DNA from: a virus
Virus record (IMG/VR): IMGVR_UViG_3300018876_001384
Coordinates: 1 to 46,311 of that record
Direction: 5' to 3' (one strand)
Length of the DNA: 46,311 nucleotides
Part shown: positions 1-46,311 of the stretch, piece after piece
Position numbering within the stretch: the stretch's first letter is position 1
Layout: every line of letters begins with the position of its first letter
Program-made: the position numbers and the translations under genes
The notes under the pieces: generated by a model
What the model saw: the letters and a program-made list of their open reading frames with translations, nothing else
Database searches by the model: none
What the model was told of the DNA's origin: nothing

Positions 1-83
1 CTCAGCGAAGAGATTGGGGTTTTGATGTTGACGGTGTATGGATGCAGTTTGAAAAATACTTTACATGGAGATTAAACAAATGA
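1..83 (+). CDS. 3' end of an unidentified gene (partial)
   Basis: An open frame entering from the left edge (first full codon at base 3) encodes 26 residues rich in Trp, Asp and Arg and stops at TGA 81-83. The stop overlaps the ATG of the next gene at 80-82 as ATGA, the coupling seen between most genes here, which is the main reason to treat it as a real gene end. Too little is present to assign a function. Confidence 0.5.
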   Translation, partial: QRRDWGFDVDGVWMQFEKYFTWRLNK

Positions 84-598
84 ACAAGCGTTACCTAAGT
101 GATATTGATATTAGAGAAGCGGTTACAAACATCTCCTTTCAGATGTTTAGAGAAAAATGGCATCCTGATTATATTGTAGGTATTACTCGAGGTGGCTTGA
201 TTCCTGCAGTGATGATGAGCCACCTGATCGGCGTTAAAATGTATACACTAGATGTACGTTTGCGTGATGGCGGAGATGATGAAACTGAAAGCAATCTTTG
301 GATGGCAGAAGATGCATTCGGTTACAAGAATTTTCAAATGGGCATCGGATATGAAGGAAAAAACATTCTTATTGTAGACGATATCAATGATACAGGTGCT
401 ACATTCGACTGGATCAAACAAGACTGGCCCTCAGGTTGCTTGCCTGATGATTCACACTGGGACGAAGTATGGCATAAGAATGTACGTTTTGCGTCTTGTG
501 TAGAAAATTTAAGCAGTGAATTTAGTTCTGATTACAGTTTTATTGAAATCAATAAAGCTGAAAACGATGAATGGATAGTATTTCCTTGGGAGCATTGA
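80..598 (+). CDS. type I phosphoribosyltransferase
   Basis: A 172-residue PRTase-fold protein, expected to transfer phosphoribose from PRPP to a base, or release it, in the cytoplasm. The PRPP-binding loop is clear at residues 96-108 (ILIVDDINDTGAT), and an N-terminal strand-loop TRGGLIPA lies at 36-43, as in xanthine/hypoxanthine-type PRTases. Which base it uses cannot be read. ATG 80 is preferred over an in-frame ATG at 65 because GGAG at 67-70 sits 9 bases ahead and ATG 80 overlaps the upstream stop as ATGA. The downstream gene starts in its stop (TGATG). Its place before QueD and QueE suggests base salvage or deazapurine metabolism; that is inference. Confidence 0.85.
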   Translation: MNKRYLSDIDIREAVTNISFQMFREKWHPDYIVGITRGGLIPAVMMSHLIGVKMYTLDVRLRDGGDDETESNLWMAEDAFGYKNFQMGIGYEGKNILIVDDINDTGATFDWIKQDWPSGCLPDDSHWDEVWHKNVRFASCVENLSSEFSSDYSFIEINKAENDEWIVFPWEH

Positions 599-813
599 TG
601 AAAGCTATTAACGGTGAGTATAATCTAAAACTATCCTATGATGTACTCGTATCTCGTGACGGCGGTATACCAGGATATGTAATTGAATGGTGTAATAAGA
701 ATATAAAAAATAGATGGGGTTGGTATTTTCGAATGGAAGATGCTTTTCTAAGTTTTTCAGATGAAAAGGATCATACACTAGCCGCATTGCATTGGACAAG
801 GCACAAAAGGTAA
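598..813 (+). CDS. hypothetical protein, 71 aa
   Basis: A small soluble protein starting at ATG 598, which overlaps the PRTase stop (TGATG); a longer in-frame ATG at 571 would run into the upstream gene. It is rich in aromatic residues (Trp, Tyr) in its middle and has no membrane segment or recognisable motif. It ends in a TAATG overlap with the oxygenase gene, so it lies in the same transcript. I do not recognise the family. Support is the tight packing between two clear genes. Confidence 0.55.
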   Translation: MKAINGEYNLKLSYDVLVSRDGGIPGYVIEWCNKNIKNRWGWYFRMEDAFLSFSDEKDHTLAALHWTRHKR

Positions 814-1391
814 TGCTAGGATTTCTACCTAAACTATACATAGACTATGATTGGACCAAGCTAGTAGAACGAGTTGAAAAAGTTGCAGAGTATGTACACT
901 CCGAAGAGTATCGCAATAATGTAATCTACGAAAGTGGTGCAAGTATAGTAGCAAACGTTCCTCAAGGTGGCTGGATCAGCAAAAGTGGTCCCAGCCATGA
1001 TTTTTTTGTGTATGGTCCTATTGAAGAATTAGACACTTGGTTCCAACAACAGTTTCCTGAACTTACATTTACACCTGCTACTATGTGTTATAGCTCGCAG
1101 AATGTTCCACGTCATCGCGATAGTCCTAAAAATGGACAGTGTAGTCTTGTATATCCTTTACACGACAACGATGGACTCGGAACCGTATATGGAGAAAATG
1201 AAAAGTTCAGTTATGGAACTGTAAAACACACACCTGTTATTATTAACATAACCAAGCAACACGAAGTAGCTATTTCAGATAAACGTATATGGTTTAGTAT
1301 TCATATGCACGAATCTATAGAAATGGTAAAGAAAATATTTGACAAATATGCAGAAACAACATATATTAGTAGTATAAAGGAATCAGATTAA
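813..1391 (+). CDS. 2OG-Fe(II) oxygenase-like protein
   Basis: A 192-residue protein with the iron- and 2-oxoglutarate-binding pattern of the aspartyl/asparaginyl hydroxylase-type cupins: HxD at H101-R102-D103, a distal histidine at H150 and, eight residues on, R158, which should bind the 2OG carboxylate. Such enzymes hydroxylate proteins, nucleosides or small molecules; the substrate here is unknown. ATG 813 is chosen because it overlaps the previous stop as TAATG with AAAGG just ahead; a TTG at 792 would extend it. QueD follows by another TAATG overlap. It is unrelated in motif spacing to the second oxygenase of this window at 34712-35266. Confidence 0.7.
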   Translation: MLGFLPKLYIDYDWTKLVERVEKVAEYVHSEEYRNNVIYESGASIVANVPQGGWISKSGPSHDFFVYGPIEELDTWFQQQFPELTFTPATMCYSSQNVPRHRDSPKNGQCSLVYPLHDNDGLGTVYGENEKFSYGTVKHTPVIINITKQHEVAISDKRIWFSIHMHESIEMVKKIFDKYAETTYISSIKESD

Positions 1392-1867
1392 TGCCACATT
1401 ATTCAACAAAAACTTATGGACACAACATCGGTTTATCAGCAGTATTTAGACAACCCAATGCAGACCATTCGCACTGTCATTTGCTACATGGTTATAGTTT
1501 ACAATTTAAATTTATTTTTGGTTGTTCAGAACTAGACAATAAAAATTGGGCAGTTGACTTTGGAGGCTTAAAGCCTTTGAAAGCGTGGTTAGAAGATTCA
1601 TTTGATCATAAAACTTGTGTTGATATTAATGATCCTCACAAACAAGATTTTTATGATCTACAAGACAAAGACTTATGCGAAGTAAGAGAGTTTGACGGTG
1701 TTGGTGCAGAGATGTTTGCAGAACATGCATGGCGTTTTGCCGACAAACTAATTAGAGAAGCAACTAACGATCGTTGTTGGTGTGAAAGTGTAGAGTGTGC
1801 AGAGCATGGTGCTAACTCAGCAATTTATACTCCTTTTAAAACACAACGATACAGAGATGGAGATTAG
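1391..1867 (+). CDS. queD: QueD-like 6-carboxytetrahydropterin synthase
   Basis: A 158-residue tunnelling-fold (PTPS/QueD) protein. Canonical QueD makes 6-carboxy-5,6,7,8-tetrahydropterin from dihydroneopterin triphosphate on the way to preQ0, and QueE 0.7 kb downstream supplies the next step. The core CHLLHGYSL at 29-37 keeps the catalytic Cys and one zinc His but has HGY where most members have HGH, and the expected upstream His seems replaced, with several extra His nearby (26, 28, 30). DHKTC at 72-76 matches the DH dyad region, and a Glu with a downstream Tyr occurs near the C-terminus. Zinc ligation may therefore be rearranged. The family call is firm; activity is inferred. Confidence 0.82.
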   Translation: MPHYSTKTYGHNIGLSAVFRQPNADHSHCHLLHGYSLQFKFIFGCSELDNKNWAVDFGGLKPLKAWLEDSFDHKTCVDINDPHKQDFYDLQDKDLCEVREFDGVGAEMFAEHAWRFADKLIREATNDRCWCESVECAEHGANSAIYTPFKTQRYRDGD

Positions 1868-1868
1868 A

Positions 1869-1982
1869 ATGAAACTAAGCGAATTTAAAAACAAATTTGG
1901 TGAAGGAACCGATTTTGATTTAGATTGGGGTAAACTAGTTATCCTATTCTTATGCGTTTATATTGCAATTCAAGTCAGCTAA
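1869..1982 (+). CDS. small single-span membrane protein, 37 aa
   Basis: ATG 1869 is preceded by GGAG at 1859-1862 and lies just after the queD stop. The product has a charged N-terminal half (Lys, Glu, Asp) and a hydrophobic C-terminal stretch of about 15 residues (around residues 21-36) able to span a membrane. It is too small to classify. A longer frame starting within queD is judged a shadow. It lies in the same polycistronic string as queD and queE. Confidence 0.5.
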   Translation: MKLSEFKNKFGEGTDFDLDWGKLVILFLCVYIAIQVS

Positions 1983-1993
1983 CGGAGAGATAT

Positions 1994-2182
1994 ATGCCTA
2001 TACCAGAACACATTAAAATTCCAGCTGGACGAGATCCAGGAGATAATCATTTCTATGCTAGTTTAGTAAAAAGCATTGTTCGTATTGGAGCCTGTGTCGC
2101 ACTGTTTACAGGTAATATTGCAGTAGCGGCAGTAATGTTTGGTATTGCTGAACTTATTGGAATAGCAGAGGAGATCATATAA
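1994..2182 (+). CDS. small membrane protein, 62 aa
   Basis: It starts at ATG 1994 after a good GGAGAG site at 1983-1988. Residues 25-60 are almost wholly hydrophobic (Ala, Ile, Val, Gly rich) and could form one long or two short membrane segments; the N-terminal 20 residues are polar with two prolines. The stop overlaps the next start as TAATG. No family is recognised. It follows another predicted small membrane protein, so the two may work together in the host envelope; that is only positional inference. Confidence 0.6.
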   Translation: MPIPEHIKIPAGRDPGDNHFYASLVKSIVRIGACVALFTGNIAVAAVMFGIAELIGIAEEII

Positions 2183-2364
2183 TGAAAGAAGGTCCAATGA
2201 AAAAACACATTGAAGATACCGAGCATGAAATCATTAAAGCAGAATATACCACATACAGAATTAAAAATGGTATGATGACGAAAGATACAACTACACGTAA
2301 TTTCAAAGCTAATGGAGACTACAATGATTGTTATCACAGTGAACCTTTAGTAGAGGTAAAATAA
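2182..2364 (+). CDS. hypothetical protein, 60 aa
   Basis: A small, highly charged soluble protein (many Lys, Glu, Thr) starting in the stop of the preceding gene (TAATG). There is no signal peptide, membrane segment or cysteine cluster. It sits between a membrane protein and another small gene on the way to queE. Function is unknown; support rests on packing and the overlapping start. Confidence 0.55.
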   Translation: MKEGPMKKHIEDTEHEIIKAEYTTYRIKNGMMTKDTTTRNFKANGDYNDCYHSEPLVEVK

Positions 2365-2370
2365 AGAATA

Positions 2371-2598
2371 ATGACAGTTACTTACATGACCGACGGTTCT
2401 CCTAAGTCTTGGGATCAAAAGAAACGTACATATGAAATAACATATCCTTTAGGAGAAAAAGTAATATGGAAAGATCTAACTGCTCGTGAATGTTTGACAA
2501 AGTATGACGCACATAATGCCATTAACGATTACAAATGCAAATTAAGAGAAATCGAAGGCAAAGAACTACAACTGTTAAAAGTAAAGGACACCAAATGA
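2371..2598 (+). CDS. hypothetical protein, 75 aa
   Basis: A soluble small protein beginning at ATG 2371, six bases after the previous stop, and ending in an ATGA overlap with queE, so translation of the two is probably coupled. Charged throughout with a Lys/Glu-rich C-terminal helix. No recognisable motif. Its constant place next to queE could mean a role with that enzyme, but nothing in the sequence shows it. Confidence 0.6.
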   Translation: MTVTYMTDGSPKSWDQKKRTYEITYPLGEKVIWKDLTARECLTKYDAHNAINDYKCKLREIEGKELQLLKVKDTK

Positions 2599-3467
2599 AA
2601 CTAAGGTATAGTGAAGCGTTTTATAGCGTACAAGGCGAAGGTAAGTTTGTAGGAGTACCCAGTGTATTCCTACGTACATTTGGTTGTAACTTTCGTTGTA
2701 AAAAGTTTGGTAGAGACAAAAGTGAAGTCTATGCCAAGAATGAGCCTAATCCAGAAGTTGCCGAAGTAGTTAAAAACTTGGATAAGTACAATGAATTCGA
2801 AGAGCTTCCAATTATTCACACAGGTTGCGATACATATGCAAGTATCTATCCAGAATTCAAACGTTTTATGCAAGATGCTGAAACTGATGCGGTTGTAGAA
2901 AAACTATTAGCATTAACACCAACAGGTAAATGGACTCTCGACAGTGGTCAAGATATTCATTTGATTATCACAGGTGGTGAACCTTTGTTAGGATGGCAAA
3001 GGAATTATGTTGAACTATTCAATCATCCAAGAATGCAGGATTTAAAAAATGTTACTTTTGAAACAAATGGTACACAAACTCTCAGAGAGGACTTTGTCAG
3101 TTTTGTCGAAAATCAAGACAGAATACGATTCACGTTCTCATGTAGTCCAAAGTTATCCGTATCGGGAGAGTCTTGGAGTGATGCTATCCGCCCTGATGTT
3201 GTTAGTAGTTACAATAGTCTTCCTAATAGCGATCTTTATCTCAAGTTTGTTGTTGCTGATAGCGACGATGTTGATGAAGTTACTAGAGCTGTTGACGAAT
3301 ATCGCAATGCTGGCGTGGCATGCCCTGTGTACACAATGCCGTTGGGTGGTAGGTATGACGAGTACAAAGAAAACGCCCAACGAGTCGCAGGACTTGCAAT
3401 GGAACGAGGCTGGCGCTATACCCCAAGGCTACACGTCGACATCTTTGGAAACGCCTGGGGAACTTAG
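2595..3467 (+). CDS. queE: QueE-like 7-carboxy-7-deazaguanine synthase with displaced third cluster cysteine
   Basis: A 290-residue radical SAM protein of the QueE family, which rearranges 6-carboxytetrahydropterin to 7-carboxy-7-deazaguanine, the preQ0 precursor. Seen: FYSVQGEGKFVGVPSVFLRT at 9-28 (family N-terminus), C31-x3-C35, GGEP at 127-130, and a C-terminal RLH...GT end. The usual third cysteine of CxxxCxxC is absent: position 38 is Phe. A GCDT motif, which normally follows directly, appears at residues 77-80, so C78 is probably the third ligand after an insert of about 40 residues. Start ATG 2595 gives an ATGA overlap; an earlier in-frame start lies inside the upstream gene. Works with QueD at 1391-1867. 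Confidence 0.88.
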   Translation: MKLRYSEAFYSVQGEGKFVGVPSVFLRTFGCNFRCKKFGRDKSEVYAKNEPNPEVAEVVKNLDKYNEFEELPIIHTGCDTYASIYPEFKRFMQDAETDAVVEKLLALTPTGKWTLDSGQDIHLIITGGEPLLGWQRNYVELFNHPRMQDLKNVTFETNGTQTLREDFVSFVENQDRIRFTFSCSPKLSVSGESWSDAIRPDVVSSYNSLPNSDLYLKFVVADSDDVDEVTRAVDEYRNAGVACPVYTMPLGGRYDEYKENAQRVAGLAMERGWRYTPRLHVDIFGNAWGT

Positions 3468-3555
3468 ATATAAAAACGAAAAGCATGAACGTGCAATGAA
3501 GGCTCCTATATGGGATGAAGAACGTATAGACAAAATGAGAAAGAGTGGTATCTAA
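3355..3555 (+). CDS. possible small protein between queE and the next gene
   Basis: The 88 bases after queE carry an open frame whose stop overlaps the next ATG as TAATG, the normal gene junction here. The last 30 residues are charged and protein-like, but the start is unclear: ATG 3355 gives 66 residues overlapping queE by 113 bases, while ATG 3496 gives only 19. No strong ribosome-binding site marks either. It could instead be a leftover gene end. Confidence 0.35.
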   Translation: MTSTKKTPNESQDLQWNEAGAIPQGYTSTSLETPGELRYKNEKHERAMKAPIWDEERIDKMRKSGI

Positions 3556-3941
3556 TGGGTTTGTTTGATAGATTTACAAAAAAAGGAAAACCTGAAAAGA
3601 CTGAAAAGTCTACTCCTAAACGTAAAACTAAAAGCGAAAAAGAACTGGCTACTGAAGCTGGTGAACCGTGGGTTAAGGTTATCAGCTTTGAAATCGATCC
3701 AGAGGATCCAGGCAATGGCTCATTTGAGATCGACTATAATGACAAGTTCTTGTCACAGTTAGTTAGAGCCGGTTATCAAAAAGAACGAAACGAATCTGAA
3801 GACCGTATTGTTGACCGTTGGTTCCAAGACATTTGCAGAAATGTTCTAATGGAAAACTATGAGCAGTGGGAAGCCGATCCGAAGGTGCGTCCAAGACCAA
3901 ATGAAGTAAAAAGAGATGACGGACGTAGTGAAGTCGGCTAA
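3555..3941 (+). CDS. conserved marine T4-like phage protein, 128 aa
   Basis: A soluble protein with a Lys/Glu/Thr-rich basic N-terminal tail (residues 5-33) and a folded part beginning with GEPWVKV near residue 36 and including a DRWFQDICRN segment near 87. From memory this GEPWVKV...WF.D.CRN pattern recurs in hypothetical proteins of cyanophage and pelagiphage T4-like genomes, supporting a phage origin. Function unknown. It starts in a TAATG overlap and overlaps the next gene by 26 bases. Confidence 0.75.
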   Translation: MGLFDRFTKKGKPEKTEKSTPKRKTKSEKELATEAGEPWVKVISFEIDPEDPGNGSFEIDYNDKFLSQLVRAGYQKERNESEDRIVDRWFQDICRNVLMENYEQWEADPKVRPRPNEVKRDDGRSEVG

Positions 3942-4653
3942 GCCTGTACTCTACATTAACGGTGATAGTCACAGTGCAGGTGCCGAAACAGTAGTTCCAT
4001 TTTCATTTGCAGAAGATGATCCTTGGGAATTTCCCCCGCCAAATCGTCAACCACATCCAAAGAATGTTGTTGCAAGTTTTGGTAATGTACTAGCAGATCT
4101 ACTAGATTGGAAGGCAGTAAACAATAGCGAAAGTGCTTCGAGTAACCAACGTATTATTAGAACTACCGAAGAGTGGTTAGCAGGTAATCCGAAACCAAAT
4201 TTGGTATTAATTGGTTGGAGTACTTGGGAACGTGAAGAATGGTTATACGAAGGTACATATTATCAAGTAAATGCTAGCGGAACTGATATAGTACCAGATG
4301 ATTTACGAGATAAATACAAACAGTGGATCATCGAACAAGCTGACAAAGAACTTGAATTAGAACTAAATTGGCATGAAAAAATTTGGGCTTGGCACCAAGA
4401 CCTAGAGAATCGAAATATACCTCATTTATTTTTCAACACTTATTCCTATTTTCATAGATTCGCAGCCGAGCAAATGGTTAGACCACAATGGGGAAGTTCT
4501 TACATTGCTCCATATGACAGAGAATACGCCTATTACTTTTGGTTAAAAGACCAAGGGTTTAGTACCGTAAATGAACATAGCTATCATTACGGTGTTGATG
4601 CTCACTTAGCCTGGGCAAATTTCTTACAAAAACAGGTTGACAACTCCGGATAA
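3916..4653 (+). CDS. SGNH/GDSL-like hydrolase domain protein
   Basis: A 245-residue protein opening with a strand and GDSHSAG (around residues 16-22), the block I Ser motif of SGNH hydrolases; a GWSTWERE segment follows a predicted strand near residue 99, and GVDAHLAWANF near the C-terminus gives the Asp and His expected of the catalytic dyad. Such enzymes remove or transfer acyl groups, often on sugars. No signal peptide. It is the first of five SGNH-like proteins in the window. ATG 3916 has AAAAAGAG directly ahead; a GTG at 3928 is an alternative. Confidence 0.65.
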   Translation: MTDVVKSAKPVLYINGDSHSAGAETVVPFSFAEDDPWEFPPPNRQPHPKNVVASFGNVLADLLDWKAVNNSESASSNQRIIRTTEEWLAGNPKPNLVLIGWSTWEREEWLYEGTYYQVNASGTDIVPDDLRDKYKQWIIEQADKELELELNWHEKIWAWHQDLENRNIPHLFFNTYSYFHRFAAEQMVRPQWGSSYIAPYDREYAYYFWLKDQGFSTVNEHSYHYGVDAHLAWANFLQKQVDNSG

Positions 4654-4665
4654 ACATAGTATATT
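4637..4665 (+). promoter_or_regulatory. sigma70-type promoter for the RNase H gene
   Basis: TTGACA at 4637-4642, a 17-base spacer, then TATATT at 4660-4665, 34 bases ahead of the ATG at 4700. The -35 box lies in the last codons of the SGNH gene. Confidence 0.7.
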
Positions 4666-4699
4666 ATCTTATAGTTGAACAAATCTATAGGCTTCAAAT

Positions 4700-5689
4700 A
4701 TGAGATATCTTATTGTAGACACTGCTAATACATTCTTTCGTGCCCGTCATAGTGCATTTAGAGGTGCAGATACTTGGACTAAACTAGGCTTTGCTATTCA
4801 TGTTACAATGAGTAGTATTAATAAAGTATGGCGTGATCAAAAAGCAGATCATGTTGTGTTCTGTTTAGAAGGACGTAGTTGGCGCAAAGACTACTATGAG
4901 CCCTACAAGAAGAATCGTGCGGTTGCTCGTGCGGCACTGACTGAAGCAGAAGCAGAAGAAGATAAACTGTTTTGGGAAGCCTACGATGATCTCACTAGTT
5001 TTGTTCGTGACCGTAGCAACTGTACAGTTCTGCGTCATCCTAACTTAGAAGCTGATGATTTGATTGCAGGCTGGATTCAAAGTCATCCTAACGACGATCA
5101 TATTATTGTTAGCAATGACAGTGACTTTTATCAACTGTTGGCTAAGAATGTACGCCAATACAACGGTGTTGCTAGTGAACTTTACACACTGGAAGGTGTG
5201 TTTAACGACAAAGGCAAGCCTGTTATTGATAAGAAAACTAAAGAGCCTAAAGCCGTACCTGACCCTGAATGGTTACTGTTTGAAAAGTGCATGCGAGGCG
5301 ATAGCAGTGACAACGTGTTCAGTGCTTATCCAGGTGTACGTAAGAAAGGTACTAAGAACAAGGTAGGTTTACTGGAAGCATTTGCGGATCGCAATACCAA
5401 AGGCTTTAACTGGAACAACTTGATGCTACAACGTTGGGTTGACCATAATGAAGAAGAACATCGTGTACTAGATGATTATGAACGTAACCGTACACTAATT
5501 GATCTCACGGCTCAGCCTGATGAGGTCAAGAAGGAGATTGCCAGTACCATTGCAGAAGCAAGTGTGCCTAAGCAAATCTCACAAGTAGGAACAAAGTTCC
5601 TAAAGTTCTGTGGCAAATATGAACTTAATCGCATCAGCGATCAGGCACAACAATATGCAGAACTGTTATCAGCGGAGTATAAAAAATGA
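4700..5689 (+). CDS. rnh: T4 RNase H-family 5'-3' exonuclease (FEN-1 superfamily)
   Basis: A 329-residue nuclease matching the family of T4 RNase H, which removes RNA primers and adjoining DNA from lagging-strand fragments. Metal-binding acids appear in order: D7, E57 (with the following RSWRKDYYEPYKKNR arch-like segment), EADD at 117-120, D140 and D142 in SNDSDF, and RGDSSDN at 199-205 before a helix-hairpin region. The YKKNR and NRTLIDL segments also match T4 RNase H, which is slightly shorter. It has its own promoter and ends in an ATGA overlap with the next gene. Confidence 0.9.
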   Translation: MRYLIVDTANTFFRARHSAFRGADTWTKLGFAIHVTMSSINKVWRDQKADHVVFCLEGRSWRKDYYEPYKKNRAVARAALTEAEAEEDKLFWEAYDDLTSFVRDRSNCTVLRHPNLEADDLIAGWIQSHPNDDHIIVSNDSDFYQLLAKNVRQYNGVASELYTLEGVFNDKGKPVIDKKTKEPKAVPDPEWLLFEKCMRGDSSDNVFSAYPGVRKKGTKNKVGLLEAFADRNTKGFNWNNLMLQRWVDHNEEEHRVLDDYERNRTLIDLTAQPDEVKKEIASTIAEASVPKQISQVGTKFLKFCGKYELNRISDQAQQYAELLSAEYKK

Positions 5690-6174
5690 CACAAAAAACA
5701 GCAACTCCAGTAGTTTCAAACAAATTCTGGATCGTCGAAGAAGCCGGCGAAAAAATCGCTAATATTCAAGCAATCGAAGGCGGAGGATACACCTACGTTA
5801 AAGATGGCAGGCGTGAACGTTTTCCAAGCCTCAAAGACATCGAAGTTCGTTACAATATTTCGATGGGCAAGAAGTTTGCAGGTAACGATTCAAAATCTAA
5901 AATACCAACACTGTACGGCTTCCCCGTACAAGGAAAAACCTATAACGAAAGTTATAATGTACAAACACGTATTCCTGTGTATAGCAAGACTGCTAGTAGT
6001 AAGAGCATGTATTGTGCAGGCTACTACTGTGTTGAACTAGACACAGATGCTTGGATCAGTCACTTCTGTCCTAAATTAATCACCATCAAACGTTACCCAT
6101 ATTTGGGACCATTTAAATCTGAGAATGAAATGTTAGAAGCATGGAAAATAGCTTGCCCACATCTCCAAAACTAA
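5686..6174 (+). CDS. conserved marine T4-like phage protein, 162 aa
   Basis: A soluble protein beginning with a KFWIVEEAGEKIANIQA-type segment and a second half with CAGYY near residue 106 and KLITIKRYPYLGPF near 133. I recall this FWI..., CAGYY, PKLIT, GPF order in uncharacterised proteins beside RNase H in marine T4-like phages; no function is known to me. Coupled to RNase H by an ATGA overlap and overlapping the next gene by 34 bases. Confidence 0.75.
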   Translation: MTQKTATPVVSNKFWIVEEAGEKIANIQAIEGGGYTYVKDGRRERFPSLKDIEVRYNISMGKKFAGNDSKSKIPTLYGFPVQGKTYNESYNVQTRIPVYSKTASSKSMYCAGYYCVELDTDAWISHFCPKLITIKRYPYLGPFKSENEMLEAWKIACPHLQN

Positions 6175-6383
6175 CTGTTAGTCTACAAAGATTAGCAGAT
6201 CAGATTAGAGTTGCACAACAATCAGGCAGAAAAGATGTCGTTATTGATATTAAACTTGCCAGTGGTGCTATCAATGAGATAACTAAAATACTACTATTGA
6301 ATGTCGAGCTACATCAAATGTATCTTGACAATCAGGCTATTGCCGTTGAACTTGATGGCGGAAATTATATATTAAAGCCTTAA
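6141..6383 (+). CDS. hypothetical protein, 80 aa
   Basis: A small soluble protein, mostly helical in appearance, starting at ATG 6141 inside the end of the preceding gene. Residues 8-30 form a likely amphipathic helix and the C-terminal part ends in alternating hydrophobic residues. No family is recognised. The frame continues well beyond the overlap and no other frame is open there, which supports it as a gene. Confidence 0.6.
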   Translation: MENSLPTSPKLTVSLQRLADQIRVAQQSGRKDVVIDIKLASGAINEITKILLLNVELHQMYLDNQAIAVELDGGNYILKP

Positions 6384-6405
6384 ATTTTTAGGTAAATAAA
6401 CGTAG

Positions 6406-6411
6406 CATATT
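6406..6411 (+). promoter_or_regulatory. possible weak -10 element
   Basis: The stretch TAAACGTAGCATATTAT around 6397-6413 closely resembles the -10 region of the RNase H promoter (TAAACATAGTATATTAT), but no TTGACA-like -35 box is found 16-18 bases upstream. It lies in the 60-base gap before the gene at 6444. Confidence 0.3.
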
Positions 6412-6443
6412 ATGGTGCTATTGTTCGATAAGAGATTGGATAT

Positions 6444-6731
6444 ATGTCAAGACCTAAACCAAACGTTATAATTGAGTATGTAAATAAGAATACATACAAA
6501 TCAGATCAAGTCTTACAAAGTGAAGGTATCTGGGCTGTATTCTATGACAATGCGCCTATTAACCTAAAGACACATAACATATTAGTTTCTTATCCTGGAC
6601 CAAAATACAAAAAGGTCAGCTTCTCAAATCCAGGTCATGCTATTAACCTAGCTAAGAAATTAAACATACTTTTTCAGTCTGACAAATTTAGCGTGGTATT
6701 GTTGAAGCAAGGTGAAACCATCTACCCCTAG
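6444..6731 (+). CDS. conserved marine T4-like phage protein, 95 aa
   Basis: A small protein beginning SRPKPNVIIEYVN, with PINLKTHN near 51-58 and YPGPKYKKVSFSNPGHA near 62-78. These blocks match, from memory, a widespread hypothetical protein of cyanophage-like T4 viruses. Function unknown; it looks like a small alpha/beta domain. It overlaps the next frame by 20 bases. Confidence 0.75.
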   Translation: MSRPKPNVIIEYVNKNTYKSDQVLQSEGIWAVFYDNAPINLKTHNILVSYPGPKYKKVSFSNPGHAINLAKKLNILFQSDKFSVVLLKQGETIYP

Positions 6732-7116
6732 AAAATATACACAAAATCAGCTTACCAAACTTTTCTTTGATATTGGGTTGAGTAAAGAATATACTATTCG
6801 TGAACTCAAAACTAAGATATGGGAAAACCCACAAAATCCTAACAGCCTACGATTAACCACTACCGGCTGGATGCTGGCAAATCAAATTGATATGACACAT
6901 TATAAATTTGAAGTTGCCACAATGCTTACTCCAAAAAGATTGCTACAATTAGAGCGTATTCTCGCAGGACCTTACTTTATCAAAGGTAAATGGCCTCAGC
7001 CATATACTGCACCTAAGCCATTGTCTTTGTACGTTTTTGACGAACAAGACAGTATAATGCTTGGTTTGTACGGAGATTTGGAAAAATTTCTTGACAATCA
7101 GCAAGATTTCCAGTAA
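6712..7116 (+). CDS. hypothetical protein, 134 aa
   Basis: A soluble protein starting at a GTG (6712) inside the end of the previous gene; no upstream in-frame ATG is better. It has two predicted helical parts separated by a Pro-rich stretch (residues 95-107), and a YVFDEQDS segment near 111. Not recognised. The promoter for the following gene (7091-7119) lies within its last codons. Confidence 0.6.
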   Translation: MKPSTPRKYTQNQLTKLFFDIGLSKEYTIRELKTKIWENPQNPNSLRLTTTGWMLANQIDMTHYKFEVATMLTPKRLLQLERILAGPYFIKGKWPQPYTAPKPLSLYVFDEQDSIMLGLYGDLEKFLDNQQDFQ

Positions 7117-7119
7117 TAT
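7091..7119 (+). promoter_or_regulatory. sigma70-type promoter for the cell wall hydrolase
   Basis: TTGACA at 7091-7096, a 17-base spacer, TAATAT at 7114-7119, with the ATG at 7151. The -35 box lies in the coding end of the upstream gene. Confidence 0.65.
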
Positions 7120-7150
7120 ATAACTAATTGTAACAGTCATGGAGAGACGT

Positions 7151-7813
7151 ATGTTTAAACGTGTATTAGTAGGGTTGTTTGTAGCTTGGGCAGTAATCGT
7201 AGCTTGGGGCGAATATAACAGCTCAGAGGCTGATCTTGCTATTAAAGATAGCAACGAAGTTTATAAAGAAACATCAGCACATACACCTCTGATTTTTCTT
7301 CCAGCAAAGCAACACGCAGACGGAAGTGTCGAAACTTTGAATCGTCAAATTGACGAGCAGATCTTTTGTCTGGCTCGTAACATATACTGGGAGGCTCGTA
7401 ACCAAAGTAAACTAGGTATGATTGCAGTTGGACGAGTAGTTATTAATCGGGTAAACAGTAATCGGCATCCTAACACTATATGTGAAGTTGTACACGAAGG
7501 ACCAACTCGTGAAAGCTGGAAAACTAAGAAGAACAAAAACCTAGCAGACAAGGATCGCGAGTTTTATCCTATTAAGAATCGTTGTCAGTTTAGTTGGTAT
7601 TGTGATGGCGCCAATGACGAAGTTCGTCGAGGAGAAGAAGCTATCTACGAACTGTCAAGTAGTATTGCCCGTAATATTGTGTTACACAACAAATGGGCAG
7701 GGATTGTAGAAGGTGCCACACACTATCATGCAAACTATGTTGATCCTAATTGGAGCGATAAAGACAAACTAACTGTTCGAATCGACGATCACTTGTTTTT
7801 TAAGCTATGGTAA
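7151..7813 (+). CDS. SleB/CwlJ-type cell wall hydrolase with N-terminal membrane anchor
   Basis: A 220-residue protein of the hydrolase_2 (SleB) family, which cleaves peptidoglycan; in a phage it would serve as the lysin. Residues 4-20 form a hydrophobic segment after MFKR, a signal-anchor or signal peptide, suggesting export independent of a holin pore. The catalytic domain follows from about residue 70: IYWEARNQSKLGMIAVGRV with the conserved Glu, a CQFSWYCDG block and GATHYHA...P.W near the C-terminus. ATG 7151 is chosen over 7139 because GGAGAG lies 5 bases ahead. It has its own promoter. Its 3' end overlaps the convergent gene by 9 bases. Confidence 0.85.
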   Translation: MFKRVLVGLFVAWAVIVAWGEYNSSEADLAIKDSNEVYKETSAHTPLIFLPAKQHADGSVETLNRQIDEQIFCLARNIYWEARNQSKLGMIAVGRVVINRVNSNRHPNTICEVVHEGPTRESWKTKKNKNLADKDREFYPIKNRCQFSWYCDGANDEVRRGEEAIYELSSSIARNIVLHNKWAGIVEGATHYHANYVDPNWSDKDKLTVRIDDHLFFKLW

Positions 7814-8875
7814 TTTAGGATAAACGTCATTGTAGAACACATCTGTCCAATTTCTACTGTACAAGTGATTTCGATTGTGTTCTACAATACGTTCTAATCT
7901 TTTATCTAAATCGTTTAGTTCAGATTCTGATTTATTACATAATTTTAGTATTTCAATTACCATTAGTAAAATTCTTATTTTAAAATCTGGTTCTTCATCA
8001 TAAGATTCATTTATCCAAGGACTAAAGGTTTTAAACCCTATATTTCGAAGGAACCTCAGAGTACCAGGATTACCTGCAATCACAAAAGGTTTCTTTGCAA
8101 TAATAGGTTTAACAGTTTTTTCTGTTATAAAAACATGTCCGCGATCAAAGTTAGTTTCGGCTACTACGCACCATCTAGATTTAGCATATACTCCGGTAGG
8201 AATAATTTTACTAATAGAAACATTGTAACCATTAAATTTAATTGTTTCTACAGTTTGTTCTTTTGACTTTAATTGAGAATAATCACCTTCCCAAATAAAA
8301 GCATTGGGTTGATTTTCGTAAGTAGATAAATCGCTTTTACCAGAATCTGGTATAAGTGTAGTTATACCATTCTCAGACGCAAGCATTTGGTGCAGTATTG
8401 TTCTATGAGGTTTAACCCTTCCCAGCAGTGCATTAAACACATAAGTCTTCTTGCCTGCAATTAGTTGATCTAATTCATCTAAGGGTAATGCTTTTTTGTA
8501 CACCGTTGCAGTCTTCTCAAACCAGCTCAGATATGGTGTTTGATTTTGAATACCATCTATATAACCACTTATGTAAAAGACAATTGGAGATTGTCCTCTA
8601 TTTAACCGTTGAATGTTTTGTTTTTTTAACCAATTAACAGTAGTTAGAAACAACTCTTCTCCAACAGCATAAATGGCAGAACCTTTAAGTATTGCATCTT
8701 CAATAGTCTCACGGGCACCTGGAAATTTGATTCCTTTATAGACAAAGCAATTATCTTCTATTCCGTGAGGAACTCTGAATAATACCGGATTATTATCAGG
8801 CGCATAATCTCGAGGTGTTCCTTTAGTAAAGAATTTCTGGAAAAATATCAGATCTTGTTCAATAACAAAAGTCAT
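7805..8875 (-). CDS. glycosyltransferase-like protein (paralogue A)
   Basis: A 356-residue protein paralogous to its neighbour at 8875-9879 and to 25061-26155. All three share a C-terminal block: VVAETNF, then LTEKT/ITEKTVKPIIAKKPF, GNPGTLRFLRNIGFKTF, a NESYDEE segment and a His/Asn-rich VEHNR motif. The ...ETN..(F/L)TEK...KP pattern recalls the donor-binding half of GT10 fucosyltransferases; this is a resemblance, not a proven assignment. A shared ALLGRVKPHR segment occurs mid-protein. Start ATG 8875 overlaps the upstream stop as TAATG; a start at 8908 is possible. Last gene of a three-gene minus operon. Confidence 0.6.
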   Translation of the reverse strand: MTFVIEQDLIFFQKFFTKGTPRDYAPDNNPVLFRVPHGIEDNCFVYKGIKFPGARETIEDAILKGSAIYAVGEELFLTTVNWLKKQNIQRLNRGQSPIVFYISGYIDGIQNQTPYLSWFEKTATVYKKALPLDELDQLIAGKKTYVFNALLGRVKPHRTILHQMLASENGITTLIPDSGKSDLSTYENQPNAFIWEGDYSQLKSKEQTVETIKFNGYNVSISKIIPTGVYAKSRWCVVAETNFDRGHVFITEKTVKPIIAKKPFVIAGNPGTLRFLRNIGFKTFSPWINESYDEEPDFKIRILLMVIEILKLCNKSESELNDLDKRLERIVEHNRNHLYSRNWTDVFYNDVYPKLP

Positions 8876-9879
8876 TACTGTAAACTTTCTTGCCTCAAAA
8901 GTTGCCAATTAGTCTCTAACATAATCGTTTGATTGTGTTCAAGGATAGGTCTAATCTTTTCATTAAGGCTAGACCTTTCTGTCTCTGTTAGGTTGGCTAG
9001 ACGATCTACTTGTGTCATTGCCATACCGACTCGCTTTTCTAAATCAAAACTGTTATCATAACTTTCGTCTATTACTGAATCAAACGTTTTAAATCCTAGA
9101 CGATGCAGTGTTCGTAACGAATGCGGATTGCCTACCATAATAAACGGCTTTTTTGCAAGTATGGGTTTAGCAGTCTTTTCTGTAAAAAACGCGAACTCAG
9201 TTTGATAGTTTGTTTCAGCAACAATGCACCAGTCTGTGTCTGTATATATCTGTAAAGGGATAATCTGACTTAGGCTGACCTGTTCGCCTTCATACTCAAC
9301 ACGATCAATAGTCCAGTCTACAGGTTGTTGTTCGCACTCCCATAAGAACTTTGTGGGATCGTTGAAACTGCTAGGATCAATCGTACCCATTTTGGTTTGT
9401 AGGTATGTACAAACTGTATCAGTTCTATCTTTAAGGAAGTTGTATACTAGATCTCTGTGAGGCTTCTTACGGCCCAGTAATGCGTTAAATCTAACAGTTG
9501 AGGTGTCAGTTTTTGCCGCTTTTGCTAACAAATATGGCTTTTGTTTATATAGGTGTGTCGTAGTAGCAAACCAATCCATATAAAAGTATTGCTTTGCTCG
9601 AAGATTGTGAATCCACCCACAGGTATACACATCTACAGATTCGTCAAGGTTACTTAACCATTCAACTATAGGCGGATGAAGTTCAGTTGTTACCACAACA
9701 ACTTTTTGAGCTTGTGGTATAGCCTGCTCAGCTCGCTTAATCCAAGACGAGTCCCAAGGATGCGCTGTATGTAATAAAACCGTAGCGTTCTTGGGACTCG
9801 CACATCTTGTAAATGGAATTTGTAATCTCGATAAACAGTAGTTAAAAAAATCTACATCTTCATCCAAGCAAAAGAACAT
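8875..9879 (-). CDS. glycosyltransferase-like protein (paralogue B)
   Basis: A 334-residue paralogue of the downstream gene, sharing FNALLGRKKPHRDLVY in the middle and, toward the C-terminus, IVAETNYQTEFAFFTEKTAK, AKKPFIMVGNPHSLRTLHRL and DESYD. The N-terminal half is a different, Rossmann-like arrangement of short strands with VVVTTELHPP near residue 77. Predicted cytoplasmic transfer of a sugar to an unknown acceptor (inference from the family shape). Starts in the stop of the preceding gene (TAATG) and ends in the start of the next. Confidence 0.6.
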   Translation of the reverse strand: MFFCLDEDVDFFNYCLSRLQIPFTRCASPKNATVLLHTAHPWDSSWIKRAEQAIPQAQKVVVVTTELHPPIVEWLSNLDESVDVYTCGWIHNLRAKQYFYMDWFATTTHLYKQKPYLLAKAAKTDTSTVRFNALLGRKKPHRDLVYNFLKDRTDTVCTYLQTKMGTIDPSSFNDPTKFLWECEQQPVDWTIDRVEYEGEQVSLSQIIPLQIYTDTDWCIVAETNYQTEFAFFTEKTAKPILAKKPFIMVGNPHSLRTLHRLGFKTFDSVIDESYDNSFDLEKRVGMAMTQVDRLANLTETERSSLNEKIRPILEHNQTIMLETNWQLLRQESLQ

Positions 9880-10142
9880 TAGCCCTTTTGTGCTTTAAGT
9901 AATTCTGCTACTAGGTCGTCTTTCTTTTTGCGACGGTCTAATTCAATACCAAAGTCATTACGCCCTAGATGCTCTAAGTCTGCTTTAGTAAGTTTACTTA
10001 AAGATGCTTTTGTGTGCTTCTTTTTAGCTGTCTTTGGTTCTGCTACTTTTACTTCTTCAGAAACAGCTTTAACTTTTTCAGATTGGCTTGGCTCTTTAAG
10101 AAAACTTGAACCTGTTAGCCAACCCCAAATTGATTTTATCAT
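9879..10142 (-). CDS. small basic SAP/HeH-like protein
   Basis: An 87-residue protein with a short hydrophobic N-terminus, a Lys/Glu/Ala-rich linker (residues 20-50) and a C-terminal helix-extended loop-helix of the SAP/HeH type (LTKADLEHLGRNDFGIELDR at 51-70, then a Lys-rich helix). Such ends bind nucleic acid or tether phage proteins. It has a very strong ribosome-binding site (GGAGGT seven bases before ATG) and heads the operon with the two glycosyltransferase-like genes. Confidence 0.7.
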   Translation of the reverse strand: MIKSIWGWLTGSSFLKEPSQSEKVKAVSEEVKVAEPKTAKKKHTKASLSKLTKADLEHLGRNDFGIELDRRKKKDDLVAELLKAQKG

Positions 10143-10161
10143 GGTTCACCTCCGTGTAGAA

Positions 10162-10168
10162 TATTTAG
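10162..10168 (-). promoter_or_regulatory. T4-late-like promoter motif (CTAAATA)
   Basis: On the minus strand CTAAATA ends 19 bases before the ATG at 10142. It resembles the T4 late consensus TATAAATA and related motifs of marine T4-like phages, and lies between the DctP terminator and the next gene. Confidence 0.45.
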
Positions 10169-10175
10169 TCAAAAG

Positions 10176-10201
10176 AAAAGGCACCAATTAAGGTGCCTTT
10201 T
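10176..10201 (-). terminator. Rho-independent terminator of the DctP-like gene
   Basis: A perfect 10-bp stem (AAAAGGCACC / GGTGCCTTTT) around a 6-base loop, followed on the minus strand by CTTTT, 26 bases after the DctP-like stop. Being A-rich on one side and T-rich on the other it could work on both strands, but only the minus gene needs it. Confidence 0.85.
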
Positions 10202-10226
10202 CGGTGAAGTTTAAAACCTTGCTAGA

Positions 10227-11195
10227 TTAGGCTTGTTTAATCTTCTGTACTAAACCTTCTGAGAAGATTGAGTCTAGTGTTTCGTAAACAACTTCTGTAC
10301 GCTCACGCATGTCTTCCATATCAGCTTGTGATAGGTAAACAACATCAACGCCATCGCTTTCAAGGCGTGCCTTGTTCTTTTCGATGTCTAGTAGTGCTTC
10401 ACGACGCTCTTCAATGGCAGCTTCGTGTGCGGCTTCTAGCATAAACTGTTGTAGTTCAGCATCAAAGCTAGCCCACAGATCCTTATTAATTAGGACTGTT
10501 GTTAAGAACAAGCTATGCTCAGTGTTGATAACTGCCTTAGCTGTCTTACTTGGCTGGATTGTCTGCTCACTACCATATAGACGTGGGTATGTGCTTTCAC
10601 CTGCTACGATACGACCGTCGCCAATAGCGGCACCGATGTCTTCAATTAGTAGGTTAGGAACAACTTCACATCCTAGTGCTTTGAATGTTTCTGCTGAAAC
10701 TTCAGAGCCAGTGCGTACTTTCTCACCAGCTAGTTCTGAAAGATTCTCGATCTTTTTGCTGGATGGTAGTACGCGGAAACCACCGGAGTAGGTAAAGCAT
10801 AATGGCTGAGCATTGGTTTTGGATGCAAAGCCGTCACGTAGACTGTCGCCAATCTCGCCATCTAGTACACGAGCAACGTGATCGTGGTCACTGAATACGA
10901 AAGGCATATCTACTGCTAGTAGATCCTTGTAATAGTGGCTACCTAATGTAGTGGTGTATAGTTGTGTCATTTCAAGCTCGCCAGCTTCTAACTGACTCAT
11001 TAGCTCATAACGATATTGTGTATCAACACGGTCTAAACCGTGATATTTTTTGGCATACTCTTCACATGAAAGAATTTCAATTTCAACTGCACCGTCTGTT
11101 TTCTCGCTAATTGAACGAGCAAAACGATTTGCGGCACGAATGAAGATTTCAATTGGTTCGTGTGCTAGTACCCAACGTAGAGTTCTTTTTTCCAT
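10227..11195 (-). CDS. DctP-like TRAP solute-binding protein lacking a signal peptide
   Basis: A 322-residue protein with the layout of TRAP-transporter periplasmic binding proteins (DctP family), which normally bind C4-dicarboxylates or other organic acids. Seen: a PFVFSDHDHVARVLDG segment near 98, GGFRVLPSSKKIENLSELAG near 138, then EKVRTGSEVSAETFKALGCEVVPN near 158-181 with the family arginine, and LTTVLINKDLWAS near 251. The N-terminus (MEKRTLRWVLAHEP) has no hydrophobic signal sequence, so it should stay in the cytoplasm or enter the virion. No permease genes are present. Transcribed alone, with late-type motifs upstream and a terminator downstream. Confidence 0.75.
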   Translation of the reverse strand: MEKRTLRWVLAHEPIEIFIRAANRFARSISEKTDGAVEIEILSCEEYAKKYHGLDRVDTQYRYELMSQLEAGELEMTQLYTTTLGSHYYKDLLAVDMPFVFSDHDHVARVLDGEIGDSLRDGFASKTNAQPLCFTYSGGFRVLPSSKKIENLSELAGEKVRTGSEVSAETFKALGCEVVPNLLIEDIGAAIGDGRIVAGESTYPRLYGSEQTIQPSKTAKAVINTEHSLFLTTVLINKDLWASFDAELQQFMLEAAHEAAIEERREALLDIEKNKARLESDGVDVVYLSQADMEDMRERTEVVYETLDSIFSEGLVQKIKQA

Positions 11196-11267
11196 AGTTC
11201 TTATCTCCCGGGATTTTATAACGCATGTCAGGCTAGATTCTTGGCGCCTACTAACCCTGCGTAAATG

Positions 11268-11275
11268 TATTTATC
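11268..11275 (-). promoter_or_regulatory. T4-late-like promoter motif (GATAAATA), proximal
   Basis: GATAAATA on the minus strand, 72 bases before the DctP-like ATG, differing at one position from the T4 late box TATAAATA. Confidence 0.5.
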
Positions 11276-11337
11276 ATATTGCTATTTTTAGGGTAAAAAT
11301 GTGCAAATTGCGCCGGACTATGCAATATGTGCAAAAA

Positions 11338-11345
11338 TATTTATC
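11338..11345 (-). promoter_or_regulatory. T4-late-like promoter motif (GATAAATA), distal
   Basis: A second identical GATAAATA on the minus strand 70 bases upstream of the first, in the same divergent gap of 262 bases. Two copies make chance less likely, though the region is AT-rich. Confidence 0.4.
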
Positions 11346-11397
11346 ATTTTTTTTTAAAAATTCAACGATTTCAATGACTTAGCAGGCACGATTTTGG

Positions 11398-11425
11398 TTG
11401 ACGTTTTGGATAGTGATGCTATACT
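11398..11425 (+). promoter_or_regulatory. sigma70-type promoter
   Basis: TTGACG at 11398-11403, a 16-base spacer, TATACT at 11420-11425, followed by GTATATAAC. It drives the gene at 11458 and is divergent from the DctP-like promoter region. Confidence 0.8.
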
Positions 11426-11457
11426 GTATATAACAGTTAGGAAATGAGGAGCAAGAC

Positions 11458-11796
11458 ATGGTAGGCATTTACAAAATTCATCAAATCGTACTAGACGACG
11501 ATCTGGTAGATCTTATCAACAAAGAAGGTTGGAACTGCCATGTTAAGGCTGTTGCATATTCCCAGGCAAGCATGAATGGCGACACTAAAATAGGTGTAAT
11601 GCACGATTGCTACACACATGTTGCAGACATCATTGCAGATGATTTGAATCATGTGTTTGAAGCAGGTAACATTGGCCCTGAGGATCGTATTACCCGACAT
11701 GATCACATGCATAGCATCAGTGTTGGCGACATCATTGAAGATCCTGATGGAGTTAAGCACGTGGTTGCCAGTTTTGGTTTTGAGCAACTAGCATAA
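11458..11796 (+). CDS. hypothetical early protein, 112 aa
   Basis: A soluble acidic protein with several histidines (RHDHMHSISVGDII near 81-94), preceded by GAGGAG and its own strong promoter. The C-terminal part (VGDIIEDPDG.KHVVASFGF) reads like a small beta domain. The family is not recognised. The promoter suggests early, high expression, as for a host-takeover protein; that is inference from the promoter only. Confidence 0.75.
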   Translation: MVGIYKIHQIVLDDDLVDLINKEGWNCHVKAVAYSQASMNGDTKIGVMHDCYTHVADIIADDLNHVFEAGNIGPEDRITRHDHMHSISVGDIIEDPDGVKHVVASFGFEQLA

Positions 11797-11801
11797 AACG
11801 G

Positions 11802-11829
11802 TTGACATTTTGGTTAGATGTGCTATACT
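11802..11829 (+). promoter_or_regulatory. sigma70-type promoter
   Basis: TTGACA at 11802-11807, a 16-base spacer, TATACT at 11824-11829, followed by ATGTATATAAT. It starts six bases after the preceding stop and drives the gene at 11860. Confidence 0.85.
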
Positions 11830-11859
11830 ATGTATATAATTAGAAATAAGGAGCAAAAA

Positions 11860-12144
11860 ATGAGCAAAGAAGTTTCCGTAGCAGAAATCTTAGACATGAA
11901 CGATATGGTGGTTAGCGCCAAAGGTTTTACCCGCGGTGAACTCAAGATTGCTTTTGACCAGCTCACCAAAAACTTAAACGACTGGAAAATGCCTATTAAT
12001 ACTGAGATCCATATTAAGGATTGGTATTTGATGATTGAGGCTTGTTCATTTTTTACTGGTAGCCAGCTTTGGCAAGTTAAGGATCTAGGATCTGGTATGA
12101 TGCATGTTAAGGCTGATGGTTACTATAATGCAATGGCAGCCTAA
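11860..12144 (+). CDS. hypothetical early protein, 94 aa
   Basis: A soluble 94-residue protein with a likely helical N-terminal half and a Trp- and Met-containing C-terminal half. ATG 11860 follows AAGGAG; a longer frame from 11818 would begin inside the promoter and is rejected. Not recognised. Own strong promoter, so probably expressed early and abundantly. Confidence 0.75.
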   Translation: MSKEVSVAEILDMNDMVVSAKGFTRGELKIAFDQLTKNLNDWKMPINTEIHIKDWYLMIEACSFFTGSQLWQVKDLGSGMMHVKADGYYNAMAA

Positions 12145-12153
12145 AAAAAGATG

Positions 12154-12182
12154 TTGACAGCGACGTATATATCGCATATAAT
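12154..12182 (+). promoter_or_regulatory. consensus sigma70-type promoter for the MoxR-like gene
   Basis: TTGACA at 12154-12159, a 17-base spacer, TATAAT at 12177-12182: both boxes match the bacterial consensus exactly. The region after the -10 box (ATATACATAA) resembles that of the neighbouring promoters. Confidence 0.9.
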
Positions 12183-12213
12183 ATATACATAACGTTAGAA
12201 GGAGCCCGTGACA

Positions 12214-13317
12214 ATGACTAACGCAACTGAAGCAAGAACCGTTACTACCACAGAAGCAAAGACACGTATTCTACGTGCATTCAACAAAAAACGACCTGTG
12301 TTCCTTTGGGGACCTCCAGGTGTTGGTAAATCCGAACTGGTCGCAGATCTCACTGAAGAACTTGGCGGCTACACTATCGATCTTCGTTTAGGTCAGATGG
12401 ATCCCACAGACATCCGTGGTATTCCTTTCTATAATAAGGATAAGGGTGTTATGGACTGGGCACCTCCCATTGAGATGCCTGATGAAGAACTGGCTAGTCA
12501 GTATCCTATCGTTACACTGTTCCTCGATGAAATGAACAGTGCCGCTCCTGCCGTACAGGCAGCAGGATATCAGCTGATCCTCAACCGTCGAATTGGCAAA
12601 TACAAGTTGCCTGACAATGTTGTGATTGTTGCCGCTGGTAACCGTGAGAGCGACAAAGGTGTTACCTATCGTATGCCTAGCCCACTTGCAAACAGGTTTG
12701 TGCATTTGGAAATTCGTACAGATTTTGAGGCTTGGTTGTCTTGGGCTGTTAATAACCGCATCCACGAAGATGTTGTTGGTTACATCACGTTTGCTAAAGC
12801 AGACTTGTTTGACTTTGACCCACGTAGCCCAAGTCGTTCGTTTGCTACTCCTCGTTCTTGGTCATTCGTTAGCGACTTCCTAGACGATGATGCAACTGAT
12901 GCAGAGCTTACTGATCTAATTGCAGGTACTGTAGGCGAAGGTTTGGCTGTTAAGTTTATGGCACACCGTAAGGTTGCTAAGGATATGCCTCTGCCAGAAG
13001 ATATCCTTGCTGGTAAGGTCAAAACTCTTGCAACTACTGAGATCAGTGCTATGTACAGCCTGGTTACTGGTATGTGCTACGAGTTACGTGATTCCTTTGC
13101 TAAAAACGGCAAAGATAATGCTAACGAATGGCACAAACAGGCTGACAACTTCTTGCGCTTTATGATGGAGAATTTCACCACTGAGTTGGTGGTTATGGGT
13201 GCTAAGGTTGCTCTTACAACCTACAATATCCCACTGGTTCCTAGCAAGCTCAAGAACTTCGACGAGTTCCACAGTAGGTTTGGTAAGTATATTACTGCCG
13301 CTTCTGCTAATAACTAA
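12214..13317 (+). CDS. MoxR-family AAA+ ATPase
   Basis: A 367-residue AAA+ ATPase of the MoxR type, which acts as a chaperone that remodels or activates a partner carrying a VWA domain, here the next gene. Walker A is GPPGVGKS at 33-40, Walker B LFLDEMN at 102-108, sensor 1 in AAGN at 140-143, with an arginine in LANRFVH at 161. ATG 12214 is preferred over GTG 12208 because AAGGAG lies 9 bases ahead of it. It has an exact-consensus promoter and is followed by a structured spacer and a second promoter. Confidence 0.9.
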   Translation: MTNATEARTVTTTEAKTRILRAFNKKRPVFLWGPPGVGKSELVADLTEELGGYTIDLRLGQMDPTDIRGIPFYNKDKGVMDWAPPIEMPDEELASQYPIVTLFLDEMNSAAPAVQAAGYQLILNRRIGKYKLPDNVVIVAAGNRESDKGVTYRMPSPLANRFVHLEIRTDFEAWLSWAVNNRIHEDVVGYITFAKADLFDFDPRSPSRSFATPRSWSFVSDFLDDDATDAELTDLIAGTVGEGLAVKFMAHRKVAKDMPLPEDILAGKVKTLATTEISAMYSLVTGMCYELRDSFAKNGKDNANEWHKQADNFLRFMMENFTTELVVMGAKVALTTYNIPLVPSKLKNFDEFHSRFGKYITAASANN

Positions 13318-13337
13318 TTCGCTGTCACGGGCGGATA

Positions 13338-13370
13338 GGGGGCTGGTTTCGACCATAAGTCCCCCGCTTT
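13338..13370 (+). terminator. GC-rich hairpin after the MoxR-like gene, possible terminator
   Basis: GGGGG (13338-13342) pairs with CCCCC (13361-13365), enclosing a small GGT-TTCG-ACC hairpin at 13345-13354 with a stable UUCG loop; GCTTTTT follows. An outer ACGGG/CCCGT pairing (13328-13332 and about 13373-13377) could extend it. It lies 20 bases after the ATPase stop and just before the next promoter. Confidence 0.55.
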
Positions 13371-13386
13371 TTCCCGTATTTTTTGG

Positions 13387-13415
13387 TTGACAACGGAATA
13401 GATATAGCATATAAT
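13387..13415 (+). promoter_or_regulatory. consensus sigma70-type promoter for the VWA gene
   Basis: TTGACA at 13387-13392, a 17-base spacer, TATAAT at 13410-13415: again both boxes are exact. Followed by ATATGTATAATT and an AAGGAG site before the ATG at 13440. Confidence 0.9.
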
Positions 13416-13439
13416 ATATGTATAATTAAGGAGCAAGGC

Positions 13440-14693
13440 ATGTCAGATACAACACTCGCAGAAAAATCAAAAGAACGTGTAGTAACAGATCCTGTTAAGG
13501 ATGCTAAAGCACGTGAACTGTTGATTACTTCCCGTGTACGTTTACTACTACATTCACCGTTTTTTGGTAATTTGGCTACACGCCTTACACTCGTTAACGC
13601 AGACGATTGGTGCCCTACGGCGGCAACAGACGGTCGTCGATTTTACTATAACTCAGAATTTGTTCTCTCACTGAGCCTAAGACAGTGCGAGTTTTTGTTT
13701 GGTCACGAAGTGCTTCATGCAGTATATGATCACATGGGTCGACGTGTAGACCGCGATCCTAAGATTTGGAATATTGCCGCTGACTATTGTGTAAACAGTG
13801 ATTTGCTGGATCAGAACATTGGCGAACGTATTACAGTAGTTCCTATCCTTTACAGCCCTAAGTACAAGGCGTGGAGTGCTGAAGCCGTATATGATGATCT
13901 CATTGAAAACTCTTCTGAAGAGCAACTTAGCCAATTGCTTCAACAGGTATTAGACGAACACATGGAAGGCGAAGGTGAAGGTGAAGATGGTCCCAAAAGT
14001 AACCGTCCTACACTAAGTGAAGAAGAGCGCAGGCAGATACGAGACGAGCTTAAAGAGGCTGTACTAAACGCCGCACAAGGCGAGAAGGCAGGTAACCTTC
14101 CTGCTGGTGTACGTAGAATGATTAATGACATGACTAAGCCTGTCATTAACTGGCGTGACCTTATTGAGCAACAGATCCAGAGTGTTATACGTAACGACTT
14201 TTCGTTTACACGTATTAGCCGTAAGGGTTGGCACAACGATGCTATTATGCCTGGTATGTTGCCTGGACAACAGATTGATGTGTGTATTGCTATTGACATG
14301 AGTGGCTCTATTGGTAACCAAGATGCCGCGGCGTTCTTAAGCGAAGTACAGGGCATTATGGAACAGTATGACGAATATAATATTCGTATTTGGAGTTTTG
14401 ATACAGCCGTTTACAACGAAGAAGTGTTTACTAGTGATAACATTCGTGACATTACTGAGTACGAGCCACAAGGTGGTGGCGGTACTGACTTTGACGTTAA
14501 CTGGACTTACATGAAAGAAAACGGAATCGAACCCAAGAAGTTCATCATGTTTACTGATGGCTATCCTTGGGACTCGTGGGGTGACCCTAACTACTGTGAT
14601 ACAGTGTTTGTTATTAAAGGTAATACCCAAGCTGAGCCGCCCTTTGGTATTTGGGCAATATATGAAACTGAAGCAGAACGAAAGGCCTCTTAA
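13440..14693 (+). CDS. metallopeptidase-like plus VWA-like protein (DUF2201 type)
   Basis: A 417-residue partner of the MoxR-like ATPase. The N-terminal domain has HEVLHAVYDH (H89-E90-x2-H93), the HExxH zinc signature of the putative metallopeptidase domain of DUF2201 proteins. A Gly/Glu-rich acidic linker lies at about 174-187. The C-terminal VWA-like domain has the MIDAS loop DMSGS at 286-290, a Gly-rich GGGGTDF loop and FTDGYP. Family knowledge says such pairs remodel protein complexes; the phage target is unknown. ATG 13440 follows AAGGAG; the longer frame from 13383 would start in the promoter and is rejected. Confidence 0.88.
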   Translation: MSDTTLAEKSKERVVTDPVKDAKARELLITSRVRLLLHSPFFGNLATRLTLVNADDWCPTAATDGRRFYYNSEFVLSLSLRQCEFLFGHEVLHAVYDHMGRRVDRDPKIWNIAADYCVNSDLLDQNIGERITVVPILYSPKYKAWSAEAVYDDLIENSSEEQLSQLLQQVLDEHMEGEGEGEDGPKSNRPTLSEEERRQIRDELKEAVLNAAQGEKAGNLPAGVRRMINDMTKPVINWRDLIEQQIQSVIRNDFSFTRISRKGWHNDAIMPGMLPGQQIDVCIAIDMSGSIGNQDAAAFLSEVQGIMEQYDEYNIRIWSFDTAVYNEEVFTSDNIRDITEYEPQGGGGTDFDVNWTYMKENGIEPKKFIMFTDGYPWDSWGDPNYCDTVFVIKGNTQAEPPFGIWAIYETEAERKAS

Positions 14694-14694
14694 A

Positions 14695-15612
14695 ATGATT
14701 AATCTTAAGTCCTTAGTAAGTGTAGGTGCAATTCTTTTTGCATTATCAGCATGTAATACTACCGGAACAACAACTTTAGCAAACGGTAATACTGTACCAA
14801 CACATTATGGTTATCCAGATGTTAATTTTGATATCCGTAATGTTCCTGAAAACGAGTCTTTGTATCCTGGTGTTGTAGATGCTATTATGATTCCAAAAAA
14901 CCAAAACGGCGCTGGTGTAGTGTTATTAGCTTCGTGTACTGGCATACAACAATGGAATCAAGAAGATCTTAAAAACTTCACAAAGGAGTTAACACAAAAA
15001 GGATACACGGTTGCCGTACCAAATTATAATAGTGGTACTAGACCAGATGTTAGACCATGGAACTGTGGTAGGCATAAAGCACTGCAAGATATGCGTCTTG
15101 TTAAAGACGTATATGATGCTACAAATGCACTAGCAAATATTCCAGGTGTTGATTCTAATCGTATTTTTACTATTGGACAAAGCCTTGGCGCTCAGATCGG
15201 TTCTTTAGCAGTTGGAAAAATGTATGTACAATTTGCAAAGAAAAACAACTGGGGACCTATTCCCCGTGCAGTGATTGGATTATATGGTGGATGTCAATAT
15301 GGCGGCGGGACAAGAGTATTTCTAGCGCCACCTAGCGGACTAAATGGAATTAATAGACCAGTACTTTGGATGTCAGGAGCCGATGATCGTTACTATCAAA
15401 ATAACGGATGCTCAAAAAGGACAGAAGCAGAAGTTATGAAAGTGTTACCTGACAGTAAGTTTATTGTATACAAAGATGCAACTCACTGCTTTGATTGCAA
15501 GCAACTTGATGGCTTTGCTAATAAGCGAGAAGGGCATACATATTACTACAACAAAACTGTAACTAAACAAAGTCGTGATGAGATCTTTAATTTTATGGAG
15601 AAGTTTAAATGA
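14695..15612 (+). CDS. alpha/beta-hydrolase lipoprotein (dienelactone hydrolase-like)
   Basis: A 305-residue exported hydrolase. Residues 1-19 form a signal peptide (Lys at 5, hydrophobic 7-17) with lipobox LSAC and lipidated C20; a Thr/Asn/Gly-rich linker follows. The alpha/beta-hydrolase core has GQSLGAQ with nucleophile S163, an acid at D230 or D231 in SGADDRY, and H264 in DATHCF. Additional cysteines (C81, C124, C200, C239, C265, C268) suggest disulphides. The protein would sit in the host envelope, which is unusual for a phage product; candidate roles are envelope modification or superinfection exclusion (inference). It follows the VWA gene after one base and overlaps the next gene by ATGA. 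Confidence 0.82.
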   Translation: MINLKSLVSVGAILFALSACNTTGTTTLANGNTVPTHYGYPDVNFDIRNVPENESLYPGVVDAIMIPKNQNGAGVVLLASCTGIQQWNQEDLKNFTKELTQKGYTVAVPNYNSGTRPDVRPWNCGRHKALQDMRLVKDVYDATNALANIPGVDSNRIFTIGQSLGAQIGSLAVGKMYVQFAKKNNWGPIPRAVIGLYGGCQYGGGTRVFLAPPSGLNGINRPVLWMSGADDRYYQNNGCSKRTEAEVMKVLPDSKFIVYKDATHCFDCKQLDGFANKREGHTYYYNKTVTKQSRDEIFNFMEKFK

Positions 15613-15914
15613 CACAGTTGGATCCACAAGAACTATCAGGTCCGCAGTACGACAACCTACCAGTTACACTCGAAGAAGCAATAGAGCGGATTCGTAATAC
15701 TGAAACGGTACTAGATGATCTAGTTTCTAGTGTTGAGGTTGCGCTGGTTATGAATCAGCCGCAACTGACCGAACAGTTTATGAACAATGCTCGTGATCTT
15801 CTCAAAAATAAAATTGTAGAAGTTCACAATGATGAAGAAAAGGCTCCTATCAAAATTGTACGTGTAGTTGACGACCTCGAAGACAAGGACAAAAGCAATG
15901 TTGAAGTTTCGTGA
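15609..15914 (+). CDS. hypothetical acidic protein, 101 aa
   Basis: A soluble acidic protein, mostly helical, starting in an ATGA overlap with the lipoprotein gene. Residues 20-75 look like a helical hairpin (LEEAIERIRNTETVLDDLVS and the following helix) with heptad-like hydrophobics; the C-terminal tail is Asp/Glu/Lys rich. Not recognised. It overlaps the next gene by 17 bases. Confidence 0.65.
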   Translation: MTQLDPQELSGPQYDNLPVTLEEAIERIRNTETVLDDLVSSVEVALVMNQPQLTEQFMNNARDLLKNKIVEVHNDEEKAPIKIVRVVDDLEDKDKSNVEVS

Positions 15915-16185
15915 AGCTAGTTATATGAACGTGCATAACCTTCGTAGGATATACGATAACTGCCCTCCTCATTTTGAAAAAGTAAAGTTTAACTTATATG
16001 TGCATGAAAAAGAAATCTCAGATTGGCTTCACGAAAATACTGAAGGAAGATTTTGGATTGGTCCAATAGTAGAAGAACTAAACGGACGCAACGATATCAA
16101 CTATCAAGTTGGGTTCGAAATGCCCAGTGAGGCTAGTTACTTTGCTCTAATGCTAGAGCAATTTAATCCCAGTCAACAGTGGTAA
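15898..16185 (+). CDS. hypothetical protein, 95 aa
   Basis: A soluble small protein with a PPHFEKVKFNLY segment near 23-34 and WIGPIVEE near 54. ATG 15898 is used; an in-frame ATG at 15868 would add ten residues inside the previous gene. It ends in a Gln/Trp tail, and no membrane segment or known motif is seen. It closes a short gene group, followed by a 76-base gap. Confidence 0.6.
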   Translation: MLKFREASYMNVHNLRRIYDNCPPHFEKVKFNLYVHEKEISDWLHENTEGRFWIGPIVEELNGRNDINYQVGFEMPSEASYFALMLEQFNPSQQW

Positions 16186-16261
16186 CCTAAAATAATTATT
16201 TGGTGTTGCCTATTCAACCGTTAAATATAAACAGTATTTTACTCACAAAGGAGAACATTCA

Positions 16262-16573
16262 ATGAGTGATGATAATGAAACTGTAGAAGATCCAATTGCT
16301 GTTAATCCACAGCCAGATACTGCGCCTGCTCCCAGCACTGCTGGACTAGGTGTACAGGACTTACTTCTAATGTTACAAACCATTCAAGTTGTAGCAAAAC
16401 GTGGCGCTTTCCGCGCTGATGAAATGACCAATGTTGGCGGTCTACATGACAGGCTAATGACATTCTTAGAAGCTAGTGGTGCTATTACACGTTCAGATAC
16501 ACCGCCAGCAGACACTGAGAACACTCCCGCAGAAGATGGAACCATTGCTACTGCGGATACCGCAGGAGAATAA
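16262..16573 (+). CDS. conserved phage protein, 103 aa
   Basis: A small acidic protein with disordered Pro/Thr/Asp-rich ends and a central helical part (LGVQDLLLMLQTIQVVAKRG near 29-48, then AFRADEMTNVGGLHDRLMTF near 49-68). The RGAFRA.EM..VG..(Y/H)..L..FLE pattern recurs, from memory, in a hypothetical protein of marine T4-like phages. Good ribosome-binding site (AAAGGAG). The 76-base gap before it has no clear promoter; TTAAATATAAA at 16221-16231 is AT-rich and could be a late-type box, but the match is poor. Confidence 0.7.
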   Translation: MSDDNETVEDPIAVNPQPDTAPAPSTAGLGVQDLLLMLQTIQVVAKRGAFRADEMTNVGGLHDRLMTFLEASGAITRSDTPPADTENTPAEDGTIATADTAGE

Positions 16574-16574
16574 T

Positions 16575-17240
16575 ATGGCTTTTATAAAACATGTTGGTGT
16601 TCATAACCAACGTAAGGCTATCGTGTGCTTTAGAGAAGTACCAGGTGAAGAACATATGTGTCTTATTGCCTATTCAGATCGTTTGCCAGAAACAGTACAT
16701 CATGAACTAATGAAGTGTGTAGAAAGTGAACTAGGTCAATCAACAGCCGATCTAGCTGAAGTTATGCATAGGCATACAATGGCAGATGGTAGAAACTTAC
16801 TATCTGTTTTGCACACTGAAAACCGTATGCAAAAGGTTCCAAACAATCAGTTTATTCTAACACCTAATACGCAGACTAAACAACGTTTGGATGAAGTCAA
16901 TCAGTTAATGAAAGATATTGCCGCAGGTAATGCCGCCGCAACACGAGCAAAAGAGCTCGATGAAGGTCGTGGCATGCAGATGCCTGCACAACGAGGGCGT
17001 GATCTTGGAGAACCTAGCAGTGTAGAGCAAATGGCAAATACACTACAAGCACCTAGCAGTGGTGCGCTAAGTGATGCAGATATTGCCGCTGACTTAAATA
17101 AACAAGCATCCGATTTAGAAACATCGGCGCAAGCAATGCTTGCTGAGGCAAAACGCCTCCAAGAAGAAGCACAGGGGCTAACAGGCAATGTCACAGAAAA
17201 ACCAAAAAAGAGGGGCCGCCCGAAGAAGCAAACGGCTTAG
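16575..17240 (+). CDS. conserved phage protein with C-terminal AT-hook-like motif, 221 aa
   Basis: The N-terminal domain (residues 1-95) begins FIKHVGVHNQRKAIVCFREV and contains EEHMCLIAY, matching from memory a conserved protein of cyanophage-like T4 viruses. A long Ala/Gln/Glu-rich coiled-coil-like helix spans about 170-205, and the end KKRGRPKK (211-218) is a classic AT-hook, a minor-groove binder of AT-rich DNA. The role may therefore be at the phage DNA, but no function is known to me. Overlaps the next gene by 53 bases. Confidence 0.75.
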   Translation: MAFIKHVGVHNQRKAIVCFREVPGEEHMCLIAYSDRLPETVHHELMKCVESELGQSTADLAEVMHRHTMADGRNLLSVLHTENRMQKVPNNQFILTPNTQTKQRLDEVNQLMKDIAAGNAAATRAKELDEGRGMQMPAQRGRDLGEPSSVEQMANTLQAPSSGALSDADIAADLNKQASDLETSAQAMLAEAKRLQEEAQGLTGNVTEKPKKRGRPKKQTA

Positions 17241-17538
17241 GATTACTAAGAAAGCTAAGTGGGAAAAGATACTCAGTGATGTTGATAAAACCCTTGTACC
17301 TGTAACTTGTTTAGAAGGAATCGAAGTCAACTTAGTAGATGGTACTACTGTTAGAATAGACATAGTTCAGCTATTAGAAGAAGACGGACTAGAACCTGAT
17401 CTTGTTGAAGAGATGATCAACAGTAGGCTAGAGGCACTAGACAATATCATTAGAGATGTAGATTTTTTTATTAACTTAGATAACGTTGCTGATTCAGTTC
17501 AGCCTTTAACAGATGAGATACTTAAGAACTTAAAATGA
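17188..17538 (+). CDS. conserved basic phage protein, 116 aa
   Basis: A protein with a Lys/Arg-rich first 25 residues (RRSKRLRITKKAKWEKIL near 12-29) and an acidic remainder with VPVTCLEGIEVNLVDGTTV near 37-55. I recall the ITKKAKWEKIL...VNL.DGT..D block as conserved in marine T4-like phages. The start inside the previous gene is supported by the basic N-terminus shared with those relatives. Ends in an ATGA overlap with the DHFR gene. Confidence 0.75.
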   Translation: MSQKNQKRGAARRSKRLRITKKAKWEKILSDVDKTLVPVTCLEGIEVNLVDGTTVRIDIVQLLEEDGLEPDLVEEMINSRLEALDNIIRDVDFFINLDNVADSVQPLTDEILKNLK

Positions 17539-18056
17539 TAACAGCATTACTGGCAACAGACCATCGAGGTGGCATGGGCTATAAAGGAACACTGCCTTGG
17601 TATGTGCCAGAAGATCTAAGAAACTTCCAAACGCTAACAATGAATCAGATTGTAGTTATGGGTAGGAAAACATGGGACGATCCTAAATTTCCAAAACCTC
17701 TCAAAGGAAGAACTTGTTATGTTGTTACGAACCGTCCTAGTACATTAGAACATAGTGCCCATCCTTTAGACGGGTCTGATGTTAGGAAGGCTGTGTTGGA
17801 TTTAGAGGTTTTAAATTCAACAAATTCAAAGAAGGTATATATTATCGGTGGTCCTAAACTTATTATGGACTGTCACAGTGTGCTAGATTACGTTTACCTA
17901 ACCCATATCGAAGGTACATATAGCACAGATGTTAAAATTAACCTAAAGAAGCTACTAGCAGGTTTTAGACCGGTTAGAAGTTCTCACGCACCAGGATCAA
18001 AGGCTACATTTATTCAATATGAAAACTTATTTAAACGCCTTGCAGGAAGTGCTTGA
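17535..18056 (+). CDS. folA: dihydrofolate reductase
   Basis: A 173-residue DHFR, making tetrahydrofolate with NADPH for the thymidylate synthase next door. Seen: the N-terminal strand [21 protein letters not shown], an acidic catalytic-site segment PEDLRNF, VMGRKTW near 39 for NADPH binding, and IIGGPKLI near 110. Length is normal for the family (about 160-170). Starts in an ATGA overlap and overlaps thyA by 38 bases, so the pair is translationally linked as in T4. Confidence 0.92.
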
Positions 18057-18903
18057 ACACGGAGAGGTACGCGAAGACCGTACTGGTGTAGGCACTATTA
18101 GCGTATTTGGTATGCAACAACGTTACGATTTACGTAAAGGTTTTCCTGCAATGACCACAAAGAAACTTGCATGGCGAAGTGTTGTTAGTGAACTACTATG
18201 GTTCATTGAAGGTAGTGGAGACGAGCGTAGACTTGCAGAGATCTTACATGGAACACGTGACGTAAACAAACATACTATTTGGTCTCCTAATAGAGACGCA
18301 GACTACTGGATATCTAAAGCACAATACCACGGAGACTTAGGTCGTGTATATGGTGTACAATGGCGAGACTGGAGTAAGTGGCGTCGAACACCAGACAGTG
18401 GAATACACTGGGAAGTTGACCAATTTGGCATAGATCAAATTGAAGAATTAATCAACGGTATCCAAAAGAATCCTTACAGCCGTAGACATATTTTAAGTGC
18501 ATGGAATGTCAGTGACCTAGATGAAATGGCACTGCCTCCCTGTCACGTTATGAGTCAGTTTTATGTTAGCAAGGCAGGAGAGCTCAGTTGTCAAATGTAT
18601 CAGCGTTCATGCGATATGTTCTTAGGAGTGCCCTTTAACATTGCCAGCTATTCTTTATTAACACATATGATTGCACAGGTGTGCGGACTACAAGTAGGCG
18701 AGTTTGTTCACACCTTAGGCGATGCACACATCTATCTCAACCATGTTGACCAAGTTAAGGAACAACTTGCGAGAGAACCATTACCATTGCCTACACTATG
18801 GCTCAATCCAGAGAAGAAAGACATAGACCATTTTACAATGGATGACATACGACTTGAAGGATATGAAAGCCACGGAACTATCAAAGCGGAGATGGCAGTA
18901 TGA
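18019..18903 (+). CDS. thyA: thymidylate synthase (ThyA type)
   Basis: A 294-residue ThyA converting dUMP to dTMP with methylene-tetrahydrofolate for phage DNA synthesis. Seen: EDRTGVGT near 19-26, the active-site C175 in [23 protein letters not shown] near 195-211, and GDAHIYLNH near the folate-binding region. Length is near that of T4 td, and no intron is present. Overlaps the DHFR gene upstream and meets the epimerase gene by ATGA. Confidence 0.95.
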
Positions 18904-19919
18904 AAGCATTAGTTACAGGCGGACTTGGACTCATTGGACATAACGTTGTACAACATCTAGTTCGAGATCACGATATTCCAACTGCAATACTAGACAACCT
19001 AACAAATTATGATGGCGCAATAAGCATGAAAGAACTGGGCTACTTGTTTGGCGAACGTTTAAAAGCAGTGCAAGAACTTCCGCAGTCACATATGAATCTA
19101 AATCATTTACACAAAGACATCAACAACAAAAAAGAACTAGAAGCTTGCTTTAACTTTGTTAAACCCAATGTGGTCTATCATCTAGCATGTCCTCCTCGAC
19201 AAAAGATTGTACAGTATAATCCAGGAGCAAACAGCGTTACAATGACTGGCGGGTTACTCAACATTCTAGAAAAGTCAGTTGCATATGGTGTTGAACGCTT
19301 TGTGTATATTAGTAGTAGCATGGTCTACGGTGACTTCGATAATATGGTTACTGAAGATGCTGATTGTCATCCACAAGGCGAGTATGGTATTCTTAAACTC
19401 ACAGGCGAAGCACTAGTGAAAGACTATCATAGAAAATATGGCTTAAAGTATACTATCATTCGTCCCAGTGCAGTGTACGGTCCATTAGATCTAAGTGACC
19501 GTGTCATTTCAAAGTTCTTGTTAACTGCTATGGGCAACGGAGAACTACAAGTAAATGGCGAAAATGAAACGCTAGACTTCACTTATGTCGACGACGCTGC
19601 CAGTGGTATTGTTCTTGCAGGTCTGAGTGAAAACAGCATCAATAACACCTATAATATTACAAAAAGCCACAGTAAAACACTCCGTGCGGCGGCTGAATTA
19701 GCTGTGAGCATAGTAGGTAAAGGAACAGTTAATGTTCGTGAAAAAGACGCAGACTTTCCTAGTCGAGGTGCTTTAGATATTTCGCGAGCAAAACAAGACT
19801 TTGGATACAATCCTAAAGTTGACATTGAAGAAGGATTTGGGATATACTATGAGTGGCTTAAAAATTCCGTTTACTGGGATACAAAGACAATACGCAAGTT
19901 TACGGAAAGAACTGCTTGA
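18900..19919 (+). CDS. NAD-dependent epimerase/dehydratase (extended SDR)
   Basis: A 339-residue extended short-chain dehydrogenase acting on nucleotide sugars. The NAD-binding glycine motif is GGLGLIGH at 7-14; the Ser and YxxxK of the active site are SSS at 138-140 and Y162-x3-K166, with MVYGD following the Ser strand, as in UDP-glucose 4-epimerases and UDP-glucuronate decarboxylases. The exact substrate cannot be told. With the aminotransferase and SGNH protein that follow, it forms a sugar-nucleotide module. Confidence 0.85.
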
Positions 19920-20985
19920 TACCGCTGATGATGTCTGGAGTAGTGGACAAGTATTAGACGGCAAATATACGTATGCGTTCGAAAGTGTAATAGCAGAACG
20001 CACTGGTCGCAAATATGCTATTGCTGTTAACAGCGGAACTCAAGCATTAATATTTGCGCTCAGAAGCCTAAACCTAGGATATCAAAAACTAGTAGGCATT
20101 CCTGCACTAAGTTTCATAGCTACATCAAATGCAGTATTAGAAGCTGGGTTGGTTCCATTTGTGCTAGACGTTGATGCAAATGGTCAAGTAGACCTTGCAG
20201 ATGAGTCAACTACACAATCATCACTTGATGCACTAATGTATGTTAACCTTTATGGTAACATGATAGACTATGATCGTTTAACTGTTATCACACAGTTCTT
20301 TGGCGGGCTAAATCTTCCCATTATAGAAGATGCCGCTCAGAGCTTTGGAGCCAAGTACAACGGCAAGCCTAGTGGTAGTTTTGGTGACATCAGTGTGTTT
20401 AGTTTTGATCCTATGAAGAACTTCAACAACTATGGATCAGGCGGTATGTTACTGACTGACGAATATGAAATATATCATAAAGTAACTGATCTAAGAAATA
20501 ACGGAAAGCCAGGTAGATTCTATCGTAGTGGCACTAATAGCAAAATGAGTGAATTGGATTGTGCGTGTATGTTGATCAAGCTCAATCACTTTGATGCTTG
20601 GCAAAAACGCAGAACTGAGATTGCAGAGTATTGGAACGAGCAGTTCAAAGATAAAATCGAAACTCTTGCAGTAGATGAATCTGTTGAACCCAGTTGGCAC
20701 AAGTATCCTATTTTTATAGATGATCGTGCGTGGATGCGATTCCAGTTAATAGATCAAGGCATTGATACACGCATACACTACGAAGAGCCATTAAACGAAA
20801 CAGTATCTTACCAATCAAGTGTTGAAGGCACCAATCGTTTTAAGCAGGATCCTGTAAAGTTTTTAGAGTGTGCTGTTAATGCTAAACGTCTAAGTTTACG
20901 AACACTGAGCTTGCCTATCTATCCCGAGCTAACAGACGCAGAAGTAGAATACATTGCAACAAGTGTATTAAATTTAAGAAGATGA
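19849..20985 (+). CDS. DegT/DnrJ/EryC1 sugar aminotransferase
   Basis: A 378-residue PLP-dependent enzyme of the family that aminates keto-sugar nucleotides. Seen: NSGTQAL near 61-67, EDAAQSFGAKY at 160-170 with the cofactor Asp, and K190 in the SFDPMKNFNNYGSGGM segment as the PLP lysine; an RIHYEEP segment lies near the C-terminus. ATG 19849 lies 71 bases inside the epimerase gene, with AAGG ahead. Together with the epimerase it should make an amino sugar for a glycan (inference). It meets the following SGNH gene by ATGA. Confidence 0.87.
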   Translation: MSGLKIPFTGIQRQYASLRKELLDTADDVWSSGQVLDGKYTYAFESVIAERTGRKYAIAVNSGTQALIFALRSLNLGYQKLVGIPALSFIATSNAVLEAGLVPFVLDVDANGQVDLADESTTQSSLDALMYVNLYGNMIDYDRLTVITQFFGGLNLPIIEDAAQSFGAKYNGKPSGSFGDISVFSFDPMKNFNNYGSGGMLLTDEYEIYHKVTDLRNNGKPGRFYRSGTNSKMSELDCACMLIKLNHFDAWQKRRTEIAEYWNEQFKDKIETLAVDESVEPSWHKYPIFIDDRAWMRFQLIDQGIDTRIHYEEPLNETVSYQSSVEGTNRFKQDPVKFLECAVNAKRLSLRTLSLPIYPELTDAEVEYIATSVLNLRR

Positions 20986-21686
20986 TAACCTTCGGTTCAA
21001 AGTTTATCAGAGACAATAGTGATACTCAGTTGCGTTGGTTGCCAATGGATACTGAAAGACTGTTTAAAGAAAACATGTCTATACCAAGCAAAAGAAAACA
21101 ACTAGAACAACTCGATTGGAACAGTAATAGCATCTTGTACGATCTCAATCGATATGGCTTCCGTGGAGAAATTATTGAAGACTGCGACCTAGTAGCACTG
21201 GGCTGTAGTTTTACTATGGGGATCGGCGTTAAACAAGATAGTATTTGGTGCTCCGTTGTTGCAAAAGAATTAAACAGATCCTTAACTAATCTAGGGTCAG
21301 GAGGTGCAGGTTTAGATACAGTATTTAGAATCGCAGATCACTGGCTACCAAAGCTAAAGCCAAAACATGTACTGTTACTAACACCACCTGGAGACCGAAT
21401 CGAAGTATTTGCCGATGATATACCAACGATCTACAGCATTGAAGATCACAATAAATTTGGAAATCGAGATTGGTGGGCTACTGATATAAATTTTGAATTA
21501 TACAATCGCCGTTCGTTAATGGCTATAGAACTGTTATGTGTTCAAAATCAATGCAAACTAACTGTAATAGATAGTGAAGAAAATATCAAATATTTAGATC
21601 GTGGACGAGACTTAGTACATCCTGGACCGCTAAGTCATCGACATATAGCAAACTTGTTTATTGATTTGATTCAAAAAGATTTCTAA
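20982..21686 (+). CDS. SGNH-like protein (GCS variant)
   Basis: A 234-residue protein whose block I motif reads LGCSFTMGIGV (near 72-82), keeping the nucleophile-position Ser after GC instead of GD; NLGSGGAGLD near 99-108 matches block II/III glycine and HPGPLSHRHIA near the C-terminus gives the His. It could be an O-acyl esterase or transferase acting on the amino sugar made by the two upstream enzymes. It also has a 60-residue N-terminal extension. The 3' end overlaps a convergent gene by 29 bases. Confidence 0.65.
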   Translation: MITFGSKFIRDNSDTQLRWLPMDTERLFKENMSIPSKRKQLEQLDWNSNSILYDLNRYGFRGEIIEDCDLVALGCSFTMGIGVKQDSIWCSVVAKELNRSLTNLGSGGAGLDTVFRIADHWLPKLKPKHVLLLTPPGDRIEVFADDIPTIYSIEDHNKFGNRDWWATDINFELYNRRSLMAIELLCVQNQCKLTVIDSEENIKYLDRGRDLVHPGPLSHRHIANLFIDLIQKDF

Positions 21687-24600
21687 GCCAAGGCCAATCA
21701 AAGCTCTTTTGTAGCTCTGCAGGATTGCCATCTACGCTTTCATAAAACGTCAAAGCATCCTGTGCTCCGCGAATACTCCATTCTCCGTTTGTAACTTCCG
21801 CACCTTTGCGTAGCCAAGCACGTAAACGTCCTTCAGTTTCGATGCTGGGTTTGTCATCAATGAACTGTCTGAGTTTAAGTGTTTCACGGAATGCAGTACG
21901 CCAGGTCATCCAAGCATCTGCATTATAATGTGCAGTACCACTTAGGATAGGCACAACTTCATGCGCTCTTGACAGTGTAAAGTCTAAGCCGCTTTCGTTT
22001 GTATCTAGTGTAAGACGCTTGTTGTAAGCGATAACGCCCATGTGTCCATACTCTAATCCGTTGACTGGATTGCGAGCATAGAAGATATAGTGCTTGGCTT
22101 CTTGGAAATAGTCTGGTTGCCAAGACCAATCAAAGTCTGGGTTAACTTCTATCTTAGCAAACACTGCAAAGAACCAATCAGTAGAACTAGCCTGTGCCGC
22201 GGCTTGATATGCGGCTATACGCCCGTTTACACCGTCTATGCGCTTCACACGCTGGGGGTTGTTTACACAAGCACACAAATGCTCGTACCAACGGTCTGCG
22301 TCTGTCTCTCCATTACTAATAAACACAATGTCTAGATCACGCTTGTTTTGTACCTGTGTTTTGTCTATGTAGGGATAGTCGTATACCTGCTCAACTTGTC
22401 TAGCATGTATGTCACGTGGCACTAGTGCAGAGTCGTTGTTGTGAGTTAAACTGATGACCGTACGATCCTTTGCTCGCCACAAGCAAGGTGTTTTGTATGC
22501 TGACATATCTATAGTAGCATGTTCGTGTGCAAGCATACCATATGGAAAAGTACCCCAACGCCATTCATTAATAACTTTTATCATACTATCGCCTGTATAG
22601 GTATGTGTAGGCATCGGTAAACGCTGTACTTGTTGTTCTGAGCAATAATTAATAGTTTCAAACCAGTCTAGTATTTCAATTGAATCCATTTGCTGTTTAA
22701 ATGTAGGAACGTGTACATAGAATGTATCTCCTCTACGTTGGTTATTTGAGGGGAAGATATGAAGCATTTCACGCTGCCAAGGCTCTGGTTGCCAGCTGAA
22801 ATCGAACCGCGAATAGTCACAAACACTATTGACTATCCATATGTATTCCTGTCCTTCGTGTGAGTTGATAATGCGCTTAAACGTATCTAAGTAGTTGCTA
22901 ACAAATCGTGTGCTGGTGACGTTGGGATAGCGTTCTTTTAGTTTACTAAATTGATCTGTTGGATTGCCCCAATCTACATATACAATATCATGTAAATCAT
23001 CTGGTACTAGCACAGGCTGACTATTTACAAAGTTTAGGTTTGGAAACTCTTCAATAGAGTTTGCCCATTTGCTGTTGCGTTCAAACTCTGAACGATTAAT
23101 AAGAAATGTATCACTCCACTTTTGCCATTGCGACCCAAACACATGAGTCATGTAGCGTTGCCAACTTTCAGGATGCCAACTAAAATCAAAGTCATCATAG
23201 ATACATTCACTGCTAATAACCCAAAAACGTCCTGTTGAGCTACGTGTACAACAGCGCCGAACAGTTTCCATTAGGCTGTTGGCATAGCGTATCTTCTGTG
23301 CTGTTGGGTAGCGTTCTTCAATACGTTCCCAACGCTGTTGGCTACTGGCATTAAAATAGTCTACATAAAAGATATCTAGCACCTTACTAACACGAGTGCT
23401 AAAGTCATGCAGTCCGGCAGTGGGATAGTCTTCTGCAATCTTAATCTCAATGGCTTGGGGTGTGTGATATTCTAATCCACTGCTGGCTTGCCATTCACTA
23501 GGAAAGTGATAAACATACGGAGGTTCTAGTACATCAGGATGCCAGCTGAAGTCAACTGTGTTGGGATCAATTTCATCGGGTACTATCCAGTTGTCACGAA
23601 CTTCTAGTGCTCTAACAATCATTGCATCCACTATCTTTGGTTCTGTGGCTCCTGCTACTCGATAGGTTACCCCACTGGCAGGTTGATGTTGACTAGGGAA
23701 ATGATAGACATATGGTGGATCTAATGGGTTGGGTTTCCATGTAAGGTCAACCGACTTTCTGTCAATGTAGTCTGGAATAGTCCAGTTCTCTGTTTCTTCT
23801 AGTAACATTACTACAAAGTCATCTACAAACTTGATCTCTGTAGCGCCAGGAACAGTGTATGCGACTCCGCTGGCATTCTGATGTTGGCTTGGAAAATGAT
23901 AGATATAAGGCGGATCTAATGGATTAGGTCGCCATGTAAAATCAATAGTTCTTTTGTCGACTCCTTGCGGGATAGTCCACCCTTCTGTGTCCTCTATTGT
24001 TTGTACAACTTGATCGTCTACCATTTTGATCTCGGTTGCGTTCTGACAGGTATAAGTGACACCTGATGAACTTTGATGTTGGCTAGGGAAATGATAGATG
24101 TATCCTGGATCAAATGGATTAGGATGCCAAGACTGATCCACACTCGATGGATCAACATAATCTGGAATATGCCAATGGCGAGCAGTATCTTCACATGCAA
24201 TAGCACGTACCACAAAGTCATCCACTAGTTTAACTTTAGTTGCGCCGCCTACATGATAACTTGCACCGCCTGCACTTTGCCATTGACTTGGAAAGTGATA
24301 GGTATACGGTTCGTCAAGCACATTAGGATGCCATGTAAAATCAACTGAATGTCTATCAATATTACGGGCTATACTCCAATTATCGTCTGCGTAAACGGAA
24401 CGTACCACAAAGTCATCTACTAGTTTAATATCTGTTGCGCCTGGCACTGTATAGGTTACCCCACTAGCACTTTGATGTTGGCTAGGGAAATGATATACAT
24501 AAGGTGGGTCTAATGGATTAGGATGCCATTCCCAGTCAATAGTTGTGTCGTCTATGTATTTAGGTACATGCCAATGGTCACGGGCAACAGTTACTTGTGC

Positions 24601-25062
24601 AATTTGTGCATCACAGAGTTTAATACCTTGTGTTCCTGGATATACTGGGCCACCTGCACTTTGTCTTTGTGTAGGAAAATGATATTCATAATCGGGTTCA
24701 TGCGGATCAGGATGCCAACTATAATCAAAAGATTTAACATTTGCAGTATTCTTCCACAGTGTGTGATCAGGCTTGCGTACAACTGACTGGTCACTACAAA
24801 AATGGTACTGTCGTTCCTTTGCACGTTTAAATGCTAGATATACTCCGCCGTCACGTTGCCACTGACTGGGCCATACATGCACAAAGCGACCCATCCAAGG
24901 TTCAGGAACCACATCAAAATTAAAGTCTGTGTAATCATTACCACCAAATAAATACCAACAGTATCGAGTACGACTTTTTAAAAGAGCTTCTTCTAGACTG
25001 CTTGCAGGTTGTTCAAATTCAAACAAGTTAGGCTTAGGGCCATAATAGAAAACATCAAACAT
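21658..25062 (-). CDS. 1134-aa mosaic protein with tandem WHP/YHFPS repeats and glycosyltransferase-like segments
   Basis: A giant protein without a signal peptide. Residues 126-546 hold seven tandem copies of a unit of about 65 residues: (V/I/T)YHFPS.(H/W)Q.(S/A).G..Y, then a K.VDD segment, a W.(I/V)P..(I/V)D segment and (S/T)W.P....PPY. Before and after them are diverged copies, and from about residue 560 three longer units begin I.YVD/IVFIS and lead into DF.W.P. The last unit (about 880-1134) aligns with the glycosyltransferase-like protein at 42245-43162 (shared NG.(E/M)YG, WR..FRE..K), but the DGD motif is lost. I infer duplication of half of a glycosyltransferase-like fold; function is unknown. 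Confidence 0.7.
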   Translation of the reverse strand: MFDVFYYGPKPNLFEFEQPASSLEEALLKSRTRYCWYLFGGNDYTDFNFDVVPEPWMGRFVHVWPSQWQRDGGVYLAFKRAKERQYHFCSDQSVVRKPDHTLWKNTANVKSFDYSWHPDPHEPDYEYHFPTQRQSAGGPVYPGTQGIKLCDAQIAQVTVARDHWHVPKYIDDTTIDWEWHPNPLDPPYVYHFPSQHQSASGVTYTVPGATDIKLVDDFVVRSVYADDNWSIARNIDRHSVDFTWHPNVLDEPYTYHFPSQWQSAGGASYHVGGATKVKLVDDFVVRAIACEDTARHWHIPDYVDPSSVDQSWHPNPFDPGYIYHFPSQHQSSSGVTYTCQNATEIKMVDDQVVQTIEDTEGWTIPQGVDKRTIDFTWRPNPLDPPYIYHFPSQHQNASGVAYTVPGATEIKFVDDFVVMLLEETENWTIPDYIDRKSVDLTWKPNPLDPPYVYHFPSQHQPASGVTYRVAGATEPKIVDAMIVRALEVRDNWIVPDEIDPNTVDFSWHPDVLEPPYVYHFPSEWQASSGLEYHTPQAIEIKIAEDYPTAGLHDFSTRVSKVLDIFYVDYFNASSQQRWERIEERYPTAQKIRYANSLMETVRRCCTRSSTGRFWVISSECIYDDFDFSWHPESWQRYMTHVFGSQWQKWSDTFLINRSEFERNSKWANSIEEFPNLNFVNSQPVLVPDDLHDIVYVDWGNPTDQFSKLKERYPNVTSTRFVSNYLDTFKRIINSHEGQEYIWIVNSVCDYSRFDFSWQPEPWQREMLHIFPSNNQRRGDTFYVHVPTFKQQMDSIEILDWFETINYCSEQQVQRLPMPTHTYTGDSMIKVINEWRWGTFPYGMLAHEHATIDMSAYKTPCLWRAKDRTVISLTHNNDSALVPRDIHARQVEQVYDYPYIDKTQVQNKRDLDIVFISNGETDADRWYEHLCACVNNPQRVKRIDGVNGRIAAYQAAAQASSTDWFFAVFAKIEVNPDFDWSWQPDYFQEAKHYIFYARNPVNGLEYGHMGVIAYNKRLTLDTNESGLDFTLSRAHEVVPILSGTAHYNADAWMTWRTAFRETLKLRQFIDDKPSIETEGRLRAWLRKGAEVTNGEWSIRGAQDALTFYESVDGNPAELQKSFDWPWLRNLFESNQ
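23425..24687 (-). repeat. seven tandem coding repeats of about 195 bp
   Basis: Six full units of 63, 65, 68, 65, 65 and 65 residues and a partial seventh, in frame within the large protein. The DNA copies remain similar (for example repeated TTTCC.AGCCAACATC-like blocks on the minus strand), pointing to recent internal duplication. Confidence 0.85.
25018..25046 (+). promoter_or_regulatory. possible weak promoter for the gene at 25061
   Basis: TTCAAA at 25018-25023, a 17-base spacer, CATAAT at 25041-25046, within the divergent gene's first codons. Boxes match the consensus only in part. Confidence 0.3.
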
Positions 25063-26155
25063 GTATAATATTCACTCTCATTACGAAAACATATTCAGCT
25101 TGGCCCAAAAAATTTGGGGTGAAGTAAAAGTAGTATATCTATTTCCATTTGGTGCTACTAGCGTAGAAAACATCGAATATCTCAACTCCGGCGACAACGG
25201 ACCTATTTTATTGTGTTACGATCAAGAACCATTAATACCAGGATTTAATGATACTATATTTGATCACGTTTTTGAACGCTTTGTACACAACGAACACAAC
25301 CGTGTACTATTACTTAATACTGAATACAACAGCGATGCAAAAAACTACTTCATGGAAAAATATAACATGGAAGATATCTATTATTTCTTCCATATATTTG
25401 CGGCACATGATTGGTTTAGAGGTTACCGTTATTGTCCCGATATTATAAAGCCAAAAGAACGCAAAGTCAATAAGAAATTTATTTCATTTAATCGTATTAC
25501 AGGAAATGCACGTAGCTATCGTTCATTACATGTGGCAGATTTGTCAAGGCGTAACCTATTAGAATATGGTCACGTCAGCTATAGTATCAACTGCCCAGAG
25601 CATGGCAACAATATTGAACAACTTGCATGGGCACGTGATAACTATTCAATTGATATTGAATGGGCCGCAAAAGAATTAGCTAATATTTCAGAATTACGTA
25701 TTGACACTGACACAGAAAATCATATACCCAATGGCAGTATGGTACTCAGTGCAGTACACCAGTGTATGGAATCATTTTTATTCGTAGTTACTGAGACTGA
25801 ATATTGGACACGAAAATGTCATTTAACAGAAAAGATTTTTAAACCTATTATTAGTATGCAACCTTTTGTATTATTAGGTCCAGCACACAATCTCGCCTAT
25901 CTAAGAAGTTATGGATTTTTAACGTTTGACCGTTGGTGGGATGAAAGCTATGACTCAATAGAAGATCCTGTTGAGCGTTTACTGGCAGTAAATGATGTTA
26001 TTGCTAAATTGTGTATGCGAAGCAATGAAGAACTAGAACAAATGCTAGCGGAAATGCAGGAAGTATTGTTGCACAATCGACGTTGGTTTGAAAGCACAGG
26101 ATTTTTAGATAGTGCATGGAATGAATTTGAACATAGTCTCAGAGAATATTCGTAA
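25061..26155 (+). CDS. glycosyltransferase-like protein (paralogue C)
   Basis: A 364-residue protein sharing with the genes at 7805 and 8875 the C-terminal block FVVTETEYW, HLTEKIFKPII, QPFVLLGPAHNLAYLRSYGF, DESYD and LHNRRWF. Its N-terminal half differs (LLCYDQEPLIP near 50, FISFNRITGNARSYR near 140-154). As for the others, the TEK..KP block resembles the donor site of GT10-like enzymes; the assignment stays tentative. The ATG at 25061 overlaps the divergent start codon of the 1134-aa gene within CATG. Confidence 0.6.
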   Translation: MYNIHSHYENIFSLAQKIWGEVKVVYLFPFGATSVENIEYLNSGDNGPILLCYDQEPLIPGFNDTIFDHVFERFVHNEHNRVLLLNTEYNSDAKNYFMEKYNMEDIYYFFHIFAAHDWFRGYRYCPDIIKPKERKVNKKFISFNRITGNARSYRSLHVADLSRRNLLEYGHVSYSINCPEHGNNIEQLAWARDNYSIDIEWAAKELANISELRIDTDTENHIPNGSMVLSAVHQCMESFLFVVTETEYWTRKCHLTEKIFKPIISMQPFVLLGPAHNLAYLRSYGFLTFDRWWDESYDSIEDPVERLLAVNDVIAKLCMRSNEELEQMLAEMQEVLLHNRRWFESTGFLDSAWNEFEHSLREYS

Positions 26156-26858
26156 CCTAATTGTTTTTGGTTGTTCGTTTACTGCGGCCCCTAAAGATCA
26201 AGGTTGGGGAGAATTTTTATCAAAACATTTATCTATTGATTGTTTTATTAATCTAGCATTTCCTGGTGCTGGAAATTATTATATCGCAAATTGTTTAATA
26301 GATTATTTGACACAATGCACATTTGATCCTGCACAAACACTTGTAATTGCAAACTGGAGTGGACCCACACGCAAAGATATATTAATATCCCGAGAGACGC
26401 ATAAACTACTTAAAAGTTCTTCTACAATATACATGCAAGGAAATTATTATGCATTCAGCGGAGGATACAACGGTCTTTGGTTAGAATCAAAATTAATGCA
26501 ACAATTATTTGCTAACTTTTACAAGTACCAGTCTGAAAACCAACAGTATACAGAAACTCTGCACAACATGCTTCGCACAAGATTGTTTTTAGAACAAAAT
26601 CAATATCAATATTTGTTTACTAGTTACACACCTTTTTGGCACGACGATGTGTTTTATGCACAAGAAAGTTTATCTGAGCCAGGAGAATTTACCACGGCTA
26701 TACCACTTGTAAAACAGGTACGTGATGCACAATGGTATGATCGCAGTATACACACTGTAGCAGAAGAACTTGATGATTTTGAGGAAGATCATTTTCATCC
26801 TGGCGTTCTAGCACATCAACAATATGCAAAAGAGTTATTTGCGTTTCTTGTAAAATAA
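26121..26858 (+). CDS. SGNH-like protein (GCS variant)
   Basis: A 245-residue protein with LIVFGCSFTAAP near 15-26, then LAFPGAGNYYI near 45-55 (block II Gly) and, after a strand ending VIANWSG, a C-terminal HFHPGVLAHQQYA with the likely catalytic His. Same GCS variant as the genes at 20982 and 31019. ATG 26121 is preferred over GTG 26112. It overlaps the upstream gene by 35 bases and its convergent neighbour by 24. Confidence 0.6.
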   Translation: MNLNIVSENIRNLIVFGCSFTAAPKDQGWGEFLSKHLSIDCFINLAFPGAGNYYIANCLIDYLTQCTFDPAQTLVIANWSGPTRKDILISRETHKLLKSSSTIYMQGNYYAFSGGYNGLWLESKLMQQLFANFYKYQSENQQYTETLHNMLRTRLFLEQNQYQYLFTSYTPFWHDDVFYAQESLSEPGEFTTAIPLVKQVRDAQWYDRSIHTVAEELDDFEEDHFHPGVLAHQQYAKELFAFLVK

Positions 26859-27053
26859 TACGCGAAAGGCGCCGCGGCTAGGTAGCTTTTGTATTTCTCT
26901 AACATAAGAAGGATGATTCCAACGCATGAACTCTTGTTCTATTTGTCCTTGCCCGGTAACAACAACTACACTTTTTGCATCTACACTGTGAATAAAGTTT
27001 TGATACTTTTGCCAAGCATCATGTACTGTATAGCCATGTAGGTCTAGTTTCAT
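26835..27053 (-). CDS. Smr-domain protein, 72 aa
   Basis: A stand-alone small MutS-related (Smr) domain. The family signatures LDLHGYTVHDA near 3-13 and VVVVTGQGQ near 29-37 (the usual (T/H)GxG loop) are present. Smr domains nick or bind nucleic acid, some cutting mRNA on stalled ribosomes. At 72 residues it is close to the minimal domain. Last gene of the long minus operon, coupled to peptide deformylase by ATGA. Confidence 0.82.
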   Translation of the reverse strand: MKLDLHGYTVHDAWQKYQNFIHSVDAKSVVVVTGQGQIEQEFMRWNHPSYVREIQKLPSRGAFRVLFYKKRK

Positions 27054-27556
27054 TTTTTACGTGCTTTTCGTGCCTTCTTTACAGCCATATCCCAACGTAA
27101 TCTGCTAACACGATCCCGCATTGTAATGCCTAATAAATGATCTAGTTCGTGCATATAACAACGTGCAGTATAATCAGTTAATTCGCTAGTAACTAGTTCT
27201 AGTTTTTCGTTATAGAACTCTGCTGTGATTTTACGTGGTCGAGTGATCTTTACAAATACATCTGGAAAGCTCAAACAACCTTCATAGTCTTCAACCATAA
27301 CTGTAGCGTCTGCATCTGCGCTAAACTTAGGATTGATACACATAGTTGCATTGGTGTGATTGTCGCCCATTACAAAAAGAGTTTTCGTTAAACCAACTTG
27401 ATTAGCACTCAGCCCAATGCCTTTTTGTAACAGCATCAGATTGACCATATCACTTTTTAGCTGAACAGGATCAAAACCTGGGTTGTCAATGTCAACCGGC
27501 TCCAATGGTTTTTCTAAAATAGGATCTGGATAGTGTACTAGTTTAAGTTCAGTCAT
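27050..27556 (-). CDS. def: peptide deformylase
   Basis: A 168-residue deformylase removing the N-formyl group from new proteins. All three motifs are seen: GIGLSANQVG at 46-55, EGCLS at 92-96 with metal ligand C94, and HELDH at 136-140 with the two metal His and catalytic Glu. Deformylase is a known auxiliary gene of marine phages, where it is thought to keep virus or host-derived proteins maturing. Unlike many short phage versions, this one keeps a near full length. Overlaps the nucleotidyltransferase gene by 8 bases. Confidence 0.94.
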   Translation of the reverse strand: MTELKLVHYPDPILEKPLEPVDIDNPGFDPVQLKSDMVNLMLLQKGIGLSANQVGLTKTLFVMGDNHTNATMCINPKFSADADATVMVEDYEGCLSFPDVFVKITRPRKITAEFYNEKLELVTSELTDYTARCYMHELDHLLGITMRDRVSRLRWDMAVKKARKARKK

Positions 27557-28019
27557 TGGCTCCGCCTAGTATAGCAACATGTTCGGTGCTTAAATTGGTC
27601 ACAGGTTCGAGTGTACCTTCTTCACGCATCTGAGCACGAATCTTTGTTGCACTAATATTGTGTATTTCAGTACCAAGGTCATGTTCTGTAAATGTGTAAC
27701 CAACGCCTCTACCATAAGATATATCAACTATATTTGGAACATGCATAATCACATAATCCATAGTATTCTCATATCCATGCTTTGACAAACCTTTAATAAT
27801 ATTTGCTTTTACTTCATCAAAATCAAATGGGTTATCTGTTTGTTTTGTACCAGTTCTATTAGCGCCAGCGTCCATACCCATAATGCCGCCGACGTCTCGC
27901 ACCATAATAGCAACTTGTCCAGTAATCGCATGAGCACGTTCAAACAGTGCTGTATGTCCATCATGCCAAGGTTGCCAACGACCTAGCATTTCTACTGTAG
28001 GTTTTTGCCAATCAAACAT
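27549..28019 (-). CDS. cytidylyltransferase-like nucleotidyltransferase
   Basis: A 156-residue HIGH-type nucleotidyltransferase. LGRWQPWHDGH near 12-22 carries the HxGH signature and ISATKIR near 122-128 the ISxTxxR-like second motif, as in NMN adenylyltransferase, phosphopantetheine adenylyltransferase and glycerol-phosphate cytidylyltransferase families. Which nucleotide and acceptor are used is not clear. It is directly followed upstream by a P-loop kinase and a second, related nucleotidyltransferase, suggesting a small activation pathway of phosphorylation then nucleotidyl transfer. Confidence 0.75.
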   Translation of the reverse strand: MFDWQKPTVEMLGRWQPWHDGHTALFERAHAITGQVAIMVRDVGGIMGMDAGANRTGTKQTDNPFDFDEVKANIIKGLSKHGYENTMDYVIMHVPNIVDISYGRGVGYTFTEHDLGTEIHNISATKIRAQMREEGTLEPVTNLSTEHVAILGGAND

Positions 28020-28445
28020 TTATTTAGAATTCCTTTCCATATAGACTTTAACAACTTCCATTAGTTGTTGATGCGTGTCTGTAAACCATTCACGGACATG
28101 ATAATTATACCACATTGGTGTTTCAAACATTTTGTTTGTATCTTCGAAACGACCTTCTTTGATAGTGTCCATCCATACTGTAAAGTCTGGAGCAAACTCT
28201 TCCCGAGCGTGTTCTGTAGGGCATACAAAATCGGCTATAGCAATACCGCCAGCCATTACTACACCATCTGCTAGGTATCGCATACGTTGTGCTTGTCGTA
28301 TGCGTCCTTCTAAACTAAAATCCCAATCATCATAACGTGTACGAACTTCGTCTGCGTTTAGATGTAGTCCGCCAATGAGTTCTGCAAATGGTTTTGCTAG
28401 TGTTGTTTTACCACTGCCAGGTAATCCGAATATTAGTATTTTCAT
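28020..28445 (-). CDS. APS kinase-like P-loop kinase
   Basis: A 141-residue kinase with Walker A GLPGSGKTT at 7-15, LNADEVR near 34-40 and a DWDFSLEGRIRQAQRM segment near 45-60 with the layout of adenylylsulfate kinase (CysC) relatives, which phosphorylate a small alcohol or nucleotide 3'-OH. Many phage members of this group are not true APS kinases. It lies between two nucleotidyltransferases; its stop directly abuts the start of the next gene. Confidence 0.7.
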   Translation of the reverse strand: MKILIFGLPGSGKTTLAKPFAELIGGLHLNADEVRTRYDDWDFSLEGRIRQAQRMRYLADGVVMAGGIAIADFVCPTEHAREEFAPDFTVWMDTIKEGRFEDTNKMFETPMWYNYHVREWFTDTHQQLMEVVKVYMERNSK

Positions 28446-28864
28446 TGTCTACCTGCCCAAAAATCTTTATTAAAATGTTGTTTTTCTACACGAGTAGTTG
28501 TGGCTTTTTCTACTGGTTCGAGATCTGTACTCAGATAGATTCTTTCCATTTCAAATCCGATACTACGTCCAAAGAATATATTAGTAATATTAGGCACTTC
28601 CATTATTTCAAACATACGAGGATATGTTGTATTAATATCATCGATAATCATCTTTTTTATTTCTTCAAATGTATAAGGATCATTTGCACCAGGACTACGT
28701 ACCATAATAGCCAGTTGTCCTGCACGACTGGTTCTACGTTCTATAGGTGTTGCTACATCATTCTTATAAAAAATCTGATCTACAATAGCACGATGTCCAC
28801 TATTCCATGGCTGGAATCTTCCTAAAAACAATGCGGTATTTCTGGACCAATCTGCTATTTTCAT
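28442..28864 (-). CDS. nucleotidyltransferase, degenerate-motif paralogue
   Basis: A 140-residue relative of the gene at 27549. LFLGRFQPWNSGHRAIV near 12-28 aligns with its paralogue, but the first His of HxGH is Asn (NSGH), and the second motif reads TTTRVEK near 122-128 in place of ISATKIR. Both share AIMVRSPG/AIMVRDVG. The changes suggest altered or reduced activity, or a heteromer with the intact paralogue. Overlaps the kinase gene and the carbamoyltransferase gene by 4 bases each. Confidence 0.68.
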   Translation of the reverse strand: MKIADWSRNTALFLGRFQPWNSGHRAIVDQIFYKNDVATPIERRTSRAGQLAIMVRSPGANDPYTFEEIKKMIIDDINTTYPRMFEIMEVPNITNIFFGRSIGFEMERIYLSTDLEPVEKATTTRVEKQHFNKDFWAGRQ

Positions 28865-30345
28865 GATACCACCTCAATACCATATTGATCTTCAAAACGA
28901 TCTGCATCATTTCTTGTGTTAACCATCGGTTCTCCCCTAATGTTTAAACTGGTGTTTAATAGTATTGGACATCCTGTCAATACAAACCATTTTTCTAATA
29001 GTTCACGTACTCCAGCAAATTGAGGTTCTATGCCTACTGTTTGTACACGACTGGTGTTATCTACATGACAGATTGCTGGAAATTTATCTGGATACTTGCA
29101 TACACCAACACTCTGCATATAAGGAGACTCACGCCAACTATTAGGCATGTCAAAGTATAAATTTGCTTGTTCAGCAAGTACCATTGGAGCAAAAGGTCTA
29201 AACTTTTGCCTACGTTTGATTTCGTTTACACGGTCTTTGATATCTGAACCTCTTGGGTCTGCTAGTAAACTACGATGTCCTAGCGCACGTGGTCCAAACT
29301 CTGCAGGGCCACTTGCTACACCAACAATCTGTTTTTCTAATAGTGCTTCGATAACTCTATTGACAGGGTACTTACCAGGAATACTATAGCCCAGCATAGG
29401 ACCTTGCCAGTTAAGTTGTTTGCCATATGATAGTGCCGCGGCTCCTAGACTAGATCCTGCGTCGCCTGGATTGGGCATAATCCAAATGTTTCTGTAGTCA
29501 TCATTGAGTTTGCTGTTTGCCACACAGTTAAGTGCAACACCTCCCATCAATACTAGGTTGCGACTCCAGTTTAAATGACGTGCTTTGTTAATCAGTCTAT
29601 GCACCATGTGTTCTGTGATTGCTTGCACACTAGCCGCAACATCAACGTCTAGTGCTTCAATCAAATAGTCTTCATCTAATCCAGCGTGTAGATTCTTTTT
29701 AAATCTAAATTCACTAATATTGTCGACATGATCGTTATAGATTTTATCAAAGTGTTTGTTTTCTCCCCACGCTGCCATGCCCATTAAAATATATTCTTCG
29801 TCGAGAGGACGCAACCCAACATGTTGAGTAAATGCACTATAAAATAAACCTAAACTGTGAGGATATCCTTGACTCCATAAACGTTCATAGTGTGCTTGTC
29901 CTATTTTATCATATGTGGCTCGCCAAATACTTGCTGTAGTAAATTCGCCGATAGCGTCTATAACAACAACTGTGGCTTCGTCATATGACGATGTTTGAAA
30001 TCCTGCTGCCGCATGACTCAAGTGATGATCATAACTTTGAATTTTAGTTTTACAAGTAAAAGGAACGCCTTGTTGTTTTAGTACCTGTCGCACAAATAAT
30101 TTATCAGTCTCTAAGCCTTGTCCTGCATAGAGCTGACGCATTTGTTTTTTAAAAGGATTTTCGTAATACGCAATAGTATCGATATCATCAAAATCTACTT
30201 CGCTGAGTAATTCTCTACAAAGGTTAGAATCGTTTTTCTGTTTGCTGTAACGCTCACTATGACTTGCAAACGTAATATTGCCGTCCGTATCTACTATGCT
30301 TATTGCGGCGTCATGAAAGCCAGCTGAGATTCCTAATATGCTCAT
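28861..30345 (-). CDS. NodU/CmcH-family carbamoyltransferase
   Basis: A 494-residue enzyme of the family that carbamoylates hydroxyls of Nod factors, cephamycin, aminoglycosides or sugars using carbamoyl phosphate and ATP. Seen: SAGFHDAAISIV near 7-18, DHHLSHAA at 106-113 for the metal site, GGVALNCVANSKL near 270-282 of the Kae1/YrdC-like core, and GPAEFGPRALGHRSLLADPR near 345-364. Length is somewhat short of typical bacterial NodU (about 560) but motifs are complete. It would decorate the product of this operon. The upstream SGNH gene overlaps it by 35 bases. Confidence 0.88.
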   Translation of the reverse strand: MSILGISAGFHDAAISIVDTDGNITFASHSERYSKQKNDSNLCRELLSEVDFDDIDTIAYYENPFKKQMRQLYAGQGLETDKLFVRQVLKQQGVPFTCKTKIQSYDHHLSHAAAGFQTSSYDEATVVVIDAIGEFTTASIWRATYDKIGQAHYERLWSQGYPHSLGLFYSAFTQHVGLRPLDEEYILMGMAAWGENKHFDKIYNDHVDNISEFRFKKNLHAGLDEDYLIEALDVDVAASVQAITEHMVHRLINKARHLNWSRNLVLMGGVALNCVANSKLNDDYRNIWIMPNPGDAGSSLGAAALSYGKQLNWQGPMLGYSIPGKYPVNRVIEALLEKQIVGVASGPAEFGPRALGHRSLLADPRGSDIKDRVNEIKRRQKFRPFAPMVLAEQANLYFDMPNSWRESPYMQSVGVCKYPDKFPAICHVDNTSRVQTVGIEPQFAGVRELLEKWFVLTGCPILLNTSLNIRGEPMVNTRNDADRFEDQYGIEVVS

Positions 30346-30934
30346 TGATTACCTTTGCTATTCGTCGATGACCAAGTTCCAATGGATGACCTCCAGGACC
30401 TTTCGCACAATCTCCTTGAAATTCAAGCATGCCGTCTGTGGGCCAACCTACGTAATACTTATTATCGATTTGATCCCATAGATATCTAAAATTTTCTTGG
30501 TATTCATCCCAATGCCCTTGTAGCCCTGCAACGTTTACAAACAGATAGCGTTGATTTTGTTGCTTTAAAAAAGCCTGTAGTGCTAACACTTGACAGATCC
30601 ATCTTTCGAAGCTAAACTGCTCATTGTAACTGTATTTAAAATAGTCTGGAACCCATGGCAGATCTCGACGATTATTATGATTAATACAAACAGGTTCGTT
30701 GTTTTGTGTTACTTCTATCCTATTAGGAAAGGGCCACGCAACAATAACCAGATCATACGATTGTCTTATCACTTGTTCTATAGTTAAACGAAAACAGCGA
30801 TCTGTGCTAGCTCCGCCTTTACCTAGATTGGTAACAGTTTGTTCTAATTTCTCACTGACCAGGTAAGGCCAAGCTACGTAACGGTTTTCTAGTTCTTCGC
30901 CAAACGTAAAACTGTCGCCAATGGTTAATATCAT
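30311..30934 (-). CDS. SGNH-hydrolase-like protein (GDSF type)
   Basis: A 207-residue protein with block I TIGDSFTFGEEL at 4-15, NLGKGGASTDR near 36-46 (block II Gly), VIVAWPFPNR near 63-72 and a C-terminal GHPLELGHRRIA giving the catalytic His. Compact SGNH esterase/acyltransferase, cytoplasmic. This is one of two in the window with the canonical GDS; it lies between the carbamoyltransferase and a GCS-type SGNH gene, so O-acylation of the same product is plausible. Confidence 0.75.
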   Translation of the reverse strand: MILTIGDSFTFGEELENRYVAWPYLVSEKLEQTVTNLGKGGASTDRCFRLTIEQVIRQSYDLVIVAWPFPNRIEVTQNNEPVCINHNNRRDLPWVPDYFKYSYNEQFSFERWICQVLALQAFLKQQNQRYLFVNVAGLQGHWDEYQENFRYLWDQIDNKYYVGWPTDGMLEFQGDCAKGPGGHPLELGHRRIAKVINEHIRNLSWLS

Positions 30935-31041
30935 TTGTAGATAAACGGATCTCTTTTGCGTAATGCCTTGAGCTTTTTACGATATTGAATTTCTAGTTTA
31001 ATACGATTATACATTCGCTTAAACCAATTTACTATGCACAT
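30931..31041 (-). CDS. very small basic protein, 36 aa
   Basis: Between two SGNH genes, a minus-strand frame from ATG 31041 to TGA 30931 encodes a strongly basic peptide (RIKLEIQYRKKLKALRKRD near 12-30). Its stop overlaps the next ATG as ATGA, and its start lies in the end of the upstream gene, the same packing as real genes here. ATG 31014 is an alternative shorter start (27 aa). Possible roles include nucleic acid binding or a peptide substrate; nothing proves either. Confidence 0.5.
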   Translation of the reverse strand: MCIVNWFKRMYNRIKLEIQYRKKLKALRKRDPFIYK

Positions 31042-31999
31042 CAAATGTCTCCTGTAATAATTCAGCGGCGGCGGCATGTGCTTCCTCTAGTGGATGCGTG
31101 GTGCCTACTGGGTATTTATTTTCGATTGCCCACTGGTAAAAACCTCTTGGTTGTAGATCGTCATCAATGATAGGCGCACTGCCATCTTCTTCTACCCATG
31201 TGTTACTTTCATCGTCCCAAGACCCGTAATTAGGTGGCCACCATTCGGGACGTTGATTTTTGTTTGCGTAAGGATTAGGCACAGGGAACCACCAAAACTT
31301 CTCAAAGTCTATTTCTTCATATAGCGTTAGTATAGTGTCATCTAGTCTTATATCTTTGTCTGCTACTGACCAAGGAGTAAATCCTTTAGGCATACTGGTT
31401 CTACGTTTTTGGGTGTTTACTTCTACAGTCCAATTATTAAAGATAATATTGTCAGCGGCAGTAAAAAGATATCTGATATTGTGTGCTTTTAAATAATTTT
31501 GTAATAATACTATTTCTTTAAGTGTAGTATATATTTCCCAATATTCGCTAATAGCAATATATTTGTAATAGCTTTTAGCAAAATCACTAACACCACTCAC
31601 CATGTCTCTTTTAATTGTATTGATTTGTGTTTTTAAAATTCCGTCATTTTTTGTGTGAAATTCTTGTTCTATTTCATGCAAATTATCAATGTCTTTGGTT
31701 GCCCATGAATTAATATCATGCCACGGAGATTTTCTAATACCGGTAGGAAATCCAAATCTAAACTCATATCTATTAGGGAAGGTCCATTGCACAAACACAA
31801 AGTCTGGACGGTGTAATCGACATGCATCCATTGTGGTTCGTGCTATTGCTTGATTGCTTGCACCACCAACAGCTACACAATGATATTCATGTTCTTTGCT
31901 TAATAGTGCAGGATAGGTCAACCGACTAGCACCTGTATGACGCATATCACTTAGTTCATTGCCGTAGATAAAACTACATCCATTTGCTACTATAATCAT
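31019..31999 (-). CDS. SGNH-like protein, GCS variant, 326 aa
   Basis: The longest of the five SGNH-like proteins. VANGCSFIYGNEL at 4-16 is block I with Cys in place of Asp; VAVGGASNQAIAR near 41-53 is block II; VFVQWTFPNRYEF near 68-80 resembles the WPFPNR segment of the gene at 30311; THPLEEAHAAAAELL near the C-terminus gives the His. A Trp/Pro-rich insert at about 235-275 distinguishes it. Overlaps the upstream gene by 26 bases. Confidence 0.65.
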   Translation of the reverse strand: MIIVANGCSFIYGNELSDMRHTGASRLTYPALLSKEHEYHCVAVGGASNQAIARTTMDACRLHRPDFVFVQWTFPNRYEFRFGFPTGIRKSPWHDINSWATKDIDNLHEIEQEFHTKNDGILKTQINTIKRDMVSGVSDFAKSYYKYIAISEYWEIYTTLKEIVLLQNYLKAHNIRYLFTAADNIIFNNWTVEVNTQKRRTSMPKGFTPWSVADKDIRLDDTILTLYEEIDFEKFWWFPVPNPYANKNQRPEWWPPNYGSWDDESNTWVEEDGSAPIIDDDLQPRGFYQWAIENKYPVGTTHPLEEAHAAAAELLQETFDVHSKLV

Positions 32000-33044
32000 A
32001 ACCTGGTCTCATAAAGTTAATCTGTTGTTCATAATAGTCTGAATCTGTCCAACAGTATTCGAAGTCAGCACTTGCTCGTCCTGTTTCAATTCGTACAATA
32101 TCTAAATGCTCACTAACAATAGACCATACTTCTTCAGGTACATCTGTACTAAAACTACGATTCATATTGACTTGTCCTACTTCATGAAAGCCGTAGTTGT
32201 ATTGTGTGTCGTCATGTCTGAACCCATTACGCTCTAACCATTCTGCATATTCATCCATACGCTGTTTGTGCCACGGATAATCTCCATTGTAGGTCACATC
32301 ACGACTCCATTCGATATCAAACTCTCCTGAATAATATCTTAGATGCGTGATTGCTTCACACATTGCTTCGTCAAGATCAGGTGCACCTTCATCTACAAAT
32401 ACTTCATATAAAGTTTTACCAATCTGTGTCCAATGCTGATATACAGTACCAAACGTGCGGTCATAGCGTGTTTTATCAAATGTACGTTTGTGTTCATCAG
32501 GATAGTCAAAGCGTGGAGCATTTAAAAATGTTGTGATCTGACTAGGACGAATCCATTGCGGTGCTTCTACTTTTTTCTTCTGGGATAACATCAGACTTTC
32601 TGCTTCATGGCAGATATTGTTTAGCTGTCGTATAGCAAACTTGGTAGGATAGTCTGCACGTCTATACCAATCGCTTAATTCCCACGCTTCACCTTGTAGT
32701 ACTTCAAAATGATTATGTAGTGCGTTCATAACATGTTGGTTAGGATTCAATCCATCACGCATGGTTTTAGGTGTAAAGATTTCTTTAATTTCGTATGTGC
32801 CATTAAAATGATCGTTAATAGTATCTTTAACCCATTGTAATTCTTTACACAAAAATTCTAACGAACGCGGTGCGTCCGGAAACCCCATAAAACAAAAATT
32901 CTTTTCTAAGTAAGGTTTACTATCTAGTAAATTGTTTAGTGCATTATACCATTTACTTGCCATTGGATGCTCTTGCACCTCAATAACATAGTCAACTGTT
33001 TTGCGCTTATCAAAAGGGTTTCTTAATACTACTCTTACATCCAT
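31974..33044 (-). CDS. unidentified protein, 356 aa
   Basis: A soluble protein rich in Trp, Tyr, Asp and His with no motif I can name. It contains a FCFMGFPDAPRSLEFLCKEL segment near 50-69, a central helical part, and a C-terminal region with DVTYNGDYPWHKQRMDEY near 255-272. ATG 33044 is preferred over 33053 because it overlaps the upstream stop as TAATG. Its place among radical SAM, SGNH and carbamoyltransferase genes suggests a part in the same pathway, perhaps as an enzyme of an undescribed family or a scaffold. Confidence 0.65.
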   Translation of the reverse strand: MDVRVVLRNPFDKRKTVDYVIEVQEHPMASKWYNALNNLLDSKPYLEKNFCFMGFPDAPRSLEFLCKELQWVKDTINDHFNGTYEIKEIFTPKTMRDGLNPNQHVMNALHNHFEVLQGEAWELSDWYRRADYPTKFAIRQLNNICHEAESLMLSQKKKVEAPQWIRPSQITTFLNAPRFDYPDEHKRTFDKTRYDRTFGTVYQHWTQIGKTLYEVFVDEGAPDLDEAMCEAITHLRYYSGEFDIEWSRDVTYNGDYPWHKQRMDEYAEWLERNGFRHDDTQYNYGFHEVGQVNMNRSFSTDVPEEVWSIVSEHLDIVRIETGRASADFEYCWTDSDYYEQQINFMRPGYDYSSKWM

Positions 33045-33253
33045 TACCACCATCCCATGTTGCGACCGTTACCTAATATAATCATCAAACAAGTTAATAC
33101 ATGTAACGCTATCCAAAAAGTGCGTAAAACCAATGCCTGTTTGACACTACGTTGTGAGATAGGTAAAAACTCAGGTTTATCATCGTCGGTAATACCAACA
33201 GGCATACCAACAACCCTAGCCCACATTTTTAAAAATTGTCTTTGTCCACTCAT
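33044..33253 (-). CDS. small membrane protein, 69 aa
   Basis: A protein with a polar N-terminal half and one hydrophobic segment at about residues 42-60 (VLRTFWIALHVLTCLMIILG), ending in a short Trp tail. A single-span membrane protein with the N-terminal part probably cytoplasmic (basic residues before the segment). Coupled to its neighbours by ATGA upstream and TAATG downstream. Family unknown. Confidence 0.65.
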   Translation of the reverse strand: MSGQRQFLKMWARVVGMPVGITDDDKPEFLPISQRSVKQALVLRTFWIALHVLTCLMIILGNGRNMGWW

Positions 33254-33420
33254 AAGTAAGGACCATCTTTGCGTTCGTTTGGCGGAATTTTATCAACACT
33301 GCCGTATTTTTTTATTAGTGCTTCATCACGACGTCGAGCATCTTTATATCCTAGTAAAAAAAGAATAACAATAAAAATTGTTATTACTATTAATCCTATG
33401 TATCCTGAAATATCGCTCAT
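33250..33420 (-). CDS. small membrane protein, 56 aa
   Basis: A 56-residue frame between the last radical SAM gene and the membrane protein at 33044. Residues 5-24 are hydrophobic (Ile, Leu, Val rich), followed by a basic cytoplasmic-looking KDARRRDEALIKKYG segment, giving one span with an inside C-terminus. Both junctions are ATGA overlaps (33251-33253 and 33417-33420), which strongly support it despite its size. Confidence 0.65.
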   Translation of the reverse strand: MSDISGYIGLIVITIFIVILFLLGYKDARRRDEALIKKYGSVDKIPPNERKDGPYL

Positions 33421-34715
33421 ATATTATCCCACCAATCAAGTGCTTCTTTTCTGTCAGATAAAATATCCCTTAGTATAAAAGAATCATTTCTAATCTTCTC
33501 TAATCTATGTATGCGATTTTTTCCTCGACGCAAGCCTTCTTCAAATTGGTCTGGCCATTGCTCTGCAAATGTAGGTCTGTTTTTTAGTTGCACCAATACG
33601 TCTTGCATTGCACCTTCACTGTCAGCAATCAACTCGTCCAGCCAAGGATCTAATACTTCACGTGGTAATGCCAAAGGTGATAGTACAATGTCTGGACTAA
33701 AACTAAAGACTACTTTAGCCAGTATGCCAACACCTAGTTGTCTTGCGAGTTCTTGGATTCTCTGGACTTCGAAGAGTCCTGGTAGTGTAAGAGTGAAGTC
33801 AATACGAACTTGGCGCGGGTGGTTGCTGATCTCAATTCCTTGATTGAAGTTCTCAAGCCACTTGTCAAAATTAAGACCTGTTCGAATATACTCTCCAATT
33901 CGTCCCGTGCCATCGATGCTTGCACATATTTGCCAGTCACGAAGCCGAGAAAGTATATCACGATACAGATTAATGCCACGATAATCAACCCTAGAAAGGT
34001 TAGTGTTATATCTAGCGTAAACATTTGGTCCATCTCCTAGCTCTATAATACGCGGCATGTATTTCCAATGTTGTTCATACATCAAGGGTTCGCCGCCTAC
34101 CCAATATACTTCTTCAACACGATGTTCTTCTACTGCTTGAGCAAATTCCTGCTCAATTTGTGTAGACTGAAATTGTTCAATTTGTTTTTTGATTTCTGGC
34201 TTCATCCAGTTATTTTTAGGATCATGCCAGTTAATCATATCGTGTTTGCGTTGTTCTGCCTCCCAACTACTGCTCAACATATCTCCGCACATACGACATT
34301 TAAAGTTGCAGAGGTTGCTAAAACGATAGTCCCAACTCACAGGCTCCATTGTGGTACGTCCTGTTTCGTCGGTGGCTTCCCATATGCTATTATATTTATG
34401 ACCAAACAGTTGGTTAAAATATGAGCGGTATACATCTGTATTTAACAGTTTGTTGTTGCATACTTGACATTCATCAAGTTCCTCACCTGCCATCATGCGC
34501 CTACGCACACTACGCATATGGTCACCATTCCAGTGTTCTTCTAGTGTGATAGGTGTGTATTCACCTGTGCCTGCGGCAGTGTCAATATATTGTTCGAAGT
34601 TTTGTGCAGGTTCGCGACTAGCACAACACAATCTACGTTCTGTCTGAGGACTTAGGTAAGTGTGTGTCCACGGTGCCATGCACAAATTTTGTGGTGCTCG
34701 TTGAGGTTTCTTCAT
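33417..34715 (-). CDS. radical SAM protein with N-terminal twitch/SPASM-like domain (F)
   Basis: A 432-residue radical SAM enzyme, last of six in the run. The N-terminal auxiliary-cluster domain has C12 (CMAPW), C30-C31 and C83-x2-C86; the core has C136-x3-C140-x2-C143 (CNFKCRMC) for the SAM-cleaving 4Fe-4S cluster and VGGEPLM near 210. In ordinary SPASM enzymes the auxiliary domain is C-terminal; here it comes first. The product and substrate are unknown; relatives with a C-terminal SPASM modify peptides or sugars. It overlaps the 2OG oxygenase gene by 4 bases. Confidence 0.85.
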   Translation of the reverse strand: MKKPQRAPQNLCMAPWTHTYLSPQTERRLCCASREPAQNFEQYIDTAAGTGEYTPITLEEHWNGDHMRSVRRRMMAGEELDECQVCNNKLLNTDVYRSYFNQLFGHKYNSIWEATDETGRTTMEPVSWDYRFSNLCNFKCRMCGDMLSSSWEAEQRKHDMINWHDPKNNWMKPEIKKQIEQFQSTQIEQEFAQAVEEHRVEEVYWVGGEPLMYEQHWKYMPRIIELGDGPNVYARYNTNLSRVDYRGINLYRDILSRLRDWQICASIDGTGRIGEYIRTGLNFDKWLENFNQGIEISNHPRQVRIDFTLTLPGLFEVQRIQELARQLGVGILAKVVFSFSPDIVLSPLALPREVLDPWLDELIADSEGAMQDVLVQLKNRPTFAEQWPDQFEEGLRRGKNRIHRLEKIRNDSFILRDILSDRKEALDWWDNI

Positions 34716-35266
34716 TCTTTGTCGTCAGTTTCTAATATAAAATTAATGTAAAAACTACGACGAATAACTCCTTTGGGAACATAATATTTCATACCATGAA
34801 ATGTTTGATGTGAACCTTCTAAACAGAATGCCCTATTAACTTTAGGGTCACAGTAGTAAGGGTATAACTTAATTCCATCTTGTACATAATATTCAGTGCC
34901 ACATAATGGATTTTCGGTTAGATATATGATAGCAATATTACGCACACTGTCAGGATCGTCATAGTGTAAACTATTAGTGTAACCTGTATAGTCTCGCCAT
35001 AATGTTCCTGCCACTAAACGTTTAAATGTGGGATAGTGATAACGTAATGTACGTTCTACTTCCTTTTCTAAGTCTGGATGATCTTGCCATTGTAGTCTTA
35101 TATTTTCTCTTTTGCATGTAGTTGCATTCAGTAGTTTTTGCAATTCCAATGGAACTTCGAATTCTTCTATACTAGTTGCAGGCAAATCGTAGTTCATACG
35201 AGTTACATATTTTAGAGATTCTTCGCTAAGAAAATCTTTTATTAGTTTTCCTGGATTATCCTTCAT
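34712..35266 (-). CDS. 2OG-Fe(II) oxygenase (prolyl-hydroxylase-like)
   Basis: A 184-residue dioxygenase with the iron ligands H101-x-D103 (LHYDD) and H157 (TFHGM) and the 2OG-binding arginine at 169/170 in RRSFYINF. The strand IAIIYLTENP and the GTEYY segment match phage and bacterial 2OG-Fe(II) oxygenases of the P4Hc type. It is embedded between two radical SAM genes, overlapping both by 4-11 bases, so a hydroxylation step in the same pathway is likely. Confidence 0.85.
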   Translation of the reverse strand: MKDNPGKLIKDFLSEESLKYVTRMNYDLPATSIEEFEVPLELQKLLNATTCKRENIRLQWQDHPDLEKEVERTLRYHYPTFKRLVAGTLWRDYTGYTNSLHYDDPDSVRNIAIIYLTENPLCGTEYYVQDGIKLYPYYCDPKVNRAFCLEGSHQTFHGMKYYVPKGVIRRSFYINFILETDDKE

Positions 35267-36473
35267 AGCCCATTGCCTTTGCTATTACAGTGTGTGTATC
35301 TAAAAAGCTCTGTTTGCGATATCTGTCGGTCTGCTTCATTAATGTAACAAAACGCTTGCCATCACCAGTAGGGCCATTCTTAATAAATTGTATAATGTTA
35401 TCTATCTCTTTTCTGTGCTTGGGTATAAAATTATCTTGAGTGAGTCTGCTAATTACCAAGTCCTTAGCTGTCTGTGTCATTTCTCCAATATTTTGATGAC
35501 GAGGATCATGTAACATATTAAAATGATGATAATCAAACTCTTGTGTGTTCATCCAATCGCATAGATCTTTTAAGTAATAAACATTTTGTGCGTTAATAGT
35601 CAAACATATCTGTAATTTGATGTTGTTTGTTTGTTCACGCAATTCTCTAAATCGAGCAATGTTTGCTTCTACTTCTGACCATATAGCACCATATCGTTCA
35701 TATTCAAAACGCTCGCCTACGTTGTCTATACTAAATGCAATCTCAACATACTTGAAATGACTCCATAAGTCAACAAATTCTTTAGGATAATGTGTGCCAT
35801 TTGTATTGTAGTGTATTTCAATGTTCTTTGCGTAGCCAAGATCAACTGCTTGCTGTAGTAATTGAAAATGTTCTTTAATCATAAATGGCTCACCACCAGT
35901 AAATTCGAAGTAACGAATCTGCGGTAGTAGTATTTCCATGTTCTGCCAAAACACCTGAGTTTCCCTAGGCCATTTGCCTTGTTTTAACCATGTGTAAGCA
36001 ATGTGCTGTTTATAGTCTGCCTTAGGGTGTTCTTTGATATAATCAATTTCTTCTCTTGCCCATTTAGAACTAGACCAAGAACCGCAAATACGACATTTTA
36101 AGTTACAGATATTTCCTAGTTTTAGATCCGCAAACCACAAACTGTCTGGTGTAGTATTCTGCCAATCCACATGCGGACGTTCATGTTTGAAACGCACATC
36201 TGTGTTCATGCGTTTACTTGTGCGTCCTGCATCTTCTTCATCCCAACAGCGTGAGCATGTCTTGGGTTTTTCTCCTCGCAAAAACTGTTCACGCAGTTGT
36301 TGCATGTATTCACTTTTATAAACATCTTCTAATGTGTCGTTGTTTAGATTATACTTTGTACCATCTGGTTTAACAATTTCATCCATAGCTAAACAGCAAG
36401 GACGAGTAGTACCCAATGGAGTTGTTTCCATACTCACCCAAGGTAGCATACAAATAGTTTTAGGCAGTTCCAC
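35256..36473 (-). CDS. radical SAM protein with N-terminal twitch/SPASM-like domain (E)
   Basis: A 405-residue protein starting almost at its auxiliary domain: C8 (CMLPW), C26-C27 and C73-x2-C76, then the core C123-x3-C127-x2-C130 (CNLKCRIC) and FTGGEPFM near 190-197. The LPW...G...PCC...C..C order is that of a SPASM domain placed before the barrel. YNTNGTHYPKEFVDLW near 226-241 is a normal barrel strand and loop of the family. Substrate unknown. Confidence 0.86.
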   Translation of the reverse strand: MELPKTICMLPWVSMETTPLGTTRPCCLAMDEIVKPDGTKYNLNNDTLEDVYKSEYMQQLREQFLRGEKPKTCSRCWDEEDAGRTSKRMNTDVRFKHERPHVDWQNTTPDSLWFADLKLGNICNLKCRICGSWSSSKWAREEIDYIKEHPKADYKQHIAYTWLKQGKWPRETQVFWQNMEILLPQIRYFEFTGGEPFMIKEHFQLLQQAVDLGYAKNIEIHYNTNGTHYPKEFVDLWSHFKYVEIAFSIDNVGERFEYERYGAIWSEVEANIARFRELREQTNNIKLQICLTINAQNVYYLKDLCDWMNTQEFDYHHFNMLHDPRHQNIGEMTQTAKDLVISRLTQDNFIPKHRKEIDNIIQFIKNGPTGDGKRFVTLMKQTDRYRKQSFLDTHTVIAKAMGYEG

Positions 36474-37794
36474 GAGCAGCCTCCAATTCTGGGAACGTAG
36501 CCCAAAAGTCTTCTTTGCGAATACGATCTAGTTTTGCAACTTCTTCTTCAAATCGTTTCCAATAAGTTTCGTAGTTGTTTGAAGAGTTCATAAAGTTAAT
36601 AGCACTTTCAAATCCTGTCGTTGCTCTACGCAGATCGTCTTGTGGATCTAGCCATTCGATGTGTTTGCGATAAGCAGGTTCAATAACATCACGTTTAAAC
36701 CATTCAGGAAAAATATCAATCCTATACCAGTCTGGTGATTGACAGATGTTTACGTTAAAGTCTTTAGGTTTAATAAATCCTCGTTCACTCCAATCACGAT
36801 GGAAGTCTAGTACATGCAATACGTTTTGGCTGGTAACTGTTGCACTAATATAAAAGTCTACATGTGGTACTTCTACCATCATACGTTCACGATTACTAAT
36901 TGTTTGTTCCCAATCAGTGCCTTTGCGTATTAGTTCTCCCTGTGCGTTCATGCCATCTAGACTAGCGCCTACGTTTACAGTTTTAAAGTGTTTCCAATAT
37001 TCAAACACATGCTTGTTTTTGTATCGTAGTTCACTGAAATTCGTGTTATATATCAGTCGCACATCAGTCTTGCCAAGGTCAATCAAACGTTCCAGTAGAT
37101 AATAATGCTCTTTCATAATTAATGGCTCGCCGCCTGCAAAGTATACTTGTTCGAGATGTTCGATGTGTGGTTCCATCTGTGCTAACATGCCATCTTCTGA
37201 CCCTGTAGTATATTCTACTCGTTCCATTGGACGTTTCAATACATCAGGCTTTACACCATATAATTTAACATGGTCGTTAAACCAATTACTACTAAAAATA
37301 GGCCCACAGCTACGGCATCTGAAATTGCACAAATTTGAGAACCTAACGTCCCAATAACGTAGTTTAAATTCTGGATGATGTCCTTCATTAGTTGTTTGCT
37401 CCACTTCTTTAATTAAATGTCCATAATTTCTATTAGCATCGTTACGCATACTAAAGAAGCCTGCTTGTTCTTGTTCGTAACATTTAGTACACTCAGAGCA
37501 TTCACGCTCCTCTAGCATGTTCTTACGCATAGTTTTATACTTGTCTTGATTCCATACTTCTTCCATAGTATGCTGGCGCAAGTCTCCAACAGGATGCCAA
37601 TAGTCTCCCAAACAACAAGGATAAGCACGACCATCTGGGAACGCATGCATATGTACCCAAGGCAACATACAAAATCGTTCGCTTTTCACAAGCCTGAAAT
37701 ACTGCTCTTCTGACAGTTCATTAATTTCAATAAAATGAGGAGCACGTTCGTTGTAATCGTATTTTTTATAAAAGTCTTTCTTATCCGAGGTCAT
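36460..37794 (-). CDS. radical SAM protein with N-terminal twitch/SPASM-like domain (D)
   Basis: A 444-residue member with a 40-residue N-terminal extension before the auxiliary domain: C42 (CMLPW), C60-C61, then C99, C102 and C105 (one cysteine more than its paralogues). The core is C156-x3-C160-x2-C163 (CNFRCRSC) with FAGGEPLIM near 218. It ends with the shared R..DFWATFPE motif also found in genes C and A. The extra cysteine could change the auxiliary cluster. Overlaps its neighbours by 14 bases on both sides. Confidence 0.86.
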   Translation of the reverse strand: MTSDKKDFYKKYDYNERAPHFIEINELSEEQYFRLVKSERFCMLPWVHMHAFPDGRAYPCCLGDYWHPVGDLRQHTMEEVWNQDKYKTMRKNMLEERECSECTKCYEQEQAGFFSMRNDANRNYGHLIKEVEQTTNEGHHPEFKLRYWDVRFSNLCNFRCRSCGPIFSSNWFNDHVKLYGVKPDVLKRPMERVEYTTGSEDGMLAQMEPHIEHLEQVYFAGGEPLIMKEHYYLLERLIDLGKTDVRLIYNTNFSELRYKNKHVFEYWKHFKTVNVGASLDGMNAQGELIRKGTDWEQTISNRERMMVEVPHVDFYISATVTSQNVLHVLDFHRDWSERGFIKPKDFNVNICQSPDWYRIDIFPEWFKRDVIEPAYRKHIEWLDPQDDLRRATTGFESAINFMNSSNNYETYWKRFEEEVAKLDRIRKEDFWATFPELEAARGTA

Positions 37795-39139
37795 TATACC
37801 ACTCCGCTAAATTAGGAAACGTTTCTGCAAAGTTTTTACCTCGACGTTGGTCATACTGCGAGTAAAAACGTTTAAAGTCGTTGTGTAGTTTAGGACGTTC
37901 AAATGATGTCTCACTGTGAGGAGTCTTAACTACATCTAAATAATCTATCAGTCTCTGTATGTGATTAAGTTCATGCTCATGTAACATAATATGATTATTA
38001 TATGTACTAAACCAATGTTCTAATCGTTGTTTATGATGGGTTCGTATTTCATCTGGTAATACCAATGCACTTTGAAAACTAGGAAAACGTAGAATGTTTA
38101 GTGTAAAGTTAGGAAAGTCCCTACCAAAAGCACTTTTCTTTTCTAACATCCAAGTTAAAAATTCTGGCAAACTTTCCAAACACAATGCATTGATAGTGTT
38201 CATTACATGTAATCCACGTAGTTTGCCACTGCGAATTAACAAGTCCATGTTTGCGGTCCACTGTTCCCACTTTAGACCATCACGGATATATTCAGCATGT
38301 GGACCCATGCTTTCGTTACTGGTGTATAGATCAATTTCTAAGTAGTCTGTAGCTTCTAGTAGACGTTCTACTTTGTCTGATTCAAAACCAAGGTTACTGT
38401 TAATAGCAAGGCGTGTTTGACTACGCCCTGGATTGTCTTTAAACCAATCTAACAAGTCCCATGTATGTCCACTCATTAAAGGCTCACCACCTGTAATGCG
38501 TAGCTCTTGTAGTGTTCGATGTAGATCACTATCCCACCAACGAAAAAATGCTTCTACATAAGGATTAGTTTCGTCATAGCGATAAAGTTGTGCTTCGTTG
38601 TGTGGGTGCGTAAAGTGATTGCGTCCATCGCTTTGTAGTTCAGTATATGGACCATGCTTTTTAATATCCTTAACCCAAGTGCTTGAGAACGCTGGGTTAC
38701 AGTAACTACATGCAAACTGACAGGTTCTATCAAATGCAATCTCTAATGTGCGTAGATCAATATCCTCATTGGGATCTGTATCAAATGCTGTTTGTAATAA
38801 TTCGTCACTATAGATAACACTTTTATAGGTACGGTCACTGATGTTGTTGCGTCCGATGTCTTCAATCTTCCAGCAGTATTCACAACCAGGAGGTCGTTCT
38901 CCTGCCTGCATCTGTGCTCGATCTTGTTTCTTTTGTGCAGAGTTGTGCAGTGCTTTAGGATTGAATCGCACTTCTTCAACATTTACTTTGTGTGCAGGCG
39001 GATGATGACAACTTGTAGTCATGCCTGATCCTAACCAAATAGTAGCGTTGTACCATTTAGCACCACAGAAGCTAGAGCTTTTGGTATCTAGTACACGCTG
39101 TCTAAATTCTAAATCTGTTTCGTTTTGTTGTTTAGGCAA
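37781..39139 (-). CDS. radical SAM protein with N-terminal twitch/SPASM-like domain (C)
   Basis: A 452-residue protein closest to gene A. Its auxiliary domain differs from E, D and F: C25 (CGAKW), a single C44 followed by HHPP, and C86-x2-C89-W; thus one Cys of the CC pair is His. The core is C140-x3-C144-x2-C147 (CQFACSYC), with ITGGEPLM near 217. It ends RRGKNFAETFPNLAEWY. The C/A pair probably arose by duplication and may form a distinct subtype. Confidence 0.86.
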   Translation of the reverse strand: MPKQQNETDLEFRQRVLDTKSSSFCGAKWYNATIWLGSGMTTSCHHPPAHKVNVEEVRFNPKALHNSAQKKQDRAQMQAGERPPGCEYCWKIEDIGRNNISDRTYKSVIYSDELLQTAFDTDPNEDIDLRTLEIAFDRTCQFACSYCNPAFSSTWVKDIKKHGPYTELQSDGRNHFTHPHNEAQLYRYDETNPYVEAFFRWWDSDLHRTLQELRITGGEPLMSGHTWDLLDWFKDNPGRSQTRLAINSNLGFESDKVERLLEATDYLEIDLYTSNESMGPHAEYIRDGLKWEQWTANMDLLIRSGKLRGLHVMNTINALCLESLPEFLTWMLEKKSAFGRDFPNFTLNILRFPSFQSALVLPDEIRTHHKQRLEHWFSTYNNHIMLHEHELNHIQRLIDYLDVVKTPHSETSFERPKLHNDFKRFYSQYDQRRGKNFAETFPNLAEWYNDLG

Positions 39140-40265
39140 AATACGCCTCCATTTCTGGTATTATTTCCAGTATACTATTCTTTCTAAATGCATCACGTTG
39201 CTGTATATAATCAATAAACTCTTTCCACATCAACGGTTTTGCTGTTGATCTTAAACTGTTAATAAACACTTCTAAGTTTTCATTAGTCTTGTCTAGTATA
39301 AACTTGCCTCGATATTTGTCTAAACGACTAGCCGCAACGTGTGCTAATTCGTTGGGTAAGTTATATGTAGCCAACATCTCTGGATGATTAACAAAACTTA
39401 GATGTATAATATACTGATTTTCGATTACCCAGTCAAACAGTTTTGGCAAAGTTAATACATTCAGATTACCAATCGTTGTATTGATAAACCAGCTTACATT
39501 ATCTATCTGTTTTACACGTTCAATAGCATCAATAATGTTTTCCCATTTACAAGGATATCTGAAGTAATAATTATCATCCTGATACGCATCAATGCTTAAC
39601 ATAAGTTCAACATGTTTAAATTTTTTAAAGATTGCTTCCCATGTACTATCAAATTTTGTGCCGTTGCTTTGAACTTTTAGTGTAGTATTTTTAACTAAAT
39701 CCGTCGATAGCTCATTGAGGATCTTTCTGCTACGCGGAACCATCATCGATTCACCGCCTCGTAGATCAATAGTATCTAACCCATTAATAAACAAAGCATT
39801 GAGAGTTTCTTCTAAGCGATCATCTGTAATAGGAGTAACTTCATCATAGCGTTTGTTACTTTGAGGAACTAATCCCATCATACGGTTTTCTGCCGCATAT
39901 GTTGAACTATCTCGTGGTCTACAAATTAAACACTTGGCATTACATAAGTTGCTTACATGAAACTCAACGTCTATAGGCAACTGTTCAAAATTTGCCAAAC
40001 CCCAACGTTCGATACTGTCCTGTCTACGACTGATCAGTCCTTGAGATTCGGCGGCGTAACAACTTTCACATTCTATACGATGCTTACCTGTTGACATGTC
40101 TTGACGAACTGTATTCATATAGTCACTATGCCAATAATTGTCTATAGAAACATCCTTAATATTATATGGTGTACTAGAACTATGGGAACAACACAAAGCA
40201 ATAGTGCCGTCCATTCTAATAACACTGTGTTTCCAAGGCAGAGGGCAGTAACTATCGTTGTGCAT
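39132..40265 (-). CDS. radical SAM protein with N-terminal twitch/SPASM-like domain (B)
   Basis: The smallest of the six, 377 residues. Auxiliary domain: C7 (CPLPW), C25-C26, C66-x2-C69; core: C108-x3-C112-x2-C115 (CNAKCLIC). The usual GGEP is GGES (LRGGESMM near 166-173), an unusual change in a loop that contacts SAM. It ends with IIPEMEAYF, related to the FPE motif of its paralogues. Overlaps genes A and C by 14 and 8 bases. Confidence 0.85.
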   Translation of the reverse strand: MHNDSYCPLPWKHSVIRMDGTIALCCSHSSSTPYNIKDVSIDNYWHSDYMNTVRQDMSTGKHRIECESCYAAESQGLISRRQDSIERWGLANFEQLPIDVEFHVSNLCNAKCLICRPRDSSTYAAENRMMGLVPQSNKRYDEVTPITDDRLEETLNALFINGLDTIDLRGGESMMVPRSRKILNELSTDLVKNTTLKVQSNGTKFDSTWEAIFKKFKHVELMLSIDAYQDDNYYFRYPCKWENIIDAIERVKQIDNVSWFINTTIGNLNVLTLPKLFDWVIENQYIIHLSFVNHPEMLATYNLPNELAHVAASRLDKYRGKFILDKTNENLEVFINSLRSTAKPLMWKEFIDYIQQRDAFRKNSILEIIPEMEAYFA

Positions 40266-41658
40266 GATACCTACATTCTTTCCAAAACTCTTCCATCTCA
40301 GGAAAGGTTTCTAAAAAGTTAGTTTCACGCCGACGATCATGTTCACTAAAGAATCTATAAAAGTCTGCACGTTGCTTTTGCAAGTAATCTTCGCCTAGTT
40401 CTTTGCCTTTACGCATCCATGCAATATCACGACGCAGACGCTGTACTTCATAGTCTTTGAATCCGTGTAAGGGATTGTCTTCTGTTTGCAGATTTTGTTC
40501 CATCCAGTCAGCAATGTCTTCTAGTTTTTCAGCATAGGGCCAAGGCAGTATCTGTAAACTCTGCCAATAGGGTTGACGAAGTAGAGGAGTATCAAACCAA
40601 ACACGCTGATAGGTTTTACTATGAACACGTCTAAGTTCTAGTATCCAAGCCAGCAAACGTTTAAGTCCTGGAACACTGAGGTTGTTCATTGTGATAATGA
40701 ATGTTAGACTGTTGCGCTCTGGCACTTCGCTTAGGTAACGTACTACGTTGTGTGCCATACGACTATAATTTAGCCCATTGCGAATATATTCTGCTTGTTT
40801 GGCTTCGCCTGTATCCAAACTCACATACTGCATAAAGTGTTCAATTTGTGTGCTACACAAACGCTTTACATAGCCTATGTATTTTTCAAATAGCTTTGGC
40901 TCTACGCTAAAGTTTGATGTCACGTTTAGATGTAGCTCTGGATTAGGCAACGCTAGCACATAATCAAACACACGATAGGTGTTGTTATCCATTAGTGGTT
41001 CGCCACCTGTCATACGAAAATGTTTTAGGTGTGGATATAGTTCAGGCCACCATTCCCAAAACGCATCCACATATGGATTGTTTTCTCTCTGCGGAATAGG
41101 ACGTCTACGACCTGTAAAATGTTCAGGTGCATTGTGCGGAGTGCTGGTAGGATATGCTCCGTATTTCTTAATCTCTTTCATCCAGGTTGAACTAAATTGT
41201 GGCGAGCAATAACTACACTGAAGATTACACGCATGATTAAAGTTTACTTCAACATAACTAGGCATCCAGTCTTCATCGCCTGTGCTGTTAACAATACTAT
41301 CGTAATCACTAGCGGCCCAAGGTTCTCCACTGCGATAGTGACGATCACTTAGGTTGCCTGTATCTTCGATGTTCCAACAGTATTGACATTCTGCAGGACG
41401 CTGTTTACTCAGCATTACTTTACGCTGTTCTTTTTTATGATCCGTGTTGTGTAGAAATGCAGGATTCTTTTTAACTGCTTCAGCATCAATATGATGCAAG
41501 GGAGGATGGTAGCAACTATTGTTTAGCCCTGTGGGTAAATGTAAACTAACCTGTTTCCATTTGGCTAAACAAAGTCCTTCGCCGAGATTTTCTTTCATCC
41601 ATTCAGCATTAAACATAAACTTACTTTTATTGCCTACTGACTCATCACCTTTATTCAT
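40252..41658 (-). CDS. radical SAM protein with N-terminal twitch/SPASM-like domain (A)
   Basis: A 468-residue protein, first of the six transcribed. Auxiliary domain: C30 (CLAKW), C49 followed by YHPP, C91-x2-C94-W; core: C144-x3-C148-x2-C151 (CNLQCSYC), and MTGGEPLM near 214-221. It shares with gene C the SC(H/Y)HPP block, the C.YCW.IED.G block and the FPE C-terminus. ATG 41658 is chosen because it overlaps the upstream stop as TAATG; a longer frame to 41733 would translate the upstream gene's DNA in another frame and is rejected. Confidence 0.86.
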   Translation of the reverse strand: MNKGDESVGNKSKFMFNAEWMKENLGEGLCLAKWKQVSLHLPTGLNNSCYHPPLHHIDAEAVKKNPAFLHNTDHKKEQRKVMLSKQRPAECQYCWNIEDTGNLSDRHYRSGEPWAASDYDSIVNSTGDEDWMPSYVEVNFNHACNLQCSYCSPQFSSTWMKEIKKYGAYPTSTPHNAPEHFTGRRRPIPQRENNPYVDAFWEWWPELYPHLKHFRMTGGEPLMDNNTYRVFDYVLALPNPELHLNVTSNFSVEPKLFEKYIGYVKRLCSTQIEHFMQYVSLDTGEAKQAEYIRNGLNYSRMAHNVVRYLSEVPERNSLTFIITMNNLSVPGLKRLLAWILELRRVHSKTYQRVWFDTPLLRQPYWQSLQILPWPYAEKLEDIADWMEQNLQTEDNPLHGFKDYEVQRLRRDIAWMRKGKELGEDYLQKQRADFYRFFSEHDRRRETNFLETFPEMEEFWKECRYHAQR

Positions 41659-41939
41659 TAGTACCATCCAACGGCTATACCAAAGCCAAATACATTTACA
41701 CAAGCAAAATACATTGTTAATACAAAAACCCAAGCAGATCCTCTACGATAACTAGCATATGCTTGTGCAACACTGCCAATAAAAAATCCAGGATATACAA
41801 CACGCATGTCCGGAGCATCTGCATTGATAGCAAGAGTTAAACTTGCGCCAACAGTAAAGATAAAACTAATCAATTCAAAGTAGAATGCAGTTTTATCACT
41901 CTCATAACTCTGCTTCCAGAACGCTTTTATTTTTTCCAT
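41658..41939 (-). CDS. small multi-span membrane protein, 93 aa
   Basis: After a short basic N-terminus (EKIKAFWKQSYESDK) three hydrophobic segments are seen at about residues 20-38, 48-60 and 69-90, with YPGFFIGS between. Probably an inner-membrane protein with three spans. Both ends are TAATG overlaps with the DUF59-type gene and radical SAM A. Family not recognised with certainty; it might be a small transporter half or an anchor for the modification enzymes. Confidence 0.65.
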   Translation of the reverse strand: MEKIKAFWKQSYESDKTAFYFELISFIFTVGASLTLAINADAPDMRVVYPGFFIGSVAQAYASYRRGSAWVFVLTMYFACVNVFGFGIAVGWY

Positions 41940-42241
41940 TAATACCATCCTAACATCATGCGTGTTTCTTCAGGAACCATCTCTATAGAGAATGGTGGAT
42001 CAAATGTTGTATCAATTACAACTGTGTCGACTTCAGAGGTATAGCCTGCTTGCTGAATATCTGAAACAATTTGATCAGCAAAAGGACAAAATGCACTAGT
42101 CAAAGTATGTGTTATAGTAACTTGCTTTTTCTCTTCGTCAACATCTATATTATATATTAATCCAAGGTCATATACATTAACGCTTATTTCAGGATCATAT
42201 ACTTGTTTAAGATTTGATATTATGTTTTCCTTATCTATCAA
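41939..42241 (-). CDS. MIP18/DUF59-family Fe-S cluster assembly protein
   Basis: A 100-residue protein of the family of SufT, PaaD and the eukaryotic MIP18, which help load 4Fe-4S clusters into target enzymes. Seen: the signature YDPEISVNVYDLGLIYNI at 15-32 and the reactive C52 in SAFCPFADQI. The C-terminal acidic extension ends WY. It lies directly upstream of six radical SAM enzymes that each need two or more clusters, so dedicated cluster delivery to them is a strong inference from context. It starts 3 bases after the upstream stop. Confidence 0.82.
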   Translation of the reverse strand: MIDKENIISNLKQVYDPEISVNVYDLGLIYNIDVDEEKKQVTITHTLTSAFCPFADQIVSDIQQAGYTSEVDTVVIDTTFDPPFSIEMVPEETRMMLGWY

Positions 42242-42244
42242 AAA

Positions 42245-43162
42245 TCACCAACCTTCAATACGTCTAATAACATCAATCTCTTTAGTCATTAGTTCTAGGT
42301 TTTTGTGACCAGTACTATAATGATACTTGAAGAACGCACTTTGTTTGTCGTCAAGTTCAATAATATTAAGTCCAAGTCTGTTGTTAAGCAATTCAGTATA
42401 TTCTATAATGTTACTTGCATCTTTCAAAAATTCGTCATAGATGCCTTCGAGTAAATCAAAGTCCTGCACTTGTGTATGATCCCAATCTGTGAGCATGGTT
42501 TTATATGTGCCATACCTAGCTCCCCAAATTGCATACTCGCCGTGTTCTACGTCACGTCCAATGGTTTGCCAAATCTGCAAGTGATCAAGGTTACGCTTTT
42601 TTGCGGCATCATTGAACTCTTGCAGACTCGGCTTGCGTCCTCGATCCAAACACATTTTAACCCCCTCTCGGAACCCTGCCCGCCAGGCATGATATTGGTC
42701 TCCATTAGGGTACGTTGTGCTGTAGCAGTTGTGCATAGGGTAATATGTTTCCTCGAAACAGAACTCTACGCTCGTTTCGTCACTCCCATCACTTGCTTCA
42801 TGAGTACGCATTTGATCGACAAAACCTTTACTCCAAACACTCATACCACCATTACCGTACATAAGTCCGTTGATATGGTTACGAGCTTTCCATCGAAATG
42901 CACAATCGTGATCTGGCGTTTCAATTTGAAGATTAAAAAACTCTGCATCAGGCAAATTATCACCGTCAATTAACACAAAGAAGTCTGTATCGCTAGCATC
43001 TCCTGCGGCTTTATGTGCGGCGTCAGAACCTTTGACGTTGTCTACACGTTTCGCCCAAGGCACTAGGTTTTGTATTTTAATCCAAAACTCTTCCTTCTGA
43101 GGTTCGTCGTAACTGAGATAGATGCAATCTAAATCAGCGACATCAGTGATGCTTGAAGCCAT
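42245..43162 (-). CDS. glycosyltransferase-like protein with DxD motif
   Basis: A 305-residue protein with a GT-A-like N-terminal half: strand CIYLSYDEP, a helix, the linker KGSDAAHKAAGDASDTDFF and then LIDGDNLPD near 79-87, the DxD metal/nucleotide-sugar motif. HINGLMYGNGGMSVW near 116-130 and HAWRAGFREGVKM near 178-190 align with the C-terminal unit of the 1134-aa protein at 21658, which lacks the DxD. Donor and acceptor unknown. Head of the tight run leading to the Fe-S and radical SAM genes; overlaps the upstream gene by 20 bases. Confidence 0.7.
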   Translation of the reverse strand: MASSITDVADLDCIYLSYDEPQKEEFWIKIQNLVPWAKRVDNVKGSDAAHKAAGDASDTDFFVLIDGDNLPDAEFFNLQIETPDHDCAFRWKARNHINGLMYGNGGMSVWSKGFVDQMRTHEASDGSDETSVEFCFEETYYPMHNCYSTTYPNGDQYHAWRAGFREGVKMCLDRGRKPSLQEFNDAAKKRNLDHLQIWQTIGRDVEHGEYAIWGARYGTYKTMLTDWDHTQVQDFDLLEGIYDEFLKDASNIIEYTELLNNRLGLNIIELDDKQSAFFKYHYSTGHKNLELMTKEIDVIRRIEGW

Positions 43163-43442
43163 ATGTTTGAGTCTCCAGTCTTGTTGAATTTGTTAATATA
43201 CTAGCATGTCCTTTTACACTAGTATAGCCTTTAGATGATCGAACTAAGGCAAAGTCGTCTGTTGTATGATTTACTCTTGTTAGTTTACCATTAATCACAC
43301 GCATTGACTTGTAGCTTGCACGATCATATATCTCTTTACTGATACGAATATAGTTTCCTGGCAAATTTTCGTTGGTCATACAAGTAACTTTGCCAGTTTC
43401 ATCATAATATAATCTATATTCAATTGTAGAGTTCTTGTTCAT
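43143..43442 (-). CDS. conserved phage protein, 99 aa
   Basis: A small soluble protein beginning with IEYRLYYDETGKV near 7-19 and ENLPGNYIRISKEIYD near 25-40. I recall a YRLYYD..G.V..(Y/M)T.E...GNY...(D/S)...Y pattern in hypothetical proteins of marine T4-like phages, often near structural genes. The C-terminal third is Thr/Ser rich. Overlaps both neighbours by about 20 bases. Confidence 0.72.
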   Translation of the reverse strand: MNKNSTIEYRLYYDETGKVTCMTNENLPGNYIRISKEIYDRASYKSMRVINGKLTRVNHTTDDFALVRSSKGYTSVKGHASILTNSTRLETQTYGFKHH

Positions 43443-44274
43443 ATTCTTTAATCAATTCTTTAACTTTAAATGTTTTATCATGATAATGCACAGGGTATAA
43501 CTGTTGTACATTATTGATTCGCAAATCAGCTAAGTTGTTTTCAACATGTACAGTTTTGTAAATGTCAATGTTGTCTGCCCATCCTTGTATTGCAGGTTTC
43601 ATATGTGCAAACTTGAAAAAGTCCAGTGAGGGAATATAACAAGGACGTTCCATCATTGCACAAACGATTGCATAAACTACATCAGTAGTAGGTCTATCAT
43701 CACGTACATTGTGCAGAGCTTTATCTCTAATAGAATCCCAGTTTTCAAAAACCTGTTGTGCTAATTGAAAGAACTTTGTTGAAAAAACACTGTATCTAAA
43801 ATACATCATGCCATTGTAAACATCAGGCAAACTGTTTTCATCGAACAATTTTCGATATCGTCTACTAGTGCTGGGCTTTTGCTGGTAATCAACTACTCCG
43901 TGGCTTAGTACTACATCTTGCAGTTGTAAAGCTCTCCACCAGTGTTCAATACTGCGAGTGAAAAGCAAATCTGCTTCGAGCTTGATAGTTTCTTTGAAAG
44001 GTGTTAGATAAAAAGTTTGCCATTCATTGGCAAGTTTCCAAGTATCCTTACTAGCACTATCAATGTCGAGAGTAATAACATAATCGAACACACGGTGTTG
44101 ATCTTGAGTTATTTGTGAATGGGTCAACTCATCAACTACAATAGCATATAAACTATTGGGCTGAGTTGTTTTAATATTTAGTCCTTGTAGGTATGCCAGC
44201 TCAAGATAATTTACATCGCTGTTTTGTGCAACAGTTAAAAACCCACGTTGTGCTTGATGTGGTTGTTTACGCAT
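43420..44274 (-). CDS. glycosyltransferase-like protein (GT-A fold, paralogue 1)
   Basis: A 284-residue protein related to its neighbour at 44267. It opens with GFLTVAQNSDVNYLELAYLQ near 13-32, then a strand ending AIVVDELTH, a KLEAD segment near 99 where the related gene has a DGD, and a C-terminal HVENNLADLRINNVQ. The shared ..(A/N)..SDV(D/N)Y start resembles glycosyltransferase family 8-like proteins, but DxD is not clear (EAD). ATG 44274 is chosen; longer frames read through the neighbour. A perfect promoter lies 77 bases upstream. Confidence 0.6.
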   Translation of the reverse strand: MRKQPHQAQRGFLTVAQNSDVNYLELAYLQGLNIKTTQPNSLYAIVVDELTHSQITQDQHRVFDYVITLDIDSASKDTWKLANEWQTFYLTPFKETIKLEADLLFTRSIEHWWRALQLQDVVLSHGVVDYQQKPSTSRRYRKLFDENSLPDVYNGMMYFRYSVFSTKFFQLAQQVFENWDSIRDKALHNVRDDRPTTDVVYAIVCAMMERPCYIPSLDFFKFAHMKPAIQGWADNIDIYKTVHVENNLADLRINNVQQLYPVHYHDKTFKVKELIKEYEQELYN

Positions 44275-45001
44275 ACTCAAATCCGTTCTGCAAATATCGT
44301 TTATCGTGTAGATGTAGATTAGCACGTGGTAATACATATGCACGTTCTTTATTATATACTAGAATACGATGTTTGTCAACTACCATTCTGTTAATTTCAC
44401 CACTTATGGTCATGATAGGCCAAGGAACACGACAACTCATGTTTTCTGAATAGCCATTGACAATCCTATCCGCAATCGTAAACGTTGCATCATTTCGAAA
44501 AATACTGCTCTGTAGCTTGTATAAAGCCCTATAGTAACTATAGTTGTGTTGCACCATACCAGCAACTTCAAACAGCATACGGGCTTTGCTGGTGCGTTTA
44601 AACGCTATTACAGTAGCCCACAGCATTGGTCCGATTGCATATGGTCCCATTGTGTCGTTCACTTGTTCATTGATATAGATATGCTTGTGTGATATAGCAT
44701 AATCTTCAACTGTGTCGAGAACTTTAAGCAAACTGTCATCAAATACTAGATAATCACCATCCAACACCAATGTTTCGTCATACGGCGATAACTCGTAGGC
44801 ATTACATCTGCCTCCGTTATGCCATTCAGTTACTGCTCCACTTACCAAGCGTTTGTTTTGTCCTAGAGTTCCTTGGACAATAGTAGTTGGCAAACCCATA
44901 TGTTGTTTGATTAGTTTTGCGTTTAGTTCAGCAATCTTAACATAATCAACGTCACTGGTGTTTGTAGCAAATATTAATACGCCTCTAGACTTTTCTGACA
45001 C
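44267..45001 (-). CDS. glycosyltransferase-like protein (GT-A fold, paralogue 2)
   Basis: A 244-residue protein with LIFATNTSDVDYVKIAELNA near 9-28 (first strand and helix), LVSGAVTEWHNGGRCNAYEL near 52-71 and LVLDGDYLVFDDS near 78-90 with a D-x-D (DGD) and a further DD. Compared with paralogue 1 it keeps the metal motif. Substrates unknown. Overlaps the following gene by 8 bases and the preceding one by 17. A consensus promoter for the downstream genes lies inside its coding sequence at 44351-44379. Confidence 0.65.
   Translation of the reverse strand: MSEKSRGVLIFATNTSDVDYVKIAELNAKLIKQHMGLPTTIVQGTLGQNKRLVSGAVTEWHNGGRCNAYELSPYDETLVLDGDYLVFDDSLLKVLDTVEDYAISHKHIYINEQVNDTMGPYAIGPMLWATVIAFKRTSKARMLFEVAGMVQHNYSYYRALYKLQSSIFRNDATFTIADRIVNGYSENMSCRVPWPIMTISGEINRMVVDKHRILVYNKERAYVLPRANLHLHDKRYLQNGFEYA
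44351..44379 (-). promoter_or_regulatory. exact-consensus sigma70-type promoter inside a coding sequence
   Basis: On the minus strand TTGACA (44379-44374), a 17-base spacer and TATAAT (44356-44351), both exact. The -10 box ends 76 bases before the ATG at 44274, so it should drive the long minus operon from that gene on. Confidence 0.85.
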
Positions 45002-45293
45002 TTTTGAGTTCCTGATGCTTTACATGCCAATCATTCATCACTGATTGGTAACGTTCACGAGCAAGATCCATAAACTTTTGACGGTTTATTGGAATAGGAT
45101 TGCTGTAAACATCTTCTAGGAACAAATCTTCTTGAGGCCATGTTTCAACAAACGCCATTAATGATGGAGTAAGATGAAATAGACCACCTTCAAAAGGCAT
45201 ATGTAGCTCTGTTACAATCTTCTCTCGAAGAGCTTGCTTGTTCTTTTGGTAATCGGTTGCTTGTTTTACTTGATTTACAATTTCTTCAGTCAT
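44985..45293 (-). CDS. conserved phage protein, 102 aa
   Basis: A soluble, helical protein with TWPQEDLFLEDVYSNPIPIN near 52-71 followed by RQKFMDLARERYQSVMNDWH and an ELKSVRKV tail. From memory the ETWPEEDLFLEDVY...VNR..F..LA...Y..V...W block occurs in uncharacterised or structural proteins of marine T4-like phages. ATG 45293 is used; the frame extends to 45320 through the terminator, but that part is not protein-like. There is no ribosome-binding site, and the promoter -10 box ends only seven bases before ATG. Confidence 0.7.
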   Translation of the reverse strand: MTEEIVNQVKQATDYQKNKQALREKIVTELHMPFEGGLFHLTPSLMAFVETWPQEDLFLEDVYSNPIPINRQKFMDLARERYQSVMNDWHVKHQELKSVRKV

Positions 45294-45299
45294 GACTAT

Positions 45300-45328
45300 A
45301 GTATATAACAAAAAAGCCACTTTTGCAA
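45300..45328 (-). promoter_or_regulatory. possible promoter giving a leaderless transcript
   Basis: On the minus strand TTGCAA (45328-45323), a 17-base spacer and TATACT (45305-45300). Transcription would start at about the ATG at 45293. The -35 box lies in the loop of the upstream terminator. Confidence 0.4.
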
Positions 45329-45337
45329 GTGGCTTTT
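45311..45337 (-). terminator. Rho-independent terminator of the virion-type gene
   Basis: On the minus strand a 9-bp stem (AAGCCACTT / AAGTGGCTT) with a GCAA tetraloop, followed by a run of T, 26 bases after the stop of the gene at 45363. Confidence 0.88.
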
Positions 45338-45362
45338 ATTTGTTTGGTTAAATTTCTTTGGA

Positions 45363-46292
45363 TTAACCGTAGGTTGGTGTTCCCCAAACATCTGTTAGGT
45401 TTGATGTTTCTGGTGGACGCTTGGTCCATGTTGTGTTAATTGTTAAGTTAATAGCGTCGTCAAAGCTATCTGCTGCCACGTCAGTTACTGTTAGTATCAC
45501 TGAAAGTTGTGTGCCAACGTCGCCATTTGAACCTTGTACACCATTGGTCTTTATGAATACTTCAACTTTGTTGCTTCCGTAATCTGCTGTACCACTGTTT
45601 GATGTTAGTTCTAAAATCTTGTTGTTAGATGTGCCTGCGTTCCAATAACCAAGTGCTGTATTACTACTAGTAACACTACCACCTGAGCCACCACGTGAGT
45701 TGGTGTATGCGCCAACAATAATAGTATCTAATTTGGTTCCTAGTAAATCAACCCAGTCGTTGCCTTTTGAGTTGCCTGCGTTGTTTGTACCACCAAAGTT
45801 AACAATAAGTTTACCACCTGCATTAAAGAAGTAACGTGCTTGATCTGCACTACCAAATGTTGCTGTACGTGTTACTGTTAATGCGGTACCGTTTGTTGTC
45901 CAACTTGTGTTAACACTACCTGTTGCTGTTGCATCTGTGCCATTTGAAGCAAAGTTTAGACGGTTATTAAAACCGTCTGTGATCTTGCCACTTAGAGTTG
46001 ACAAAAATGTAATTGTGTTACCAGCAGTTGGTGCTGTAACACCTGATCCACTACCGCTTTGGTGTGTTAGAATTGAATTCAAACGTGCAATCATTGTAGA
46101 CCACTGTGTAGCTGTAACTGTGTTAGTTGCTGCCACTGTGCTTAGTGTGCTACTCTGACCATAACCTTTGTCGCCACTGCCAACACCCCAGACGGTATTA
46201 ATATTTGCAACAGCATGATTAACACTGGATCCGCCTTGTGCGAATGTGTTATAATCTGTTGCCTGAATTAATCCACCTTGGCTATAAGTCAT
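45363..46292 (-). CDS. virion structural protein-like, 309 aa
   Basis: A Gly/Ser/Thr/Asn-rich protein with few charged residues and no cysteines, typical of tail fibre or baseplate-attached beta-rich phage proteins. The N-terminus (TYSQGGLIQATDYNTFAQGG, then W(G/V)GSGDKGYGQSS near 35-47) and the TATQWSTMIARLNSI.THQSG segment near 60-80 match from memory a virion protein of marine T4-like phages. The stretch from about residue 100 to 309 repeats short beta-like Thr/Asn segments. GAGGG sits upstream of the ATG. It ends at a strong terminator, so it is transcribed separately from the operon that follows. Confidence 0.8.
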   Translation of the reverse strand: MTYSQGGLIQATDYNTFAQGGSSVNHAVANINTVWGVGSGDKGYGQSSTLSTVAATNTVTATQWSTMIARLNSILTHQSGSGSGVTAPTAGNTITFLSTLSGKITDGFNNRLNFASNGTDATATGSVNTSWTTNGTALTVTRTATFGSADQARYFFNAGGKLIVNFGGTNNAGNSKGNDWVDLLGTKLDTIIVGAYTNSRGGSGGSVTSSNTALGYWNAGTSNNKILELTSNSGTADYGSNKVEVFIKTNGVQGSNGDVGTQLSVILTVTDVAADSFDDAINLTINTTWTKRPPETSNLTDVWGTPTYG

Positions 46293-46311
46293 TTTTTAAT
46301 TATCCCTCATC

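Follow-up and report, generated by a model that had tools for sequence, protein, structure and literature searches.

Environmental T4-like genomes rich in radical SAM (rSAM) genes have already been reported (PMC5332604, PMC7029224). One such T4-like genome, TARA_ERS488813_N000010, holds 12 rSAM genes together with ATC and paaD, and genomes of this kind resemble the locus analysed here and its relatives: they are T4-like, contain many rSAM genes and encode Fe-S assembly factors, among them a DUF59/PaaD-like protein (PMC5332604). The host recognition cluster of pelagimyophages, also T4-like, offers a second likeness, with tail fibres, GT8-type glycosyltransferases and rSAM cassettes (PMC7029224). 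At the protein level, a family of 'twitch domain-containing radical SAM proteins' with the twitch domain at the N-terminus is named as NF033640 (N_Twi_rSAM), and we found no function for it in the literature searched. Here, we describe a viral gene run in which five such proteins are conserved as a set with fixed partners. Coordinates are positions in the window, meaning the whole 46,311-nt stretch of DNA analysed (IMGVR_UViG_3300018876_001384); every gene given lies on the - strand, and labels (A-F, Y32, GT42, GT43, GT44, U43, U45, Tail45) denote individual window genes.

Six radical SAM proteins with N-terminal auxiliary cysteines

The original prediction placed six overlapping or abutting rSAM genes at 33417-41658, each with CxxxCxxC, GGE(P/S) and an auxiliary cysteine block at the N-terminus, and this holds. 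The genes are A (40252..41658), B (39132..40265), C (37781..39139), D (36460..37794), E (35256..36473) and F (33417..34715), with neighbours overlapping by a few to 14 bases. All six proteins contain CxxxCxxC and GGEP, the latter as GGES in B, and in each a C..(P/K)W...C(C/H/Y)...CxxC block lies N-terminal to the CxxxCxxC motif. Their scores against nearly the whole NF033640 profile are 311 (A), 283 (B), 312 (C), 389 (D), 354 (E) and 295 bits (F), with E-values of 5e-84 to 2e-116 and a curated cut-off of 170 bits; as a sequence match, this is far above chance.

The N-terminal domain matches the Pfam SPASM model in B, D (48.5 bits), E and F. A and C, the paralogue nearest to A, are both assigned an N-terminal twitch and do not match this model; in a comparison of profiles, however, C aligns with D across 405 columns (99.7% probability), and the positions of the four auxiliary cysteines coincide. 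Four N-terminal and three rSAM cysteines are invariant in the alignment of each of the groups A, C, E and F (22 sequences each) and D (40 sequences). Identity between paralogues is low (22-34% to A). The predicted structure of D (pLDDT 92.6) resembles rSAM/SPASM enzymes, with anSME and the sactipeptide enzyme CteB among its PDB neighbours; a sequence search of the PDB returned no relatives for D. The rSAM proteins also show weak similarity to viperin and MoaA.

A conserved core, its partners and its cassettes

Our neighbourhood comparison covered 123 distinct IMG/VR contigs among the matches listed, with 73 complete neighbourhoods. A, C, D, E and F occur in the same order in 73/73, and reciprocal searches recover them from other starting points: A, C, D and E are present in 42/42 loci selected by F, the most conserved of the core orthologues, C, D, E and F in all 46 selected by Y32, and A, C, D and E in 41-42 of the 43 selected by GT42. 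These five enzymes are a conserved, ordered and non-redundant orthologue set in an uncultured T4-like phage lineage.

The core has constant companions. GT42 (42245..43162; 73/73 loci) is a putative GT-A glycosyltransferase with a DGDN motif in which D66 and D68 are invariant, and it has no convincing PDB sequence match. GT43 (43420..44343) and GT44 (44267..45001) are glycogenin/GT8-like glycosyltransferases, each present in 72/73 loci, and their joint profile matches glycogenin at E 1.8e-4. Beyond F lie Y32 (31974..33053; 73/73 loci), which has no PDB match by sequence or by its model (pLDDT 91.2) and only phage matches in BFVD, and a NodU/TobZ/NovN-like O-carbamoyltransferase (28861..30345; 72/73 loci) with both Carbam_trans_N and Carbam_trans_C domains (PF02543, PF16861), closest in the PDB to NovN (9e-51), GdmN and TobZ. 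Two semi-conserved genes accompany these: an SGNH-like protein between Y32 and NodU (31019..31999; assigned by eye, no Pfam match) and an SGNH/GDSL-like hydrolase (30311..30934), whose Lipase_GDSL_2 match (E 1.8e-7) falls slightly under the cut-off.

Almost all genes of the run overlap, and it begins directly after tail structural genes. At its head in the window stands Tail45 (45363..46292), a Gly/Ser/Thr-rich, tail-fibre-like structural protein. In relatives, its gene comes after further ORFs of structural appearance; between phages the protein is only 40% identical, and none of its Cys residues is conserved. A protein of W.P[DN] repeats with a C-terminal GT42-like domain, the latter recognised by eye (21658..25062), is a frequent neighbour (45/46 Y32-selected and 40/42 F-selected loci); its repeats vary in number and residues. 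Two small conserved proteins, U43 (43143..43442) and U45 (44985..45320), contain no conserved Cys or repeated core, are not precursor-like and were rejected as RiPP precursors, in a check that covered these two and ORFs of at least 60 aa. QueD/QueE-like genes are also present in the window.

The remaining genes are mostly missing or substituted elsewhere. B is found in 11/73 loci at no more than 36% identity, and L008, the closest relative among the matches listed, has B at 36% identity and lacks the oxygenase. The 2OG/Fe(II)-oxygenase-like gene between E and F (34712..35266; 184 aa) encodes an HxD...H...RxS motif, with H101, H157 and R169 invariant and HxD mostly kept; the window protein has no Pfam match of its own, and one of 10 relatives has a weak 2OG-FeII_Oxy match. 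A DUF59/PaaD-like Fe-S assembly protein (41939..42241; PF01883, 54.7 bits) occurs in 9/73 loci and a small membrane protein (41658..41948) in 2/73. In other loci, the slots that vary are occupied by ORFs resembling glycosyltransferases, SGNH proteins and sugar dehydrogenases, a glycan-island pattern by eye. A six-gene unit that includes the oxygenase is ruled out, B and the oxygenase being cassettes. The original prediction of a multi-step pathway from six paralogues with an oxygenase in their middle thus survives in part: five of the genes are linked, ordered and non-redundant, but loci can do without B, the oxygenase-like gene and DUF59.

Phage lineage and distribution

The window is a 46-kb fragment; the gp23 major capsid protein is encoded by 21 of 26 large relatives, about 50-60 kb from the rSAM cluster in those whose positions were compared. 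Because gp23 is 85% identical among large relatives, the co-occurrence of these genes partly mirrors a single lineage. Individual records of relatives hold 5-17 N-twitch genes, and the A-type Fe-S carriers in 10/26 large relatives and DUF59 in 5/26 suggest a real Fe-S demand. Among isolated phages no relative was close: matches came from Vibrio phage K566/K567, from KVP40, whose three members fall below the cut-off, and from a single-cell record of 8 kb. K566 and KVP40 are known Vibrio phages of the laboratory. A cyanophage identity was rejected, with no psbA-type gene in 19 records. The T4 late promoter TATAAATA is almost absent 5' of the core genes, which is uninformative since the motif is strongly depleted overall, and the Pfam neck-protein model, for the site between VrlC and gp14 that defines the pelagimyophage host recognition cluster, had no match anywhere, controls included.

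In our tree, each of the five core enzymes forms its own clade, common to viruses and a Bdellovibrionota chromosome. Judged from this phylogeny, the five paralogues are ancient, and since each has a separate clade they are non-redundant and not recent copies. Recent tandem duplication of the core is thereby ruled out, although local extra rSAM copies are present, e.g. in L039, L079 and L120. The Bdellovibrionota locus (L156) encodes all five orthologues and has no recognisable glycosyltransferases or carbamoyltransferase alongside; therefore, the rSAM set may function without glycan genes. Single, unlinked relatives had been named as a sign against a pathway. The pathway view withstands this check in viruses, where relatives are linked and for the most part do not stand alone; in many Bacteroidota and Alphaproteobacteria they occur as single genes. 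By eye, the neighbours of some cellular relatives are ACP/ketosynthase genes (in L167) or a PqqD-like gene (in L165 and L179). In distant viruses GT42 is retained, but the rSAM genes beside it differ: one D-like gene (L320), A with three D-like genes (L175), or a set without D (L279).

Candidate products and comparison with known systems

We tentatively favour, at somewhat less than even confidence, a multi-step pathway whose product would be a glycan that is radical-modified and carbamoylated and probably sits on the tail of the virion. A, C, D, E and F would catalyse successive steps, each cleaving SAM at its CxxxCxxC cluster to yield a 5'-deoxyadenosyl radical that abstracts hydrogen, while the predicted N-terminal [4Fe-4S] cluster would deal with the electron or with the substrate. 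Assembly and capping of this product would fall to the glycosyltransferases and the carbamoyltransferase; its most likely site is the tail or adhesin of the phage itself, to which it would be added as virions are assembled. The cassettes between core genes (B, the oxygenase, SGNH proteins, extra glycosyltransferases, methyltransferases) may diversify the decoration between phages. A more specific and doubtful version is a five-enzyme radical cascade for a single virion decoration, with a different C-H transformation by each enzyme and Y32 as scaffold or substrate carrier. If true, a virus would encode a radical SAM pathway of several steps, and its virion would bear a modification that is not known from other systems; if the enzymes act in sequence, the pathway would be unusually long for oxygen-sensitive radical chemistry in a virus, and would help explain the up to 17 N-twitch genes and own Fe-S assembly factors of T4-like environmental phages.

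The majority of SPASM/twitch enzymes characterised so far have peptide substrates. It is accordingly conceivable, if rather unlikely, that the five enzymes are maturases (epimerisation, thioether, cyclophane or formylglycine) of a phage structural protein and that the glycosyltransferases are separate. The PDB neighbours of D, the PqqD-like genes near some Bdellovibrionota relatives and the nearby tail and W.P[DN] repeat genes, whose products would be the candidate substrates, are all consistent with this. Against it, U43 and U45 lack precursor features, Tail45, with no conserved Cys and 40% identity, would be an odd substrate for five highly conserved enzymes, and the W.P[DN] repeats differ in number and residues. 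Pfam scans of the scanned proteins found no RRE/PqqD-like leader-binding domain.

A role at the host surface, where the pathway would modify polysaccharide (O-chain) in infection, e.g. against competing phages, has a precedent in the host O-chain role proposed for the GT8-type glycosyltransferases of pelagimyophages (PMC7029224). We consider it unlikely: continuity with tail genes would suggest late expression, we recognised neither a flippase nor a polymerase nor a conserved membrane glycosyltransferase among the core genes, and just 2/73 loci encode the sole small membrane protein. A diffusible product directed at host or competitors, such as a modified nucleotide, sugar or cofactor, fits the weak similarity to viperin and MoaA and one Paenibacillus relative within an ACP/ketosynthase cluster, but is improbable given the link to tail genes and the lack of any recognised export or self-protection gene. 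Finally, hypermodification of phage DNA, with carbamoyltransferase and glycosyltransferases acting on modified bases and rSAM tailoring, has QueD/QueE-like genes and the 5-carbamoyloxymethylcytosine made by a phage carbamoyltransferase (PMC8670742) in its favour, yet is very improbable, because the thymidylate synthase retains Asn177 (canonical dUMP type) in the window and 10 relatives (none seen in 9/19 relatives), which disfavours cytosine-DNA hypermodification, and because modifying carbamoyltransferases pair with Asp177 enzymes while those in unmodified contigs adjoin glycosyltransferases (PMC8670742).

For the tail-glycan pathway, the core and its partners provide a defined gene list for joint expression, and the virion tail is a clear candidate place for the product. 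The known systems differ from this locus in several respects. The passages of PMC5332604 on such genomes give gene counts and resolve neither orthologues nor the N-terminal twitch nor the partners; NF033640 is defined protein by protein, and here it appears as a linked five-orthologue phage set, of which we found no description in the literature searched. The pelagimyophage cluster is hypervariable with rSAM genes as cassettes (PMC7029224), whereas here five rSAM genes and their partners are constant. The lytic Campylobacter phages CP220/CPt10 also have five rSAM genes in an interchangeable module (PMC2853527), but the module's partner is a glycine amidinotransferase, unlike those of the window, and CP220 proteins score at most 31 bits against NF033640, in a partial match that lies largely in the rSAM core and leaves out the N-terminal twitch. 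Aeromonas giant phage 332-Vera, likened by description only, has eight rSAM genes inside its tail structural cluster (PMC12390700) and belongs to the Chimallinviridae, not to T4-like phages. The expectation of an undescribed system is thus borne out in part: the N-terminal-twitch family is named and rSAM-rich T4-like phages are known, but five fixed orthologues with fixed partners, found in widespread, uncultured T4-like phages, represent the most constrained use of this family isolated here.

A five-enzyme core with swapped cassettes

The window, a 46,311-base virus record from IMG/VR, encodes six radical SAM (rSAM) enzymes, A-F (33417-41658, minus strand), exactly where originally predicted, with neighboring genes overlapping by a few to 14 bases. 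All six score well over the cut-off of NCBIfam NF033640 (N_Twi_rSAM), confirming their assignment to the family with an N-terminal twitch domain (N-twitch). The Pfam SPASM model matches the N-termini of B, D, E and F; a Pfam scan found no match to it in A or C, and profile comparison aligned C and D nearly end to end with their cysteines in register. The six are distant paralogues (22-34% identity to A).

IMG/VR searches with D returned 58 relatives, and from the search with C we took the best 80 of about 600 listed; removing duplicates left 123 contigs, 73 with 10 kb on both sides. All 73 encode A, C, D, E and F together with two partners, Y32 (31974..33053) and GT42 (42245..43162), and core gene order is constant in the loci whose maps were inspected. 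GT43 (43420..44343), GT44 (44267..45001) and the carbamoyltransferase NodU (28861..30345) are each found in 72/73. B (11/73), the DUF59/PaaD-like gene (41939..42241; 9/73) and the 2OG/Fe(II)-oxygenase-like gene (34712..35266; few loci) are infrequent, and in the nearest relative the core proteins are 91-96% identical to the window's, B is merely 36% identical and the oxygenase is absent. Instead of the six paralogues plus oxygenase of the original prediction, the loci thus share a core of five enzymes between which cassettes are exchanged; of the partner genes named there for a co-occurrence search, the carbamoyltransferase is near-constant, and DUF59 and the oxygenase are accessory.

Reciprocal searches from F, Y32 and GT42 avoid the bias of selecting on C and D. 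F-selected loci encode A, C, D, E, Y32 and NodU in 42/42 cases; Y32-selected loci encode C, D, E and F in 46/46 and A in 42/46; and GT42-selected loci encode A and C in 42/43 and D and E in 41/43; F frequently falls beyond the stretch covered. Among exceptions, L320, where GT42 and the tail gene remain, has a single D-like gene on the opposite strand, in L175 A is accompanied by three D-like genes, and D is missing from L279. Composition is thus constant inside one lineage, and viruses outside it carry reshuffled versions. Protein identity across 17 large relatives is 85% for gp23, 70% for F, 68% for A, 67% for C, 66% for GT42, 62% for the carbamoyltransferase, 58% for D, 55% for E, 48% for Y32 and 40% for the tail protein; these viruses are therefore fairly close kin, and their rSAM enzymes are better conserved than the adjoining tail protein.

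Carrier phages and cellular relatives

The large relatives (n=26; 104-357 kb) all carry N-twitch genes, 5-17 each, and 21/26 encode gp23; no psbA-type gene was found in the 19 examined. The presence of A-type Fe-S carriers (10/26) and DUF59 (5/26) would fit a requirement for loading Fe-S enzymes. The cluster lies after tail-fiber-like structural genes, its genes overlapping nearly throughout. No copy of the T4 late promoter core TATAAATA occurs in the window, against 4.6 expected, and 2.3 Mb of related sequence (123 related loci) contains few, 55 counting both strands, which suggests avoidance. Cultivated Vibrio phage K566 encodes four divergent N-twitch enzymes (L146:11965-18701) and KVP40 three members scoring under the family cut-off, making both usable laboratory models.

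Elsewhere in the window, a 1134-aa protein (21658-25062, minus strand) with several W.P[DN]...PPY.Y.F..Q.Q repeats has, by eye, a GT42-like C-terminal domain; it is near-universal next to the cluster, with varying repeat number. A row of genes at 27050-28864 (minus strand), adjoining the carbamoyltransferase gene, resembles peptide deformylase, nucleotidyltransferase (NMNAT; two genes) and AAA/kinase (one gene), and the kinase and NMNAT-like genes recur among relatives. QueD-like and QueE-like genes (1391-1867 and 2535-3467, plus strand), possibly for 7-deazaguanine chemistry, are independent of the rSAM cluster. A TRAP-type periplasmic solute-binding protein-like gene (10227-11195, minus strand) is, to our knowledge, unusual for a phage.

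In a tree of 204 proteins, built by a quick method and with some long branches, each core gene forms a separate clade in which core viral sequences group together. In the A, C, E and F clades, a Bacteriovoracaceae (Bdellovibrionota) chromosomal locus (L156:6040-18036) takes a sister or near-sister position; its eight N-twitch genes include orthologues of all five phage enzymes and adjoin ribosomal-protein and obg-like genes, with no recognizable glycosyltransferases in the neighborhood. N-twitch genes occur in 41/144 Bdellovibrionota genomes (maximum 11 per genome) and F relatives in 12/291; genes have probably moved between phages and bacteria of this kind. In viruses the genes are linked (all five in 73/73), as the original pathway proposal requires, and in Bacteroidota and Alphaproteobacteria the relatives are mostly single genes. 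A Paenibacillus N-twitch gene (L167:9992-11284) lies, by eye, within an ACP/ketosynthase/adenylation-like cluster, which suggests that this cultured bacterium has a natural product pathway.

A proposed virion glycan

The predicted structure of D is of high confidence (pLDDT 92.6), and the top-ranked PDB structures are rSAM enzymes (GDGT-MAS, CteB, BlsE, anSME, viperin and MoaA), several with SPASM/twitch domains; the TM-scores, about 0.3 when scaled to query length, are low, and we would guess that the swapped domain order contributes. GT43 and GT44 jointly hit the GT8 enzyme glycogenin, NodU hits the O-carbamoyltransferases NovN, GdmN and TobZ, and the variable slots resemble, by eye, a glycan island. 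Because of these features in combination, we favor a glycan as the cluster's product, and because of the tail-linked position we favor the virion as its location. We propose that the five rSAM enzymes may act in sequence on one shared product; conservation shows that each enzyme is kept and does not show a shared substrate. The Y32 model (pLDDT 91.2) had no PDB match in a structure search and matches only uncharacterized phage proteins, including one of cultured Agrobacterium phage Atu_ph07.

The strongest rival to a glycan product is peptide modification by the core enzymes, given that most known SPASM enzymes have peptide substrates and that PqqD-like genes lie near some cellular relatives, but no precursor was found, the two small conserved genes U43 and U45 not being precursor-like. 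Alternatively, the cluster could alter the host O-chain, as proposed earlier for similar glycosyltransferases (PMC7029224). Cytosine-DNA modification is disfavored since both the window and ten relatives encode a thymidylate synthase of the Asn177 type (reasoning after PMC8670742).

Relation to known rSAM-rich phages

In 2017, a T4-like phage genome of environmental origin was reported to carry 12 rSAM genes together with Fe-S genes, among them paaD (PMC5332604), and rSAM cassettes were placed in the host recognition cluster of pelagimyophages in 2020 (PMC7029224). In Aeromonas phage 332-Vera, eight rSAM genes lie among the tail genes (PMC12390700), and the five-rSAM module of Campylobacter phages is of another kind (PMC2853527). 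Against the literature searched, what is new here is the resolution of orthologues, a constant core of five genes with its partners, including Y32 with no match to a solved fold, the exceptions to this arrangement, and the link to Bdellovibrionota.
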